From an uncultured Selenomonadales bacterium (lineage in GTDB: Bacteria > Bacillota > Negativicutes > Selenomonadales > Selenomonadaceae): DNA of 64,000 nt. The notes under the pieces were generated by a model. That model was not told where the DNA came from. It made no database searches and saw only the letters and a program-made list of their open reading frames with translations. Shown in pieces: positions 1 through 64,000 of the stretch. Each line of letters starts with the position of its first letter. Within the stretch, counting starts at the first letter, position 1. The position numbers were made by a program, and so were the translations under genes. The stretch spans positions 62,001 to 126,000 of the forward strand of contig CAMZHX010000004.1 in NCBI GenBank assembly GCA_947307055.1, written 5' to 3'.

Positions 1-386
1 TCGGTCGCGGTTCGTCCTAATTCGTTTTCAAGTCTGGTGACGGTTTGTTCATACTTGCGAATTTTCTGGCGCATCGTGACCGGTATCCAATCTTTCGAGC
101 GCAAATAATCCAAAATCGCGCCGCGAATCCTCACGCCCGCATACGTCTCGAATTTTATATTTCGCGTCACGTCGAAACGGTCAATCGCGTCGAGCAACCC
201 GAAAAACCCGCTACTCAACAAGTCATCTCTATCCAAATGCGGCGGAAGACTTATCGCCAACCGCCCGCACACTATCTTGACCAGTTGCAGATAATGTTCG
301 GCAATCTCGTTGCGCAAGTCAATAGATTTCGTCTCGCGATACTTTAGCCATAACGGCGTTAAATCTTTATTCGCGTCACTTTCCAT
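1..386 (-). CDS. fliA: FliA/WhiG-family RNA polymerase sigma factor (3' end beyond window)
   Basis: Flagellar-type sigma factor that directs RNA polymerase to late flagellar and chemotaxis promoters. Only the N-terminal ~128 codons are inside the window. My translation of the minus strand begins MESDANKDLTPLWLKYRE and shows sigma region 1.2/2 features: HLDRDDLLSSGFFGLLDAI, then RFDVTRNIKFETYAGVRIRG, then AILDYLRSKDWIP, the typical FliA region 2 core. It is the last visible gene of the che operon, the same place sigD holds in Bacillus. The ATG at 386 is used here, but a TTG at 392 in the same frame is better spaced from a GAGGGA ribosome site, so the start may be two codons earlier. Identity as a FliA-type sigma factor is secure; the C-terminal regions 3 and 4 cannot be seen. 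Confidence 0.9.
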   Translation of the reverse strand, partial: MESDANKDLTPLWLKYRETKSIDLRNEIAEHYLQLVKIVCGRLAISLPPHLDRDDLLSSGFFGLLDAIDRFDVTRNIKFETYAGVRIRGAILDYLRSKDWIPVTMRQKIRKYEQTVTRLENELGRTAT

Positions 387-419
387 AGTCAATCACCGTC
401 CCTCGCCAGCGCGAAATTT

Positions 420-788
420 TTAATTCTGATTCGAGAAGTTCATCGGCTGAAAATTATCGTCCACGTCAATTTCAATCAAAGGTTCATTCGCCTCTGAAAT
501 GTCGTCGTCCTCGTGAAGATATTCTTCCGGGTCGAATTCTTCGTCGGTCTCCTCAATCTCCGCGTCGTCAATCAAATGTTCAAGTTCGTTATCGGTTTTG
601 AAAATCGCGTATTCCTCGCCGAGCATCATCAATATGAAACTCGCCAGGCATGTATAAGAAAAGGCCGAAAAGGCTCGTGACGCGATTGTTTCCGAGCGCA
701 CGAAATCGCTTGTCAGCCCCGAAATAAGTACGATAAGTAATGCGATTATGCCGACCGCCAGCGCGATTAAAACTCTTTTGATTGGCAT
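420..788 (-). CDS. small membrane protein of the che operon, unknown function
   Basis: A 122-residue protein I do not recognise. It starts MPIKRVLIALAVGIIALLIV, giving one clear membrane helix at about residues 5-25 and a second weaker hydrophobic stretch at about 40-58 (AFSYTCLASFILMML). The rest is a very acidic tail (EETDEEFDPEEYLHEDDD). The open frame runs upstream into cheD, but the ATG at 788 is chosen because it lies after the cheD stop and begins right at the membrane helix; a weak GAAG precedes it. It sits between cheD and fliA. In Bacillus the membrane protein SwrB (YlxL) lies next to sigD, on its other side, so a motility-related role is possible, but no sequence similarity is claimed. 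Function is inference from position only. Confidence 0.7.
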   Translation of the reverse strand: MPIKRVLIALAVGIIALLIVLISGLTSDFVRSETIASRAFSAFSYTCLASFILMMLGEEYAIFKTDNELEHLIDDAEIEETDEEFDPEEYLHEDDDISEANEPLIEIDVDDNFQPMNFSNQN

Positions 789-837
789 GATTTCTTCAAG
801 GTAATTGTAAAGGTCTGTCACAGCTTCAACACCTGAC

Positions 838-1323
838 TTAAATACTTTTCTCGCCGCGGTCAATAGTTTTAATTTTGTAAGAGCCCGTCGCCAAGTCGAT
901 TGAAACTGTGCGCCCGTAAGTGCCGCCCGTATCCTCCGCGACAATTTTAATGCCGTTGCGTCTCAAAATCTGCTTGCAAGTTTCAGCGTTGCGCGTCCCG
1001 ACTTTCATAATGTCAGTTGCATTGGAGAAAGCAAACATTTGCGCGCCGCCCGCAAGTTTCGCGACGAGCCGATTTTTACTCGCGCCGAGCGCAACTACAT
1101 CGTTAATCATGAGCGGGATTCCTGTATCAGCAAATTTTGCGGGATTATCGCTGGCGCGGGCTTGCGTGCTGTCAGGTAACATGATATGCAACAGCCCGCC
1201 AATTTTCCTAATCGGGTCGTAGAGTGAAACGCCAATACACGAGCCCAAGCCGTAACTGATAAGGGTAGACGGACTGCGCCCGACCTTGTAATCAGCCATA
1301 CCTACTTTAACGAGGTTTGCCAT
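838..1323 (-). CDS. cheD: CheD, receptor glutamine deamidase
   Basis: Chemoreceptor glutamine deamidase, which converts specific Gln residues of methyl-accepting chemotaxis proteins to Glu and partners with CheC in adaptation. It is 161 residues, the usual size. The family signature GLGSCIGVSLYD holds the catalytic Cys at residue 29, and LLHIMLPDS holds the catalytic His at residue 46. The Gly-rich stretch LAGGAQMF and the C-terminal RNAETCKQILRRNGI are also typical. It begins 2 bases after the cheC stop, so the two are translationally linked. Cytoplasmic. The assignment is firm. Confidence 0.95.
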   Translation of the reverse strand: MANLVKVGMADYKVGRSPSTLISYGLGSCIGVSLYDPIRKIGGLLHIMLPDSTQARASDNPAKFADTGIPLMINDVVALGASKNRLVAKLAGGAQMFAFSNATDIMKVGTRNAETCKQILRRNGIKIVAEDTGGTYGRTVSIDLATGSYKIKTIDRGEKSI

Positions 1324-1325
1324 AA

Positions 1326-1940
1326 TTATTCAACTCCCACTGCCTTGACAATCGTGCCCAGCGAACCGGGGTCGGGAACTAGGAAAAAGTGTCCGTTGAT
1401 GCTGTCATCTTCTGCTATGAATTTTGTTTCGATAACCATTGCGCGGTCTCCCATTTGTCCGAGTTGAAGGAGCACAATATTTAAGATTGCGCCTGCCATG
1501 TCCATTGCCAAAGACGGGATTGACGGCAACATAGAAATATTTGTAAAGTGCGAGAACGCGCCGAGATACGAGCCGGAAAGGATATTGCCGACTTCCTTTA
1601 TTGCCGAGACGCTCATTTCGTCAAGTTCTTGGGTAGTGCCATGCGGTCTGCCCATTAAATCATCGGCGAGGAAGAAGGCATTTTCTTTGGGCATAAGGAA
1701 AAGGATACTGCCAGGAGCTTTGCCGTAGACGCGCAGGAATACCGCCACGATAAGTGAATCGGGGCCGCCGACGAGTTCGGGGACTTCTTCAATCGGGATA
1801 ATTGAGACTTTGGGGACGTTCATATCGATTTTTTTGTTGACGATTTGCGAAAGAGCGGTAGCTGAATTGCCCGCGCCGATATTGCCAATTTCGCGCATTG
1901 CGTCGAGTTGAGCCGGAGTTAAATCAAATTCATCAATCAT
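1326..1940 (-). CDS. cheC: CheC, CheY-P phosphatase
   Basis: CheC-type phosphatase that removes phosphate from CheY-P and binds CheD. It is 204 residues from the start chosen here. Two copies of the CheC/FliY active-site pattern are visible: REIGNIGAGNSATALSQ near the N-terminus and KEVGNILSGSYLGAF near the middle, each with the Glu-x-x-Asn pair. An upstream in-frame ATG exists at 1955, but its own codon overlaps the GAGGTG ribosome site, so translation should begin at MIDEFDLTPAQ. It follows cheW across a purine-rich repeat element and is tightly joined to cheD. Confidence 0.94.
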   Translation of the reverse strand: MIDEFDLTPAQLDAMREIGNIGAGNSATALSQIVNKKIDMNVPKVSIIPIEEVPELVGGPDSLIVAVFLRVYGKAPGSILFLMPKENAFFLADDLMGRPHGTTQELDEMSVSAIKEVGNILSGSYLGAFSHFTNISMLPSIPSLAMDMAGAILNIVLLQLGQMGDRAMVIETKFIAEDDSINGHFFLVPDPGSLGTIVKAVGVE

Positions 1941-1962
1941 TTCATAACACCTCATTTGTTTA

Positions 1963-2039
1963 GGGAAAAGGGGGATGGGAGAAGGGAAAAGTAGGGATTA
2001 GGTTTTAAACTTTTCCCATTTTCCATTTCCCTTACCCCT
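1963..2039. repeat. heptamer inverted-repeat element, short form, cheW/cheC gap
   Basis: A purine-rich arm (GGGAAAAGGGGGATGGG, then AGAAGGGAAAAG) is followed by a short core TAGGGATTAGGTTTTAAAC and a pyrimidine arm (TTTTCCCATTTTCCATTTCCC). The arms pair imperfectly, so the che transcript could fold a long hairpin here. The element fills the whole gap between the two genes and reaches the cheW stop codon. The same arms and a nearly identical core recur at 2542-2626. Confidence 0.85.
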
Positions 2040-2522
2040 TTAATTAAGCCCTACGATTTCTTCAAGATTGAGCATGGTGACGAGCCGCCCGTCAATATTA
2101 CCAATGCCGCTTAAAAATTTTTCCATAGCCTTATCGCTGACAGTTTTTTTCGGGTCGACGAGCTTGGAACGAATCGTCAAAACTTCCGAGACCGAATCTA
2201 CCAACATTCCAACTTGCAAGTCGCCAACGATAACCGTAACAATCCTAGCGGTTTTGGTGTAGGGCGTCTCGACAATGCCGAGACGTTTTTTCAAATCGAT
2301 GACGGGCATGACCGAGCCGCGCTGATTGATAACGCCCTTTATGAAACTTGCCGCGAACGGTACGCGGGTTATGTCGGACATGTCGTTAATCTCTTGCACT
2401 TGGAAAATATTAACGCCGTATTCTTCGTCACGCAGTTTGAACGCGACAACTTGCATTGCGTATACCTGCTCGTCGTCGTCGACGCCGCTAACAGGTTTAT
2501 TTGCCACGCTATCTTTAGCCAT
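2040..2522 (-). CDS. cheW: CheW, chemotaxis coupling protein
   Basis: Scaffold protein that couples the CheA kinase to chemoreceptors at the inner face of the membrane. It is 160 residues with one CheW domain: VVAFKLRDEEYGVNIFQVQEI near the N-terminus, then FIKGVINQRGSVMPVIDLKKR, the conserved receptor and kinase contact region, and VGMLVDSVSEVL. The start ATG at 2522 has a strong AAGGAGG site. It lies between cheA and cheC, each gap being filled by a heptamer repeat element. Confidence 0.96.
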   Translation of the reverse strand: MAKDSVANKPVSGVDDDEQVYAMQVVAFKLRDEEYGVNIFQVQEINDMSDITRVPFAASFIKGVINQRGSVMPVIDLKKRLGIVETPYTKTARIVTVIVGDLQVGMLVDSVSEVLTIRSKLVDPKKTVSDKAMEKFLSGIGNIDGRLVTMLNLEEIVGLN

Positions 2523-2541
2523 AAAAAGTCCTCCTTAGTAA

Positions 2542-2626
2542 GGGAAATGGGAGAAGGGAGAAGGGAAAAGGGTAGGGATAAGGTTTTAGACTTTTCCCAT
2601 TTCCCTTTTCCCATTTCCCTTTCCCC
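2542..2626. repeat. heptamer inverted-repeat element, short form, cheA/cheW gap
   Basis: The left arm is four clean heptamers (GGGAAAT, GGGAGAA, GGGAGAA, GGGAAAA). The core is TAGGGATAAGGTTTTAGAC. The right arm is the pyrimidine complement in heptamer steps (TTTTCCC, ATTTCCC, TTTTCCC, ATTTCCC, TTTCCCC). It ends exactly against the cheA stop codon. It could form an arm-to-arm hairpin of about 30 pairs with mismatches in the che mRNA. Confidence 0.9.
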
Positions 2627-4747
2627 TTAGTTCAACATCGTTGCAACGTCGAGAATCAGAGCAACGCGGCCATCGCCAAGCACCGTCGCGCCTGAGAACA
2701 TCTTCAAGCCCATGAACAAATTGCCCAATGTCTTTATAACAATTTCCTGCTGCCCGATTAACTTATCAACGACAATGCCCGCCTTCGAGTCGCCCGCATG
2801 TACTACGACGACAAAAAGTTCGTGCGTATCTTTGACGTGCGGAACCATTAGCGTTTCTTCCATGCGGATTATCGGAATGATTTCGCCGCGCAGGACGATA
2901 ACTTCATTATTCTGAACCGTGCGAATATCGCTAGGTTGAATGCTCAATGTACTATCGATTGACGCAAGCGGGATTGCGTACATTTCGTTTTGCACTTGCA
3001 CGAGCATTGCTTGAATAATCGCCAAAGTCAGCGGCAATTTGATTTTGAAAATGGAGCCTTCGTTGACGTGCGTTTCAACGTCGACTTGTCCGCTCAAAGA
3101 TTCAATCTTGCTCTTAACAACGTCCATACCGACGCCGCGTCCGGAAATGTCGCTGATTTTCTCAGCTGTCGAAAAGCCCGGCAGGAATATAATTCGGACG
3201 GCGTCCGCGTCTTCCATAGAGTCGACTTCTTCCTGACTGAATAGCCCCTTTTCAACCGCCTTGCGACGAATAATATCAGCGTCAATGCCCTTGCCGTCAT
3301 CGGTGACCATGATGACAACGTTATTACCTTCGTGACGCGCAATAAGTCCGACTTCACCGACGCGCGGCTTACCTTTAGCCTCGCGCTCGTCCGGCATTTC
3401 GATTCCGTGGTCAAGACTATTCCTCAACAAATGCATAATCGGGTCGCCGATTTCGTCAATGACTGTGCGGTCAAGTTCGGTGTCCTCGCCCTCGATTGTC
3501 AAATTGATTTCCTTGTTGAGTTCCTTAGTAACGTCGCGAACCATGCGCGGGAAACGGTTAAAGACTTGGCTGACCGGAACCATGCGGACTTTCATAACGA
3601 TATTTTGCAAATCGGTCGTGACCCTGTCCATTTGCTCCAAAGTCTCGGTGAGTTCGGAGAGCCTATGCACTTGCCCGATTTGTTCGAGGCGCACCTTATT
3701 TATAACCAGCTCGCCCATTAAGTTCATCAGGGTATCGAGCTTTTCAATATCGACGCGGACGGATTGTCCCGCATGACTTTTCTTTTGAGCGGCCGCATTA
3801 GCCGGAGCTTGACCGCCACCCGCCGCAGGTTTATTAGCAGGCGCGGAAGGTTTCGGGGCTGGCGCGGGAGTTGGAGCCGTCGCGGGAGCTGTCGACGCTG
3901 ATTTTTGTTCGACGACCGGAGCTGGTGCAGGTTCAGGAGCAGATGACGCAGTCGCAGCGAATTTTATAACTTGCGTCTCGGCGTTCTCGACTTCGGACAC
4001 GCCCATAACCGCATCGTGAATAACTTCTTCGTCAACGCCCGTTATCAAAATGACTTCAAACGAACGCTCGAAAGCTTCCTGTTCCAATTCTTCTGCGGGC
4101 GGGATTGTCCGAATAACTTCGCCGACTTCCTCAAGAGAATTCATAACCATATACGACCGCGCAGACTTTAGCAGACAAGTTTCCGTCAGCGTAACTTTCA
4201 AATAAATTCCGTGCATACCGGATTTTTCAGCTTCAGTGATGATGCTCTTTTCAGTCTCGGAAAGTTCGACGGGAACATCGGAAGAAACCGCAGCAGTCGG
4301 AGCGGCAGGAGTTTGAGCGGCGGGCGCGGGCGTAGAAGGTTGAGCCGCAGGAGCAGGGGCACCTTCGCCGCGCATTATCGCAGTTAATTTCGCAACCAAT
4401 TCCGATACATCGATAAGGTCTTCGGGGTCGCCATTTGCCACGTTGTTAATCATTTGCTCCAAAGAGTCAATACATTTGAACAGCGTATCGATAATATCGC
4501 CGGTTACTTTGAGCTGTTCCTTGCGCAACATGTCGAGTACGTCTTCCATTTCGTGCGTAAGCTCGGCGATTTTGTTGTAACCCATTGTCGCCGACATACC
4601 CTTCAAGGTGTGCGCGTTTCGGAAAATTTCATTGAGTATGGACAAATCCTCGGCGTTATCTTCCAAGCCGAGCAAACCGTCATTTAGCGATTGCAAATGT
4701 TCTTTCGACTCGTCGAGAAACATATCCATGTATTGGTTGGTTTCCAT
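2627..4747 (-). CDS. cheA: CheA, chemotaxis histidine kinase
   Basis: Central chemotaxis kinase that autophosphorylates on a His and passes phosphate to CheY and CheB. Domains in order: HPt domain at 1-130 with the phospho-acceptor His46 in RNAHTLKGMSATMGY; a Pro/Ala-rich linker; a P2 response-regulator docking domain at about 165-265; a second Pro/Ala linker; the dimerisation domain starting near VDIEKLDTLMNLMGELV; the ATPase domain with HLLRNSLDHGIE, DDGKGID and GRGVGMDVV; and a C-terminal CheW-like domain. Its 706 residues are normal for Firmicutes CheA. The start has an AAGGAGG site. The gene is separated from cheB by the S23-like element. Confidence 0.97.
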   Translation of the reverse strand: METNQYMDMFLDESKEHLQSLNDGLLGLEDNAEDLSILNEIFRNAHTLKGMSATMGYNKIAELTHEMEDVLDMLRKEQLKVTGDIIDTLFKCIDSLEQMINNVANGDPEDLIDVSELVAKLTAIMRGEGAPAPAAQPSTPAPAAQTPAAPTAAVSSDVPVELSETEKSIITEAEKSGMHGIYLKVTLTETCLLKSARSYMVMNSLEEVGEVIRTIPPAEELEQEAFERSFEVILITGVDEEVIHDAVMGVSEVENAETQVIKFAATASSAPEPAPAPVVEQKSASTAPATAPTPAPAPKPSAPANKPAAGGGQAPANAAAQKKSHAGQSVRVDIEKLDTLMNLMGELVINKVRLEQIGQVHRLSELTETLEQMDRVTTDLQNIVMKVRMVPVSQVFNRFPRMVRDVTKELNKEINLTIEGEDTELDRTVIDEIGDPIMHLLRNSLDHGIEMPDEREAKGKPRVGEVGLIARHEGNNVVIMVTDDGKGIDADIIRRKAVEKGLFSQEEVDSMEDADAVRIIFLPGFSTAEKISDISGRGVGMDVVKSKIESLSGQVDVETHVNEGSIFKIKLPLTLAIIQAMLVQVQNEMYAIPLASIDSTLSIQPSDIRTVQNNEVIVLRGEIIPIIRMEETLMVPHVKDTHELFVVVVHAGDSKAGIVVDKLIGQQEIVIKTLGNLFMGLKMFSGATVLGDGRVALILDVATMLN

Positions 4748-4765
4748 AAAGTATCCTCCTTTTTA

Positions 4766-4800
4766 GGGAAAAGGGAAATGGGAAATGGGAAATGGGAAAA
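4766..4800. repeat. left heptamer arm of the S23-like element
   Basis: Five perfect 7-base units in a row with no extra bases: GGGAAAA, GGGAAAT, GGGAAAT, GGGAAAT, GGGAAAA. It lies between the cheA ribosome site and the stop codon of the S23-like gene. Confidence 0.93.
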
Positions 4801-4804
4801 GTGT

Positions 4805-5179
4805 TTACCAGTCCCTTGTATTTTTTTCCTTGTCCCTAAGTTTTGTAATCATTGAATTAAGCATACGTTCAATCTCGTTGAGCAATGACAATGACGCCTC
4901 AAGGTCTTCTTGCTCCAAGTAATTAAGTCTTACGCAAAGCAAAAGTTGAGTTTCGACTTCTGCCTTTGAGCCGCGTGCCATTGACAAAAATCTCAAATAA
5001 TCTTTGGTAGAAAAACGCGCATTATCTTCCGCAATGTTCGACGGAATGGAAACGACTGCTCGTCTAAGTTGATTTGTTAAACCGTAGAGTTCTTCATTAG
5101 GCAATTTTCTAGTAAGGCGATAAACTTCTGTAGTTAAATCCATTGCCTTTTGCCAGACCATCAATTCTTTATATTGCAC
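4805..5179 (-). CDS. four-helix-bundle protein, S23/IVP-like
   Basis: A 124-residue protein of the four-helix-bundle family first known from open frames inside 23S rRNA intervening sequences and distantly related to Avd of diversity-generating retroelements. Family marks are clear: YKELMVWQKAMDLTTEVYRL at the N-terminus, LRRAVVSIPSNIAEDNARF, STKDYLRFLSMARGSKAEVE, TQLLLCVRLNYL. A longer frame opens inside cheB, but its first part only translates the purine repeat (KGKWEKGNGK), so the GTG at 5179 is chosen; it gives the usual family length. It interrupts the che operon and is bounded by inverted heptamer repeats. The biochemical role of free-standing family members is not known to me; nucleic-acid binding is a common guess. 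Confidence 0.85.
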   Translation of the reverse strand: MQYKELMVWQKAMDLTTEVYRLTRKLPNEELYGLTNQLRRAVVSIPSNIAEDNARFSTKDYLRFLSMARGSKAEVETQLLLCVRLNYLEQEDLEASLSLLNEIERMLNSMITKLRDKEKNTRDW

Positions 5180-5187
5180 AATCTCAA

Positions 5188-5222
5188 TCTCCCTTTTCCC
5201 ATTTCCCTTCTCCCATTTCCCT
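5188..5222. repeat. right heptamer arm of the S23-like element
   Basis: Five pyrimidine 7-base units on the plus strand, complementary in type to the left arm. On the minus strand they read GGGAAAT, GGGAGAA, GGGAAAT, GGGAAAA, GGGAGAT with a one-base offset. The arm abuts the cheB stop codon and supplies the purine-rich leader of the S23-like gene. Confidence 0.9.
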
Positions 5223-6368
5223 TTATCGACGCACCGCGTCGACGATAGCTTCAGCAATTTTATTCAAAGGGCGAATTTCATCGGCAAGCCCCGCGTCGAC
5301 TACCGCCTTAGGCATACCGTAAACTACGCAACTATTTTCATCTTGCGCGATTGAATAACCGCCGGTCGCTTTGATTTTCTTCATGCCCTCGCAGCCGTCC
5401 GAACCCATGCCCGTCATTATCACGCTAACCAAATCTCTGCCGAATTGCGACGCCGAATCGAACATATAATTGACGGTCGGGCGAAGATTCCCAACGCGCG
5501 GCTCTTGGCTCAAAACGATTTTCCTTTCGCCGCCGCTAGCAGGGACAATCCGCAAATGATAATCTCCGGGCGCAATGTACACTTGACCCGGTTTGATAAT
5601 CTCGTCGTGTTCCGCCTCCTTGACTGCGATTTCGCTAATTGAATTCAATCTTTCCGCCAAAGATTTCGTGAAGCCTGCGGGCATATGCTGAACGATAACC
5701 ACGCCGCAAGGAAGATTGCCCGGCAAGCGCGTTACGACTGACTGCAGAGCTTGCGGGCCGCCCGTCGATGTCCCAATAACTACAAGCTTTTTGCCCGTTC
5801 CAGGAATGATTCTTCTGACTGGCGCAGTCGTGCTCGGAACGCGGTTAATCGTCGGCTTTTGCCCCAAGACAAGTCCTGTCCTGCGCCTGACTTCGACGCG
5901 GCGTGTTGTCGGCTCTATGTTGGAAGGTTTCGGGCTGTAGACGAGCGGACTACTTGCGGCGAAATTTTTTCTGGCATGAGCCTTCGCCGCCAATCTGCAC
6001 TTCGACAAAATTTCGTCCTTTATCGTGTCGATTTTCGAGATAGCTCCGCCCGCCTTGCTCACGAAGTCGACCGCGCCCAGCGCAAGTGCTCGAATAGTTT
6101 CATTCGTGCCCTTTTGCGTCGCGGAACTTATCATGATGACCGGCAGCGGGCATTGCTCCATAATAATTCCCAAAGCCGTTAGCCCGTCCATTATCGGCAT
6201 CACAACATCGAGCGTCAAAATATCCGGCTGCAACTTCTTGACCTTCTCGATTGTGTCTTGACCATTGACCGCCGTGCCGACGACCTCGAAATCGCTTTGA
6301 CTTTTGAACAAATCAGAGAGGACTTTTCGCATAAAAGCCGAGTCATCAGCAATTAAAACACGAATCAC
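5223..6368 (-). CDS. cheB: CheB, chemoreceptor methylesterase/deamidase
   Basis: Response regulator that removes methyl groups from chemoreceptors when phosphorylated by CheA. The receiver domain is at 1-120, with the acidic pair D8/D9, phospho-acceptor Asp54 in DILTLDVVMP and Lys in DFVSKAGG. A linker rich in basic residues follows to about residue 185. The C-terminal esterase has the catalytic Ser in IGTSTGGPQALQ, His in VIVQHMPAGFT and Asp in VIMTGMGSDGCEGM. The start is GTG at 6368, eight bases after a GGAGGCG site. It is the first gene of the operon, 147 bases downstream of accC in transcription order. Confidence 0.97.
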   Translation of the reverse strand: MIRVLIADDSAFMRKVLSDLFKSQSDFEVVGTAVNGQDTIEKVKKLQPDILTLDVVMPIMDGLTALGIIMEQCPLPVIMISSATQKGTNETIRALALGAVDFVSKAGGAISKIDTIKDEILSKCRLAAKAHARKNFAASSPLVYSPKPSNIEPTTRRVEVRRRTGLVLGQKPTINRVPSTTAPVRRIIPGTGKKLVVIGTSTGGPQALQSVVTRLPGNLPCGVVIVQHMPAGFTKSLAERLNSISEIAVKEAEHDEIIKPGQVYIAPGDYHLRIVPASGGERKIVLSQEPRVGNLRPTVNYMFDSASQFGRDLVSVIMTGMGSDGCEGMKKIKATGGYSIAQDENSCVVYGMPKAVVDAGLADEIRPLNKIAEAIVDAVRR

Positions 6369-6455
6369 CTTAGACGCCTCCCTTTGGCTGAAAAATTTTC
6401 TACGTTTTCAAAACAATTATTTACTAGTATTCGCCCGACTTCCTAAAGTTCCTTC

Positions 6456-6485
6456 ATTGTAGCAAAAAAATAACCGCCCTTTCAA
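6456..6485 (-). promoter_or_regulatory. possible sigma-70-type promoter of the che operon
   Basis: On the minus strand, TTGAAA and TACAAT are separated by 18 bases, about 90 bases upstream of the cheB start. The -35 box lies within the loop of the accC terminator hairpin, so the two overlap. A FliA-type promoter was not evident. This is a pattern match only. Confidence 0.4.
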
Positions 6486-6490
6486 GCGGC
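6463..6490 (-). terminator. rho-independent terminator after accC
   Basis: On the minus strand the stem CCGC, loop TTGAAAGG, stem GCGG is followed by TTATTTTTTT. It lies 25 bases past the accC stop codon and separates accC from the che operon. Confidence 0.7.
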
Positions 6491-6515
6491 AAAAAAGTTT
6501 CACGCGACAAAAATT

Positions 6516-7955
6516 TTATGCGTAATCAATGCTGATACGACCGCCGCCGCGAGCTAACCTGTCGGCAAGTTCGGGATCCATTTTGTCTTCAAGTGTCAAT
6601 TTTTTGGGAGCCGCCGCGTAAATCGGCAAGCGGTGCTTTATGAATTGCGTATCGATATTGCCGGTGCAGAACCATTCATCATCGAGGATTTGTTGATGGA
6701 GCGGGACAGTCGTCTTGACGAAATTATTTTCGCCCTTGAGCATGAACTCATTCAAAGCGCGCCGCATAATTCTGATAGCGTCGCCACGCGTGCGCCCGTG
6801 CACAATCAATTTTGCAATCAACGAGTCGTAATAAGGCTCAATGGACAAGCCCGCCGTAACTCCGCTATCGAACCGAACGCGAGGTCCTGAAGGCTCGTGC
6901 AGGAATTCAATTTTGCCGGGCGTCGGCATAAATTTTCTGTCGGGGTCTTCGGCATTGATTCGGCATTCGATTGCGTGCCCCGTGAACTTTACGTCGGCTT
7001 GAGAAAAGTCAAGCGGCTCGCCCGACGCTACGCGAATTTGCGTCCTGACCAAGTCAATGCCCGTGACCGCCTCTGTTATGCCGTGCTCGACCTGTATGCG
7101 CGGATTGATTTCCATAAAATAAAATTCGTTCGTCGCCAAGTCCAACAGGAATTCAACCGTGCCGATGTTGGAATAGTGAACGCTCTTTGCGGCTTTGACT
7201 GCCAACTTGCCGACGCGCTCGCGCATTTCGGGCGTCAACGCTATCGACGGCGACTCTTCCAAAAGTTTCTGATTGCGGCGTTGGATAGAGCATTCGCGCT
7301 CGCCCAAGTGAATCACGCTACCGAAGTTATCCGCCACGACTTGAACTTCGATATGGCGCGAACGCTCAATGTAATGCTCGAAATAAAATCTGGTCTGCTT
7401 GACATCGACGAGGCCGAGCACGTGCAAAAGTTCTTCCTCGTTCCTTATGATGAACATACCTTTGCCGCCGCCGCCCGATACCGGCTTCAAAATGACGGGG
7501 TAACCGACTTCCTTTGCCGCACGAATTGCCATGCTGTTATCAGTCAGAGGTTCCGAGCCCTTCGCCATAGGAATGCCCGACGGAACCATTGACGCCCTTG
7601 CCGCGTCTTTATCGCCGACAAGTTTAATCGTTTCGGGCAAAGGACCAATCCAAGTCATACCGGCATCAACGACCATTTGAGCAAAGTCCGCGTCCTCCGA
7701 CAAAAAGCCGTAGCCAGGGTGAACCGCGTCCGCTTCGGTAGTTTTAGCCGCCTCGATTATCGATTCGCGATTGAGGTAGCTGTCGAAGGCGTCTTCGGTG
7801 CCGACGCGATAACGAACGTCAGCAAGCTGCGCGTGAAGGGCTTCTTTGTCAGCATCCGAATAAATCGCGACGGTCTCAATGCCCAGCTCTTGACAGGTGC
7901 GAATGACTCGCACGGCAATTTCGCCGCGATTCGCTATGAGTATCCTCCTAATCAT
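6516..7955 (-). CDS. accC: biotin carboxylase subunit (AccC family)
   Basis: ATP-grasp enzyme that carboxylates biotin on a carrier protein with bicarbonate and ATP, feeding acetyl-CoA carboxylase or another biotin enzyme. Its 479 residues are slightly longer than typical AccC. Motifs in order: N-terminal ILIANRGEIAVRVIRTCQEL; DAVHPGYGFLSE; ATP-grasp glycine loop KPVSGGGGKGMFI; RECSIQRRNQKLLEE; EINPRIQVEHGITEAVTG; GHAIECRINAEDP; and a C-terminal tail after the AccC fold ending GGGRISIDYA. No biotin carrier (accB) or carboxyltransferase gene is adjacent, so it could equally be the separate carboxylase subunit of a pyruvate or other carboxylase. A GAAAGGG site precedes the ATG. Confidence 0.92.
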   Translation of the reverse strand: MIRRILIANRGEIAVRVIRTCQELGIETVAIYSDADKEALHAQLADVRYRVGTEDAFDSYLNRESIIEAAKTTEADAVHPGYGFLSEDADFAQMVVDAGMTWIGPLPETIKLVGDKDAARASMVPSGIPMAKGSEPLTDNSMAIRAAKEVGYPVILKPVSGGGGKGMFIIRNEEELLHVLGLVDVKQTRFYFEHYIERSRHIEVQVVADNFGSVIHLGERECSIQRRNQKLLEESPSIALTPEMRERVGKLAVKAAKSVHYSNIGTVEFLLDLATNEFYFMEINPRIQVEHGITEAVTGIDLVRTQIRVASGEPLDFSQADVKFTGHAIECRINAEDPDRKFMPTPGKIEFLHEPSGPRVRFDSGVTAGLSIEPYYDSLIAKLIVHGRTRGDAIRIMRRALNEFMLKGENNFVKTTVPLHQQILDDEWFCTGNIDTQFIKHRLPIYAAAPKKLTLEDKMDPELADRLARGGGRISIDYA

Positions 7956-8000
7956 AATTAAAACCCTTTCTATTAAGATTCAAAAAGAATTGGTTGGCAT

Positions 8001-8037
8001 TTGTCTGCAACTTGTCTGCATTAAGTGTTTGTCTGCA
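8001..8037. repeat. three direct copies of TTGTCTGCA upstream of accC
   Basis: TTGTCTGCA occurs exactly at 8001, 8012 and 8029, that is, 11 and 17 bases apart and 46-82 bases upstream of the accC start. On the transcribed strand the unit is TGCAGACAA. Spaced direct repeats so close to a start are a common layout for an operator. No known regulator is assigned. Confidence 0.7.
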
Positions 8038-8039
8038 AA

Positions 8040-8240
8040 ATTTTATTAAAATTAGTCGCCGCCTCTTCCGGTATTGTCTTCGCCACCCCTTAAAAATTCA
8101 CTCCTCATTGAGGGGCTTTTTTATTTCACCGTGCGCATCATAATACAATATCCAATAAGTGACAAGCGATATTATGAAAGCAGGATTTTTTATTGAAAGG
8201 AATGATCAACAATGAAAAAGCTAAATCAGGGAAATAATGC
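8040..8240. other. non-coding gap between accC and the RTX gene
   Basis: No credible gene was seen. The segment holds a short hairpin (CCTC-ATT-GAGG followed by GGCTTTTTTATTT at 8108-8130) that could stop plus-strand transcription, though no plus-strand gene lies upstream. A 32-codon plus-strand frame begins at 8212 after GAAAGG, but it reads through the RTX terminator and is not counted as a gene. Confidence 0.5.
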
Positions 8241-8278
8241 TAAAAGAAAAAGCCCCGCCGATTTGTGCGAGGCTCTTT
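8241..8278 (-). terminator. rho-independent terminator of the RTX-like gene
   Basis: On the minus strand the stem AGCCTCGC pairs with GCGGGGCT across an 8-base loop and is followed by TTTTTCTTTT. It lies about 25 bases past the stop codon of the giant gene. Confidence 0.88.
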
Positions 8279-8298
8279 TGGTTGAAATTAAATTAAAT

Positions 8299-11200
8299 TC
8301 ATTTGGTTAGCCAGGCTGATTGCTCGTGATTAGCAGAAAATTTCGAGCCGTCAGCAAGTTGATACGTAATGTCAGCGGCGGAATTAATTTGTAGCGAGCC
8401 GCCGTCTTTGAAGTTAAGCGTCACCGCGTCGGCCGTGATATTTGAACTTGCGATTTGCTCAAGCGTCACTTGCGCCAGATTTACAACATCGCCATTGTTC
8501 GCGCCTTGAATGGTGTCGTTGCCATTACCGTTGGTATAGAAGAAAGTATTTTTGCCCGTGCCGCCTTGCATGAAGTCATTGCCGCCGTTGCCGCCCCATA
8601 GGCTCGAATCACTATTGCCCGCAAGAATCGTATTGTCAAGGTCGTTGCCCGCCAAAGTATTTTTGCCGTCAGAATTAGTAGCGTCCAAAGTTCTGATGTC
8701 ACCGCTGAAAATTTTGCCGTGCGAGCCGTCGAGCCAAATTTCCGCGCCCTCGCCAACTGTCAAAGTTGCATTTTGCGAAGTCGCCGCGAAATAATTTGCC
8801 TCGGCGTTATAAGTAAGATTTTTATCGACCAGAGCAACGAAATTATTTATCCGGAAGTTTTTGCCTTGCGCGTCTTCAAGCGTCAACGAAGCCGAGCCGC
8901 TAATTTCCATACGCACGCCGCCCGCGCTATTGACGTTAACCGCCGTAATGGTCTCGTTGCCGACAGAAATTGTGTCTCCGTCAAAGTTGAAATTATTAAT
9001 CACGTCGCGCCCGCTGTCCTTGCTGAAAATAAATTCCGTCGTGCCGTCGGAACTCGTCAAAGTCTCGTTTTGCGAAGAGCTAATCAGCGTATTCAGCCCG
9101 CCGCCTAACGTCACGCAATTTATCCCGTAGAAATTCTCGCTCAAGTCGACCGCCAAGGAATCGTTATAGCCGGTGAAGTCCACGCCAGATTTTTTGCCGA
9201 CGTAAATATCAGCTGTATCATTGCCCGCCGCGATTATTAAGCCTTCTTGAGCAATCGCGGTTTTAATTTCCTTGCCGTTTATAAGAGTCAAAATTCTTGC
9301 CGCGTCATCGTCCGACGAAATATTTTGCAACAAGGCGCGAGCCGAACCACTCTTTACGCTGATATTTTCGCCGTCAAAGCTGAAATCGTAATTCGCCGCG
9401 TCAACGGAAATTTTATCGCCGTCAAAGTTCGCGTTGAAGTTTTCGACAGTATTTTTGCCGTTGAGCAAAATTGTCACGCCGTCAGCATTTGCGCCGCGCT
9501 CCTCAAGATAAATGTAATTGTTCCCTGCACCCGCGTCAACTTTACTGCCCTCGAACGCAAAAATGGAATCGCTACCACTTCCGCCCGTAAGCGTCGAATC
9601 TTTATCAGCGTAAAGAACTAAATCCGCCGTTTCCTTGCTGAGATTAAGTGCTGTATCTGTAAATGCCCTGCCAACTTTTTGCAATTCGCCGGTCGTGTCG
9701 AAGAAATTCATAACATTATTGCCATCGCCGTCAATGACAAGTGCCGAGCCGATTGTGAGTCTGCCTTTATTGAAGACAATGTCGCCTTCGTTAATCGCAT
9801 CAAAAATATTTGCGTAATCGGTATGGAAGCCGCTACCGGTCGAGGCATTGTAGCCCGAAATGTTCATCTTGCCGTCCGTCGCGAAAACTTCAGTCTTGCC
9901 GCCCTTAAACGTCACGGAAACATTTTCGCCCTCGCTAACGATAGTATCGTTGCCCTTGCTCGCGGTTATGTTGACTTTCGCGCTAGTATCTTCGACGACA
10001 ACGACTTCGCCGCCCTTGAGCGTAACATTTTCCTTGCCAGATATGACCCTAGCATTTTCCGTGCTTAAAATTTCTTCAACTCTTGCGTTAATTATTTTCG
10101 CCGAATCGCTCGTCCCGATAAAAGTATCGTTGGCCTTTGCAGTTAAAATTGTGCCGTTGACGAAATATTCGCCGCTCTCATCGGTCACAAATTTAATTTT
10201 GCCGTCGGTGTTGGAAATGTTCGCGCCATTCATCAGCCCAGTTATTTTCGACTCGCCGTCAGTAATCGTCACCGTTATTTCGTCCGAATTGTCGACCGAA
10301 ACTTTTGAGCCGTTAATCGTTATGCCGTCCAAACTGTCGCAGGTGAACGAGCCGTTCTGGAGATTTTCTATCGAGGTAATTTTTTCGCCGTCGCCGGTCA
10401 CGTTGAAATTATCGTCGCTGGTGATTGTGATTCCGTAAAGTTCAATTCCGCCGAGCTCGCCGCTTATCGTCCCAACGAAATTATCCGCCGCATAAACGCC
10501 GGTTGAATTCGTTTGCAAAGTTCCTGCGAAGTCGCCTGACGTGCTGAAAGTTTTGCCGCCAATAGTTATATCGCCCTCGCCGGTCAGCGCGATTTCAGCA
10601 TCTCCGCCGCTCTCGACCACCTCAACCGAATTTTTCGCAAGATTTATAGTTATTAACGTTTCATCGTTGAGGGAAATTTTCGTGTCGTTGGTGCCCGTCA
10701 CGCAGAATTTCTGCCCGTTGAAAATAATTTCGTTGTTGAAGTCGCCTTCTATCAGAGAACTATCACTCACGATTTCGCAAACGTTGCCGCTCGCGTCAAG
10801 CTTGAAAATAGTTTTATCGGCGGAAGTCGTGAAAGTTTTGCCGTTAATCGTGAACGTATCGGGCGCGTTCGTCTCTATGTAAACGTTTTCGTCGTCGTCC
10901 TTCACGACAAAATTAGTGCTGTCGGTCACTTTCACGAATACGCCGTTGACCGTGAGTCCTTCCGAAAAGTTGCCGAACACTTCTTCTAAATTATCTGTCG
11001 TCGAAAGAGTTATCGTGGCGAAATCTTCTGTGACGTTCTCCGCCGAAACTACATCATCACTTTGTGCCGTCTCAATGCCGGAAATATTGCCTGCCTCGTC
11101 AAGCTCGAAAGTTTTGCCCGCGCTCATCTCGAACTTATTGCCGCTGAAAATAATTGTGCCTTCGGCGGAAGTCGTCAATTTCTCCGCGCCGCCCAATTCG

Positions 11201-14200
11201 TACACCCGAATATTTTTCCGATAAATTTTGTCGTCCGCTATAGCCAAATCGCCCGCGACGTTTGAAATTTCCGTAATGTTTTCGCCGTCTGAGGTGACTT
11301 TGATTGAACTTGCGCCGGTCAATCGGACTGCCTTGCCGTTTACGCTGACTTCGTTTGTAAAATCGCCCTCGACCGAACCTTCAAGCCCGTTAATTTCAAT
11401 AACGTTGCCATGAGAACCCGTCACGAAAGTTACGCCGTCGGGGTCGTCCGAAATCTCGTAACGCCTACCGCGAATTATAAACGCGCCATTCTCCACCGTT
11501 ACAATCGAAATATTTGACAAGCCATTGCCACCTATGAACGCCGAAGCCTTGACGCCTTCAATACTCGAAATTTTCTTGTCGACGACCGTCACTCCCTTAT
11601 AACAATCATTTTGAATTTGGACGTATTTATCACGGACAGCAAAGCCGCTTATGCTAAAGTAAAAATCCTCTATCGTGTACTCAAGGTTGAGCAGGGCGCA
11701 TCTTGTCGGCGAATTGGTTTCAAACTTCTTGCCGGCAATTTCGACTGCGCCTTCAATCAAGAATTGCCGATTTTGATATTTGGATTTGTCATCGCTACTA
11801 ACAATCGCGCCGTCCGTCAATGAAATTAAGCTCGTGTTGTAGCGATTTATTTGCGCGGTGCCAGTGCCGCTAAGCGTCAAGCCGTCATACTGGAAAGTTC
11901 CCGTCGATAAATCGAACTCAACGCCGCGAGTAATCGTCTGCACTTTAGCATTTGCTGTCGCGTGAAAGGTTATCCCGTTGATAGTGTGATTGCCCGCCTT
12001 ATCAAAGTTATAAACATTTCCTGCCGCCTCTGAATCATCGTCGGCATATTCTTCGCCAAGCGGCGCAACTTTTATTTCGCCGTCGGAATTGCCGTAAACA
12101 ACGTAAGTTTCGTCGCCGGTCGTAGTTATTTTTTCTCCGCAAATGTTGAACTCGCCCGCGCCAGAAGTCTCTACTTCAAAGCGCAAATCGCCCGCGTCAA
12201 TTTCTTCCGTTGAAGTCGTAATTGTTGCGCCGTCGGTTATGCCCGTGATTTTATCTATGCCGCTCGTGCCGGAAGTCTCAACCGTCCATGCGTCCACGCC
12301 TTCAATCTCGACGTGCTCAAATATCAGCGCATTGAACCCGACGCCGATTCCCTTTTCATTATCAAATTCAATATAAGCCGTGCCGTCATCAGTCAGCACA
12401 ACTTTTTTATTCACGTCGCCGAAGTACGCCGAACTACCTTTTCCAGTCAGCTCGAAAGTGTTGCCGCTCGTGTTTTGAACCAATGCGCCGTCAGGCAAGA
12501 GAATCGAGAAAAAGATTGCGTTCGTGTTATCAATCGTCGCCAGTGCAGTGCCCGTACCAGTAATTTTTGCGTCGTTTATCGTGACGGGATTTTCACTAAG
12601 TGGAACTTGTAGACTTTCCTTATTGGCGGTGATTTCAAGTTCGATATCGGAAGAAATTTCTTTGCCGTCGATTATGAAGCTACCTGCCGCAAGATTTAAT
12701 TTAATATCGTCGTGAGAGGTGAAATTGAGGTTTGCGCCGCTCGGGATTGTAATTTTATCGTTAGCCAAGTCGAAAACAATTTCGCCGCTATCGCCGCTGA
12801 CTTTCACGCCGTCAAAATAAATTTCGGTTTCCATGTCGCTTAGCGGGATTCTAATTTCGTTCGCGTCGGCTGTGAATGTCAAATCTGCTGTAGTCTCGAA
12901 AGTTCTGCCGTTGACAATGTAACTGCCCGCCTCGCACTTGAAAGTTTTGGTCTCGTCGCCGGTCGTGAGGGTCGCCGCGTCGTTTATCGAAATCGTTTTA
13001 CCGTCGAGCGAATAAATTGCCGGCTTGTTGAGCGCGTAATTTATCTTCACGCCGTCGAAATCAATTTTCGTTCCGCTGAATGTTATTTGCTCGTCAAGGG
13101 TTATGCGACCGATTTTTTCCGCGTCAAGCTCTTTGTCCTGAATCTTAAATGTGTTCCCGCTCGCCTCGATGACGTTGATATTATCCGCGACACTCGAAAT
13201 TATAAATTCTTTGCCGTTGACTTCGTAGTTAGCGTAATCTTCAGCGGCAGAAATATCGAACGTCAACTTTGTAAAGTCATTGGAGAGAGTTTTAACGCAC
13301 GCGTTGTTTTGAATCGTGTAGTTGTTATCGGCGGAATTGTAATTGATTGACATTGGCGCGGAGTTGCCAGAATAATTTTCCTTCGCGACTTGCAAAGCAA
13401 CGAATTGCGCGCCGTAACCTTCAAAGCTCAAGCCGTCGCTTTCTACGGTGATTGTGCCCGCGCCGCTCGTCGAATTCACTGGCAAATTGTTAATTGAAAA
13501 AGTCCCCGACTTAATGTTGATTTTAGCACCTTCGGGAGCCGTGATATTCGCCGAAGAATTATTGTCGAAAGTAATTTCCTTCGCGCCGTTGGTCGAGATT
13601 ACACTGCCCGCGAGCAACTCAACTTGAATCTCGCCGTAATTTAAAGTCGTGTCTTGACTGAACGTGATTTTGTCGCCGTAACTTTCGCTGGTCAACGCCA
13701 CGTTATTTTGTTTGTATTCAAGGACGTTGCCGCTGCTCAAAATCGCCGTGCCAAAAATCCCATTCGCTTTGATAGCAGAAACTTCAGCATTCGTTACCCT
13801 AACCGCGCTATCCTCCAACGTGCTGTTGACATTGAGCACGGAATATTTCTGATTGAAGCTGTAAGCATTGGCGACAGCGTAAGCAGTAACACCGGCGGTC
13901 GCGTAAGCTACTTTGGAATTGGCAACCGTATAACTTACATAGGAGCTGGTGTCGTCGTCCTCGTCGTCCTCGTCGTCATCGTTGCTGATATTCAAAGCGG
14001 ATAAAGTCGCGGCTCCTTTGAGCGTAACTTTGCCATTGCCAACCGAGACAATAACATCATTGCCGCTCTTTGTCGTGGAGAACTTGTCAGTGATTTGCAA
14101 AGTTGAATCCTCGTTGAAGCCCTCGACCAGGTCGTTGCCGTCGCCCGCGCCGTATTCAATTAAAGCGGTGCTGTCGGCGTCAAGCTTAATGGAATCATTA

Positions 14201-17200
14201 CCCGCGCCGCCGTTAATTGTAACGTCGGTGCTATTCGACACGCTGATAAGGTCGTTGCCCGCGCCGCCTTCTATCGTCGAGAAGAAGCCGTTCGCGTTGC
14301 TTAGCGTATCATTGCCCGCGCCGCCTTCGAGCAAGTTTTGGTTGCCTTCGTTGTAAATTGAATCGTTGCCCGCGCCCGCCGTAATTGTAACTTCCTGCGC
14401 GTAATTGTTTGCAATAGTATCATCGCCCGCGCCACCGTCGATTGAAGTATTATTGGCGTCGCCGTTGTTCGTGATTGAATCGTTGCCGCCCAGCGCGGTT
14501 ATCGTGACTTCCTCGCCGGAATTGCTTATGGTGTCGTTGCCTTCCGTGCCGCTTATCGAATTGCCACTTAAGGTGTTGTTGATATTCAAAGCAGATTTTA
14601 TTTCCTTGCCTTGAATGTTGACTTTGGAGAGAGACGCCGCGCCTTGCAGAGTTATATTACCGTCGCCAACAATAACAATTATATCGTTGCCGCTTTTCTG
14701 CGTCGAGTAGGAACCGGAGCCGCCGTCAATTTGCAACGTAGAGGTAGAGTCAAAACCAGTGACTAAATCGTTGCCGTCTCCCGTGTTGTAGAATACAACT
14801 TCTCCGTTCCCTTTGTTCGTTTTGTCAAGATAAATATAATCGTCGCCCTTGCCGCCAATGAATCTGGCATAGAACGCGTAATCAGAAAGAGTGTCATCAC
14901 CGTCGCCGCCGTTTAGCGTAACACTGTTAGAAATATAGTTGCGAATGGAATCATTGCCCGCGCCGCCACTTATTGAGACTCGGATACCACGTGTCTTGCC
15001 ATAATTGCTGGTGTTGAAGACAGTATCATCACCGTCGCCGCTGTAAATTGTGACGTAATTGGCTTCAAAACTTTTAATGTAATCATTGCCTGTGCCCGCG
15101 TCGATTGAAGAATTCGCGCCGGTGTTGGTAATGTTATCGTTGTCGCCGTAAGCAATTACTGTGACGTTTACGCCGCTATTTTTAATTTTGTCTTTGTGAT
15201 TGCCGCCAGTGACTAAAGAATTACTTTCTGAATTGCTGATATTTGAGGCGGGTTTGTCTGGCGTGCCGATAATATTTATAGTTGATAAGGTCGCCGCGCC
15301 CGCTAATGTAATTTTCTCGTCGTCGACATTGACAATAGCATTGTTGCCGCTCGTGTACAAGCTGTAGAGACCGCCCGCAATGCTCAAAGTTGAATCAGCT
15401 TTAAAGCCGGTGATTGTGTCGTTGCCGTCGCCCAAACTGTACTCAATCAAAGCCGCGTTAGCTTTATTGAGATAAATTTTATCGTCGCCGGTGCCCGCGT
15501 TGACTGTGACTTTATTGCTGCTCGTTACGGTGATTAGGTCATTGCTCGCGCCGCCGCTGATTGAGACATTATTTTTTTCGTTGTTAATGGAGTCGTGACC
15601 GTTGCCGGCGTCTATCGTGACGGAATTGTTGTTATTGTGAATGGAATCGTTGCCGTCTAGCGCGTGGATTATGACATTTGAACCAGAGTTGCGGATTGAA
15701 TCATCGCCTTCAGTGCCAGTGACCGTAAAAATATTGACCCCATCATCGCTGATAGTGCCGCTCTCTATATTGCGGAAATTTCTGCCTTCAATTTGCTCAT
15801 CGCCAAGAATGTTGACGGTTGATAAAGTTGCCGCGCCCCCCAGCGTGATTTTATCCTTGTCGACAACGATAATAACATCGTCGTCTTTAATCTCCTTGTA
15901 ATAACTGCCGGTGCCGTCGCCGATTTGCAAAGTGGAAGTCTCGTTAAAGCCGGTGACGAAGTCGTTGCCGTCGCCCGCGCTATACTCAATTAAAGCTTGC
16001 TCACTAGAGGTAATGTAAATGTCGTCGTTGCCCTTGCCGGCGTTGATTGTATTTCTGTAGCCGGATTGACTTTTGATAATGTCGATGTCGTCGCCCGTGC
16101 TAATTGACGAATAGTTAGCGTTGTTATTTTCAATGGAATCGCTATCTGCGCCCGCGTCAATCGTGACGTAACGACCATAATTTGAAATGGTATCGTTGCC
16201 CGCGAACGTATTTATTGTGACGTTGGAACCTCTATTTGCTACGCGGTCTTCCAAGCGGTCGCCGTTTATCAAAGTTTGGTTCTGCGTGTTCTCTACATTT
16301 AAAGTCGTTACGCCGTTTACGTGGATAGTTGATAAAGTCGCCGCGCCCGCCAGCGTGATTTTGTCGCCGCTCTCGTCCGTGATGATAATATCGTTGCCGC
16401 TGTCCGTTCTGGAGTAAGTGTTATTGCCGTTGCCGATTTGCAAAGTCGAAGTCGAATTGAACCCCTCGATAAAGTCGTTGCCGTCGCCCATTGCATGTTG
16501 GATAAAAGCGTTATTAGTATTCATATCCAATTTAATGGTGTCGGAACCTTTGCCGGCGGTGATTGTGTTCAGGTAGGCGGCTTGAAGGCTGATTATGTCG
16601 TTACCTTCGCCGGTTGAAATGGAAGTTGAAGTGCCCTTGTTGGAAATGGTATTGTTACCCGCGCCGCCACTAATCGTAACGTTCGCGCCACCGTTCGCAA
16701 TGTAATCGTTGCCGTTCTCGCCCGCGATTGTTACGCCATTGGAACTGGCATCGTTCTCGATAGTGTCATTGCCTTCGCCGCCCGCTATCGTGACTTTGCT
16801 GGCGTGATTGTATATTGAATCACTACCCGCGCCGCCAGAGATTATCACGCTGTCCGCGTTGTTAGCAATGGTGTCGTTGCCATTTTGCCCAGCTATCGTA
16901 ACATTCTTGCCGCTGTTAGTAATTTTTTCGTTGCCGTCTTCGCCATTGATTATGACTTGCGCGCCTTTGTTGTTAATTGAATCGTTGCCCCTCAGAGCCT
17001 GTATCGTGACTTGCGAGCCGGTGTTGGCAATGGTGTCGTTGGCGTTGGTGCCATATATGGTCGTGTTGTTTTTGGTGTTGTTGAAATTCCAAGAAGTTTC
17101 AACGATATTGACAGTGGAGAGAGTCGCCGCGCCTTGCAGAGTGATTTTGCCGTTGCCGACTGTGACAATAATATCATTGCCGCTCTTTGTCGTAGTCGCA

Positions 17201-20200
17201 TGAACGCCGCCCGAAATGCTCAGCATAGAATTGTCTTTAAAGCCGCTGTTTATGATAATGTCGTTGCCGTCGCCAGCGTTGTAAGTAAACAGGACATTAT
17301 CGCCGTGATTCCAAATAGAATCGTTGCCGGAGCCGCCGTCTAGTTTGGAATTTGCGCCCACGTTTTGAATGTTATCGTTGCCCGCGCCGCCAAGAACCGT
17401 TGAGCTTTCGCCGGCATTTAATAATAAATCATTCCCTGCGCCGCCGTTTAATGAAACTTGTTTGCCGCCTGTAGGCGCGCCGCTTACTTCATTCCGGAGC
17501 GTATCATTTTCCGCGCCGCCGTCTATCGTCACGTTGTCGCCGGTATTGGTAATGCTATCGTTGCCGGCGAGCGCGTTTATCTTAACTTTTGCGCCGCTGT
17601 TTATGATAGTGTCGTTGTTGTTGCTTGCTGTTACAGTTTTGTTGCTGGCGTCGTTTTTGATAACGATATTGGTTTTGGAGAGTTTCGCCGCGTCTATAAG
17701 GAGGACTTTGCCGTTGCCGACCGTAACAATTATATCGTTGCCGCTTCTTTGGGTCACATAACCATTGGAGCCGACGTCAATTTGTAGCGTGGAATTTTCT
17801 TTAAAGCCCAAAATGGTGTCGTTGCCGTCGCCCGCGTTGTATTTAAATAAAACGTCGTAGCCGGAGTTGTAAATGTAATCGTTGCCCGCGCCGCCGTTGA
17901 TTTCTTCTTCAGTACCACTACCACTGTAATAATTCAGAATAGTATCGTTGCCCGCGCCGCCATTGATTGACGTATTCCAGCCGTAGTTTTTAATTGAATC
18001 GTTACCCTCGCCGCCGGCAATCGTGACTCCGTAGTAGTCGTTGTAAATGTAATCGTTGCCCGCGCCGCCGCCTATCTTGACGTTGGAGCCGTTGTTGGAA
18101 ATTGAATCGTTGCCTGCGCCGCCTTCTATCGTGACGTAGTAGTTGCTGTTGTAAATGGAATCGTTGCCCGCGCCCGCGTTGATTGAAACTTCATTGCCGG
18201 TGTTGTAAATAGAATCGTTGCCCGCGCCCGCGTCGATTGTGACGTAGGCGTTTCTGTTGTAAATAGAATCCTCGCCCGCGCCGCCGTCTATCGTGACGAA
18301 CGAGCCGGGGTTGTAAATGGAATCGTTGCCGTCTCCGCCTTCTATCTTGGTGTACTTGCTGACGTTTTCAATGTAATCATTGCCCGCGCCGCCTTTTATC
18401 GTGCTGTTGTAGGCGTTGGGGGCAGTGCTTCTGATGGTATCATTGCCGTCTCCGCCGTCTACCTTGACGCTGGCGCCTCCTTCATTGCGAATGGAATCGT
18501 TGCCGCTATTTGCAAGTATTGTGGTTTTTTGACCGGTGTTGTAAATGTAATTGGTAGAATCACTGCCTACAATAAAGATATTTTTTTGACTGTTGTTATA
18601 ATTTCCATCAACGTATACTCCTTGCTTGCCGGCGATATTGACTTTGGAGAGCCTAGCGGCACCTTGCAGAGTGATTCTACTGCCGTCGGTCGTGAAAACA
18701 ATTACATCGTTGCCGCTTTTTGTCGAAACATAATCTCCGCCGGAAATGCTCAGCGTGGAATTGTCTTTAAAGCCGCTGTTTATGATAATGTCGTTGCCGT
18801 CGCCCGTCTTGTAATTGAACAGGACGTTATTGCCGCTGTTGACAATGGTATCGTTGCCGCCGAGCGCGTTTATCGTGACCTTGTTGCCAGAATTCATTAT
18901 AGCTTCGTTGGCGTTGGTTGTGGTTATAGTTTTGTTGTTGCTGTTGTTTTTGACAACGATATTGAGTTTGGATAAAGACGCCGCGCCTTGAAGAGTTATC
19001 TTGCTATTGTCGACAGAGACGATAATATCGTTGCCGCTTTTTTGGGTCGCATAAGAACCGGAGCCGACGCCAATTTGTAGCGTGGAATTTTCTTTAAAGC
19101 CGGTGATTATGTCGTTGCCGTCTCCGGCGTTGTAGACGATTAAATTATTCTTTACGCCACTGGCAAGTGAGATTGTATCATTACCCGTGCCGCCGATTAT
19201 GATATCGTTTTCGCCGCTGTAGTTGTAAATGGAATCATCGCCCGCGCCGCCGTTTATCGAGACATTCCAAGAGCCGCCGTTATCAATTACATCATTACCT
19301 GAGCCGCCGTCTACCGTGACGTTGTCGCCTTGGTTTTGAATGTAATCATTGCCGTCGCCGCCGTCAAGTGTGGTGTTGCTGGAGCCTTTGACAAAAATTG
19401 GTTCATTATAGCCGTTGTAAATGGTATCATCACCCGCGCCGCCGACTAGTGAAATGTTTTTAAATTCATTATCGTAGTCGCTGCTGTGAATTACATCGTT
19501 GCCCACGCCGCCCGAAATCGTGATGAAGGAGCCGTTGGATTCAAGGGTATCGTTGCCGTCGCCGCCTTCTACTAAAACGTTGTTACCTATATTGTTGTTG
19601 GCAGTTCCCATGTTGTAAACGGAATCGTCCCCCGCGCCGCAGTTTATCGTGACGTTGGAGCCTCTGTTCTGAATAGAATCATTGCCCGCGCCGCCGTCTA
19701 TCATGACGTTGGAACCGCTGTTGTAAATGTAATTGTTAGAATCACTGCCTACAACAACTATATTGCTTTGACTGTTGGTATAATTTCCATTAACGTATAT
19801 TCTGCACTGGCCGCGAATATTGACTTTGGAGAGAGACGCCGCACCTTGCAGGGTGATTTTCTCTTTGCCGACCATGACAATAATATCGTTGCCACTTTTT
19901 TGCGTGGAGTAAGTGTCAGAGCCGTTGCCAATTTGCAGCGTGGAATCTTCTTTAAAACCTGCGATAATGTCGTTGCCGTCGCCCGCCGTGTAAAGGATTA
20001 AATTATCCCTTCCGCTGGAAAGTGAGATTGTATCATTACCCTTGCCGCCTTTAATCGTGCCAGTATTACTGTAACTGTAAATGTAATCGTTGCCGTCGCC
20101 CGCGTCGATTGAAATTGTGTCGCCGTTGTTTTCAATGGTGTCGTTGCCGTTGCCGCCAAAAATTGTCGTGACATCGCCGTCGTTGTGGTTGTAAATGTAA

Positions 20201-20544
20201 TCGTTGCCGTCGCCGCCGTTTAATGTGACTTTGTCTTCTTCCTCGTTTACATTGTAGCCGTTGCGAATGGTATCATTGCCCGCGCCCGCGTCGATTGAAA
20301 CTTCATTGCCGCTGTTGTTAATTGAATCGTTGCCGGCACCGCCTTCTATCGTGACGCTGGAGCTGGTGTTTTTAATGGTATCGTGGTCGTCGCCGCCGTA
20401 GATTGTAACGTTGAAGCCAAGGTTGTTAATTGAATCGTTGCCGCCTAATGCGCTTATCCTAACTCTTTCGGCGTAATTGTTTATGATGTCGTTGTTGTTA
20501 GTGCCTAGGAGTATATAATTTGTACTACGATTGTCGATATTCAT
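8299..20544 (-). CDS. giant RTX-like repeat protein, 4081 residues
   Basis: A very large predicted surface or secreted protein. Residues 1 to about 2180 are built of glycine/aspartate nonapeptide-type repeats (GGAGNDSIYN, GGDGNDYI), the calcium-binding RTX pattern. They fall into ten larger modules, each ending with a conserved block of the form GDGNDIITGF, STLQI, SGNDIIVSV, ITLQGAASLSKVNI. A short acidic spacer (DEDDEDDD) near residue 2186 leads into a region to about 3450 of short beta-type repeats such as INGKTFTTSADKT. More degenerate RTX repeats follow to the C-terminus (GGNGGNDFMQGGTGKNTFF near the end). There is no N-terminal signal peptide, which fits type I secretion through a C-terminal signal. 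The start ATG has a GGAAGGTGG site. No dedicated type I secretion genes are adjacent. The role (adhesin, surface layer or toxin-like) is not decided by the sequence. Confidence 0.9.
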   Translation of the reverse strand: MNIDNRSTNYILLGTNNNDIINNYAERVRISALGGNDSINNLGFNVTIYGGDDHDTIKNTSSSVTIEGGAGNDSINNSGNEVSIDAGAGNDTIRNGYNVNEEEDKVTLNGGDGNDYIYNHNDGDVTTIFGGNGNDTIENNGDTISIDAGDGNDYIYSYSNTGTIKGGKGNDTISLSSGRDNLILYTAGDGNDIIAGFKEDSTLQIGNGSDTYSTQKSGNDIIVMVGKEKITLQGAASLSKVNIRGQCRIYVNGNYTNSQSNIVVVGSDSNNYIYNSGSNVMIDGGAGNDSIQNRGSNVTINCGAGDDSVYNMGTANNNIGNNVLVEGGDGNDTLESNGSFITISGGVGNDVIHSSDYDNEFKNISLVGGAGDDTIYNGYNEPIFVKGSSNTTLDGGDGNDYIQNQGDNVTVDGGSGNDVIDNGGSWNVSINGGAGDDSIYNYSGENDIIIGGTGNDTISLASGVKNNLIVYNAGDGNDIITGFKENSTLQIGVGSGSYATQKSGNDIIVSVDNSKITLQGAASLSKLNIVVKNNSNNKTITTTNANEAIMNSGNKVTINALGGNDTIVNSGNNVLFNYKTGDGNDIIINSGFKDNSTLSISGGDYVSTKSGNDVIVFTTDGSRITLQGAARLSKVNIAGKQGVYVDGNYNNSQKNIFIVGSDSTNYIYNTGQKTTILANSGNDSIRNEGGASVKVDGGDGNDTIRSTAPNAYNSTIKGGAGNDYIENVSKYTKIEGGDGNDSIYNPGSFVTIDGGAGEDSIYNRNAYVTIDAGAGNDSIYNTGNEVSINAGAGNDSIYNSNYYVTIEGGAGNDSISNNGSNVKIGGGAGNDYIYNDYYGVTIAGGEGNDSIKNYGWNTSINGGAGNDTILNYYSGSGTEEEINGGAGNDYIYNSGYDVLFKYNAGDGNDTILGFKENSTLQIDVGSNGYVTQRSGNDIIVTVGNGKVLLIDAAKLSKTNIVIKNDASNKTVTASNNNDTIINSGAKVKINALAGNDSITNTGDNVTIDGGAENDTLRNEVSGAPTGGKQVSLNGGAGNDLLLNAGESSTVLGGAGNDNIQNVGANSKLDGGSGNDSIWNHGDNVLFTYNAGDGNDIIINSGFKDNSMLSISGGVHATTTKSGNDIIVTVGNGKITLQGAATLSTVNIVETSWNFNNTKNNTTIYGTNANDTIANTGSQVTIQALRGNDSINNKGAQVIINGEDGNEKITNSGKNVTIAGQNGNDTIANNADSVIISGGAGSDSIYNHASKVTIAGGEGNDTIENDASSNGVTIAGENGNDYIANGGANVTISGGAGNNTISNKGTSTSISTGEGNDIISLQAAYLNTITAGKGSDTIKLDMNTNNAFIQHAMGDGNDFIEGFNSTSTLQIGNGNNTYSRTDSGNDIIITDESGDKITLAGAATLSTIHVNGVTTLNVENTQNQTLINGDRLEDRVANRGSNVTINTFAGNDTISNYGRYVTIDAGADSDSIENNNANYSSISTGDDIDIIKSQSGYRNTINAGKGNDDIYITSSEQALIEYSAGDGNDFVTGFNETSTLQIGDGTGSYYKEIKDDDVIIVVDKDKITLGGAATLSTVNILGDEQIEGRNFRNIESGTISDDGVNIFTVTGTEGDDSIRNSGSNVIIHALDGNDSIHNNNNSVTIDAGNGHDSINNEKNNVSISGGASNDLITVTSSNKVTVNAGTGDDKIYLNKANAALIEYSLGDGNDTITGFKADSTLSIAGGLYSLYTSGNNAIVNVDDEKITLAGAATLSTINIIGTPDKPASNISNSESNSLVTGGNHKDKIKNSGVNVTVIAYGDNDNITNTGANSSIDAGTGNDYIKSFEANYVTIYSGDGDDTVFNTSNYGKTRGIRVSISGGAGNDSIRNYISNSVTLNGGDGDDTLSDYAFYARFIGGKGDDYIYLDKTNKGNGEVVFYNTGDGNDLVTGFDSTSTLQIDGGSGSYSTQKSGNDIIVIVGDGNITLQGAASLSKVNIQGKEIKSALNINNTLSGNSISGTEGNDTISNSGEEVTITALGGNDSITNNGDANNTSIDGGAGDDTIANNYAQEVTITAGAGNDSIYNEGNQNLLEGGAGNDTLSNANGFFSTIEGGAGNDLISVSNSTDVTINGGAGNDSIKLDADSTALIEYGAGDGNDLVEGFNEDSTLQITDKFSTTKSGNDVIVSVGNGKVTLKGAATLSALNISNDDDEDDEDDDTSSYVSYTVANSKVAYATAGVTAYAVANAYSFNQKYSVLNVNSTLEDSAVRVTNAEVSAIKANGIFGTAILSSGNVLEYKQNNVALTSESYGDKITFSQDTTLNYGEIQVELLAGSVISTNGAKEITFDNNSSANITAPEGAKINIKSGTFSINNLPVNSTSGAGTITVESDGLSFEGYGAQFVALQVAKENYSGNSAPMSINYNSADNNYTIQNNACVKTLSNDFTKLTFDISAAEDYANYEVNGKEFIISSVADNINVIEASGNTFKIQDKELDAEKIGRITLDEQITFSGTKIDFDGVKINYALNKPAIYSLDGKTISINDAATLTTGDETKTFKCEAGSYIVNGRTFETTADLTFTADANEIRIPLSDMETEIYFDGVKVSGDSGEIVFDLANDKITIPSGANLNFTSHDDIKLNLAAGSFIIDGKEISSDIELEITANKESLQVPLSENPVTINDAKITGTGTALATIDNTNAIFFSILLPDGALVQNTSGNTFELTGKGSSAYFGDVNKKVVLTDDGTAYIEFDNEKGIGVGFNALIFEHVEIEGVDAWTVETSGTSGIDKITGITDGATITTSTEEIDAGDLRFEVETSGAGEFNICGEKITTTGDETYVVYGNSDGEIKVAPLGEEYADDDSEAAGNVYNFDKAGNHTINGITFHATANAKVQTITRGVEFDLSTGTFQYDGLTLSGTGTAQINRYNTSLISLTDGAIVSSDDKSKYQNRQFLIEGAVEIAGKKFETNSPTRCALLNLEYTIEDFYFSISGFAVRDKYVQIQNDCYKGVTVVDKKISSIEGVKASAFIGGNGLSNISIVTVENGAFIIRGRRYEISDDPDGVTFVTGSHGNVIEINGLEGSVEGDFTNEVSVNGKAVRLTGASSIKVTSDGENITEISNVAGDLAIADDKIYRKNIRVYELGGAEKLTTSAEGTIIFSGNKFEMSAGKTFELDEAGNISGIETAQSDDVVSAENVTEDFATITLSTTDNLEEVFGNFSEGLTVNGVFVKVTDSTNFVVKDDDENVYIETNAPDTFTINGKTFTTSADKTIFKLDASGNVCEIVSDSSLIEGDFNNEIIFNGQKFCVTGTNDTKISLNDETLITINLAKNSVEVVESGGDAEIALTGEGDITIGGKTFSTSGDFAGTLQTNSTGVYAADNFVGTISGELGGIELYGITITSDDNFNVTGDGEKITSIENLQNGSFTCDSLDGITINGSKVSVDNSDEITVTITDGESKITGLMNGANISNTDGKIKFVTDESGEYFVNGTILTAKANDTFIGTSDSAKIINARVEEILSTENARVISGKENVTLKGGEVVVVEDTSAKVNITASKGNDTIVSEGENVSVTFKGGKTEVFATDGKMNISGYNASTGSGFHTDYANIFDAINEGDIVFNKGRLTIGSALVIDGDGNNVMNFFDTTGELQKVGRAFTDTALNLSKETADLVLYADKDSTLTGGSGSDSIFAFEGSKVDAGAGNNYIYLEERGANADGVTILLNGKNTVENFNANFDGDKISVDAANYDFSFDGENISVKSGSARALLQNISSDDDAARILTLINGKEIKTAIAQEGLIIAAGNDTADIYVGKKSGVDFTGYNDSLAVDLSENFYGINCVTLGGGLNTLISSSQNETLTSSDGTTEFIFSKDSGRDVINNFNFDGDTISVGNETITAVNVNSAGGVRMEISGSASLTLEDAQGKNFRINNFVALVDKNLTYNAEANYFAATSQNATLTVGEGAEIWLDGSHGKIFSGDIRTLDATNSDGKNTLAGNDLDNTILAGNSDSSLWGGNGGNDFMQGGTGKNTFFYTNGNGNDTIQGANNGDVVNLAQVTLEQIASSNITADAVTLNFKDGGSLQINSAADITYQLADGSKFSANHEQSAWLTK

Positions 20545-20671
20545 AAAACCACCTTCCCAAAAAACTTTTTTCTTATTTATACGCCCGAGAAAAATTTACG
20601 TTACAAAAATGAGCAATTCATTTTGCTTTCACGACGAAATATTAACATAAAATTATATTTTTGTCTATCGA

Positions 20672-20700
20672 TTGACCGCGAAGAACATAAGATTTATAAT
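20672..20700 (+). promoter_or_regulatory. sigma-70-type promoter of the filamentous adhesin gene
   Basis: TTGACC and TATAAT are separated by exactly 17 bases, 36 bases upstream of the adhesin start codon. It lies in the 192-base divergent gap shared with the RTX gene. No equally good promoter was found for the RTX gene on the other strand. Confidence 0.75.
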
Positions 20701-20736
20701 ATAACATAACTAATTTGGATTTAAGGAAGTGTGATT

Positions 20737-23700
20737 ATGAAATTTCTAAGATACATACAGAAAAAACGCCGCGCTATGTTGGCTCTGGCGGCGTTTACTT
20801 TGTTTTCTAGCCCGTTCACCGCGCAGGCTTCCAATATCACCACTAAAGCCGGTGTGACGCTAAAACCTACTGATAACGTCTACAATATCGAAGTGCAGGA
20901 AAAGTTATCAGATACCGTCGGCGTCAATAAGTTCACACATTTTACTTTGGATAAAGGGCAAATTGCTAATATGCAATTCAACAATCATCAGACGCTAGCT
21001 AACCTCGTCGATAACAGAATCAATATAAATGGTACGGTCAATGCTCTACGCGACGGGAAAATCGGCGGCAATTTGTATTTCCTTAGCCCAAATGGTATAG
21101 CAGTCGGTGCAAGCGGCGTAATTAACGCGGGAGCTTTTACCGGCTTAGCGGTCAGTAAAGATTACTTCGATAAGCTAAGCGATATAAAATCAGGTAGCGA
21201 ATTTATGACCGCGCTGGCTCCTTCCAAAATCGAATACAATAACGACCCCGATAAAGGCATTGATATTCAAGGCGTTATAAATGCGCCCGGCGGAATTCAC
21301 ATTTACGCAAGTAAAATCGATGTCGGTCAAGATGCTAAACTTCGCACCGACGTTAAAGAAGTCGATTTTACAAAGGTAGTCAATATTGAAGGCGTCGATT
21401 CGGGCATAACCGGCGGGCTTGACGCCTCGTATAAGAACGGCGATATTGTCCTTAAAGCTTACTCCTCACACGTCGCCGACGATAACCATATCAGCAATGT
21501 TGAAGAATGGATAAACGGCGAAGGCTCCTCTACTACGTGGGAAAAAATAAGCGAGAGCGCGGCAACTATAAATGTTGAAGGAAAAATTATATCGGCGGGC
21601 GACGTTTCCATAAATGCCGAATCCGTCACAACTTTTTCAGAGGGTAGTAACTTCAATATCGTTAGTCAAACCGGTATTTTGGACGCCTTCTTAGGCAGTC
21701 TCGGAATTGATGTCGCCGCCGATTTCGCTAAAAAAACTAATACTGCGACCGTTAATATAAAAAATGGTGCTGAAATTTATTCCAAAGGCGATATGGATAT
21801 TGGCGCGACCAGTACACTTGACGTAACTATAAATGCAACTACTCCTGCCGCTAAAACCGACACGACTAAGGCAACAGATTGGATTCCCGCAACTAGCGTC
21901 GCCGTCATCAGCGCGACTAATAAAGCTACTGTCAATATCGATGGCAAATTAGAATCAAAAGGCACAATGGCTATCAACGCCACCGCTACAACGTCTCTTT
22001 CAGCAACCGCTAATTCTGCTACTTTCGTAGGTAAAGCCGATAGCGAAAAAGGCGTTAAGGAAGATTCGCATTATATCGCAGTCAGCGTAATCGACGGCGA
22101 AACTAAAGCCGAAGTTAATATAAATTCCGGCAGTGAAATTAAAGTCGGCGGCTCCGATTCTAAAGACGCTAAAGCATTTTCGGCAACCGCTACGACTGAC
22201 AATACCATTTCCAATTCAGCAACCGCCGCTACTAAAGCTACGAGCATTGACAGTAAAGTAACCGGCACTAATGACGACATTGCAACTACTACCGCCGTTA
22301 GTGTCACAAATTATTCAGCAACCGCTAATGTCAATGTCGACCGCACTATCACCGCTGAAAAAGGCGGCATAAATCTCGACGCAACTAACACTTTTTCAAA
22401 TTCAATGTCGGCAAGTAGCGTAACCGGCAGAGAAGTTAAACCTATGAAAAACTGGTCAGAAATTCCAGGTCCCAACTTCCTAAACGCCATTTCTAATAAT
22501 TTCGCCACTAAAGTTAAAAATATTTTGCTAAAATCCGCCTCAACCCTTCCGGAACAAGGCGGCGGTTCTACCTTCTCCAAACTATTCAACGGCGAATATC
22601 TTAAAACCGGTATAACTGTTGGCGTATTCTCGCAGGATAATAACGCTAAAGTCAATGTCCAAAATAAAGCCAACCTCAATGCTAAAAACGATATTGATAT
22701 TTTAGCTAAAAATGAAATTACATCGCTCGGTTTTAATGTAACTTCCACCGTCAATAATCAAACTTCTAATCAAAAGACCGACGCTATGATAGGTTTAGGC
22801 GTGCTCGTCAGCGATATCACTAATAACGCCGATATCGTCAACGACGGCAAATTGACTTCAACTAGCGGCAATGTTAATCTCGAAACTGAATCCGGCATGA
22901 ATTACAATCAATTTGAGGCGGTCGTAGATAGTCTCACCAAAGCTCTTGAGAATATTGCAAAGGACGCCAAAGAAATTATTGAAAAAGATACGAAAAATAC
23001 CTTCAAGAATTATCAAGACCAAGTCAAAGATAAATCAGATAAACTAGAAAATAGCGAAGACCCCGCCGAATATATGCAGAATCTCGACGACCTAAATAAT
23101 GCAATCAATGACACCGAATCAACCGGCTTTGATGCCTTCGTTAAAACTATAGATGATAGCATTAAACTCAAAAAAGAATTGGAAGAATTGCCCACCAAGC
23201 TAACTGCTTTTATTCACCCGTCAAGCTACGCCAATTATTACGCGCTGTCGGCATTCGTCGCTAATACTAAAGACGGTAATAAAGACGTTAAATTTGAGGC
23301 GGCTGGCTCCTTCTCGATAAATTCTATGCTCAATAACTCAAGAATAACTGTCGGCGAAAATTCAGTTATCACTGCCGAAAATGGTGCGGTTAATACTAAT
23401 TCCCTTGCAAAAAATCGCGTCGTAGCTATAACCGGCATGGGCGGCGAACATTTAACCAGCTCCGAGGCTCAAAATAATGGCGCGGGAATTAGCGTTTTCG
23501 TTGGCGACTTCCAAAATAACGCCGTAACCGCTTTTGGTAAAAATTCCCAGATTAAATCCAAAGATATTAACCTCGAAACTAAGGACTACGCTAAGCACGT
23601 CAATATAATTTATGGCAATGGCAAAGCCGATTCAACGTCGATAACTGGCATGGTTAGTTTCATCAAATCGCCCGCAAATAGTATTCTCGCCCTCGACGAT

Positions 23701-26700
23701 TCAACTAAGCTCAACGGCACAGGCAACGTCGAACTTAACGCACTTTCCGAAAATTATATAACGTCGGTAAATGGCGGCATAACTATGGGTAACGGCAATG
23801 GGAAATCATTCGGCGCGGCGGTTAATATCCTTAATAATGACGGCACAACCGCAGTTATGATTGCTGATAACGGCGTCAACTCGTCACTAAGCGATAATAT
23901 TAAAAATCTCCAATCCGAAATCGAAAACGCGACCGACCAAGATATTTTAGTCGAAAAGAAAAGCGAACTTAAAGCCCTCAAAATCGCTAAAGCCGCGCAG
24001 GACATTTTAGGCGAAGATTATACAAAGGAATTGGGCACCGCCTCAACCGCCGATAAAGGCAAAATTACTGCCGATACTTTTACCACTAAAGCCGATAACA
24101 CCGGCACTATTAACGCAATCGCTATCGAAGGCACAGAAAATTCCGAATCGCACGGTTTCGCCGACCAATTCAACGACAAAGTTTATAAGGGCGAAGTCCA
24201 GCTAGGTTACGTCGATAACGCTTTCAAATGGCCTGCTACTAAACTTAGCAAAATGCTCGGCAATAAAATCAACGACAAACTTAAATCCGGTCAAAATAAC
24301 CCTCAACAAGCCGCCAATCAAGCCGGAAATGCCGCAGGTAACGAAAACGGCGGCGCAGGCGAAAATGTCGGCGTCAATGAAGAGCAAGTCCAAAGTCAAT
24401 TAAACGTCGCGGGCGCAGGGAGTGCCGCAATCAATATCAAATCCGGCGAGACCGGCTCCCTTATTTCCAATACCAAAATCACTGCTAATAATGTAGACGT
24501 TTCCGCAAATGATGATGCTTTCAATGGCTCGTGGGCGGGCGCAGGGGCTTTTAATTTCTTCGGCAACTCCCAAGCCGCTAAAAATACTAACGTTGCTATC
24601 GGCGGCTCCGTCGCTTACTCCGATAACTCAAAAAATGTCGACGCTATCATTAAAAATTCAACTATCAATAACGCTACGTCCATTAAAAATTCAGCCACTC
24701 GCGACGATTCAGACGTTGCCGCTGGTATGGGCTTAGCCGTCTCAACTAATTCAGGCAATCAAGGTACTAATGTTGACGTTGCGATTTCCGCGTCTATAAA
24801 TTTCATTGAGGGTGATACCCACGCGCTTTTACTTAATAACAACGTCAAGGGCGGCACTATCGAGAATAAAGCAAACATTGATTCTTTACAAGTCGCGGGC
24901 GGGCTCGATATTGCAGGCAGTAGTTCGGGCGGCAAAGGCTTTAATATCGGTGGCTCGGCGGCGGCTAGCAAAATCACGAACGATTTGCAAAGCGGCATAA
25001 AGGGCGGCTCCTATGAAAATCTCGGCAAAGTCGACATTACCGCAGATAAAAAATCTAATCAAATTGACGTTGCAGTTGCCGGCGGCATCACGGCTGGTTC
25101 AGGCACAAAAGGTTTTTCATTCGGCGGCGGCGTCGCTGTCTCCGATATAAATAATAACTCGCGCGCCTTCCTCAATAACACAACTAAATTTAGTTCAAGC
25201 GGTGTCGTCAAGGTCGACGCGCTCGACAGCAAAAATAGCAATTCTCGCAACGCTTATCTGTCTAGCCGCTCCATAAATACTGACCCAACTTCCTATTTAA
25301 ATTCATCTGATAAAGGCAAAATCGACGGCACGAATGGCGGCGGAAATATCGTAAACGTTGCTCTCGGCGGCGGCGCGTCCACTTCCGACGCGGCGGCGGG
25401 CGGTCTGGGCATTTCCTACGCGGGCATTTCTAACCTTATGAACGTCGATATTAAAAATAATCAGGCTATCACCGCGCAAAACCTTAACGCCAATTCAACT
25501 AATAAATCAAATCTCGTAAACGTGACGTTAGGGCTTGCTGGTTCAAATAAATCTTTCAGCGCGGCTGGGGCTTTAGGCGTCTCCGATGTCGTCGGCGACG
25601 GTAACATAAATATTTCCAAATCCAATGTCACTGCCGATAGCTTTTTGAGCAATGCGCAATCAAATGCCCATATTGTCAACGTAGCTGGTCAAGCCGCTCT
25701 ATCAAAGAAATTATCCGTCGGGCTAACCTTCGCTTATAACGCTATGAATAACACGACGGGAATAAATGTTACTGGCGGCACTTGGAATGTTAAAGACTTC
25801 GGCGCGACTTCAACCAATAATAATTACGCTTTGGCACTCGGTGCGGGCGTCGGTTTCTCTAAAGATTCTGCCGTCCTCAATGGCGCAATCGGGCTGAATC
25901 TCGGCAATAATTCTACTAAATCTATTATCGACGGCTCGACCATTAGCGGCGTCAATACTTTGAATGTCACCGCAACCGATAACACGTCGAAAACGACTAT
26001 TGCCGGCGATATTAACATCACTAAGGGTGGCGCAGTCGCGGCGGGCGGCGCAGTCGCTTATGCAGACATCGGCACTTCCGACAATAAGGAAGTCATCAAC
26101 GCTAAAATCACTAACGCCACTATCACGACTAAAAATAATTCAAGCATAAACGTTGAGGCACTCGACAACGCCACTATGAATACTGTTGCCGTTGGCGTAG
26201 GCGGTTCCGCAGGCGATTGGACTTTCATAACTTTTCAAGGCGCGGCGGCGGTCTCCGAACTCAATAAGGATAATATCGCTCAAATTTCTAATTCAACTAT
26301 AACCGGCGACACGGCTAATATCAAAATCAAAGCCACTAGCGGCGGTAACTCTTCCGACGGCTTAAAAATCGGTGATAAAAAAATCAATGTAAATAACAAA
26401 GTCAATACTGCGGCGGCTGTCCTCGACGCGAATTTCGGTGACGAATCACTCTTCGACGGCGCACTTGCTGTCAGCGTCAATAATCTCAATCAGAGCACCC
26501 AAGCCAATTTCAAAGGGACAAGGGAAAAGGGAAATGGGAAAAGTCAGGAAATTATAAGTCGTGCGGGCAATGTCGATATGTATTCCAACTCCGAAGCCGA
26601 TATTTTGGGCGTAGCACTCGGCGGCGCAGGCGGTAAATCTAAAGTCGGCGCGGCTGGTTCCGTCTCCTATAACTACATAAATAATTCTGCCCAAACACTC

Positions 26701-29700
26701 GCCGAAAATCTCAACGTCAAAGCCACTAAAAATTTCGGCGTCGTCGCGCAATCCGATGATAAATTAGCTAACTACGCCGGCGCAGTCGATGTCGATGTCA
26801 ACGGCTATGGCTCTATCGGTGTTTCCGTCGCCTATAACGAAATTAAAGGCAATACCGACGCACTTATAAATAATTCAAAGCTCGAAGTCACCGGCTCCGA
26901 TTCAAATTTAATTGCCATTTCCAATCCCAAAGATAATTTAATTGACGGCTATGTCACGAAAAATACTTGGACGAGCGGCGGACTTATGAGCGGCAGAATT
27001 TCTGAAAATAAATCGGGCTTAGTGGTCAATTCTTCCGCTACTCATTCTATCAGCTCCGATTTGGCTACGGTCGGCATTCGCGCAAGTTCCGATAAACCGG
27101 GCGTCGGCATTTCAGGCACCGTCAATATAAATAAAATCGGCGGCGAAACTAATGCTAAAGTCGAAAGTACTAACGTTGACGGCAACGCTAATTCCTTCGT
27201 CAACGCCAGCGATTACACAAATAATGGCTCGTTCGTAGGTAATGCGGCTGTCAGCGGCACCGTTGCAATCGGCGTCCTTTGGAATGAAAATCAAATTACC
27301 CGCAAAACAAATGCGCTCGTAAATGGCGGGACGTTCAATGTAAAAAATCTGGACGTAAAAGCCGATTCGCAACAAGGCTTGTCCAATTTAAATATCGCAG
27401 TCGGGGCGGCATTCGCGGCTAGTCAAGAACAAGGATTCGCGGCGGCGTCGGGTGATAATATCGTCCGCAACCAACTTGACGGCACGACCAATGCTAAACT
27501 CGAAAATGCAACCGTCAACCACTCCGGCGCGGTCGATGTCAACGCTTATCACAAAGATAACGCCTTTGCTACTAATATCGCGGTGGGCGTAGCGGGCTCA
27601 GGTGTCGCAGGTGCGTCGGCTACCTTCGATTTGGGCTATGGTCTTATGCGCGAAAATTCTACCGTCAACGCTGAAATTAATAATTCAACCCTCACCGGCA
27701 AAACCGGCGCGGTTAATGTCAACGCTGAAAATAATTCCAAACTCGCGGGCGCATTCGGTACTATGGGTGTTGCAGTTCACGTAGGGACAGGTGCCGCAGG
27801 TGCTGTCGCGCTCGGCATAAATAATAATTACGTCACAAACACTGTCCACGCAGGCATTAAAGGTTCAACCCTCAAAGTCGGCAAAGTCGATGTCAACGCC
27901 AAAAATACTTCAGAAATTAAAGCCGATGGCGGCGTCGCGGCAGTCTCTCTCAATATCGATTTTTATACTTTCCTTGCCTCGCTCGGTTCGGCAACCGCTG
28001 TCACTAACGCCACTTTCGATAACAAAATTACTGCCGATGTTGATAGCTCCACAATCAATGCGTCCGGCGACGTTAATATAACCGCTCAAGATGACCATAA
28101 ATCCGACGAAACCGTTGTATCTGCCGCCGCTAGTAGCGGTCTTGCCGTCAGCGTCAATCGTATGTCCACTTCAGTTAATAGCGGCTTGTCCGATTTAACA
28201 TCAGACAAATTAGGACACACCCTCAGCTCCGGCGATTTGAAAATGTCTACCAGTAACGCCTCTAAAGATAACGCCGATAAAGATTCAGAGACATTAACCG
28301 GCGAATTCGGTAAGGAAGAACGTTTCCTTAACACCGGCGCAATAAATAAATTGCTCGGCGGCGTCCATTACAACTCCAAAGACGCTAAAAATAATATACA
28401 AAATACCCTCAATACACGTTATGCCGCTACGGAAAATTACGGCGTCAAGAAAGAACCCACTACAACCACCGTAACTTACAATAATAAACTCGAAAAAGGC
28501 GTCTACGCTAACGTCATAAACGGTTCCACTATCACCGCCACCAATAATAAAATTTCTATCGGCTCAACCGAAAATAACGACCTAAGCATAACGAGCGGCT
28601 CCGGCAATGCCGGCATTATCGGTATCGGCGTCGGCTCCACTTCCATTAAAACCCGCCGCGCTAATGCCACTAACGTTATCGGCTCCACCCTCACCGCTAA
28701 AAATATTGAAATCAGCACGACCAACGGGCAAACCGGCTCCGACGGCATTAAATCCAAAATGTATAACGCGACCATCGCCGCCACCGGCGCAAGCGTTGGT
28801 TATAATAACGTCGAAACTAACGGCTCCGGCGAAATTTTAATTTCCGGTTCCAAACTCACCGCCAGCGAAAATCTTAACGCAACCGCAATCGACAACTCCA
28901 AATCCAAAACTTATATCCTCGACGCAGGTTTGAAAATTATCGGCTATACGGGCGTTTTCGCTTACAACACCAATACCAGCCAAACCGGTATCGAAGTCAG
29001 CAATAGTTCTGCGCTCACTGCCAACGCGATTAACTTCGACACTCAAAATCATACTTACCGCGCAACCGATACGCTAGCTATCAGCGCGGGCACTGCCGGC
29101 ATTCAAACCAATACTTCAGAGGCTAATGATTCTTCCACTAATTTTATTAACGTCATCGGCAAGGGCAATTCCTTCTCCGCCAACTCCCTCACCCTTAACG
29201 CCCTCAACGCCTCGCAAACTTACGCACATAGTAACGGGCAAGGCTACGGCGGGCTTGAAGTCATTGTCGCCAGCGGTCTCGCTAATTCTAAATCTAATGC
29301 CAATATCGCTATCGACGACGCTAACACCCTCAAAGCGACTACGATAAATATAACTTCGCAAATCGGCGAGGATAATAAATACAGCGCGCAAACTGACGGC
29401 TTTGGAATTAGCGTTGCGGGCGTCGGCGTTAATGTCGATAACATGACTGCACAGACCGAATCCACCGCGAAAGTTAATATCGGCAACGAAATTTATAACT
29501 CCGATACTACGCTGAACGTAACCGCCCTCAATAAGGCTAGCCGCGATGCCTTCATGCGCAATAACGCTTATGCGGTCGTCGCTAATGCCAATGACATTTC
29601 AGCCTACACAATCGCCAAAGATAATGCGTCGGTCACCGTCGGCAGTAATTCAACGCTGGCGAATGCCAATAAACTCGGCGCATTGAATATCACTTCTGAC

Positions 29701-32700
29701 ACGGAAAATAAATCCTACGTCGCGGCAAAAGGTACCGGCGGCGCGATTGGCGGCGAATTCGGGAGCGCGGCTCACGCTGATAACGACGTTAATAACTCCT
29801 CAAGCGCAACTTTGAACGGCACATGGAATATCACTAACGATTTAACTTTGACGGCAAATCAGCACGACAGCGCATATATCAGCGGCTATAGTGCACGCGG
29901 CGCAATCATAACCGGCGGCAAAGGTTCCCTCGATAACGTTATCAAAGGCTCGTCCACCGCGACCATTTCAGACAAAGCCAACATTAACGCTAAAACCGTC
30001 AACATAAATTCCAAAAACTACATCACGACCGATAAATATTCCAGTGACTACGACCATACACTTTTCGGGCGTATGGGCGGCGTTGTCGATGATGTCGACT
30101 ATCAACGCTCAAGCGCGACAACTAATAAATCAGCTAACATAAATATTGGCGCAAATGTCGGGATAACTACGAGCGGCACGCAAATTTACGACGCGGCAAG
30201 CGATTACAATTTGAAAAATGATGTCTACGCGGAAGGCGGCTCGGCACTGGCTAGCTTGCGCTGGGTCAAATCCCATAACTACATAACGGCGGACGAAAAA
30301 ATTTCTGTCGGGTCGGGCGCACTCCTCAAGAACGAGGGCGGCTCCTATGACGACGGCGGCATAACTTTCGCGGCTCATGATAATTTGGAACACAATCCGA
30401 CCGCAAAAGGTTATTCGCAAGCGGGCACGGGCGGTTATGTTCGCGCAGAAACTCTTACCGAATTGACGCGCAATCAGAACATTGATATCAACGGCACACT
30501 AAAGAGCGCGAAGGATTTAAACTTGTACGCGGGCGCAGACGCAAACGGCGAACGCTCCAGAGTTCACAGCTACGCACGGGCAATTTCCCAAGTTATGACG
30601 CTGATTGACGACGGCTCCGCCGATATTATTCGCAAGGGCAAGACTAATTCAAATGTCAACGTCAACAGTAGCGCAAGCGGCGAGGCTATGCACGATGTCA
30701 ACATTATTTCTAACGCGGGCTTTGAAGTTTACGAGGAGCGACCCTTTTACGGTAGCACCTGGAAAAACAGAGGCGAATATAGCGTTGTGACTTCCGACGT
30801 AGGCAGCGTGACCAATTCGGACTACAAACACAATAACAAAGTCAAAGTCGACGGCGAATTGAAAGCCGCCAATACTCCCGACGTAACGATAAATATTAGC
30901 GGCGTCGCCCTGCCTAACGGATTCATTTTGACCAATAATAATCTTAAAGATATATCCTACACCGTCACGAGCGGCAATTCAACCATAACCAAAAAAAATA
31001 CCAACTTCAGCGGCAAGACTAGTAACGAAATTTTCGCGCAACAAATTTTCAACGGGATAACGACTTCAACCGAAAAGCCGGAAGATTCACTTGTCCCGCG
31101 CTATAAAGAAGTTTGCGAATCTATCAGCAATTATCAAGTTGTGGATAAAAATGACATTGTCGCGTATAACGGCTTTTTGCAGGAAAAACTCGCGCTCGAA
31201 GAGGAAATGTCAAATCTAGGTCTGGGCAGTTATGATGACAACGGAGAATTTTTACTCGGCTCAAATCCTAAAACCATCGGAATTAAAACGCTGGTCTTGC
31301 CAAATGTCGAAGTCAGCGGCGGCTCAATCAACGTCACCACAGATAGTTTCAGCGGCTCCGGCAAGCTCAATGCCAGCGGCATTCCGAAAATCGACGTGGA
31401 AAATAATTCGACCACCTATCTTGTCACGAATAAATTGACTATCGCCGATAAGGGCGGCAATGTCAACTACAACGGCACGAAGGTAACGAGCAATGCGGAC
31501 ATAGGCAGCGGCGCGAATTTTGCCGAACTCAAAGTAGCCGACGCCGAGCAAGTCCCGCTAATTAAAGTCACGAATAGTTATTCAGGTAGCGGCTCAATCC
31601 AAATGATTCCCAACCCCAAAGCTACTGGCTATAGCGAGTTGCCCGCCGCCGCGCAAAAAGCTACACTTTCCTATACCCCGCTGAATTACATTGAAATTAC
31701 CGATGACATAAATAATCCGGTTGGCAAGGTGCAAATCTCGAACAAGCGCGGCAGTATCCGAATAAACAAGGGCGCGAACGTAAACGGCAAGGATATAGAG
31801 CTGACGGCTAAGGAGAGCATATCGCAGGGCTACACCGACAGCATAAAGAATATTGCTTACACGCCGCAGGACGCCTACGCTGACGAGACTAAGAAGATGC
31901 GCGAAAAAGTCGGCTGGGATAAGAGTATGCCCTCAAGCGACAAAATAGAAAAGGAGACGAGCGATAAGAAATATAGCGGTGGCGCGGGCGAGATTGCAGG
32001 CGGTTCGATATACATAGCGGCGCGGGATATAAATATAAACGGGCTGATTCAATCGGGCTACGTAGGTTTTTCTACGACGATAAATCAAAGCGACTTGGAC
32101 AACGCGACGGAAACTGTATTCTTTAATGAAATGCCGATGTATAAAGTGAACAAAGGCGGCAAGCGGGTCAACAGTGATGGCTACTACACTTACGAGCCGC
32201 AAATTTACTACGATAAGACGAACAATAAAATATACGTCGAGGACATTAACGCCACTGGCGGCAAAGTTTATTTAGCGGGTCGGATAGTATCGACGGGCAA
32301 TGGCAAAATCGTAGTAGCGGACGGCGCGAGCAATATCGACATAACTAACAATACAAGCGTAGATATGAACGTTGGCAAGGTGACGAGTGCTAAGGGCGGC
32401 GGCTTTATTCAGATTGTCGACAGCGAGCAGGATAAATTAACCGAGTATTCAAGCGGGCAAACGCGCACCATAGAAAATTATTCAGCGTGGTTGGCGGACA
32501 ATACTAAGGGCAAAGTCACAATCGGCAACGGGCTGACGGTCGGAAAATTCGTCAATTATAATCCTAAAGCGGGCTTGTCGTATAATTGGACGGAAGGCAT
32601 GCAGCAGGAAGAAATCCTCCACTACTACTACAAGGAAGAAAAAAGTTGGTGGGGGCATAAGGACGATTCAAATTACACGAGCGACCTTGCGGCTATGTCG

Positions 32701-35700
32701 GCTAAATTGTCTCCCAGTTGGAGCGAGAAAAAATCTGACCCTGTAGAACTTGGCGACGGCTATTACATTGGCTCTGGCGCGGTTACGAAAAATAATTTAA
32801 CGCTAATTGCGCAAAACGTGGTAACGGGCAATAGTTATGGTGGTCACACAAGGAGCGAGGCGCACGAACACGGTTTGGGCGGTTTTTATGAGGATTACGA
32901 CCACAACTGGAAAAGGACGACCGGCACCAAGCAAATATATCAATATTCGGTTAAGGCTGACTACCCGATAAGCGTTGGGATAATCGGCGAGAAGAGCACG
33001 CCCTCAATCAATTTGGCGAACACCTCAAACAATGGCGGCGATTTATATTTGACGGGCGACATAAGAAACGACTTGGGCACGTTGACGATTACGGCGAATA
33101 GCGGCAAGATTGAGCAGACGGAAGGCACGAAGATTTCCACCAACAATATAAACCTTTCGGCGAGTAGTGGCATAAAAAATATAAATGTGGTGAATCATCG
33201 CGACGACGACTTGAAATTGACTGCGCGGACGACCTTAGGCGACATAGATATAAACGTTAGCGGCGGCATATTGGGCGATAAGAATTTAGCGGGCAATGTT
33301 ATTGTGAACGACTTGACCAGCAAATATGGCGCGGTGAGTTTGAAGGCGCAAGGCGACATAAAGCAGACGATTTCCAGCACGGCGGCTAATGCTCAGAACA
33401 TTAAGCTTGAATCGGCTAATGGCGCAATCAATTTGCAAATCGAATCTAGCGGCGAGCTTGGCGCGGACGTCTCTGCGATTTCAGCGGCGGCTTATGGCGA
33501 TATTAAGCTGAATAAAAATGATAACGCGGACTTTTTGATAGGTTCAATCGTCTCGACGACCGGCGATGTAACTTTGACGGCGAATGGCAAATTTATAGAC
33601 GCGTTGGACAAAGTGCGCGACAATGCCGACACGCAACAAAGCGACCTCGTTAAGTCGTGGATAGATATGGGCTTGATTGCGGGTACGCGCGATTATAAAG
33701 GCGCGTACATCACGAGGCTTGAGCAAGACCGCGACAATTACAAAGCTGACGTGACGGCGCAATTTACGGAGTATGGGGAATTGCTGAAGTTGTATGAAAG
33801 CCAGTTGGCAGCATACAACGCCATAAAAGATAAAGCGATATTGGCAGTACATCAAGGGGTTAATGACGCCTCGAAAGTCACGGCACCGACGAAGGGCGAA
33901 CGCTTAACAACTCTGGAGAAAAAATTTGGCAAGTACGAGACGGCGGACGCGTATTTAGCGGCGGACAATAACTATCAGATATTGGTTGCGGCGGTAGAAA
34001 ATCCGCAGTATCAATGGACGGAAGCTGAATTGCTAGCCGGAATACGTTCAGCGATAGTCAACAAGACCGAAGGTTCCGCACCCGACGTTACGAAACTTAA
34101 AGACGCGAACATAACGGGGCGCAATGTGACTTTGACTGGCGCGGGCGTCGGCACAAACTCTGAAGACGTTACGACGATAAAAATGTCTGACTTGCGCGTA
34201 AAAGCGGGCGAGACGGCTAAAGAAAAATCTGCGCGGCTGGCGAAGGTGGCGCAATTAGCGAACGTCGAGGCGGCGGACGTTACAGTCAATTACGTTTTGG
34301 ACAAGAACGGCAAGCCGGTAACGCAGACGATTACGCAAGTTAATTACAGATACGACGCGGACAAAGGCTATTACATTGACACGGCGGGCAATTACATTCG
34401 CTATCGCAAGGACGCCGACGGCAATTTACTCAAGTACACCTACGACCAAAATTTAAAGCAAGTTGGGAGCGCGGTTGCGGTCAGCGATTTTAGCGACGTG
34501 ATTAAAAGCACCAAGACCATTGAGAACAAGGAAATTGAATCATTCGACATAAAAGGCACCATTCCGCTTGGCATAAATGCGACGGGCGATATAACAATCA
34601 AGGCGACGGGCAATAGCGGCGTATATATCGCGGGGCGCAATAAGGGCGTCAAGATTGACGAGGAGAGCAACCCGAATAACGACGTTTACAGTGCGCTCAA
34701 CATTAACAAAATCGAGACAACCAAAATTGCGGGTAATTATCCTGATGTGCGGATAGTCGGCGAGGCTGGAATATTCAATGCGGCGGCGAGTGGCGAAAAT
34801 GTCATTGGCAAGGATTTAATTTTAACTGGTGGCAATGGCGCAATAGGCACGCAAGCTAAACCATTCACGGTTCGATTGACCGGCGATTTATTTGACGCGC
34901 GAGCTAATGACGAAATCAATTTAAAGAAAGTTGGCGTGGACAATTTCAGAATTAGCGCGATGTATTCACCCAAAGCGATTCGCATAACCAACGACGAACA
35001 CGGCATAATTGAGCACTCCGCGCACTTCGACGACATAGCTGAGGCATATATAAATTCTTTAGGCGAGCTGACGTTTAACGGCTCTGCGGGGACGGCGAGT
35101 GCTCCTATCGTGATAAGGTCGAATGACACGACGATTTTAAATCTCAATGGCGGCGGGGAATTTTACGTTAAGGCGGTAGAAACTGGCGCGTTGAGATTGA
35201 ACAACATAAGCGGCACGGTTGAAATAAATTCGGAAGATACGATAAAGCAGACGCAAGACGGCACGAACAGTCTAAGCGGGATAAGGGTTAGTGCGGTTGG
35301 CGACGTGATTTTAGACGGCGCGAAGAACAAATTTAGCGCGATAAACATTGAGGCAATCGGCGGCGACTTCACGTTGAAAAACGATTCGGACAAATTGACG
35401 GCGACATTTGGCGAGGAGTTGACCGGCAAGGTAACGATTACGCAACGCGGCGACATAGATTTAGCCGGAGCGGTTAGCGGTTCTGAATTGAACTTGACGA
35501 GCGAAAAGGGCAATATAATTTCGTCGGGCGGCTTGCAAGCGGCTAAGGCGATAAATTTGAGCGTCGGGACGTTCACGCATGAAGGCGAGATTCACACGGA
35601 CAAATTGACTATTGCGACTGATAACGGCGTCACGATTAACAACACGGAAAATATTTTCAACAGCATAGAAATTGCGAGCCGCGACGGCAAAGCAATCAAC

Positions 35701-38361
35701 GGTTCAATCAACGTGACGATAAAGACGGACAGTTTCGCGCCGAGCATTAAAAACGACGTAACGGGCGACGTGACGTTGACGAACACGAAGACGGGCGGCG
35801 AGTTATCATTTGGCGACGGCGAGACGATAAACATTGGCGGGAAGTTCACGGCGAAAAGTGACGGCGATTTTGATTACGGCTCGACGATATTGGCGGGCAA
35901 AGATATTTCGATAAGGGCGCAAAACGTTTACAGGCGCGAGGGCACGACCGGTTATTTCAGTTCGCCGGGCAAAATAATATTCAACGTCAACGCAGGCAAC
36001 CAAATTGGGACGGCGGAAAATCCGATAATGATAGCGAATAGCACCGCCAAGACTGAAGGCATGAACATTTACGGCGAAACTCATATAAAGGGCGTTCACG
36101 ACGGGATATTGACGTTGGGCAACGTGATGACGGATAAGGACGTAAGCATAAGTTCCGAAGGTTCAATCGCTCAAGCGGACGGCAAAGTTATCAGCGTGGA
36201 CAAGCTGACGGTCGAGGCGGCGAAGGATATTACTTTGGACAACGCGAAAAACGACATTGAAACGCTAGTTTTGAATGGCGGCGAGAATATCAAAGTATAC
36301 AGCGACCCGCGCAAAGTTTTGACGTTGGCAGGCGAGCTAGAGGGAACCGGCGATGTTGAAATAACTTCGGGGAAATCGCTAAACGTGACCGGCGACATAG
36401 GAACGGAAAAGAATTTGACGTTGACGGCGGGCAAGGATTTAACGAGCAGTGAAGGCAGTACAATAGTTGCGCTTGAGAAAATGACGTTGAAAGCGGACGA
36501 CGTAAAACTTGCGGGCAGAGTAGGAGCGGTGAATATTGACGTTACGACGGACAAGGGCTTAGACATACAAAATGCCGAGAACGTATTTGGCGGAGTGGCG
36601 GTTAAGAGCGCGGGCGATAAGATTAACGGTTCAGTATTAGTCACGAGCGATTTTGAAACGGGCTATACGGCGCAAATTGATAACGACGTAACGGGCGACG
36701 TGACTTTGACGAACAGCAACGAAAACGCCTCAATAATTTTGCTGGGCTACGGCATAGAAGAAGGCAGGATATTAAATATCGGCGGCACCTTGACATTTGA
36801 TGTAGGCGGCGATTTCATTTCCGGCAGGAAGGGCTATTTTGCGAACAATGACATCAACATAACGTCGCGCAATGGTGATATACTCATGATAACGGTTTCA
36901 AGCGGCGAGATATTAAAAGCGATGAAGAATATAAATCTGAACGCAGCGAAAAACATTAACATAGACGGGCAAATCACGTCGGGCAGTGGCGACATTACAA
37001 TTACTTCGCAAAATGGCGGAATAGATATATTTGGCACAGCGCAGTTGCTCGCGGGTAAGAACATTAAATTAAGCGGCACCGAAGGCAATATAAATGTTAA
37101 CGGCGTAGTTAATTCGATAAACGGCAAAGTTGACATTAGCCTAGACGAAGGGAACATACAAATTGGCAACGAGACGACTGCAGAGAAAAATACGTATATA
37201 GTATCAGCAAAGAACAACGTAAATATAGCGACGAACAACGGGACTATTACAATATTAGGGAAAACGAAATCGAAAAAGAAGAATGTAAATCTCAAAGCAG
37301 AAACGGTCAAGACTGGTGACACTCCCGCCAACGTTGCTGAATTTGCCGCCCTTGCCGAAAAGACGCCGAACGACATAACGATAAACGCTGAGCTTGAGGC
37401 AGATAATTCTATAACGATAACAACCGACAACGGCAATATTGAGATAACTAAGCAAATAAAGGTAGACAACGGCGACATAACCATATTGACGCAAAATGGC
37501 GACATCACGATAGACACAAACGGCTTAGCGGATATGTTATCGGCGCAAAACAATTTGGACATTGAGACGGACAACGGCGCGATTGACATAGCAGGGAAAA
37601 TCTCTACCAAAGACGGCGACATAACAATAACGTCGAATCACGAGACGTACGCGCGGCGGCAAAAAGGTATAACGGTCGAGGAGACCGGCGCGATAAATCC
37701 GGGCAGAAATCTTTACTTGAACGCAACCAACGGTAGCATTGAATTTAAGAATGTTGCGGCGAAAAATGCGGACGTAAAGACAATCAACGGCAATGTCACG
37801 GCTCAAACGATTAGCGCGGACGATACGATAGCGATTGAGCTTGAGCACGGCAACTTGTATTTAAATCTTGCGCAAAGTAAGGGCGTAGCGATTCTGACTG
37901 ATGACAACTCCGAGTCTTCGGTCAATACGATTCGTGCAAATTCCGTAGACGTTAGCGACGCGGTTAAGGTCGGGAGAATTCTTCCTTACAGTAGCGGCAG
38001 TTCAAGCTTTAATTATCAAAGCGCGTCGTCGAGTGGCTACAGCAATTACAGCAACGGCTACAGCAACTTTGTGAACAATAGCAACTTCGCGAGCAACAGA
38101 AATTCTTACGCGATTTTAGGCAGTACGTACACGAACAATGGCTTGACTTACTGGCAAAGTGCGACATCAACCGCCGCGCCGAATTATTCTTTCAGCGAAT
38201 TTGCGAGCCTGACAGACGACATTAGCTACAGGCAGACGCGCAATTACTTTGAGGTTAAATTTATCCCGACGTGGCTTGAAAGTGAGTTTATGGACATTGA
38301 CTACAGCTTTGAGAATTTCGGAATAAGAAATGCGACCGAAGACGAATTGACAATCGACTAA
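20737..38361 (+). CDS. giant filamentous haemagglutinin/LktA-type adhesin, 5874 residues
   Basis: Very large exported beta-helix protein of the filamentous haemagglutinin (TpsA) type, resembling the LktA-like filamentous adhesins of Fusobacterium and Negativicutes. A signal peptide is visible (basic KKRR, then AMLALAAFTLFSSPFTAQA). The TPS secretion domain follows at about 35-250, with NIEVQ, GKIGGNLYFLSPNGIAVGAS and GVINAGAFTGLAVS. The body consists of long glycine/alanine-rich and Asn/Thr-rich beta repeats. The C-terminus (EVKFIPTWLESEFMDIDYSF) shows no membrane barrel or LPXTG anchor. ATG 20737 is preferred to GTG 20731 because AAGGAAG is seven bases before it. No TpsB-type pore gene is adjacent. 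Codon use changes part-way, near 31.7 kb (residue about 3650), and a heptamer repeat sits inside at 26515. Confidence 0.9.
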   Translation: MKFLRYIQKKRRAMLALAAFTLFSSPFTAQASNITTKAGVTLKPTDNVYNIEVQEKLSDTVGVNKFTHFTLDKGQIANMQFNNHQTLANLVDNRININGTVNALRDGKIGGNLYFLSPNGIAVGASGVINAGAFTGLAVSKDYFDKLSDIKSGSEFMTALAPSKIEYNNDPDKGIDIQGVINAPGGIHIYASKIDVGQDAKLRTDVKEVDFTKVVNIEGVDSGITGGLDASYKNGDIVLKAYSSHVADDNHISNVEEWINGEGSSTTWEKISESAATINVEGKIISAGDVSINAESVTTFSEGSNFNIVSQTGILDAFLGSLGIDVAADFAKKTNTATVNIKNGAEIYSKGDMDIGATSTLDVTINATTPAAKTDTTKATDWIPATSVAVISATNKATVNIDGKLESKGTMAINATATTSLSATANSATFVGKADSEKGVKEDSHYIAVSVIDGETKAEVNINSGSEIKVGGSDSKDAKAFSATATTDNTISNSATAATKATSIDSKVTGTNDDIATTTAVSVTNYSATANVNVDRTITAEKGGINLDATNTFSNSMSASSVTGREVKPMKNWSEIPGPNFLNAISNNFATKVKNILLKSASTLPEQGGGSTFSKLFNGEYLKTGITVGVFSQDNNAKVNVQNKANLNAKNDIDILAKNEITSLGFNVTSTVNNQTSNQKTDAMIGLGVLVSDITNNADIVNDGKLTSTSGNVNLETESGMNYNQFEAVVDSLTKALENIAKDAKEIIEKDTKNTFKNYQDQVKDKSDKLENSEDPAEYMQNLDDLNNAINDTESTGFDAFVKTIDDSIKLKKELEELPTKLTAFIHPSSYANYYALSAFVANTKDGNKDVKFEAAGSFSINSMLNNSRITVGENSVITAENGAVNTNSLAKNRVVAITGMGGEHLTSSEAQNNGAGISVFVGDFQNNAVTAFGKNSQIKSKDINLETKDYAKHVNIIYGNGKADSTSITGMVSFIKSPANSILALDDSTKLNGTGNVELNALSENYITSVNGGITMGNGNGKSFGAAVNILNNDGTTAVMIADNGVNSSLSDNIKNLQSEIENATDQDILVEKKSELKALKIAKAAQDILGEDYTKELGTASTADKGKITADTFTTKADNTGTINAIAIEGTENSESHGFADQFNDKVYKGEVQLGYVDNAFKWPATKLSKMLGNKINDKLKSGQNNPQQAANQAGNAAGNENGGAGENVGVNEEQVQSQLNVAGAGSAAINIKSGETGSLISNTKITANNVDVSANDDAFNGSWAGAGAFNFFGNSQAAKNTNVAIGGSVAYSDNSKNVDAIIKNSTINNATSIKNSATRDDSDVAAGMGLAVSTNSGNQGTNVDVAISASINFIEGDTHALLLNNNVKGGTIENKANIDSLQVAGGLDIAGSSSGGKGFNIGGSAAASKITNDLQSGIKGGSYENLGKVDITADKKSNQIDVAVAGGITAGSGTKGFSFGGGVAVSDINNNSRAFLNNTTKFSSSGVVKVDALDSKNSNSRNAYLSSRSINTDPTSYLNSSDKGKIDGTNGGGNIVNVALGGGASTSDAAAGGLGISYAGISNLMNVDIKNNQAITAQNLNANSTNKSNLVNVTLGLAGSNKSFSAAGALGVSDVVGDGNINISKSNVTADSFLSNAQSNAHIVNVAGQAALSKKLSVGLTFAYNAMNNTTGINVTGGTWNVKDFGATSTNNNYALALGAGVGFSKDSAVLNGAIGLNLGNNSTKSIIDGSTISGVNTLNVTATDNTSKTTIAGDINITKGGAVAAGGAVAYADIGTSDNKEVINAKITNATITTKNNSSINVEALDNATMNTVAVGVGGSAGDWTFITFQGAAAVSELNKDNIAQISNSTITGDTANIKIKATSGGNSSDGLKIGDKKINVNNKVNTAAAVLDANFGDESLFDGALAVSVNNLNQSTQANFKGTREKGNGKSQEIISRAGNVDMYSNSEADILGVALGGAGGKSKVGAAGSVSYNYINNSAQTLAENLNVKATKNFGVVAQSDDKLANYAGAVDVDVNGYGSIGVSVAYNEIKGNTDALINNSKLEVTGSDSNLIAISNPKDNLIDGYVTKNTWTSGGLMSGRISENKSGLVVNSSATHSISSDLATVGIRASSDKPGVGISGTVNINKIGGETNAKVESTNVDGNANSFVNASDYTNNGSFVGNAAVSGTVAIGVLWNENQITRKTNALVNGGTFNVKNLDVKADSQQGLSNLNIAVGAAFAASQEQGFAAASGDNIVRNQLDGTTNAKLENATVNHSGAVDVNAYHKDNAFATNIAVGVAGSGVAGASATFDLGYGLMRENSTVNAEINNSTLTGKTGAVNVNAENNSKLAGAFGTMGVAVHVGTGAAGAVALGINNNYVTNTVHAGIKGSTLKVGKVDVNAKNTSEIKADGGVAAVSLNIDFYTFLASLGSATAVTNATFDNKITADVDSSTINASGDVNITAQDDHKSDETVVSAAASSGLAVSVNRMSTSVNSGLSDLTSDKLGHTLSSGDLKMSTSNASKDNADKDSETLTGEFGKEERFLNTGAINKLLGGVHYNSKDAKNNIQNTLNTRYAATENYGVKKEPTTTTVTYNNKLEKGVYANVINGSTITATNNKISIGSTENNDLSITSGSGNAGIIGIGVGSTSIKTRRANATNVIGSTLTAKNIEISTTNGQTGSDGIKSKMYNATIAATGASVGYNNVETNGSGEILISGSKLTASENLNATAIDNSKSKTYILDAGLKIIGYTGVFAYNTNTSQTGIEVSNSSALTANAINFDTQNHTYRATDTLAISAGTAGIQTNTSEANDSSTNFINVIGKGNSFSANSLTLNALNASQTYAHSNGQGYGGLEVIVASGLANSKSNANIAIDDANTLKATTINITSQIGEDNKYSAQTDGFGISVAGVGVNVDNMTAQTESTAKVNIGNEIYNSDTTLNVTALNKASRDAFMRNNAYAVVANANDISAYTIAKDNASVTVGSNSTLANANKLGALNITSDTENKSYVAAKGTGGAIGGEFGSAAHADNDVNNSSSATLNGTWNITNDLTLTANQHDSAYISGYSARGAIITGGKGSLDNVIKGSSTATISDKANINAKTVNINSKNYITTDKYSSDYDHTLFGRMGGVVDDVDYQRSSATTNKSANINIGANVGITTSGTQIYDAASDYNLKNDVYAEGGSALASLRWVKSHNYITADEKISVGSGALLKNEGGSYDDGGITFAAHDNLEHNPTAKGYSQAGTGGYVRAETLTELTRNQNIDINGTLKSAKDLNLYAGADANGERSRVHSYARAISQVMTLIDDGSADIIRKGKTNSNVNVNSSASGEAMHDVNIISNAGFEVYEERPFYGSTWKNRGEYSVVTSDVGSVTNSDYKHNNKVKVDGELKAANTPDVTINISGVALPNGFILTNNNLKDISYTVTSGNSTITKKNTNFSGKTSNEIFAQQIFNGITTSTEKPEDSLVPRYKEVCESISNYQVVDKNDIVAYNGFLQEKLALEEEMSNLGLGSYDDNGEFLLGSNPKTIGIKTLVLPNVEVSGGSINVTTDSFSGSGKLNASGIPKIDVENNSTTYLVTNKLTIADKGGNVNYNGTKVTSNADIGSGANFAELKVADAEQVPLIKVTNSYSGSGSIQMIPNPKATGYSELPAAAQKATLSYTPLNYIEITDDINNPVGKVQISNKRGSIRINKGANVNGKDIELTAKESISQGYTDSIKNIAYTPQDAYADETKKMREKVGWDKSMPSSDKIEKETSDKKYSGGAGEIAGGSIYIAARDININGLIQSGYVGFSTTINQSDLDNATETVFFNEMPMYKVNKGGKRVNSDGYYTYEPQIYYDKTNNKIYVEDINATGGKVYLAGRIVSTGNGKIVVADGASNIDITNNTSVDMNVGKVTSAKGGGFIQIVDSEQDKLTEYSSGQTRTIENYSAWLADNTKGKVTIGNGLTVGKFVNYNPKAGLSYNWTEGMQQEEILHYYYKEEKSWWGHKDDSNYTSDLAAMSAKLSPSWSEKKSDPVELGDGYYIGSGAVTKNNLTLIAQNVVTGNSYGGHTRSEAHEHGLGGFYEDYDHNWKRTTGTKQIYQYSVKADYPISVGIIGEKSTPSINLANTSNNGGDLYLTGDIRNDLGTLTITANSGKIEQTEGTKISTNNINLSASSGIKNINVVNHRDDDLKLTARTTLGDIDINVSGGILGDKNLAGNVIVNDLTSKYGAVSLKAQGDIKQTISSTAANAQNIKLESANGAINLQIESSGELGADVSAISAAAYGDIKLNKNDNADFLIGSIVSTTGDVTLTANGKFIDALDKVRDNADTQQSDLVKSWIDMGLIAGTRDYKGAYITRLEQDRDNYKADVTAQFTEYGELLKLYESQLAAYNAIKDKAILAVHQGVNDASKVTAPTKGERLTTLEKKFGKYETADAYLAADNNYQILVAAVENPQYQWTEAELLAGIRSAIVNKTEGSAPDVTKLKDANITGRNVTLTGAGVGTNSEDVTTIKMSDLRVKAGETAKEKSARLAKVAQLANVEAADVTVNYVLDKNGKPVTQTITQVNYRYDADKGYYIDTAGNYIRYRKDADGNLLKYTYDQNLKQVGSAVAVSDFSDVIKSTKTIENKEIESFDIKGTIPLGINATGDITIKATGNSGVYIAGRNKGVKIDEESNPNNDVYSALNINKIETTKIAGNYPDVRIVGEAGIFNAAASGENVIGKDLILTGGNGAIGTQAKPFTVRLTGDLFDARANDEINLKKVGVDNFRISAMYSPKAIRITNDEHGIIEHSAHFDDIAEAYINSLGELTFNGSAGTASAPIVIRSNDTTILNLNGGGEFYVKAVETGALRLNNISGTVEINSEDTIKQTQDGTNSLSGIRVSAVGDVILDGAKNKFSAINIEAIGGDFTLKNDSDKLTATFGEELTGKVTITQRGDIDLAGAVSGSELNLTSEKGNIISSGGLQAAKAINLSVGTFTHEGEIHTDKLTIATDNGVTINNTENIFNSIEIASRDGKAINGSINVTIKTDSFAPSIKNDVTGDVTLTNTKTGGELSFGDGETINIGGKFTAKSDGDFDYGSTILAGKDISIRAQNVYRREGTTGYFSSPGKIIFNVNAGNQIGTAENPIMIANSTAKTEGMNIYGETHIKGVHDGILTLGNVMTDKDVSISSEGSIAQADGKVISVDKLTVEAAKDITLDNAKNDIETLVLNGGENIKVYSDPRKVLTLAGELEGTGDVEITSGKSLNVTGDIGTEKNLTLTAGKDLTSSEGSTIVALEKMTLKADDVKLAGRVGAVNIDVTTDKGLDIQNAENVFGGVAVKSAGDKINGSVLVTSDFETGYTAQIDNDVTGDVTLTNSNENASIILLGYGIEEGRILNIGGTLTFDVGGDFISGRKGYFANNDINITSRNGDILMITVSSGEILKAMKNINLNAAKNINIDGQITSGSGDITITSQNGGIDIFGTAQLLAGKNIKLSGTEGNINVNGVVNSINGKVDISLDEGNIQIGNETTAEKNTYIVSAKNNVNIATNNGTITILGKTKSKKKNVNLKAETVKTGDTPANVAEFAALAEKTPNDITINAELEADNSITITTDNGNIEITKQIKVDNGDITILTQNGDITIDTNGLADMLSAQNNLDIETDNGAIDIAGKISTKDGDITITSNHETYARRQKGITVEETGAINPGRNLYLNATNGSIEFKNVAAKNADVKTINGNVTAQTISADDTIAIELEHGNLYLNLAQSKGVAILTDDNSESSVNTIRANSVDVSDAVKVGRILPYSSGSSSFNYQSASSSGYSNYSNGYSNFVNNSNFASNRNSYAILGSTYTNNGLTYWQSATSTAAPNYSFSEFASLTDDISYRQTRNYFEVKFIPTWLESEFMDIDYSFENFGIRNATEDELTID
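26515..26542 (+). repeat. single heptamer arm inside the adhesin gene
   Basis: Four 7-base units in a row (GGGACAA, GGGAAAA, GGGAAAT, GGGAAAA), the same family as in the che operon. The reading frame stays open and the units are translated as KGTREKGNGKS, a basic stretch unlike the acidic/neutral beta repeats around it. Confidence 0.85.
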
Positions 38362-38385
38362 GGGACAATCACAATATTTCATGAG

Positions 38386-38419
38386 AGCGGCTCGATTATT
38401 TCCTGCCGCTTTTTTTTTT
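38386..38419 (+). terminator. rho-independent terminator of the adhesin gene
   Basis: Stem AGCGGC pairs with GCCGCT across a 13-base loop and runs into ten T residues. It begins 24 bases after the adhesin stop codon. Confidence 0.88.
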
Positions 38420-38464
38420 CGCTTCGCTAGCGTTCAGATAGGAAATCATGCCCAAATTTATTTT

Positions 38465-39517
38465 TTACTCCAAGCATTTGAATTCACCGCCCGAATAAAA
38501 TTCTTTGTACCATGTCGCAAAATTTTTTAAACCGTCGCGAAGAGAAGTTTTTGGGCGAAAGTCGAAATCCCGCTCAAATTTGCTCGTGTCGGCAAAAGTT
38601 ATCGGGACATCTCCGGCTTGTGCAGCTACCAATCTTTTATGTTCGTCGAAATTGTAATCAGCCGGCAGAAGCTCGGCGCGAATAATTTCCTCCTGCAAAA
38701 TCTTAACGAATTCGAGCAAATTAACCGGCTGACCGTTGCCGATATTGTAAACTCTATGCGGCGCAGAATTCTCAGCGACGGGCGGACGAATAACGACGCG
38801 GGCAAGTCCTTCGATAATGTCGTCGACGTAAGTAAAATCTCTGGCGCAATTTCCGTAGTTGTAAATCCAAACTTCTTCGCCGCGCAAAAGTTTGTTAGTA
38901 AATTTGAAATAAGCCATATCGGGACGCCCCGCCGGACCGTAGACCGTAAAGAAACGTAAGCCCGTCGCGGGGATTTTGTAAAGCTCGCTGTAGCAATGCG
39001 CTAAAAGTTCGTCGCTCTTTTTAGTTGCGGCGTAAAGACTAACCGGTTTGTCAACGCGATCCTCTGTCGAGAACGGAATTTTCTTATTGCCGCCGTAAAC
39101 AGAACTGGAGCTGGCGTAAACTAGATGATTCAGATTTTGGGCATTTCGGCAAGCTTCCAGTACGTTGAAAAAACCTACAATGTTGCTTTGAATGTAAGCT
39201 AAGGGATTTTTGACGCTGTAGCGGATGCCTGCTTGAGCCGCTAAGTTTACGACGTGAGTCGGTTGTGTTCTGTTAAAAAGGTCGTCGATAAAATTTTTGT
39301 CAGCAATATCTCCACGATAAAATTTCCAATCGCAAGAAAATTTTTCTGCCGACGCCTCAATCAACCGGAGCCGATAATTTTTCAAGCGGACATCGTAATA
39401 ATCATTGAGGTTGTCGACCCCGATTATCTTAGAGAACTGACGATCCTTAATCAAACGCAGAATGAAATTTCCGCCTATAAAACCTGCCGCACCCGTGACC
39501 AGGATAATTTTTTTCAT
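38465..39517 (-). CDS. NAD-dependent nucleotide-sugar epimerase, UDP-glucuronate 4-epimerase-like
   Basis: Short-chain dehydrogenase/reductase-type sugar epimerase of 350 residues. It has the N-terminal NAD loop VTGAAGFIGGNF, the strand VNLAAQAGIRYS, the catalytic Ser/Thr region VYASSSSVYGGNKKIPF and the YxxxK pair in SLYAATKKSDELLA. LRFFTVYGPAGRPDMAYFKF is typical of UDP-glucuronate 4-epimerases (CapI/WbnF type), though UDP-glucose 4-epimerase or a dTDP-sugar enzyme cannot be excluded. It probably supplies a sugar for surface polysaccharide or glycosylation. The ATG at 39517, eight bases after GGAGG, is preferred to an in-frame TTG two codons earlier. It stands alone, convergent with the adhesin gene. 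Confidence 0.88.
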   Translation of the reverse strand: MKKIILVTGAAGFIGGNFILRLIKDRQFSKIIGVDNLNDYYDVRLKNYRLRLIEASAEKFSCDWKFYRGDIADKNFIDDLFNRTQPTHVVNLAAQAGIRYSVKNPLAYIQSNIVGFFNVLEACRNAQNLNHLVYASSSSVYGGNKKIPFSTEDRVDKPVSLYAATKKSDELLAHCYSELYKIPATGLRFFTVYGPAGRPDMAYFKFTNKLLRGEEVWIYNYGNCARDFTYVDDIIEGLARVVIRPPVAENSAPHRVYNIGNGQPVNLLEFVKILQEEIIRAELLPADYNFDEHKRLVAAQAGDVPITFADTSKFERDFDFRPKTSLRDGLKNFATWYKEFYSGGEFKCLE

Positions 39518-39832
39518 CGACAATTCCTCCTAAAAAATCTAATCCGTCAAAGCAAATAAAATATTGCCTTCTTCAACTTTATATTTATTAAAAGCAAATA
39601 GCTTGGCATACCCTCCACAAAATGATTAAAAATCCTTTTAAGCCTTTGTTAATAAATTTTTTTTACATTTTCTACAGCCAATTTGTTTTACCTTCTTTTG
39701 CTGATATCGATATAAAGAAGAAAAAATTTTTTTGTTAAAGGATTTTTCGCGAACATGTCAAATTTATCAATGAACAATAATGAAATAATGAAGCAGTGAT
39801 TTATGTAGCTAAAATTGAAAGGAAGGTCATTC
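39518..39832. other. AT-rich gap between epimerase and RiPP region
   Basis: About 315 bases with no credible gene or RNA. It is AT-rich with T- and A-runs and must hold the promoters of the two divergent genes, but no clear -35/-10 pair was found. Confidence 0.5.
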
Positions 39833-40153
39833 ATGGAAATTAACAATTATGAAGTTACAATAAAAAAAGGCAAAGATGAACAGGAAGTCTCTATTGAAAT
39901 AGATATGGAAGAATACGGAGAATCTTTTGCAGTCAACGCATATCATCTTGGTCAACAATATGGGGCGTCAGTGATAAATCCCGTGATTAATGAAGATAAA
40001 ATAAATTTTTTGGAAGACCAAATCAAGAAAAAGGAAGGAGACGATGTACACATTGGAAAACGGGAACTTAAAAGGCTTATGAAGGAAGTAGATGCTGATT
40101 ATAAAAGCTATCAGGAAGAGATTGCCAGTTACACTAGCAATGATGAGGATTAA
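39833..40153 (+). CDS. small acidic hypothetical protein
   Basis: A 106-residue protein I do not recognise, with no signal peptide, membrane segment or Cys residue. It is strongly charged: an N-terminal half with alternating beta-type stretches (NNYEVTIKKGKDEQEVSIEI) and a C-terminal half that looks helical or coiled coil (INFLEDQIKKKEGDD, RELKRLMKEVDADYKSYQEE). The ATG at 39833 follows AAGGAAGG by six bases, so a longer frame starting at TTG 39815 is not used. It lies 543 bases before the peptide export genes; a link to them is possible but not shown. It has no double-glycine motif, so it is not an obvious export substrate. Confidence 0.7.
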   Translation: MEINNYEVTIKKGKDEQEVSIEIDMEEYGESFAVNAYHLGQQYGASVINPVINEDKINFLEDQIKKKEGDDVHIGKRELKRLMKEVDADYKSYQEEIASYTSNDED

Positions 40154-40696
40154 TTTTGTATCAGAGAAATTATCACTCACAGCGCAAGATTGGCTATAAA
40201 ATTACGGCGTCGAAAGAAATATAATCGTCATATCAAACGGCGAAATTGCGTTGAATGCCCCTGCCGCGCCCAATTTTTTGGCTAACGTATCTGCCGTGCG
40301 TCGACGCAATCAGCGAGAGTTCCAAAATTTTTTAAAGCAAGGGTCATAAATTATTCAGCACTGCACGGAAAGTGCGTAACGCATTGCAAGTTACCTGCGG
40401 AAGATATTTGGCTTTTGTCACTTGAGGCGGCGCGAGGAAAAAATTTCTCGTCAACCGCCATTTTTTATGGATTGTGTCAGCGATTTTGTGTAAATAGCAA
40501 ACCGCCTAAAAACGCCAACTTTTGATGAGTTGGTGAAAGGTAAAATACGTGGTCGAAGAAAGGCTCCGTTACGCGATTCGTTTTCTTTCAAGGCATTCGA
40601 AAAAGTTTTCTTTGAAAGAATGTCGTCAAATCAACAATTCTAATTACACAAAACTCTTGACACTGCCGAACACGATTTCTTAGGGAATGACATATT
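40154..40696. other. gap with possible decayed coding remnants
   Basis: No intact gene. Short frames broken by stops look protein-like, for example around 40170-40350 (NIIVISNGEIALNAPAAP, interrupted upstream by a TAA) and around 40520-40640 (FDELVKGKIRGRRKAPLRD). Two hairpins are visible: CCAACT/AGTTGG at 40515-40533 and TTCTTTCAA/TTGAAAGAA at 40583-40620. A TTGACA at 40657 lacks a matching -10 box. The stretch may be a remnant of a lost gene plus the leader of the export operon. Confidence 0.45.
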
Positions 40697-41875
40697 ATGA
40701 AAAAATATTTTATAGCGGGATTGGTATTTTTGCTAATTTTGTCCGTTGGACTGATATTTTACGGCGTTTGGCTTAACAATCGCGGCGAAGTTCAGATAAC
40801 TCAGAGAATGTCCGAAAGAAAATTGGATTTGCCCGGAGTTAAAGTAAAACGGCGCGAGCTCCATCCCAAAGTTATGCTAAGTGATGTAAACCTTTATTCG
40901 GACGATATGGTTGACGCCGTCACATTGATTGAGGGACGCATTACAGAAAATTTTGCTCCAAAAAATAGCCAAGTTCGACAAGGCGACGTTATCTTTGTTG
41001 TTGAAAATGAGGATATAGCTTTGGAGCTGAAGGAAGCCGACGCGAATATTTTGGAAGCAACCTCGCAACTAAAGCAAGCCGAAAATGTTTACGAGCGTCA
41101 AAAGCGTTTGCTGGAAAGAAAAGCAACTTCAGCAGCAAAGCTTGAGGAAGCGGAAACATCTTACAAAGCGGCGCAAGCTCGCATAGAAATGTATAAGGCC
41201 AAACGCGATAAATTGCTAATGCAAAAAGAACGTCAAGAGGTAATCGCGCCCATTGACGGGAAAATTTTAGTGGTGTATCGTCAGAAAGGCTCCTATGTAA
41301 ATGCGGGCACGTCTTTAGCATTGGTCGGCGATTTTTCAACGCTGTATTTTTCGACGCCGGTAGATGATGAAAACGCAAGGCATCTCGGAATCGGACAGCA
41401 GACAGAATTGATTTTTGACGAAAATGATTTCCAAAAAGTTTACAGCACAGACTATGCGGCGGGCAATAAGGGTAGCGACCAGACTTTTACGGCAACTGTC
41501 GAGAAAATAACGCCGCCTTTAGGAGAGCCTGCAGACATTCGCAATATAATTTGGTCGGTGGATAATTCTTCGGGGCTTTTGGAGTCGCAAATTTATGGCG
41601 CAGTAAGTTTTCAGTCTCATTCGTCGTATCAATGCCTGACAGTTCCACTCGACGCGATTATAAATATCGATGAACCGGCAGTATTTGTCGTGACGGCTCA
41701 AGAAACTATCGAGCGACGCAAAATCAAAACCGGTGCTAATGACGGGACATACGTCGAAGTTTTGGAAGGGTTAAAAGCCGGAGAAATTGTAGCCAATCAC
41801 ACTGAAGCGAGTTTATCAGACGGCACGCCGGTTAATGTCACTCTGGAGGACGAAAAAGAAGGTGACGCGCCATGA
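40697..41875 (+). CDS. HlyD/membrane-fusion-type periplasmic adaptor
   Basis: Membrane fusion protein that links an inner-membrane exporter to an outer-membrane channel. It is 392 residues: an N-terminal membrane helix (FIAGLVFLLILSVGLIFYGV), a lipoyl-like half (IEGRITENFAPKNSQVRQGD), a long coiled-coil hairpin at about 110-180 (LKEADANILEATSQLKQAE to YKAKRDKLLMQ), the second lipoyl half (VIAPIDGKILVVYRQKGSYV) and beta-barrel domains. It is the first gene of the export operon and overlaps the next gene by four bases. It differs from the NHLM-type adaptor that follows, so the system has two adaptors. Confidence 0.88.
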   Translation: MKKYFIAGLVFLLILSVGLIFYGVWLNNRGEVQITQRMSERKLDLPGVKVKRRELHPKVMLSDVNLYSDDMVDAVTLIEGRITENFAPKNSQVRQGDVIFVVENEDIALELKEADANILEATSQLKQAENVYERQKRLLERKATSAAKLEEAETSYKAAQARIEMYKAKRDKLLMQKERQEVIAPIDGKILVVYRQKGSYVNAGTSLALVGDFSTLYFSTPVDDENARHLGIGQQTELIFDENDFQKVYSTDYAAGNKGSDQTFTATVEKITPPLGEPADIRNIIWSVDNSSGLLESQIYGAVSFQSHSSYQCLTVPLDAIINIDEPAVFVVTAQETIERRKIKTGANDGTYVEVLEGLKAGEIVANHTEASLSDGTPVNVTLEDEKEGDAP

Positions 41876-42843
41876 GCTCGGAAAAAAAGAGCGGGCAGAA
41901 TATTTTTAGCAAAGCCGCCCTAGAAAAATTGAATTCGCCCGAAAAGTTGGATACTATGGTCAAAGTAACGGAGCCGATGAGTTGGATGGGCTTAGTGGTT
42001 GCGTGTGTACTTTCTTTAGCGGTCGTGCTTTGGTCAATTTTCGGCTCGTTCACGGAAAAGGCAGACGGCGCAGGACTTATACTCGACTCGGCGGGCGTAG
42101 TAAATATTTGTCATGCGCAGTCGGGCAAATTGCATACGCTCATGGTGAAAACGGGCGATTACATTCACAAAGGGAAATTAATTGCGCGCATAGAGCAGCC
42201 CGCGCAGACAGCTGATACGCAAATGACGCGCTACAATATAGATTTGGCAACTAATGACCGCGACGCCGTGCAGAGCGTTCACCAATACAACGCTAAACGC
42301 CAGCAAGAAATTACGCAGAAAAATATTTACAGCAGTTACGAAGGAATTGTTGATGAAGTCATGGTTCAGGAAGGCAATATAATTTCTGCGGGCAGTCCGA
42401 TTTGCTCTGTACGCATTACGCAAAATCGCGACGAGTTGAGCGGCGTTTTTTATATTTCAGTGGACAATGGCAAGCGCGTCGAACCAAATATGACGATTCA
42501 ACTTGCGCCAAATGGCGTCGATACATCGAAGACGGGCAGTTTGATTGGCATTGTGAGGAGCATTTCGCAATATCCGCTGTCGTCGGAAGGCGTCGTCAAA
42601 AGCGTAGGCAATTCGCAACTGGCGCAACATATAATCAGCAAAACGGGCGGCGCGGTAATGGAAATACATTTTGATTTGGTCAAGGATAAAGATTCGGAGT
42701 CGGGTTACCTTTGGACTTCGATAATTGGCAAGCACAAGCCGATAACGCCCGGCAGTTATTGCACGGGCTATATCATAATTGAACGCCAGCCGCCCATTGA
42801 AAAGGTCTTTTACAAAATCAGCCAACTACTCAGGAGCAGATGA
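41872..42843 (+). CDS. NHLM-type peptide export adaptor (HlyD family)
   Basis: Adaptor of the NHLM (nitrile hydratase leader / Nif11 microcin) export type. It is 323 residues. The N-terminal pattern NSPEKLDTMVKVTEPMSW followed by a membrane helix (GLVVACVLSLAVVLWSIFGS) is the mark of this family. Next come a lipoyl-like region (VVNICHAQSGKLHTLMVKTG), a short coiled coil, and the second half (SYEGIVDEVMVQEGNIISAG). It overlaps the upstream adaptor by four bases (ATGA) and ends one base before the next start. It should work with the two ABC proteins encoded directly downstream. Confidence 0.9.
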   Translation: MSSEKKSGQNIFSKAALEKLNSPEKLDTMVKVTEPMSWMGLVVACVLSLAVVLWSIFGSFTEKADGAGLILDSAGVVNICHAQSGKLHTLMVKTGDYIHKGKLIARIEQPAQTADTQMTRYNIDLATNDRDAVQSVHQYNAKRQQEITQKNIYSSYEGIVDEVMVQEGNIISAGSPICSVRITQNRDELSGVFYISVDNGKRVEPNMTIQLAPNGVDTSKTGSLIGIVRSISQYPLSSEGVVKSVGNSQLAQHIISKTGGAVMEIHFDLVKDKDSESGYLWTSIIGKHKPITPGSYCTGYIIIERQPPIEKVFYKISQLLRSR

Positions 42844-42844
42844 A

Positions 42845-45058
42845 ATGAAAGTGCTTGGCTCGATAAAAAATTTTTTTGATACCGGCTCGCGAGTAAAAGT
42901 CCCTACGATTTTGCAAATGGAGGCAGTCGAATGCGGCGCGGCGTCGCTTGCAATGATTTTAGCTTATTATGGGAAGTGGATACCGCTAGAAAAGTTGCGT
43001 CAAGAATGCGGCGTCACTCGCGACGGTTCCAACGCCGAAAATATTTTGAAAGCCGCTGAAAATTTCGGTTGCGTAGCCAAAGGCTTTGCCGGTCGTCCGG
43101 TTGCCCTGCGCAGAAAGGCAAAAAATAATTTCCCGCTAATTTTGTTTTGGGAGTTTAGGCATTTCGTCGTGCTCGAAGGCATTAAGGGCGACACGGTTTA
43201 TCTTAACGATCCGGCAATGGGTCGGCGTAAATTGCTTTGGAAAGATTTTTTGCCGTCGTATACCGGCGTTTATCTCCAAATCCGACCCGGCGAAAATTTT
43301 CGCAAAGAAGGTCATCGCTATAACGTCTTCAAAGCTCTTGCCTCTAAGCTCACGGAAGACAAATGGGCAGTTTTATTCGTCCTGATACTCGGTCTTTGCA
43401 TGATTATTCCAGGACTCGCCGTCCCCGTCTTAAATCAAATTTTTATTGATGACATTTTGTCGATGAAACGACCCGATTGGATAAGAACTTTACTCATCAC
43501 AATGGCGGGGACTGTAATTTTCATAGGCTTTTTGAACTGGTTGCGGGCATCGGTTCTGACATTCTGGCAAAAAAAATTAACGCTCGTCGACTCGTCAAAA
43601 TTCTTTTGGCACATTATACGCTTGCCGCTAACATTTTTTCAGCAAAGATACGCCGCCGATATTGCCTCACGTATCCAATACAACGAGGCAAATGCCGCAG
43701 TCATCTCGAATCAAGCGGCAACTGCCGTATTGGATTTTTTTATTGCGCTTTTCTATTTGGCGTTGCTGTTCCAGTATAGCGTGGAGCTGACTTTAATCGG
43801 CGTTTCAATAAGTTTTATAAATCTTTTGCTGGTAGCTTACATGCGGCGTCGGCTCGTCGATTTGAATATGAAAGTTCAGCAGGACGCGGGCAGGGAATAC
43901 GGCGTCTTGATGGGCGGGCTGATGATGATTGAGAGCATAAAAGGTTCCGGCAATGAGGGCGAATTTTTTTCAAAGTGGGCGGGCTATAAAGCAAAGGTTA
44001 TAAACGGCATGCAAGAAATACAACTCTGGACATTGAAAGTAAAACTTTTGCCCAGCCTTTTTGCCGGCGTTAATGGCGCGCTAATCATGGCGATTGGCGG
44101 TTTCTCGATTATGGAAGGCGTTATGACTGCTGGCGTATACATGGCATTTCAAAATTTGCTCGGTAAATTTCAAGAGCCGTTCAATAACTTGCTGATGTTG
44201 GGAAATACACTTCAGGCGATTGAAATGCAAATGCAACGCCTCGACGACGTGCGCAAGTACGAAATCGACCGCTTGAATTATTCCGAGAATCAAGCAAAAG
44301 ATTGCTCGCGCGAAAGACTTTCCGGCGATTTGGAATTGAAAAATATTTCGTTCGGCTACAGTCCGCTTGACCCGCCGCTACTCGAAAATTTTAATCTGCA
44401 CATAGAGCCGGGACATTGGGCGGCAGTAGTCGGGGCGTCGGGCAGTGGTAAATCAACACTCGCCAAAATCGTCGCAGGGCTTTACGAGGAATGGGCAGGC
44501 GAAATTCTCTTTGACGGGATAAAACGTCGCGACCTTCCGCGCCATATCATCGTAAATTCTCTGTCGACTGTCGACCAAGATGTTTTTCTGCTGACCGGCT
44601 CGGTGCAGGAAAATATTTCGCTGTTCGACGGCACGATTTCTAAAAGCGAAATTGTTCAGGCCGCGAAGGACGCTTGCATTCACGACGACATTATCCGACT
44701 TAACGGCGGCTATGATGCGCAAGTCACGGAGGGCGGCAATAATTTTTCTGGCGGACAGCGTCAACGCTTGGAAATTGCGCGGGCTTTAGCAGTCAATCCT
44801 TCCCTGCTGATTCTCGACGAAGCAACTTCCGCCCTCGACCCAATGACCGAACATCGCGTGCTCGATAATATAAGGCATCGGGGTTGCTCGTGCTTAATCA
44901 TAGCGCACAGACTTTCCACGATTCGCGACGCTGATGAAATTATTGTTTTGGAGCGCGGAAAAGTTGTTGAGCGCGGCACGCATAAAGAAATGATTCAGCA
45001 CGACGGCGCGTACCGCAGATTGATTGAGGAGAGAAACACGCAAGAAAATGTTGACTAA
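42845..45058 (+). CDS. NHLM-type ABC transporter with C39 leader peptidase
   Basis: Inner-membrane exporter that cuts double-glycine leaders and pumps the product out. It is 737 residues from the ATG at 42845, which follows AGGAG. Domains: a C39 peptidase at about 20-145 with oxyanion Gln24, catalytic Cys30 (LQMEAVECGAAS), His106 (FRHFVVLEG) and Asp122 (YLNDPA), all intact; a six-helix membrane domain at about 170-460; and an ATPase with Walker A GASGSGKST, signature NNFSGGQRQRLEIARAL and Walker B LLILDEATSALDP. The matching substrate is the Nif11-type peptide at 47891, whose leader ends in Gly-Gly. A longer frame overlapping the adaptor gene is discarded. Confidence 0.95.
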   Translation: MKVLGSIKNFFDTGSRVKVPTILQMEAVECGAASLAMILAYYGKWIPLEKLRQECGVTRDGSNAENILKAAENFGCVAKGFAGRPVALRRKAKNNFPLILFWEFRHFVVLEGIKGDTVYLNDPAMGRRKLLWKDFLPSYTGVYLQIRPGENFRKEGHRYNVFKALASKLTEDKWAVLFVLILGLCMIIPGLAVPVLNQIFIDDILSMKRPDWIRTLLITMAGTVIFIGFLNWLRASVLTFWQKKLTLVDSSKFFWHIIRLPLTFFQQRYAADIASRIQYNEANAAVISNQAATAVLDFFIALFYLALLFQYSVELTLIGVSISFINLLLVAYMRRRLVDLNMKVQQDAGREYGVLMGGLMMIESIKGSGNEGEFFSKWAGYKAKVINGMQEIQLWTLKVKLLPSLFAGVNGALIMAIGGFSIMEGVMTAGVYMAFQNLLGKFQEPFNNLLMLGNTLQAIEMQMQRLDDVRKYEIDRLNYSENQAKDCSRERLSGDLELKNISFGYSPLDPPLLENFNLHIEPGHWAAVVGASGSGKSTLAKIVAGLYEEWAGEILFDGIKRRDLPRHIIVNSLSTVDQDVFLLTGSVQENISLFDGTISKSEIVQAAKDACIHDDIIRLNGGYDAQVTEGGNNFSGGQRQRLEIARALAVNPSLLILDEATSALDPMTEHRVLDNIRHRGCSCLIIAHRLSTIRDADEIIVLERGKVVERGTHKEMIQHDGAYRRLIEERNTQENVD

Positions 45059-45072
45059 GGAAGTGAGAGCCT

Positions 45073-47817
45073 TTGAAACTCGTTGAAGGCGAGCGTTATT
45101 GTTTGCCGGAAGAAAATTCTTTTGTCGAGGTGACGGCGGGCAAGGTCGAAGTTTATGCCGTCGCGCACGAAAAGGAAAATTTCCGCCAAATGTACTTAAT
45201 GGAATTGAACGCGGGCGAGGCGGCTTTCCCTTCCTTTGATGACTTTGAGAAAATAAAAATCGAAGTGCACGCCCTGACGGATTCCGAGTTGAAAACAGTT
45301 TCGGCAAATGAGATTGCTCCGGCTGAACTCGCCAGGCTTATGCGCACATGGTTTAAAAATTTAATGGCGTTGCATTGGCTCAGACTTTTGGCGGATAAGG
45401 GCGACGACACATTAGAGACTTGGCTTGACAGCTCGGTTATCGGCGACGAATTGGACAATCAATCGCTCTGGGAGACTTTCATTGATAACGAAAGTATTTT
45501 CTCGATGATGTTAGGCGTGCGATTTCAAGCCGAAGATGTTAAAGTTGCCAATCGAATTGCCCGCCGCTTAAAGCAAAAAAATCGTCTCGTTGAAAATACT
45601 CTGTCAATTTTGTTGGGAAAAGATACTGTGCCTGCCGAAGAAGGTAGCTCCGGAAATACAAAGTTTGAAGAGGTCGCCTTTGCAATTCGTTGTGCGCTCA
45701 AAGCCTTGCATATGCCGAGCCGGTCAGTTAATCTCGCGCCGGAAATGGTAAGGAAGCTCGACAAGTTCGGCATAACGCAACGGCTTGCGCAAAAAGTCGG
45801 AATGGGTTTGCGGCGCATAACTTTGGAGGATAATTGGTATCGTGGCGATAGCGGCGTTATTTTAGTCTTCCACAATGGCGACGACAAAACAAAAGAATTA
45901 GGCGTTTGCTTGCCGCAGACGGAAAATCACTATCGGCTGATTACTCTTTCAAATCCCGATGGCGTCGAAGTCACAGAAAAAATTGCGGCGGCTCTCGACA
46001 AAGAAGGCTTTGCCTGTTATGCGGGGTTGCCGCCCGAAAAAATCGGCTTAAAAGATTTGCTGAAGTTCGCCTACAATCAAACTTGGTCGACGGATTGGCG
46101 CACGATTCTTATCGCAAGTTTTGCTATGGGCTTTATCCCGATTATAACGCCGATTGTCACTGAAACAATTTTCGCCGACCTCATACCGATTCTTGACCGG
46201 CAGGGCTTAGCGACCGTCGCGCAAGTTGCAATGGTTGCCGGCTTTACTTCTGCCGCGCTAAGTGTCGTGCGTTCCGTAGCACTGTTGCGATTCTCCGTCC
46301 ATGTTGATATGGCTTTGGAATCAGCGATGTTAGCGCGAGTGCTCGCCTTGCCGACGAAATTTTTCCGCCAATTCACGTCGGGCAATTTGGCGGCGCGTAT
46401 GCAAGGGCTTAGCAAAATTCAATCCTTTTTGGCGGGAGAAACCGTCGGTATTGTATTTAACTTTGCCTTTGGCTTTTGGAGCTTGGGGTTGATGTGTTAT
46501 TACAGCGTGAAGTTGACGGGCGCGGCTCTGCTCATCTGGATTATTTACGCGCTGATTTCCTTTTTCATTTTGAATCGGCTGACCAATTTTAACCGCAAAC
46601 AAATTAAAGCATTCAATGAGACGGCGGGCATATTGCAACAAATTTTTACGGGCTTAACCAAATTTCGCGTAAAAGGCGCGGAGGAAGATGCCTACAATTT
46701 GTGGGGGAAAAAATTCGGCGAGGAATGGAAATGGACTTACGCCGTTCGTTGGCAAAAAAATTACACGACAATTTTATCAGCCATGCAACCGATTTTGTTG
46801 TCGATGATTCTTTACTTTGTCGCCTTCAAAGAGATTGCTGAGGCGGCGGCGACGGGTGCAACTTCTACAGGTGCCGCAAGTGCTACAGATGCCTCAGCCG
46901 ATTTAGTGAGCACGGGATTGACTGCCGCCACGTTCATAGCGTTTCAAGCGGCGTATTCGGCATTCAACACCGTGCTTATCGGGATTTTTCCTGCCATTCA
47001 AGAATTCGTCGCGATTCGTCCGTTGTTGGAGAATTTGCAACCGATATTGGACGCCGAACCGGAAAGTTCACCGGATAAGCCGGAGGCCGATGTACTTTCG
47101 GGCGCGATTGAAGTCGAAGGGCTAACTTTTTCCTATGGCGAAAATTTACCCGACGTTCTTAAAGACGTGACCTTCAGAATCAAGGCGGGCGAATGCGTTG
47201 CCTTAGTCGGCAGTTCGGGCTGTGGCAAAACTACTTTGATGAGATTGTTATTGGGCTTCGAGCAACCTAAAAGCGGCGCGATTTATTACGACGGCTATGA
47301 CTTGTCCGAGATGTCAGCGGCGTCAGTTCGTGCGCAAATGGGTGTTGTCTTGCAAGGCGGGCAACTTATGACCGGCAACATTTTCTATAACATTGTCGGC
47401 ATGAGTAATTTGACGATTGAGGACGCATGGGCGGCGGCTAAGGCGGCGGGCATTGATGAAGATATTCGCCAAATGCCAATGGGTATGAATACAATTATTT
47501 CCGAAGGCTCAAGCAATATCAGCGGCGGTCAACGCCAACGCCTTTTGATAGCTCGCGCCCTTGCCGCCAAACCCGCCATTATAATTTTGGACGAGGCAAC
47601 CAGCGCACTAGATAACCGCACGCAAGCCATTGTCACTGAAAGTCTTGACCGGCTCAAGTCTACGCGAATTATCGTTGCGCACAGACTTTCCACGATTCGC
47701 AACGTCGACAAAATTTTTGTACTAGACGGCGGGCGCATTGTCGAGAGCGGTACTTTTGATGAACTCGTCGCTAAGGGCGGAATGTTTGCAGGTTTCGTGA
47801 AACGCCAAATCGTATGA
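45073..47817 (+). CDS. NHLM-type ABC transporter, second permease/ATPase subunit
   Basis: Second ABC protein of the NHLM pair, probably the partner of the peptidase-bearing one. It is 914 residues, without a C39 domain. The N-terminal ~350 residues form a soluble region typical of this subfamily (starting KLVEGERYCLPEENSFVEV, with RRITLEDNWYRGDSGVILVF). A membrane domain follows at about 350-660, containing an Ala/Thr/Ser-rich loop near residue 600, then the ATPase with Walker A GSSGCGKTT, signature NISGGQRQRLLIARAL and Walker B IIILDEATSALD. It starts with TTG at 45073, after AAGGAAG, 14 bases past the previous stop. The sole nearby candidate cargo is the Nif11-type peptide that follows. Confidence 0.93.
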   Translation: MKLVEGERYCLPEENSFVEVTAGKVEVYAVAHEKENFRQMYLMELNAGEAAFPSFDDFEKIKIEVHALTDSELKTVSANEIAPAELARLMRTWFKNLMALHWLRLLADKGDDTLETWLDSSVIGDELDNQSLWETFIDNESIFSMMLGVRFQAEDVKVANRIARRLKQKNRLVENTLSILLGKDTVPAEEGSSGNTKFEEVAFAIRCALKALHMPSRSVNLAPEMVRKLDKFGITQRLAQKVGMGLRRITLEDNWYRGDSGVILVFHNGDDKTKELGVCLPQTENHYRLITLSNPDGVEVTEKIAAALDKEGFACYAGLPPEKIGLKDLLKFAYNQTWSTDWRTILIASFAMGFIPIITPIVTETIFADLIPILDRQGLATVAQVAMVAGFTSAALSVVRSVALLRFSVHVDMALESAMLARVLALPTKFFRQFTSGNLAARMQGLSKIQSFLAGETVGIVFNFAFGFWSLGLMCYYSVKLTGAALLIWIIYALISFFILNRLTNFNRKQIKAFNETAGILQQIFTGLTKFRVKGAEEDAYNLWGKKFGEEWKWTYAVRWQKNYTTILSAMQPILLSMILYFVAFKEIAEAAATGATSTGAASATDASADLVSTGLTAATFIAFQAAYSAFNTVLIGIFPAIQEFVAIRPLLENLQPILDAEPESSPDKPEADVLSGAIEVEGLTFSYGENLPDVLKDVTFRIKAGECVALVGSSGCGKTTLMRLLLGFEQPKSGAIYYDGYDLSEMSAASVRAQMGVVLQGGQLMTGNIFYNIVGMSNLTIEDAWAAAKAAGIDEDIRQMPMGMNTIISEGSSNISGGQRQRLLIARALAAKPAIIILDEATSALDNRTQAIVTESLDRLKSTRIIVAHRLSTIRNVDKIFVLDGGRIVESGTFDELVAKGGMFAGFVKRQIV

Positions 47818-47833
47818 AACTTTGCATATATTC

Positions 47834-47862
47834 TTGCAAGCGATAAATTTATGTTATATAAT
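47834..47862 (+). promoter_or_regulatory. near-consensus promoter of the precursor peptide gene
   Basis: TTGCAA and a perfect TATAAT are separated by exactly 17 bases. The -10 box ends 28 bases before the precursor start. This lets the peptide be made at a higher level than the transport genes upstream, which is usual for RiPP precursors. Confidence 0.85.
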
Positions 47863-47890
47863 ACGGAAAAATTTTAAGGAGGATTTTAAA

Positions 47891-48160
47891 ATGGTATTGA
47901 ACGAAGAACAGAAAGCTAACCTCTCGGAAGAGTTAATCGCGAAGGCTATGCAGTGCGAGACGCCGGAAGAACTCGTCGAACTGGCCAAGACCGAAGGCTA
48001 TGACCTGACTTTGGAAGAGGCGGAAGCTTATCTCGACGAAATGGACGACTTCGAGCTCGACCGCCAACAACTTAAATCGGTAGCGGGCGGCTATTGTCCG
48101 AGCGATTGCGGTTGCCGTAATCAAGGTTATCCATTTGGGGAGTGTCCTGATAAGAAATAG
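47891..48160 (+). CDS. Nif11-type RiPP precursor peptide with Cys-rich core
   Basis: An 89-residue precursor with a long acidic leader and a short core. The leader has the Nif11-like pattern (LSEELIAKAMQCETPEELVE, LAKTEGYDLTLEEAEAYL) and ends with SVAGG, the double-glycine cut site at residues 66-67. The predicted core is 22 residues beginning YCPSDCGC and ending GECPDKK, with Cys at 69, 73, 75 and 85. ATG 47891 has a perfect AAGGAGG site; an upstream in-frame start is ignored. It lies between the ABC exporters and two SPASM-type enzymes, so it should be modified by them (thioether or other radical chemistry on or near the cysteines) and exported after leader removal. The final product and activity are unknown. 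Confidence 0.92.
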   Translation: MVLNEEQKANLSEELIAKAMQCETPEELVELAKTEGYDLTLEEAEAYLDEMDDFELDRQQLKSVAGGYCPSDCGCRNQGYPFGECPDKK

Positions 48161-48231
48161 CAGGCAGCTGATGTCCTAGCGATTGCAATTTCAACGGTGA
48201 TTGTAGTTGCTATTCTGAAAGAATTTTTTGA
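48160..48231 (+). pseudogene. decayed second core peptide behind the precursor
   Basis: Directly after the precursor stop, another frame reads A-G-S-stop-C-P-S-D-C, then NFNGDCSCYSERIF and a stop. The 27 bases at 48160-48186 match the leader/core junction at 48083-48109 in 22 positions. The Tyr codon TAT of the intact core is TGA here, and the leader is missing. The frame may have been broken again at a T6 run (48224-48229): a one-base shift there would continue into ECDNKEGKPF. It looks like the end of a former tandem precursor whose leader was lost by recombination. It is not in frame with the intact gene (offset 77 bases). Confidence 0.65.
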
Positions 48232-48300
48232 GTGTGATAACAAAGAAGGCAAGCCTTTCGACGCCAAAGCATATTTTCAAGCAGGAGGAATGCAAGGTAA

Positions 48301-49896
48301 ATGAGGTTAAGCACCTATGAAATAATTCTGCCGCTTTTGGACAAGGACGAAAAAGAAATTGCAGATTATCGGCTGATGGTGAATGGGCTTTACGGCGCGT
48401 TTGACATCGTTGCAAAGGAAGACTGCGAAAAAATTTCGGTGGGCAAATTTGCTGAACTGCCACTCGCGACTTTGGAACGGCTGCTACTTAGAGGACATCT
48501 CACGCGCAAAAACGAATCTGAAGAATTTGCCGATATGAAATTACTTTCTCGCCTGCACAAAAAAATTTACGGCGGCTATAGCATCGGACTAATTATCATG
48601 CCGACCTACAATTGCAATTTCCGTTGCCCCTATTGCTTTGAGCAACACCGCTTGAACAAGGGACGGGATTGGCTTTCCAAAACCATAAGCGACGAAATGA
48701 TTGGGGCTATCTTCTCCGCGCTGAAAAATTATAAGTCGAGAGGCTACGACGTTGACCACTGCACTTTTTATGGCGGCGAACCTTTTTTGGCAAAAAATCT
48801 TCCCGTCGTGCGCAAAATCGCCGAACATTGTCGCGAACTCAATATGGAAATGGGCGCAATCACTAACGGTTACGACCTCGAAAATTATCGCGAATTCTTC
48901 AAGGAATTTAAATTTGAATCGTTGCAAATAACGGTTGACGGCGTGGGTAAAGTCAATGACCGGCGAAGAGTTCATAAAGACGGCGTCGGCACTTACGAAA
49001 AGATTTTGGCAAATGTCGAACTCGCGTTGGAGCTGGGCATAAGAGTTTCTTTGCGCGTAAACATTGGGCTTGAAAATCTTCACGGCATGAAAGATTTGAT
49101 TGACGACCTCAAGGCGCGCGGCTTTATCGATAAGGAAAATGAACGCGCCGCCGAAGAAAAATCCTTGAGAGAAATCGACCCTAAGGCAAAGACTAAGCGC
49201 GGCAGATTTTCTTATTACTTCAAATCCACAAACAATGACTTTAAGCACGAAAAAGCTACTCTCCGCGAAAAAGATATTCTCGACGAGCTGATAAAATACG
49301 GCTTCACCACCGAAGAAGCTTTCGACCTTGAATCTCAATATTCAGTCGCCGGCAGATTAAAAAATCTCTTCCAAAAGAAAAGTTTTTCGCCATTTGCTCC
49401 GATGTATTGCGGCGCGGAAAGAAGTATGGCAGTTGTCGACCCCTACGGAAAGATTTTCCCATGTTGGGATTTCGTCGGCAAAGATGATAAAGCTATGGGG
49501 TTCGTCGATATTAAAACCGGACGTTTTCTTTTTGGCTTCGACAAGGCAAAATGGAAAACTCGCACCGTCGATATTATGGAAAAGTGCAAAACCTGTCCTT
49601 ATTGCTTTATTTGTCGCGGCGGTTGCGCCTCTCGTGCCGAACATAATACCGGCAACTGTTTCCGCGAAGATTGCGGCGAAAGTAAGGAAATTTTCAACCT
49701 TGTTGCCTCATTGATTGCCGGTGCTCATTGGCAAGAACATCACGTGGAAGAATTGTCGCTATCTTTGGCAGGTCCTCTGTCACGTCTTACTGAAAAGGAA
49801 CGCGAAACTATCATGACGACCAAAAGTCAGAAAGAAATTTTCGACATTGCCAAGGCTTTGGGAGTTATGCCGGAAAAAGTTCAGGAGAATTCATAA
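48301..49896 (+). CDS. radical SAM/SPASM peptide maturase
   Basis: Radical S-adenosylmethionine enzyme expected to modify the precursor peptide. It is 531 residues. An N-terminal ~95 residues likely bind the leader. The radical SAM cluster motif is intact: Cys105, Cys109 and Cys112 in TYNCNFRCPYCFE. FYGGEPFLAKN is the GGEP-type SAM site. A SPASM domain begins near residue 370 (CGAERSMAVVDPYGKIFPC) and continues with KCKTCPYCFICRGGC and NCFREDC, enough cysteines for two auxiliary iron-sulfur clusters. The start has AGGAGG 14 bases upstream and AAGG closer. It overlaps the next gene by one base. The class (sactipeptide, ranthipeptide, epimerase or other) cannot be told from the sequence. Confidence 0.93.
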   Translation: MRLSTYEIILPLLDKDEKEIADYRLMVNGLYGAFDIVAKEDCEKISVGKFAELPLATLERLLLRGHLTRKNESEEFADMKLLSRLHKKIYGGYSIGLIIMPTYNCNFRCPYCFEQHRLNKGRDWLSKTISDEMIGAIFSALKNYKSRGYDVDHCTFYGGEPFLAKNLPVVRKIAEHCRELNMEMGAITNGYDLENYREFFKEFKFESLQITVDGVGKVNDRRRVHKDGVGTYEKILANVELALELGIRVSLRVNIGLENLHGMKDLIDDLKARGFIDKENERAAEEKSLREIDPKAKTKRGRFSYYFKSTNNDFKHEKATLREKDILDELIKYGFTTEEAFDLESQYSVAGRLKNLFQKKSFSPFAPMYCGAERSMAVVDPYGKIFPCWDFVGKDDKAMGFVDIKTGRFLFGFDKAKWKTRTVDIMEKCKTCPYCFICRGGCASRAEHNTGNCFREDCGESKEIFNLVASLIAGAHWQEHHVEELSLSLAGPLSRLTEKERETIMTTKSQKEIFDIAKALGVMPEKVQENS

Positions 49897-51662
49897 TGGA
49901 GAAGCCAAAATTACCCGTCAAAAATTTTTTAGCGCATCTTCGCCGCCAAGCCGTATCGGAAATAATTTCGGACGAGTGTTTGGCGGCTTTTTCAAATGTC
50001 GAGGCGCAATACGGCAATGAAATTAGTTCTGGGAGCGGCTATGAAATAAGGCTCGGCGACCCTGCGCGCTACGTCGATTACATATTGACTGCCAACGAAG
50101 AAAATATCCCGTTTGTAGATTTTATCTGGGTTGAAATTGATTACGAACAATTTGCGTCTGATAAAAAAATCGAGCCGTGTTTTTTTGTCGACGTCACCCC
50201 GAAAGACGGCGATTATACGGAATTTTGGGATAAAGTTTTGCCGCTATTTATGGGCGAGCAAAGAGCGCGTAAACTTCGTGCGCCGCTGGACAATTTGATT
50301 GCGAATTTGCCTGAAGGCTCGCATATAAAACAAATCGGCACGATGACCGGGCGCGGCGAACTCGACATAATGCGCCTTGCCGTATTACTTCGCAAGTGGG
50401 AAGATATTTGCCCCGCGCTGGAGAAAATCGGTTGGAAAGGCGACATCAAAGCTTTATGGGCGGCGATTGAACCTTGGCACGAAAATTTTGGCGTAGCAAT
50501 AACTTTCGATTTGAGCGAAAAGGGCGTTCATGACAAAATGGGCTTTGAATTGTTCCCGCGCTGGCGTCATCCTCTGCTGGTCGATAGATTTATTGCGCGG
50601 TTGGAGCGTTCGGGCTTGTGTTTGAAGTCGAAAGGCGACGCGCTCCGCCGTTGGATAAGAATTCTTCCCGATGCCGACCCGTTTATCCAGACCAATATTC
50701 ACTATTTCAAGCTGAATTATCTGGACGGGAAAATTACCGAGGCGAAAGCGTACATTGAGCAGACGCCGCACCTTGCCCACCATTATTTTCCCAATTATTA
50801 TCGCCCGCTTTACGTCGAATTCATTTTGAAGGACGAAAACACGTTGCCGATTGCTACCGCGCTGAAATATCTTTATGATTGCGCAGAAAATAATATTCGG
50901 CGCGTCAAATTTTCGGGCGACGTTGCAAATTATGAACATCTCGACCGACTTTTGACGGAGTGCAAAGCGGCAGGAATTATTGCAACGGTTGAATTGTCCG
51001 GCAAATTTACTCGCGAGCAATTACAAGAGATGATAGCGGCGGGCGCAGGCGAATTTGTTGCCGATATTGAAAATCCCGCGCTGAAAATTTTGCAAGAACT
51101 CAACTTTGCTGACGTTATGGCGAAATGGTTCATGGACGGCGAAAATTTCCTCGACCTTGAGCAAATAACAAAGCATGCTGAATCGCTCGGCGTGAAAGAA
51201 TTGATTATAACCGGCATGAAACCGCACGACGTAAAAAAATCTGCTCCGAGCCGCGAAGCTTTGGAACAGACCGCAAACTTTATCAGCAACTACGAAAAAA
51301 CTTCCGCGCAAATGAAATTATCCGTTGAGCCGTGTTTTTTTGTGCTTAAAGCGTTCATGGGCGGCGAAGACCCTAAAAAAAATCCAAATCGCGGCATAAA
51401 TCGCGGTTGCACGGCAGCGCGAAATCATTTCTGCATTACGTCGACAGGAAAATTTTCTCCCTGCAAGTTCATTCCCGCCGAAAAAGCAAATTCAATCGCC
51501 GATTATTGGGAGAAATCCCCGACGCTTAAAAATTTCCGCACATTGGAAGAAAATCACAAGGAAATTTGCAAGGATTGCAGTTATAAGCGGCGTTGCTTGC
51601 CGTGTCCCGCGCTCATTCTAAATTGCCCGCTTGCAAGTTATAAATCCGCGTTATCCCGATAA
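49896..51662 (+). CDS. SPASM-domain protein with a radical SAM fold lacking the cluster cysteines
   Basis: A 588-residue partner of the preceding maturase. Its C-terminus has a full SPASM pattern: Cys505-x12-Gly-x4-Cys523 (with Cys513 between), then Cys558-x2-Cys561-x5-Cys567-x2-Cys570 and Cys577. Upstream, residues 303-440 follow the layout of a radical SAM barrel (RPLYVEFILKD, then RRVKFSGDVANYEHLDRLL, then IIATVELSG), but the expected Cys-x3-Cys-x2-Cys is absent; that spot reads KDENTLPIAT. Residues 1-300 are of a type I do not recognise. The protein may be a substrate-binding or scaffold partner, or an enzyme using only auxiliary clusters. Start and previous stop share one base, so the two are co-translated. 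Confidence 0.8.
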   Translation: MEKPKLPVKNFLAHLRRQAVSEIISDECLAAFSNVEAQYGNEISSGSGYEIRLGDPARYVDYILTANEENIPFVDFIWVEIDYEQFASDKKIEPCFFVDVTPKDGDYTEFWDKVLPLFMGEQRARKLRAPLDNLIANLPEGSHIKQIGTMTGRGELDIMRLAVLLRKWEDICPALEKIGWKGDIKALWAAIEPWHENFGVAITFDLSEKGVHDKMGFELFPRWRHPLLVDRFIARLERSGLCLKSKGDALRRWIRILPDADPFIQTNIHYFKLNYLDGKITEAKAYIEQTPHLAHHYFPNYYRPLYVEFILKDENTLPIATALKYLYDCAENNIRRVKFSGDVANYEHLDRLLTECKAAGIIATVELSGKFTREQLQEMIAAGAGEFVADIENPALKILQELNFADVMAKWFMDGENFLDLEQITKHAESLGVKELIITGMKPHDVKKSAPSREALEQTANFISNYEKTSAQMKLSVEPCFFVLKAFMGGEDPKKNPNRGINRGCTAARNHFCITSTGKFSPCKFIPAEKANSIADYWEKSPTLKNFRTLEENHKEICKDCSYKRRCLPCPALILNCPLASYKSALSR

Positions 51663-51689
51663 AAAATAATTTACATGACTTTAGATACA

Positions 51690-51728
51690 AATACATCGGC
51701 AAAAATATTATCCGGTGTATTTTTTTTT
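51690..51728 (+). terminator. rho-independent terminator after the maturase pair
   Basis: AAATACATCGG pairs with CCGGTGTATTT (one G-T pair) across a 12-base loop, followed by a run of T residues. It ends the peptide/maturase transcript before the TolC-type gene. Confidence 0.88.
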
Positions 51729-51740
51729 GCCTGAATCAAG

Positions 51741-51746
51741 TATAAT
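51741..51746 (+). promoter_or_regulatory. possible -10 box of the TolC-type gene
   Basis: A perfect TATAAT stands 31 bases before the start codon and just after the terminator. The matching -35 region falls in the T-run and is poor, so this is a weak call. Confidence 0.4.
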
Positions 51747-51777
51747 GAACTAAATCCGGATTCAGAGGTGCAAAGTC

Positions 51778-53313
51778 ATGAAAATTTTTTCAGTGGCATT
51801 GATTGCGTCAATAATTTTCATGTGCGCGGCAAATGCAGAGGAAAATTTGACGATAACGCTGGAAGAAGCAATTACCCTTGCGCTCGAAAACAATCGCTTA
51901 ATAGAACAAGCGCAAGAGGATAGAGAATCGGCAAGATTGGAACTTTCAGCCGCCCGAAAAAGTTTCGGACCCACTTTGAGTTGGAGTAGTTCTTCAATGC
52001 GGATTGGCGGCAGAAGTTATAACGACGCGCGTTCCAGACGTTGTCAAGTCAGAGCAATGGACGAGGAAACGCGCCTAGCGAATAATATTAACCTTGCGGA
52101 TTACCCGCCCTATAAAAGTTCTAATTCAAATTCCGTGACTTTGTCGATTCCGATTTATACGGGCGGTCAACTCGAAGGGCAAATTAAATCGGCGGACTTC
52201 GGTTTGAATTCTGCTGATTTAACTTTGGAAAATACCCGTCAAGAAGTCAAATTGCAAACCGCGCAGGCTTATTATCAAGTTTTGCAGTATAAAAACCTTA
52301 TGGCAGTTCATCAAGAAGAATTAAATAATCTGAATGAGCATTTGCGCCATATTCAAATTCAATACGACGTTGGAAATGTCGCTATGGCGGACGTAATCGA
52401 AACGAAAGTGCAAATTGCTAACAGTCGACAGGAATTTAATACGGTGCGCGGCGATTATGCAAACGCGCTTGCCACTCTCAATAACATTATCGGCTTTCCA
52501 AATGATATGCCCCTTGCAGTAACCGATAATTTGGATTATTTGCCTCACGAACAAAGCGAAATTGAATGTTTAGAATATGCTTTGGAACATCGACCCGACG
52601 GAATCGCCGCCATTTACGAAATAAAACGCGCTGAAGCTCAAATAAATGCGGCAAAATCTGGTTTTCGTCCAAGCGTCTCAGCAATAATTCAAGGTTCAAT
52701 GACCGGCGAAGGCGCATTTAAAGCTGACCAATCTAAAGAGAATTGGGCGGCCGGAATTCGTTTAGACTGGAATATTTTCGACAACAATGTAACTTCAACA
52801 CGAGTTGAGCAAGCAAAATCCGCGCAGAGAAAGGCCGAATCGATTGCAAGACAAAATCTCGAAACAATTCGGCTTGAAGTCCATAACGCTTACACAAATT
52901 TAAAAATCGCGGAAGAAAATATAAAAATTACGTCCGAAGCGGTCGAACAAGCTAAGGAAAAATTTTTAATATCGCAAGTGCGCTACGAAGAGGGCGAAGA
53001 TACAAATTTGCCGGTCATGGAAGCGCAAGAAAAATTGACGAACGCTCAAATGAATTACTTTAACGCGCTGTATTCCTACAACATGAACAAAGCACAACTC
53101 GAAAAGGCTATGGGAATTCCGATTGAAATTGACGCGGCAATTTACTCCGCCGCAGTCGAAAATGGCAAAAATGCGAATAAAGCTTTGGAAAAATCAGCGG
53201 TTGCGCCCTCGACTATTTTGGACGAGCGCGGAAAAGTTAAAAAACGTTCCGAAGATGATATTCAGCCCGAAAGAAAATCTGAAACGGAAATTTTAAGCGA
53301 TAAACCATTTTAG
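51778..53313 (+). CDS. TolC-family outer-membrane efflux channel
   Basis: Outer-membrane channel-tunnel protein that receives cargo from the HlyD-type adaptors. It is 511 residues with a cleavable signal peptide (IFSVALIASIIFMCAANAEE). It shows the duplicated TolC repeat: ITLEEAITLALENNRLIEQA and later AECLEYALEHRP-type repeats, with long coiled coils (QTAQAYYQVLQYKNLMAVHQ, and EVHNAYTNLKIAEENIKITS). The C-terminal ~70 residues are a charged tail (KKRSEDDIQPERKSETE). Its presence shows that the cell has an outer membrane. It follows the peptide operon, so it is the likely exit pore for the modified peptide, though it could also serve the RTX protein. Confidence 0.92.
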   Translation: MKIFSVALIASIIFMCAANAEENLTITLEEAITLALENNRLIEQAQEDRESARLELSAARKSFGPTLSWSSSSMRIGGRSYNDARSRRCQVRAMDEETRLANNINLADYPPYKSSNSNSVTLSIPIYTGGQLEGQIKSADFGLNSADLTLENTRQEVKLQTAQAYYQVLQYKNLMAVHQEELNNLNEHLRHIQIQYDVGNVAMADVIETKVQIANSRQEFNTVRGDYANALATLNNIIGFPNDMPLAVTDNLDYLPHEQSEIECLEYALEHRPDGIAAIYEIKRAEAQINAAKSGFRPSVSAIIQGSMTGEGAFKADQSKENWAAGIRLDWNIFDNNVTSTRVEQAKSAQRKAESIARQNLETIRLEVHNAYTNLKIAEENIKITSEAVEQAKEKFLISQVRYEEGEDTNLPVMEAQEKLTNAQMNYFNALYSYNMNKAQLEKAMGIPIEIDAAIYSAAVENGKNANKALEKSAVAPSTILDERGKVKKRSEDDIQPERKSETEILSDKPF

Positions 53314-53324
53314 GAGAAAAACTG

Positions 53325-54365
53325 ATGAAAGTATTCGATACGCAATATTTAATCATCGGAGCGGGCTTGGCGGGAAGTATTTTGTCATTTTTACTGCGCC
53401 GTTCGGGCTCGGAAGTGATTTTAGCTGAACTTTTAGACGCAAAAACCAAAGATAAACTTTGCGGCGGCGTCATGATTGATTCCGCACTACAAAGTTTTAA
53501 AAAAATTTATGGCGAAAATCCGCAACAAGTATTGCCTCTGCATAAATTAAAAAGTTTTTGTCAACGCTTCGCCGGAAAAGAAATTTTAGCCAACAACACA
53601 GAAATTTTCACTTTGCCGCGAAAATCTTTGGATAATTTCGCACTTGAACGCGCTTTGGAAGTCGGCACAAGACTTTTCGACCGCGTAGCACTTAAAAGCG
53701 TCGATATGAATAATTTTTTGGCGTATTTTCTGGATTTACGCGACAAAACGCAATTCGCAATTCGATTTCAATTCATAATCGGCGCGGACGGCGCGTCAAG
53801 CAAACTGCGCACATTGTTGATGGGAAAACGCCCGATAATTATTCCTACACTTCAAATCCAAACGCCTTGCGTATCTGATGAGCTGATTTTTGCTTATTTG
53901 CCCGAAATTTTTAGCAGTCAAGTCGATTGGGGCTATTGCTGGTACATTCCTCAAGGAAAAATTGCTGTGGTCGGTTGCGTCGGTTCATCTTTCAGTAAAC
54001 AAAAAAATTTAGTCCAAATATGCCGCAATAACCTTAAAAATTTTTGTTCGGAGCTTGGAATTGAGCAAAATATTTCGATACGTGGCGCGGCGATTCCGAT
54101 TGATAAAATTTTACTTTCCTGCAACGAAAATGCATTTTTCATCGGTGATGCCGCCGGATTAAATGATACCGTCACGGGCGGAGGGATTCATTACGCATTT
54201 ATTTCCGCTAATTTGCTTTTTGAAGCTCTAATCGGCGCGGAAAATATTCGTTTGACTTACGAAAAGAAAATTTTTAATGCTATACAGCTGAAAACCACTC
54301 AACAGGCGCGAAAATCCCAATTTCTTACTTCGCTTGCCATACTCAAGAAAGGTTCTGAAATATAA
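53325..54365 (+). CDS. FAD-dependent oxidoreductase, geranylgeranyl-reductase-like
   Basis: Flavoenzyme of 346 residues. The N-terminal FAD loop is YLIIGAGLAGSILSFLLRRSG. DKLCGGVMIDSALQ follows the geranylgeranyl reductase pattern. FIIGADGASSKLR is the middle FAD motif, and FFIGDAAGLNDTVTGGGIHYAF is the third, also typical of that family. Members reduce prenyl chains or hydroxylate aromatic rings. It starts 11 bases after the TolC-type gene with an AGGAG site, so the two form an operon. It could modify the peptide or a lipid; the sequence does not say which. No membrane segment is evident. Confidence 0.8.
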   Translation: MKVFDTQYLIIGAGLAGSILSFLLRRSGSEVILAELLDAKTKDKLCGGVMIDSALQSFKKIYGENPQQVLPLHKLKSFCQRFAGKEILANNTEIFTLPRKSLDNFALERALEVGTRLFDRVALKSVDMNNFLAYFLDLRDKTQFAIRFQFIIGADGASSKLRTLLMGKRPIIIPTLQIQTPCVSDELIFAYLPEIFSSQVDWGYCWYIPQGKIAVVGCVGSSFSKQKNLVQICRNNLKNFCSELGIEQNISIRGAAIPIDKILLSCNENAFFIGDAAGLNDTVTGGGIHYAFISANLLFEALIGAENIRLTYEKKIFNAIQLKTTQQARKSQFLTSLAILKKGSEI

Positions 54366-54395
54366 TGGAAAATTTAATGACAACAGGTGAATTAC

Positions 54396-54500
54396 TTGTC
54401 CGGAGATAATAAATGTATTGATGAACTTCGCGAAAGATTAGCGGAGGCGAAGAAAGAAATTTGCAATTTGCGACGACTTGCCGAATATTTCAACGAGTAA
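54396..54500 (+). CDS. possible small coiled-coil peptide
   Basis: A 34-residue frame starting with TTG (or three codons earlier with GTG at 54387) reads LSGDNKCIDELRERLAEAKK then EICNLRRLAEYFNE. An AGGTGA lies just upstream of the TTG. It is amphipathic and likely helical, with base use like its neighbours, and sits between two convergent operons. No family is recognised. It may also be the remnant of a longer gene. Confidence 0.35.
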   Translation: MSGDNKCIDELRERLAEAKKEICNLRRLAEYFNE

Positions 54501-54526
54501 AGTCGGCGGCTTGATTCGATAAACTG

Positions 54527-55783
54527 TCAAGGGATTATAACGCTTACAACAGTTCCGCCGCCCTTGCGAGGTTTTATCGTCATTTTTCCGCCGCACATTA
54601 TTTCCAAGCGATTTTTTATGTTCGCCAAAGCAATATGGGGTTCGCGGTCGTCGGCAGGTGTAAAGCCGTGCCCGTTATCTTCAACGACGATTTCACTGCC
54701 AAAATTTGTTTCGCGAGTCCGAATTGAAATGCAAAGCGGCGCGTATTCCGGATCCATGCCGTGTTTGACGGCGTTTTCAACAATCGGTTGCAGTGTCAGC
54801 GGCGGCAAACGGAAATTTTTATGCGGCATATCGTACTCAACACAAAGGCTGTCCTCGAATTGCACCTGCTCAACCGCTAAATATGCGCGGGTGTGCTCCA
54901 ATTCGTCGGAAAAGGGGACAGTATCTTCGCTGGCAATAGCGGTAAAATTTTTTCGGAGATAAGTCGTAAAATCCAGCGTGACTTGCTGAGCCTTTTTAGA
55001 ATCCCTCGCGCAAAGATAGTAAATACTCATCATTGCATTGTAAATAAAGTGCGGCCGCATTTGCAAAACCATAATGCTTGCGCGTTGATGAGCAATTTCG
55101 CGCTGTTGCCCAACATACGACTCAATTTGGTCGTGAAGAATAATGCCGAACATAGCAAGCGTGGAAATGCTCATGCTTAAAACAACGAGCAAAATAGACA
55201 TGACAATCTGACTGCTGATGAATAAAGCAATTTGCAACGGTAGCAGATGCATCAGAAAAGCGACGAAATATTTTCGTGATAGTTTTTTGCGTTTGTAAAT
55301 AACGCTTGCCGTATTAAGAAACATCACTGCGAATATAGGAGCCACTAAAAGCAAATGCCAAGAACCGTGAAAATATTGGTTATCGGGCGTGAAGTAATAC
55401 AGGGACGTTGTAAACTGTGCGATTGCCAACAGGATAAAGTATATGACCCACAAAATTATTACGGTGCGGAAAAGCAAACTCTTTCGCCAGTCTTCCCCAC
55501 AAGTGCGCAAAAGGTATGCTGTAAACATTGGCATAGGTATCGTAATGAGCAGATATTCAAAATAGCCGACAATTATTCCCGCCAGTGTCATGCTCGGATC
55601 ATCGTAAAACACAAAGTCGACGAAAAAGGCAATCATGTTAAGCACGAAAATGGCAAACAGGGTGACAAAGAACCGTTTGTTCCATTGATTCATGCCGGGC
55701 ATGATGACGGCAACCCAAAATATAAGCACTGTCAATACCAGAACCGCGCCACATACGGAGAAATATATTTGCTCCCAAGTCAA
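54527..55783 (-). CDS. LytS/YehU-type sensor histidine kinase
   Basis: Membrane sensor kinase of 418 residues. The N-terminal ~220 residues contain six or seven hydrophobic helices (for example GAVLVLTVLIFWVAVIM, FFVTLFAIFVLNMIAFFVDF, IILWVIYFILLAIAQF). The His kinase domain has phospho-acceptor His245 in LQMRPHFIYNAMMS, the PF06580 type. The ATPase part has TLQPIVENAVKHGMD (N box), VEDNGHGFT and KGGGTVVSVIIP. It starts with TTG at 55783 after GGAGGCG and overlaps the regulator gene by four bases, so the two are a two-component pair. Such kinases often sense peptides or cell-envelope state, and the pair lies beside the RiPP locus, but a direct link is inference. Confidence 0.9.
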   Translation of the reverse strand: MTWEQIYFSVCGAVLVLTVLIFWVAVIMPGMNQWNKRFFVTLFAIFVLNMIAFFVDFVFYDDPSMTLAGIIVGYFEYLLITIPMPMFTAYLLRTCGEDWRKSLLFRTVIILWVIYFILLAIAQFTTSLYYFTPDNQYFHGSWHLLLVAPIFAVMFLNTASVIYKRKKLSRKYFVAFLMHLLPLQIALFISSQIVMSILLVVLSMSISTLAMFGIILHDQIESYVGQQREIAHQRASIMVLQMRPHFIYNAMMSIYYLCARDSKKAQQVTLDFTTYLRKNFTAIASEDTVPFSDELEHTRAYLAVEQVQFEDSLCVEYDMPHKNFRLPPLTLQPIVENAVKHGMDPEYAPLCISIRTRETNFGSEIVVEDNGHGFTPADDREPHIALANIKNRLEIMCGGKMTIKPRKGGGTVVSVIIP

Positions 55784-56379
55784 TTCTCTTCGCCTCCCAA
55801 AGGAAAAGGATACCGAAGATTTTTTAATTGCTCCCGAATGCCTTCCGCCGTAATCGGCTTGAGTGTAAAGCCGCTAGCTCCAGTGCTCCACGCGTCAAAG
55901 GCATATTCGATATACGCAGTCAAATAAATAACATTGGTACGGGGATTAATTGTAAGCAATATTCGGCAAAGGTCAAGCCCATTTGCTTTTCCCAGCTCAA
56001 TATCAAGGAATGCCAATGCGATTCGATTTGCCTTCGCGTATTCAATCGCCTCTGAAGGTCGAGTAAAGCCCGTAATAATTGCATTTGGCATAACCTCTTC
56101 CAAAATAGGCAGGGCTTCCGATAGAAATATTTTCCTGTCGTCGACCATGATTACGTTCGGGGCGTCGTCGCTTTCAACCGCCGCCAAAAGCAATGTATTA
56201 ACATCTGTGCCGAGCGATTGAGAAATTCTGGAAATCATCACGGCATCAGGCAGACGACTACCGCTTTCCCAGCGAGCAATTGTGGAGCGCGTCACGTATA
56301 TTCGCTCTGCCAATTCCCGTTGCGAAAATCCTTTGTCGGTACGAAGTTTTTTCAAGGTTTCTGCAAACAGTATACGCAT
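55780..56379 (-). CDS. XRE-type DNA-binding/receiver-domain fusion regulator
   Basis: A 199-residue response regulator with reversed architecture. The N-terminal XRE/Cro helix-turn-helix is at about 5-62 (LKKLRTDKGFSQRELAERI, RSTIARWESGSRLPD). The C-terminal receiver domain is at about 74-190, with acidic pair Asp80/Asp81 (IMVDDRKIF), phospho-acceptor Asp126 (LAFLDIELGKANG) and Lys174 (GFTLKPI). Most response regulators carry the receiver first and use winged-helix or LytTR output domains. It is co-transcribed with the LytS-type kinase. Likely targets include its own promoter or neighbouring operons, but no operator could be assigned. Confidence 0.9.
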   Translation of the reverse strand: MRILFAETLKKLRTDKGFSQRELAERIYVTRSTIARWESGSRLPDAVMISRISQSLGTDVNTLLLAAVESDDAPNVIMVDDRKIFLSEALPILEEVMPNAIITGFTRPSEAIEYAKANRIALAFLDIELGKANGLDLCRILLTINPRTNVIYLTAYIEYAFDAWSTGASGFTLKPITAEGIREQLKNLRYPFPLGGEEN

Positions 56380-56619
56380 TTTCTTTACTCACTTCTTTTT
56401 TTCTGTAGTTTAATCATGCAAAGCCGGAAAAACAATAAGCAAGTGTGACAATCTAGAACCTCCATTGCTTGCAGAAATGAAAAGTAACATTTATTAACTT
56501 AAGCTTAAAATATTGAGGTAAATTTTGTCTTAATCACCGATTTTGACGGCTTTTTAATTTGCAGGAAAAGTTTTTGGGTGCGCCGAATATTTTTAGGAAA
56601 TTTTGGCGAGGTGACCTCA

Positions 56620-58536
56620 ATGAGCGAAAGAGAAGAGATGACAGCACAAGAAGTTTTAAAGAAGTACGACGCCGAATCAAACACTATGGAATATACCGGC
56701 GCAATGGCAAAAATAATTTCGGCGATAGCAATAAGCTTTTCGATTTTTCAAATATACACGGCAAGTTTCGGATTGTTGGACGCGCAAATTCAACGGGCGA
56801 TTCATTTGGGCTTTGGATTGTGTTTATCGTTCTTGCTGTACCCGACGCGAAAATCATGGCGGCGCGATAAACTCCACCCGCTCGATTTAATCTTGGCGAT
56901 AGCGGGCGCGGCAACTCCGGCTTATATCGTGATAAATTATCGGGAATTGATTTTGCGAGCGGCTCTGCCAACTTCGACGGACGTAATGATTGGCGCGTTA
57001 GGAATTTTGCTCGTGATTGAAGCGGCGCGGCGAGTCGTCGGCATTCCTATGGTCTGCGTGGTACTATTCTTTATAAGTTATGCGTTTGCGGGGCCGTACA
57101 TGCCGGGACTTTTAGCGCATCGCGGCTTGACGATAGATTATTTTGTCAGCCACGTCTACTTCACGACCGAAGGCGTTTTTGGAATTCCGCTGGGCGTCTC
57201 GTCGACGTTCATATTTTTGTTTATCCTGTTCGGCGCGTACTTGGAAGGGACAGGGCTAGGGAAATTTTTTATCGACGTGGCGAACTCAATCGCGGGTTGG
57301 GCGAGCGGCGGCCCTGCGAAAGTCGCGGTGTTATCAAGCGGTTTAATGGGGACGGTCAGCGGCAGTTCTGTCGCCAATGTTGTGGGCACCGGCTCATTGA
57401 CAATCCCCATGATGAAAAAGTTGGGCTATCACAAAGATTTTGCGGGGGCGGTCGAGGCGGCAGCGTCAACGGGCGGACAACTTATGCCACCGGTCATGGG
57501 CGCGGCGGCCTTCCTAATGGCGGAATTTGTCGGCGTGCCCTATTTCGAAATTGTCAAGGCGGCAGTCATACCTGCGGCGTTATATTTTATCGGCGTCTGG
57601 CTCGGCGTACATTTCGAGGCTAAACGGAGCAATTTAAGCGGACTGCCGCGCTCGGAACTGCCTAAGCTCGGCGAACTCTTGAAAACACGCGGGCATTTGG
57701 CGATTCCGCTAATCGTAATCGTGTACTTGTTGGTGAGCGGCTATACTCCAATGCGGGCGGCGTTAATCGCGATAATTTTATCAATCGTGGTATCGAGCTT
57801 GAAAAAATCGACGCGCATGTCACCGGCGGCAATCGTCAAAGGATTGGAGACGGGCGCACGAAATGTTTTAGGCGTCTTAGTTGCTTGCGCGGCGGCCGGA
57901 ATAATAATCGGGGTCGTGACGAAAACCGGCGTAGGCTTGAAATTAGCGTCGGCACTTTTGGATTTATCGGGCGGAATGATTTTGCCGAGCATGTTTTTGA
58001 CGATGATAACGGCGATATTGTTAGGCATGGGCGTACCGACGACGGCCAATTACGTCATCACGTCGACGATAGCGGCTCCCGCGCTTATTCAAATGGGCGT
58101 GCCGATTTTGGCGGCGCATATGTTCGTGTTCTACTTCGGGATAATCGCAGACGTGACACCGCCGGTCGCATTGGCGGCCTATGCGGGTTCGGGCATATCG
58201 GGCGGCAACGCGCTAAGAACCGGAATCAACGCGTCAAAGTTGGCAATCGCGGCGTTCATAATCCCTTATATGTTCGTATTGAATCCCGAATTGATTTTGA
58301 TTCATGGCGTGACGCTAGAGCTTGGCTTATCGCTTTTGACGGCGATAGTTGGAATGGTCGCGTTGAGTTCGTCGCTGATAGGATATTTAGCCGCGCCGCT
58401 CGTGACGTGGCAGAGAATAATTTTAGGCGCGGGCGGGCTCATGATGATTAAGCCGGGACTAGCGACGGACATAGCGGGCATAGTGATTTTTGCGGCGATT
58501 TTATTTCTGCAACTCAGACAAAAAAAGGAAGGATAA
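56620..58536 (+). CDS. fused TRAP transporter permease (small and large membrane subunits)
   Basis: Secondary transporter permease of the TRAP/TAXI type, with the small (DctQ-like) and large (DctM-like) membrane parts in one chain. It is 638 residues with about 16-18 hydrophobic helices. Recognisable parts are IPMVCVVLFFISYAFAGPYM, LFGAYLEGTGLGKFF, GTVSGSSVANVVGTGSLTIP, AAASTGGQLMPPVMGAAAF, LGMGVPTTANYVI and FYFGIIADVTPPVALAAYA, the conserved fused-TRAP signature. The ATG at 56620 follows GAGGTG, so an upstream in-frame ATG at 56578 is ignored. The substrate-binding (TAXI) protein that usually accompanies it is not in the window. The substrate is unknown. Confidence 0.92.
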   Translation: MSEREEMTAQEVLKKYDAESNTMEYTGAMAKIISAIAISFSIFQIYTASFGLLDAQIQRAIHLGFGLCLSFLLYPTRKSWRRDKLHPLDLILAIAGAATPAYIVINYRELILRAALPTSTDVMIGALGILLVIEAARRVVGIPMVCVVLFFISYAFAGPYMPGLLAHRGLTIDYFVSHVYFTTEGVFGIPLGVSSTFIFLFILFGAYLEGTGLGKFFIDVANSIAGWASGGPAKVAVLSSGLMGTVSGSSVANVVGTGSLTIPMMKKLGYHKDFAGAVEAAASTGGQLMPPVMGAAAFLMAEFVGVPYFEIVKAAVIPAALYFIGVWLGVHFEAKRSNLSGLPRSELPKLGELLKTRGHLAIPLIVIVYLLVSGYTPMRAALIAIILSIVVSSLKKSTRMSPAAIVKGLETGARNVLGVLVACAAAGIIIGVVTKTGVGLKLASALLDLSGGMILPSMFLTMITAILLGMGVPTTANYVITSTIAAPALIQMGVPILAAHMFVFYFGIIADVTPPVALAAYAGSGISGGNALRTGINASKLAIAAFIIPYMFVLNPELILIHGVTLELGLSLLTAIVGMVALSSSLIGYLAAPLVTWQRIILGAGGLMMIKPGLATDIAGIVIFAAILFLQLRQKKEG

Positions 58537-58592
58537 AAGATTTTGGCGGCGAAATTTTCACCGATAAAAATAGTTTAGTGGAGGAATAGTTA

Positions 58593-59552
58593 ATGGCGAA
58601 TGATAAAGTACGCAAGGGTGCTCCGACTCTCGGCGACAAGAAAGGCATTTTGCTTGAGAGCGGCACGAATGAATTTGAGATAGTAGAATTTAGTATCGGG
58701 GGCGTGAATTACGGAATAAACGTCGCCAAAGTTCGCGAGGTCATTCAGCGCATACCGGTTACGGCAATGCCGCAAGCTCATCCCTACGTTGACGGCTTAT
58801 TCACTTTGCGCGGCAAGGCGATTCCTTTGGTGAATCTTCCGCGCTGCTTGAATGTTACGAACGGCGACGAGGCCAAAAATATTATCGTCACGGAAATTAA
58901 CAATTACGACATAGGATTTTTGGTCGAGAACGTCTCGCGCATACACCGCATTTCCTGGAAGGATATGGAGCCTTCGCCCGAAGTCGGCGACCAAAGCCGC
59001 GTCGTCGGTATCATCAAAATGCCCGACCGAATTGTTTTGCTTTTGGACTTCGAGACGATTATTGCCGAGATTAACCCCGAAATTAACGCCAAACTTACAA
59101 CGGTCGCAGATGCTGATGCTGATGTTCGCGCGGTGCGTTCCGATGTTCATGTTGTCGTTGCGGAAGATTCGCCGATGTTGCGCGACTTGCTCGTTACGAC
59201 TTTGCACGATTCGGGCTACAGATTTGTTCGCGACTTCGGCAATGGTCAAGATGCTTGGGAATATCTGCAAGGGCTTGCGAGTAAGGAAGGCAGTATCGCT
59301 GAACACGTCGGCATAATCGTTTCCGATGTCGAGATGCCTAAAATGGACGGTCACAGATTGCTGAAACTCGTCCGCAATAATGACAGGTTGCGCGACGTGC
59401 CGTTTGTTTTGTTCTCGTCGCTCATAAGTGAAGAAATGCGTTTGAAGGGCGAAGAGCTCGGCGCGAGTGCTCAAATTTCCAAGCCCGAAATCGGTCAGCT
59501 TATTGATTTGCTCGACAGCTTTATCTTTGGCAAAAAGAAGGTCAACATTTGA
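58593..59552 (+). CDS. cheV: CheV, CheW/receiver coupling protein
   Basis: Chemotaxis adaptor with a CheW domain at about 25-165 (EIVEFSIGGVNYGINVAKV, GLFTLRGKAIPLVNLPRCL, GFLVENVSRIHRISW) and a receiver domain at about 185-310 (VVVAEDSPMLRDLLV, phospho-acceptor Asp245 in IIVSDVEMPKMDGH, ISKPEIG). It couples receptors to CheA and modulates signalling by its phosphorylation state. The start has a GGAGG site. It stands apart from the che operon, followed by a heptamer repeat element and glmM. It has 319 residues, the usual length. Confidence 0.95.
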   Translation: MANDKVRKGAPTLGDKKGILLESGTNEFEIVEFSIGGVNYGINVAKVREVIQRIPVTAMPQAHPYVDGLFTLRGKAIPLVNLPRCLNVTNGDEAKNIIVTEINNYDIGFLVENVSRIHRISWKDMEPSPEVGDQSRVVGIIKMPDRIVLLLDFETIIAEINPEINAKLTTVADADADVRAVRSDVHVVVAEDSPMLRDLLVTTLHDSGYRFVRDFGNGQDAWEYLQGLASKEGSIAEHVGIIVSDVEMPKMDGHRLLKLVRNNDRLRDVPFVLFSSLISEEMRLKGEELGASAQISKPEIGQLIDLLDSFIFGKKKVNI

Positions 59553-59555
59553 AAA

Positions 59556-59624
59556 GGGAGAAGGGAAAAGGGAGAAGGGAGAAGGGGTTTGAACTTTTCT
59601 CATTTCCCATTTCCCTTTTCCCTT
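59556..59624. repeat. heptamer inverted-repeat element, short form, cheV/glmM gap
   Basis: The left arm has four heptamers GGGAGAA, GGGAAAA, GGGAGAA, GGGAGAA. The core is GGGGTTTGAAC. The right arm runs TTTTCTC, ATTTCCC, ATTTCCC, TTTTCCC. It begins four bases after the cheV stop codon and ends just before the glmM ribosome site AGGAGG. It is the same element family as in the che operon, with the shortest core. Confidence 0.88.
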
Positions 59625-59637
59625 AGGAGGTTTCACA

Positions 59638-60990
59638 ATGGCACGATTATTTGGGACAGACGGTGTGCGCGGCGAGGCGAATACCGAACTGCCGCCGGAG
59701 TTGGCATACAAAATGGGACGGGCGGCGACAATTTATTTCGGGCAACATTCGGAGGGCAGACCGCAAATTTTAATCGGGCGCGACACGCGGATTTCGGGCG
59801 AAATGTTGGAGGCGGCCTTAGTCGCGGGAATATGTTCGGCGGGCGGCAACGCAATCTTAGCCGGAGTAGTTCCGACACCCGCAGTCGCCTACCTCGCAAG
59901 GAAACTTCATGCGGCGGCCGGAATTGTTATCAGCGCGTCGCACAATCCCTTTCACGACAACGGGATAAAATTTTTCGGCGGCGACGGCTACAAACTTCCC
60001 GATAAGGTCGAGGACGAGATTGAAAAAATTGTTCGCGAACTTGCTGACGGACAAAAATTTTCGCGACCGACCGGCGAGGGCGTTGGGCATATCGAGTACC
60101 GCCAAAACCTTTTGGAAGATTATATCGGCTTCGTGATGAGCACGACTTCTGAGCGATTCGACGGCATGAAAATCGTTTTGGATTGCGCGAACGGCGCGGC
60201 GTATAAAGCAATGCCGACGGTTTTGGAGCGGCTCGGCGCGGAACTGATTTTAATCGGCGACAAGCCCAACGGAATTAACATCAACGACTATTGCGGCTCG
60301 ACCCATATGGAAAATTTGCGGCTGGCGGTCTTGAGGAATCATGCGGACATTGGGATTGCGCACGACGGCGACGCCGACCGCTGCCTTTGCATTGACGAAA
60401 ACGGCAACATCATCGACGGCGACCACATTATGATTATTTGCGCGAAGTTGATGCTAAAAGTCAACGCGCTCCCGAAAAAAACTGTCGTCGCGACCGTCAT
60501 GTCGAATATCGGCTTCCGGCAAGCTGCGGACGAACTCGGCTTGAACGTTGAGATAACGGCGGTGGGCGACAGGTATGTTTTGGAAAATATGCGGGCTAAT
60601 AATCACAAGCTCGGCGGCGAACAGTCCGGACATATAATTTTCCCTGATTACTCGACGACCGGCGACGGCTTGATAACTGCCCTGCAAGTTCTAACCGCTA
60701 TGAAAAAATTCGACGCCAAAGCCAGTACGCTCAACGCGCTCATGACGACTTATCCGCAAGTCCTGCTAAATGTCAGAGTCAAAAATAAAGCCGCTTACGA
60801 AAATTCGGAGGCGGTTAAGCTCGCGATAGCTGAGGGCGAATTGGAACTCGGCACGACGGGCAGAATTTTAGTCAGAGCGTCGGGCACTGAACCTTTGATT
60901 CGCGTAATGGCCGAAGGTCCCGATAAAAATCAGCTCAACCGCATTTGCAACAAAATCGCCGCCGAAGTCGAGAAAGTTGCCAATGGATAA
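59638..60990 (+). CDS. glmM: phosphoglucosamine mutase
   Basis: Converts glucosamine-6-phosphate to glucosamine-1-phosphate for UDP-N-acetylglucosamine, the precursor of peptidoglycan and lipopolysaccharide. It is 450 residues, the normal length. N-terminal MARLFGTDGVRGEAN is diagnostic. The phospho-serine loop is GIVISASHNPFHDNGIKFF with Ser101. The metal loop is AHDGDADRCLCID, the sugar-binding loop is GGEQSGHIIF, and the C-terminal phosphate site is RASGTEPLIRVM. Cytoplasmic. AGGAGG lies eight bases before the ATG. It overlaps the following chelatase gene by eight bases. Confidence 0.97.
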   Translation: MARLFGTDGVRGEANTELPPELAYKMGRAATIYFGQHSEGRPQILIGRDTRISGEMLEAALVAGICSAGGNAILAGVVPTPAVAYLARKLHAAAGIVISASHNPFHDNGIKFFGGDGYKLPDKVEDEIEKIVRELADGQKFSRPTGEGVGHIEYRQNLLEDYIGFVMSTTSERFDGMKIVLDCANGAAYKAMPTVLERLGAELILIGDKPNGININDYCGSTHMENLRLAVLRNHADIGIAHDGDADRCLCIDENGNIIDGDHIMIICAKLMLKVNALPKKTVVATVMSNIGFRQAADELGLNVEITAVGDRYVLENMRANNHKLGGEQSGHIIFPDYSTTGDGLITALQVLTAMKKFDAKASTLNALMTTYPQVLLNVRVKNKAAYENSEAVKLAIAEGELELGTTGRILVRASGTEPLIRVMAEGPDKNQLNRICNKIAAEVEKVANG

Positions 60991-61741
60991 AGCGATAATC
61001 TTAACAACGTTCGGCTCGGCTGACGATTCGATTCGCCAAAACATTTTCGACAAACTCACGGCGGAAATCAAAAAATTTTCAGCGTGGGAAGTGCGGCTGG
61101 CGTTCACGTCGAATTTCATGATAAAAAAATTGGCGCGACGTGGAATTTCAATCGCGACGCCCGCCGAAGAAATTTCAAAGCTCCGCGCAGAAGGTTTTAC
61201 GCGAATAATTTTGCTACCAACGCATTTGACGCCCGGCGAAGAGTTCGACAATAAAATAAAACCCTGCGCGGCTCCCGACGTTGAAATTATTTCGCCGCTG
61301 TTCAGTCAAGATTGCTCAATGCCCTTTGACAAAAAAATCTTCGCGACGATTCTCGATTGCTTTAAGAAGTCGCCCGACGAAGATTTGATTTTGATTGGGC
61401 ACGGCTCGCCGCACAGACATAATCCCGTTTACGAGAACTTGCAGAGGCTCGCGGGCGATAAGATTCACATTGGCGTTATCGAGGAGAGCGACACGCCGAA
61501 TTTTGCCGATGTCGTCGAGCGATTGAAAATTTCCCGCGCGGATAAGATTTTACTTGCGCCGTTGCTATTCAATGGCGGGGTGCACGTCGCGGAAGACATT
61601 GCCGGCGATGAAAATTCCTGGCTAAGTCGCCTTGCCGAACAAAATTATAAAGTCCGCGTGATTCGTGACGGGCTCGGCAACTTTGAAAAGTTCCGTGCGC
61701 TTTACCTCGAAAAGTTAGCGGCGTCAATTCACGTCCAATAA
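60983..61741 (+). CDS. cbiK: CbiK-type anaerobic cobalt chelatase
   Basis: Probable sirohydrochlorin cobaltochelatase that inserts cobalt in the early, anaerobic route to cobalamin. It is 252 residues from the ATG used here; a TTG two codons earlier is also possible. Visible CbiK-type features are the N-terminal AIILTTFGSADDSIRQ, RIILLPTHLTPGEEFD, the metal-site His region LIGHGSPHRHNPVYENLQ and the second His region FNGGVHVAEDIAGDENSWL. No other cobalamin gene is adjacent, and the coupling to glmM by an eight-base overlap seems to be chance operon building. A heme-type ferrochelatase is less likely. It is convergent with the next gene, their ends overlapping by 18 bases. Confidence 0.85.
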   Translation: MDKAIILTTFGSADDSIRQNIFDKLTAEIKKFSAWEVRLAFTSNFMIKKLARRGISIATPAEEISKLRAEGFTRIILLPTHLTPGEEFDNKIKPCAAPDVEIISPLFSQDCSMPFDKKIFATILDCFKKSPDEDLILIGHGSPHRHNPVYENLQRLAGDKIHIGVIEESDTPNFADVVERLKISRADKILLAPLLFNGGVHVAEDIAGDENSWLSRLAEQNYKVRVIRDGLGNFEKFRALYLEKLAASIHVQ

Positions 61742-64000
61742 ATTTTTCCCTTTGCACAGCAACGCCGTCCGATTGATTTTGGCGGCAGAAATATCCGTTG
61801 GGAAGTCGAATCGCTCGCGCAAAATTTTTAAAACTTCGCTCGGCTTGAGGCTCCCCTCCGGCGTTATCAGCACCGCAAATTTTATCAGCAACTCGTCGCC
61901 CGTCAACGAAATTTCGACCGGATCGACGAGATATTTTTTTAGTTCGAGTTCGCGAGATTTTTTGGGCGTGATTCGCGTGAAATTTATTTGGGGCGTCGCG
62001 TTGAAGTTTTTAATTGACAACTGCGCGGCGTCGAAAAATTTTTTATCGAACGGCAAACGAACTTCATAGCGCGACAGGTCAACCAGTGACATCACCGGCT
62101 TTGACTTGCCGCGTAATTTTTTCAGCCGCAAAATTTCTGCGCCGCTCGGTAGTTGCGCATTCAATTTTTTAGCGACTTCAAAGGCCTCGACAGGTCTTGT
62201 CAACTCGAAGTCAACGTATTCGCAATCGCTGGTCACTCCGACTGCCAACGCCGTCGCGAACGAAACTTTCAAGTGCGGATTGAAACCCTCGCTCCAAGCC
62301 GCCGGCAATTTCGACCGAATCAACGCCCGCATAAAAACGTTCATGTAGTCGAGGTGGCTAAGCACGGCGATTTCCGCGCCCTTTCTGATTTGAGCGCGGT
62401 ATTTGGTAGGGGAAAGGGAAATGGGAGAAGGGAGAAGGGGATTGGAAGGGGCGTCGGATTTGTTATCCATTACGCATTGCGCATTACGCATTACGCATTG
62501 CAGTTTCATGCAGACGCCGCAACCTGTGCAACTCGTGCGCCGACAATCGGGCGTAGTCTCGCCGACTTGCGACTTTTCCCACTCGGCAAGCAAATAACTT
62601 TTATCGACGCCCGGCGACGTATGCTCCCAAGGCAACGGCTCCCAAAAATCGCGCTCGCGCCCGCTATAATAATTTTTATCGACGCCGCAAGCCTCAAAAG
62701 CATTTTCCCACGCCTCCGGCTTAAATAAATCGCTCCAGCCGTCGAACTTCGCGCCATTTCTCCACGCCGCCTCGATGACTTTAGCAAGTCGCCTGTCGCC
62801 GCGTGCCAAAACCCCTTCCAACACAGACAATTTCGCGTTATGCCAGTTGTAAGTTATCGCCTTGTCGCGAATCAAATCCTTCAGCAGATTTTGCCGCCGC
62901 TCGAATTCCTCTTCCGAAATTTGCCCGAACCATTGAAACGGCGTCCAGGGCTTCGGCACGAAACATGCAACGCTTATCGTGACTTTGACGCCGCGTTTTA
63001 ACGCCGCAACTTTTTTCGCTAAGTCGGCTATGCCCGCGATGTCGTCGTCAGTCTCGCTCGGCAAGCCCATCATAAAATACAACTTGACATTGCGCCAACC
63101 TTTTGCAAATGCCGCCGCGCACGCGTCAAGCAAATTTTCTTCTGTGACGTTTTTATTTATCACGTCGCGCAGGCGTTGCGTACCGGCTTCGGGCGCGAAC
63201 GTCAAACCGCTCTTGCGCACCGTCTGAACTTTTTCGGCAAGCTCAATCGAAAAGCTATCAATCCTCAAGCTCGGCAGGGAAAAGCTAACCTTCTCGTTGC
63301 GGAAATCGTCTTTCAAATCGTCGATAAGTCTGTTAAGGCAAGAATAATCCGCACTGCTCAACGACGTCAAAGAAATTTCGTCCCAGCCGCTCGAATCAAT
63401 CAGCCGCCTTGCTTGCGCCCGTAAAGTTTCCTCGTTGCGCTCGCGAACGGGACGATAAGTCATACCCGCCTGACAAAATCGGCAGCCACGACTGCAACCT
63501 CTGAAAAGCTCAAGCATCGCTCTATCGTGAACGATTTCCATAAACGGCACGACCGGTTTTTCAACTGACGGCGTTGCGTCAAAATCTTTCACGACGCGCT
63601 TTAAAATTTTGGGCGGCGCATTCTCCAAAGTCCTCAAGCTCAAAAATTTTTCGCCGGAGTAAATCGGCTCGTAAAAGCTCGGCACGTAAATCCCTTTGAC
63701 GCTCAAAAGATTTTTCAGAAAACCGCACCGCCCGCCAATTTTGCCCGAACTCTTCCACGCAATAAAATTTTCTACGACTTCGCCGAAAACTTCTTCCGCC
63801 TCGCCCACGATAAAGAAATCAAAAAAATCCGCGACCGGCTCGACGTTATACACGCAAGGCCCGCCGCCAATTATGAACGGCTCATCATCTGCGCGGTCGC
63901 TCGCGTACAAAGAAATTTTCGCCAAGTCCAGCATGTTTAGGACATTTGTATAAATCATCTCGTATTGCAGGGAGAATCCGAAAAAATCGAAGTCGCGAAC
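61724..64000 (-). CDS. radical SAM/DUF2344 fusion protein (5' end beyond window)
   Basis: C-terminal ~758 codons of a large radical SAM protein; the frame stays open to the right edge (VRDFDFFGFSLQYE precedes the first internal Met). Parts: the end of an N-terminal cobalamin-binding-like domain (DDEPFIIGGGPCVYNVEP, FFDFFIVGEAEEVF); the radical SAM domain with its three-Cys motif in LELFRGCSRGCRFCQAG; a linker with SCTGCGVC; and a C-terminal DUF2344 domain (YRAQIRKGAEIAVLSHLDYM to the end). Such fusions are common in Firmicutes near rng/ribosomal genes and their substrate is unknown to me. Between the two halves lies an insertion made of two heptamer repeats, still in frame. Confidence 0.9.
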   Translation of the reverse strand, partial: VRDFDFFGFSLQYEMIYTNVLNMLDLAKISLYASDRADDEPFIIGGGPCVYNVEPVADFFDFFIVGEAEEVFGEVVENFIAWKSSGKIGGRCGFLKNLLSVKGIYVPSFYEPIYSGEKFLSLRTLENAPPKILKRVVKDFDATPSVEKPVVPFMEIVHDRAMLELFRGCSRGCRFCQAGMTYRPVRERNEETLRAQARRLIDSSGWDEISLTSLSSADYSCLNRLIDDLKDDFRNEKVSFSLPSLRIDSFSIELAEKVQTVRKSGLTFAPEAGTQRLRDVINKNVTEENLLDACAAAFAKGWRNVKLYFMMGLPSETDDDIAGIADLAKKVAALKRGVKVTISVACFVPKPWTPFQWFGQISEEEFERRQNLLKDLIRDKAITYNWHNAKLSVLEGVLARGDRRLAKVIEAAWRNGAKFDGWSDLFKPEAWENAFEACGVDKNYYSGRERDFWEPLPWEHTSPGVDKSYLLAEWEKSQVGETTPDCRRTSCTGCGVCMKLQCVMRNAQCVMDNKSDAPSNPLLPSPISLSPTKYRAQIRKGAEIAVLSHLDYMNVFMRALIRSKLPAAWSEGFNPHLKVSFATALAVGVTSDCEYVDFELTRPVEAFEVAKKLNAQLPSGAEILRLKKLRGKSKPVMSLVDLSRYEVRLPFDKKFFDAAQLSIKNFNATPQINFTRITPKKSRELELKKYLVDPVEISLTGDELLIKFAVLITPEGSLKPSEVLKILRERFDFPTDISAAKINRTALLCKGKNLLDVN
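62409..62440. repeat. single purine heptamer arm inside the radical SAM fusion gene
   Basis: GGGGAAA, GGGAAAT, GGGAGAA, GGGAGAA, then GGGG. It is the same family as the che-operon arms. On the coding (minus) strand it is translated as NPLLPSPISLSP in the linker between the two domains. Confidence 0.88.
62468..62502. repeat. second heptamer family, CATTACG/CATTGCG, inside the same gene
   Basis: Five 7-base units in a row: CATTACG, CATTGCG, CATTACG, CATTACG, CATTGCA. It lies 28 bases from the purine arm and is translated on the minus strand as LQCVMRNAQCVMD. No other copy was seen in the window. Confidence 0.88.

Follow-up and report, generated by a model that had tools for sequence, protein, structure and literature searches.

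In REPIN/RAYT systems one gene lies between inverted repeats and has many short palindromic relatives between genes. Tandem heptamer repeats have been described in several groups of bacteria: STRR in cyanobacteria (an STRR insertion is found in cyanobacterial RNase P RNA), TAACTGA in Beggiatoaceae and GGGAATC in Xanthomonas. For example, the available part of PMC4692102 reports 70 and 75 inverted pairs of heptamer repeats in two Xanthomonas genomes. The main texts of PMC4679880, PMC4692102 and PMC4853749 contain none of the terms S23, intervening, four-helix and helix bundle. Intervening sequences (IVS), as far as the available part of PMC4990558 goes, are linked to 23S rRNA genes: the Coxiella IVS combines tandem heptamers with a terminal stem of 28 bp, and its RNA is excised by RNase III. 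The heptamers of this IVS are the only published link between S23 proteins and dispersed heptamers that our search retrieved (most subscription papers, and preprints, were outside the search, and a prior description is possible).

The locus reported here lies in the window (the whole 64-kb stretch of DNA that was analysed), which belongs to a genome (G000) of 2.46 Mb that is 88% complete and has a single S23 gene. The first-pass annotation of the window proposed an S23-like gene between inverted arrays of five heptamers on each side, and such arms are indeed found: they are 94% complementary over 32 nt, with 391 nt between them (Table 1). The open reading frame between the arms (4805–5257, minus strand) matches PF05635 at 8.5e-40 with the whole family covered, and matches TIGR02436 as well. 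Its start codon was chosen by comparison with the ortholog in genome G021; by our reading of the sequence, a GGGAG within the arm is just upstream of this start. The S23 gene belongs to a minus-strand chemotaxis operon, with the order cheB–S23–cheA. Folded as RNA, the whole element has a z-score of −5.5 and beats all 100 shuffles. It is not inside a 23S rRNA gene, there are no Rfam matches in the window, and no transposase is encoded between the arms, where the enclosed gene is S23. A scan of viral contigs with the S23 protein of the window found no relative.

Table 1. Positions of the S23 element, the short hairpins and the other heptamer arrays in the window
Feature	Position	Strand	Details
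Left arm	4765..4801	+	∼5 heptamers GGGAAA(T/A)
S23 / four-helix-bundle gene (PF05635)	4805..5179	-	likely start GTG 5179; open frame up to 5257
Right arm, inverted	5190..5224	-	∼5 heptamers; abuts cheB stop codon (TAA 5225-5223 on -)
Short hairpin element after cheW	1968..2033		core 1991-2007; RNA folding z −3.1
Short hairpin element in the cheW–cheA gap	2540..2621		core 2572-2588; RNA folding z −4.9
Short hairpin element directly before a Shine-Dalgarno-like site	59554..59624		different core; RNA folding z −5.0
Lone array of window-arm heptamer, no partner arm	26512..26541	+	inside a called open frame; z 0.4, no fold
Lone array of window-arm heptamer	62407..62439	+	beside the CATTACG array
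Second-heptamer array, CATTACG/CATTGCG	62468..62499	+	unit repeated elsewhere in G000

The element resembles several described systems, but differs from each. It shares with 23S rRNA IVS a PF05635 protein, inverted arms that form a stem and the tandem heptamers of these arms, but it sits in an operon gap and has many gene-less relatives of the same unit. As in REPIN/RAYT systems, a gene is flanked by inverted repeats and many inverted palindromic copies are dispersed in the genome; however, no Y1 transposase was found in G000 (88% complete), and the arms are tandem short units that vary between species. Insertion sequences with MITEs also have non-coding short forms of a common sequence, but here the gene between the arms is S23 and not a transposase. 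The cyanobacterial, Beggiatoaceae and Xanthomonas repeats are likewise tandem heptamers and mainly intergenic, but were described without a linked gene. Avd of diversity-generating retroelements is a homologous four-helix bundle; the window S23 protein, however, scores 32 against an Avd cut-off of 80 bits, G000 (88% complete) has no reverse transcriptase (RT), and the RT-linked relatives in our sample are armless. Because the element lacks a defining feature of IVS, of REPIN/RAYT, of retroelements and of insertion sequences, we regard the class as new, and our best reading is an undescribed class of mobile hairpin element, of which rRNA IVS appear to be the known branch. The element, earlier called a possible new family, is not entirely new, as the IVS of 23S rRNA that encode S23 carry arms of this kind and a protein of this family.

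We collected 111 PF05635 loci: 28 from the genus, two from the class, three from named genomes elsewhere (Clostridiales, Pirellulales and Acidobacteria), nine from plasmids and 69 from the window's phylum (these 69 come from part of the phylum places listed, mostly above the family cut-off). Three loci were without a usable flank, so that 108 were tested. A locus was counted as armed when the inverted match of its two 200-nt flanks exceeded the 99th percentile of a control, for which flanks 500–1300 nt away on the same loci were used (406 comparisons). Matching inverted arms are found at 80 of the 108 loci, versus five of the 406 control comparisons; 28 loci do not pass. The best arm period is 7 in 69 of the armed loci, 8 in six, 11 in three, and 4 or 5 in two. 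Some sampled loci are near-copies of each other (L191/L200, L215/L216 and L203/L207). The arm units differ widely between loci, both arms of one locus agree, and the 5′ arm read inward has more G than C in 83 out of 92 loci. Armless S23 genes elsewhere in G000, which would have spoken against the first-pass idea, are not found, as this genome has just the one gene, and most loci of the sample are armed. Some PF05635 clades are armless, among them those beside an RT-like frame.

Armed PF05635 loci are found in the window's phylum, Planctomycetes, Acidobacteria, Cyanobacteriota, Gemmatimonadota and Alphaproteobacteria. On plasmids, 20 out of 21 loci (19 cyanobacterial, one from Gemmatimonadota and one from Alphaproteobacteria; 21 of 31 plasmid records were read) are above the arm threshold, and 19 of these are periodic; the 12 loci beyond the first nine contribute 11 above the threshold, one of which is not periodic. 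The arms of the IVS copy with S23 on an Azospirillum lipoferum plasmid are tandem heptamers. Some elements lie in gaps of cas operons of types I-D and III-B, others between nrd genes.

Arms are absent from the five lowest-scoring phylum loci (L227–L231, 33–70 bits) and from L058, and are present at L057, a partial PF05635 match of 54 bits. A frame with an RT-like Y-M-D-D motif (RYMDD) adjoins four of the armless loci (L058, L229, L230 and L231), as judged by a motif test only; a loose Y-M-D-D motif is also found at the armless L185 and at five of 85 armed loci, none of them RT-like by eye. One armless S23 clade of eight rows (L175, L176, L204, L209, L210, L211, L214 and L224) has no RT motif nearby.

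Arm units change while the gene stays in place. Six groups of S23 orthologs have matching flanks (65–88% identical where alignable; the genes are 70–82% identical), and in these the arm unit varies by species: for example, GGGAAAT in one and AAGGGAC in another, or AGTGAAT, TAGTTAG and AGGGAAG, and even 7 versus 8 nt. Both arms agree within each locus despite the change between species, and the change of unit at fixed S23 loci is plain to read. Four of the six ortholog groups are clades in the S23 tree (92–95), one is weak (76) and one is not a clade. Both within-locus arm scores are higher than both between-locus scores in 17 out of 18 pairs, but this contrast is overstated, as arms were picked by their within-locus fit. 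The earlier idea of a new mobile family with shared arms needs correcting here: orthologous genes that remained in position carry quite different units, so the arms are not terminal repeats of fixed sequence.

Three S23 proteins with 11-nt arms, from three families, form one clade (SH-aLRT 96), and their elements match pairwise at 70–78% over 403–514 nt, arms included. Arms of 8 nt are found in nine rows of the tree, five of which group together with weak support. The tree, based on few columns, requires six changes of period. Solved relatives of S23 are 2gsc, which is the Xanthomonas protein XCC0516, and 2rld. The 11-nt arm units of L190, L199 and L202 are AACNATNGTTA, and G078 has a second 11-nt array ∼8 kb away (L234:8786).

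Short relatives with the same arms were listed by the first-pass annotation at 1963, 2542 and 59556, and at each of these places we find a hairpin of the window-arm heptamer with a loop of 16–31 nt that beats all 200 shuffles (Table 1); the CATTACG array folds on itself too (z −3.6 for 62400–62500). Period-7 arrays are frequent in G000: there are 52 in 464 kb, versus 0–4 at each of the other lags (4 to 12), and none once the sequence had been shuffled. The arm pattern has 618 matches in G000 versus 263 for its reversal (with up to two mismatches), period-7 arms are found in 18 out of 32 hairpins of the G000 sequence sampled, and 42 out of 64 arrays are outside called open reading frames, although just 7.3% of the sequence is non-coding (by the same rough calls). 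The 17-nt core GTAGGGATAAGGTTTTA occurs 30 times in G000 versus once for a reversed control (with up to two mismatches), and its nine copies in the sampled G000 sequence (with up to three mismatches; 20 shuffled patterns gave 0–5) are all between heptamer arms. Because this core is dispersed between heptamer arms, these short forms are copies of a common source and not separate products of slippage. A full element with non-coding short forms, as first proposed, is borne out by this core and, in G012, by an S23 copy with an internal deletion.

Arrays away from S23 loci tend to resemble the S23 arms of their own genome. Using the arms of 19 genomes and 121 arrays in 15 genomes, arrays outside S23 loci fit their own S23 arms over exchanged ones with a score of 4.2, versus a null of 0.63 (sd 0.49; permutation p 2e-4). 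The own-arm score is clearly higher in seven genomes (G000, G022, G015, G058, G106, G162 and G325), not clear in another seven (G021, G034, G078, G119, G121, G157 and G239) and weak in G081. G063 has 21 period-7 arrays in 100 kb; those of the AATTAGG/AATGAGG type, which make up most of them, resemble its S23 arms AATTAGGAATGAGG.

The density of arrays differs among genomes of the genus. Besides G000 and G063, three other genomes with S23 are array-rich (16 arrays in the 80 kb sampled of G022, 17 in 80 kb of G015 and seven in 100 kb of G016). Genomes in which no S23 was found have 0 arrays in 60 kb (G003), 80 kb (G019), 80 kb (G029) and 40 kb (G010), and one in 77 kb (G017). Broken S23 genes are found in G036 (broken only; 0 arrays in 55 kb) and G024 (one broken and one unbroken; 0 in 40 kb), and five genomes have S23 and few arrays: one array in 80 kb of G034, 80 kb of G021 and 60 kb of G023, and 0 in 60 kb of G028 and 40 kb of G006. 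Further out, eight of 13 phylum genomes with an armed S23 have no period-7 array above the threshold in the 40–60 kb sampled of each. Hence S23 is present in all the array-rich genomes sampled, but its presence is not enough for a genome to become rich in arrays, and the spread of short forms is not general among S23 genomes.

Neither a transposase nor an RT was noticed in the first-pass annotation, and PF01797 (Y1 transposase) and PF00078 (RT) both have 0 matches in G000 (88% complete). PF01797 has 0 matches in G015, G016, G022 and G063 as well, and PF00078 has 0 in G015, G016 and G063 and one in G022; among S23, RT and Y1, S23 alone is common to the array-rich genomes. Two readings were rejected: a retroelement, as RT is absent from G000 and is scattered in the genus (12 out of 41 genomes) without tracking S23, and a RAYT/IS200 system, as Y1_Tnp is found in six out of 41 genus genomes, none of them array-rich.

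We read 27 cheB–cheA gaps. The gap holds an S23 element in G000 and G021, the internally deleted S23 copy in G012, and is empty (33–42 nt) in ten genomes (G024, whose CheA is 96% identical, G036, G063, G015, G016, G017, G022, G027, G031 and G033); the remaining 14 are filled with different sequence, in several cases a short hairpin built on a different unit. Variation of the same kind is seen in the cheA–cheW gap. Filled and empty che sites, which the earlier reader had asked about, are thus both present among relatives, and species differ, contrary to the concern that all related strains might have the same elements at the same sites. Empty and filled gaps differ too much for a target-site duplication to be read. 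The elements of G159/G074 (family f33) and G357 (family f50) are 86–87% identical over 384 nt, arm to arm, and their flanks are unrelated. From such sequence comparisons the element is probably mobile; its movement would be slow, as many S23 loci of the genus look vertically inherited. The identical S23 pairs in G119 and G178, considered as a case of transposition, are copies inside rRNA.

Structured RNA genes also host S23 elements. Among 20 of the sampled S23 loci on which Rfam was run, seven have the element inside 23S rRNA (L161, L181, L191, L198, L206, L212 and L215) and two inside class A RNase P RNA (L203 and L205), and all these nine copies form one S23 clade (support 98). The RNase P insert is at the tip of a helix, presumably P12, and its S23 gene is oriented in sense; the RNase P RNA genes (L203:1229-2003 and L205:1311-2083) are about doubled in length by the element.

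We consider it rather probable that the window holds a mobile hairpin element belonging to a class that is widespread, with short forms made by gene loss and copying, and with S23 promoting copying or insertion. The element consists of S23 between two mutually inverted arrays, whose unit has 7, 8 or 11 nt and, read inward, is rich in G and poor in C. If the gene is lost by internal deletion (as in G012), the arms and a short core would be left, and in some genomes these short forms would have spread by copying, giving one gene with many non-coding relatives, as for RAYT/REPINs. The complementarity of the arms could be kept by homogenisation at the DNA level (slippage along an array, and one arm correcting the other), which would allow one unit to give way to another without the element leaving its site. 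The S23 protein, a four-helix bundle like Avd, most likely recognises the arms, with a preference for one unit length, and helps to copy or insert them; we infer its role as mobiliser, the copying mode and the DNA-level correction, and its recognition of arm units is putative. Insertions would survive between operon genes and at hairpin tips of structured RNAs (23S rRNA, giving the IVS, and RNase P RNA as a second host). A bolder version, which we hold tentatively and doubt somewhat as a whole, is that S23 reads and propagates 7-, 8- or 11-nt units (set by clade), rewrites both arms and seeds gene-less hairpins; this would be mobile DNA without a known transposase or RT, and the cyanobacterial, Beggiatoaceae and Xanthomonas heptamers and the rRNA IVS would be products of one system. 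These elements connect the orphan genes labelled 'four helix bundle', the question of how 23S rRNA IVS originated, and the dispersed heptamer repeats, for which reports from several groups of bacteria give no mechanism. If S23 drives them, they are a mobile system without a known catalytic partner, and the match of arm units offers a direct biochemical test.

S23 may instead be a passenger that persists in the loops of hairpins, which arise and spread by host processes (slippage, palindrome correction or an unknown mobiliser in trans). There are S23-positive genomes with few or no arrays, units change without movement, and heptamers are over-represented in bacteria generally (according to the available parts of PMC4692102 and PMC4679880), all as expected for a passenger. 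But arms accompany PF05635 across several phyla while its RT-linked relatives in our sample are armless, 11-nt arms follow one protein clade, and other arrays of a genome match its own S23 arms. S23 is also under purifying selection (dN/dS is 0.04–0.27 in 14 pairs, with dS often near saturation), so that we think a passenger unlikely. The same tie between 11-nt arms and an S23 clade argues against an enzyme of the host or a phage (e.g. a DDE transposase or a tyrosine recombinase) that moves the element in trans, with S23 only protecting or regulating it. Five of the 21 plasmid S23 genes adjoin an annotated integrase or transposase, and our search for a mobiliser covered the RT and Y1 families only, in incomplete genomes; no such gene, however, is beside the window element, nor beside any of the remaining 16 plasmid loci (of which two are unannotated), a weak point as most other loci are unannotated. 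We give this explanation very little credence.

A role at the RNA level, in which S23 binds or processes hairpins of transcripts (as in IVS cut by RNase III) and tunes operons, with spread being incidental, would account for the strong RNA hairpins, for positions between operon genes before Shine-Dalgarno sites, for the insertions in 23S rRNA and at a hairpin tip of RNase P RNA, with S23 in sense there, and for the excision of the Coxiella IVS (PMC4990558, available part). Arm mismatches on the S23-sense strand, however, are 88 wobble G-U versus 89 A-C in 92 loci; with no excess of G-U overall, selection on RNA pairing is not visible, and this fits upkeep of the arms at the DNA level. The subset in RNA genes leans the other way (23 G-U versus 13 A-C), but two cyanobacterial copies are antisense to both neighbours, and we judge the RNA-level role to be quite improbable.

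A few other observations were made around S23 genes and in the window. Three S23 elements (L155, L156 and L300), all from cyanobacterial plasmids, lie in CRISPR-cas operon gaps. A stretch of ∼140 nt beside S23 (L043:1284-1423, L053:1871-2010 and L055:1931-2074) is common to different genomes at 86% and has no Rfam match at the gathering threshold. Four consecutive S23 matches are found within 5 kb in another genome (G366:C150:4002-8790), the last with an internal stop. Finally, a frame of 4081 residues in the window (8299–20544) is rich in GNDxI-type repeats and contains a 54-nt tandem array at 17992–18393.
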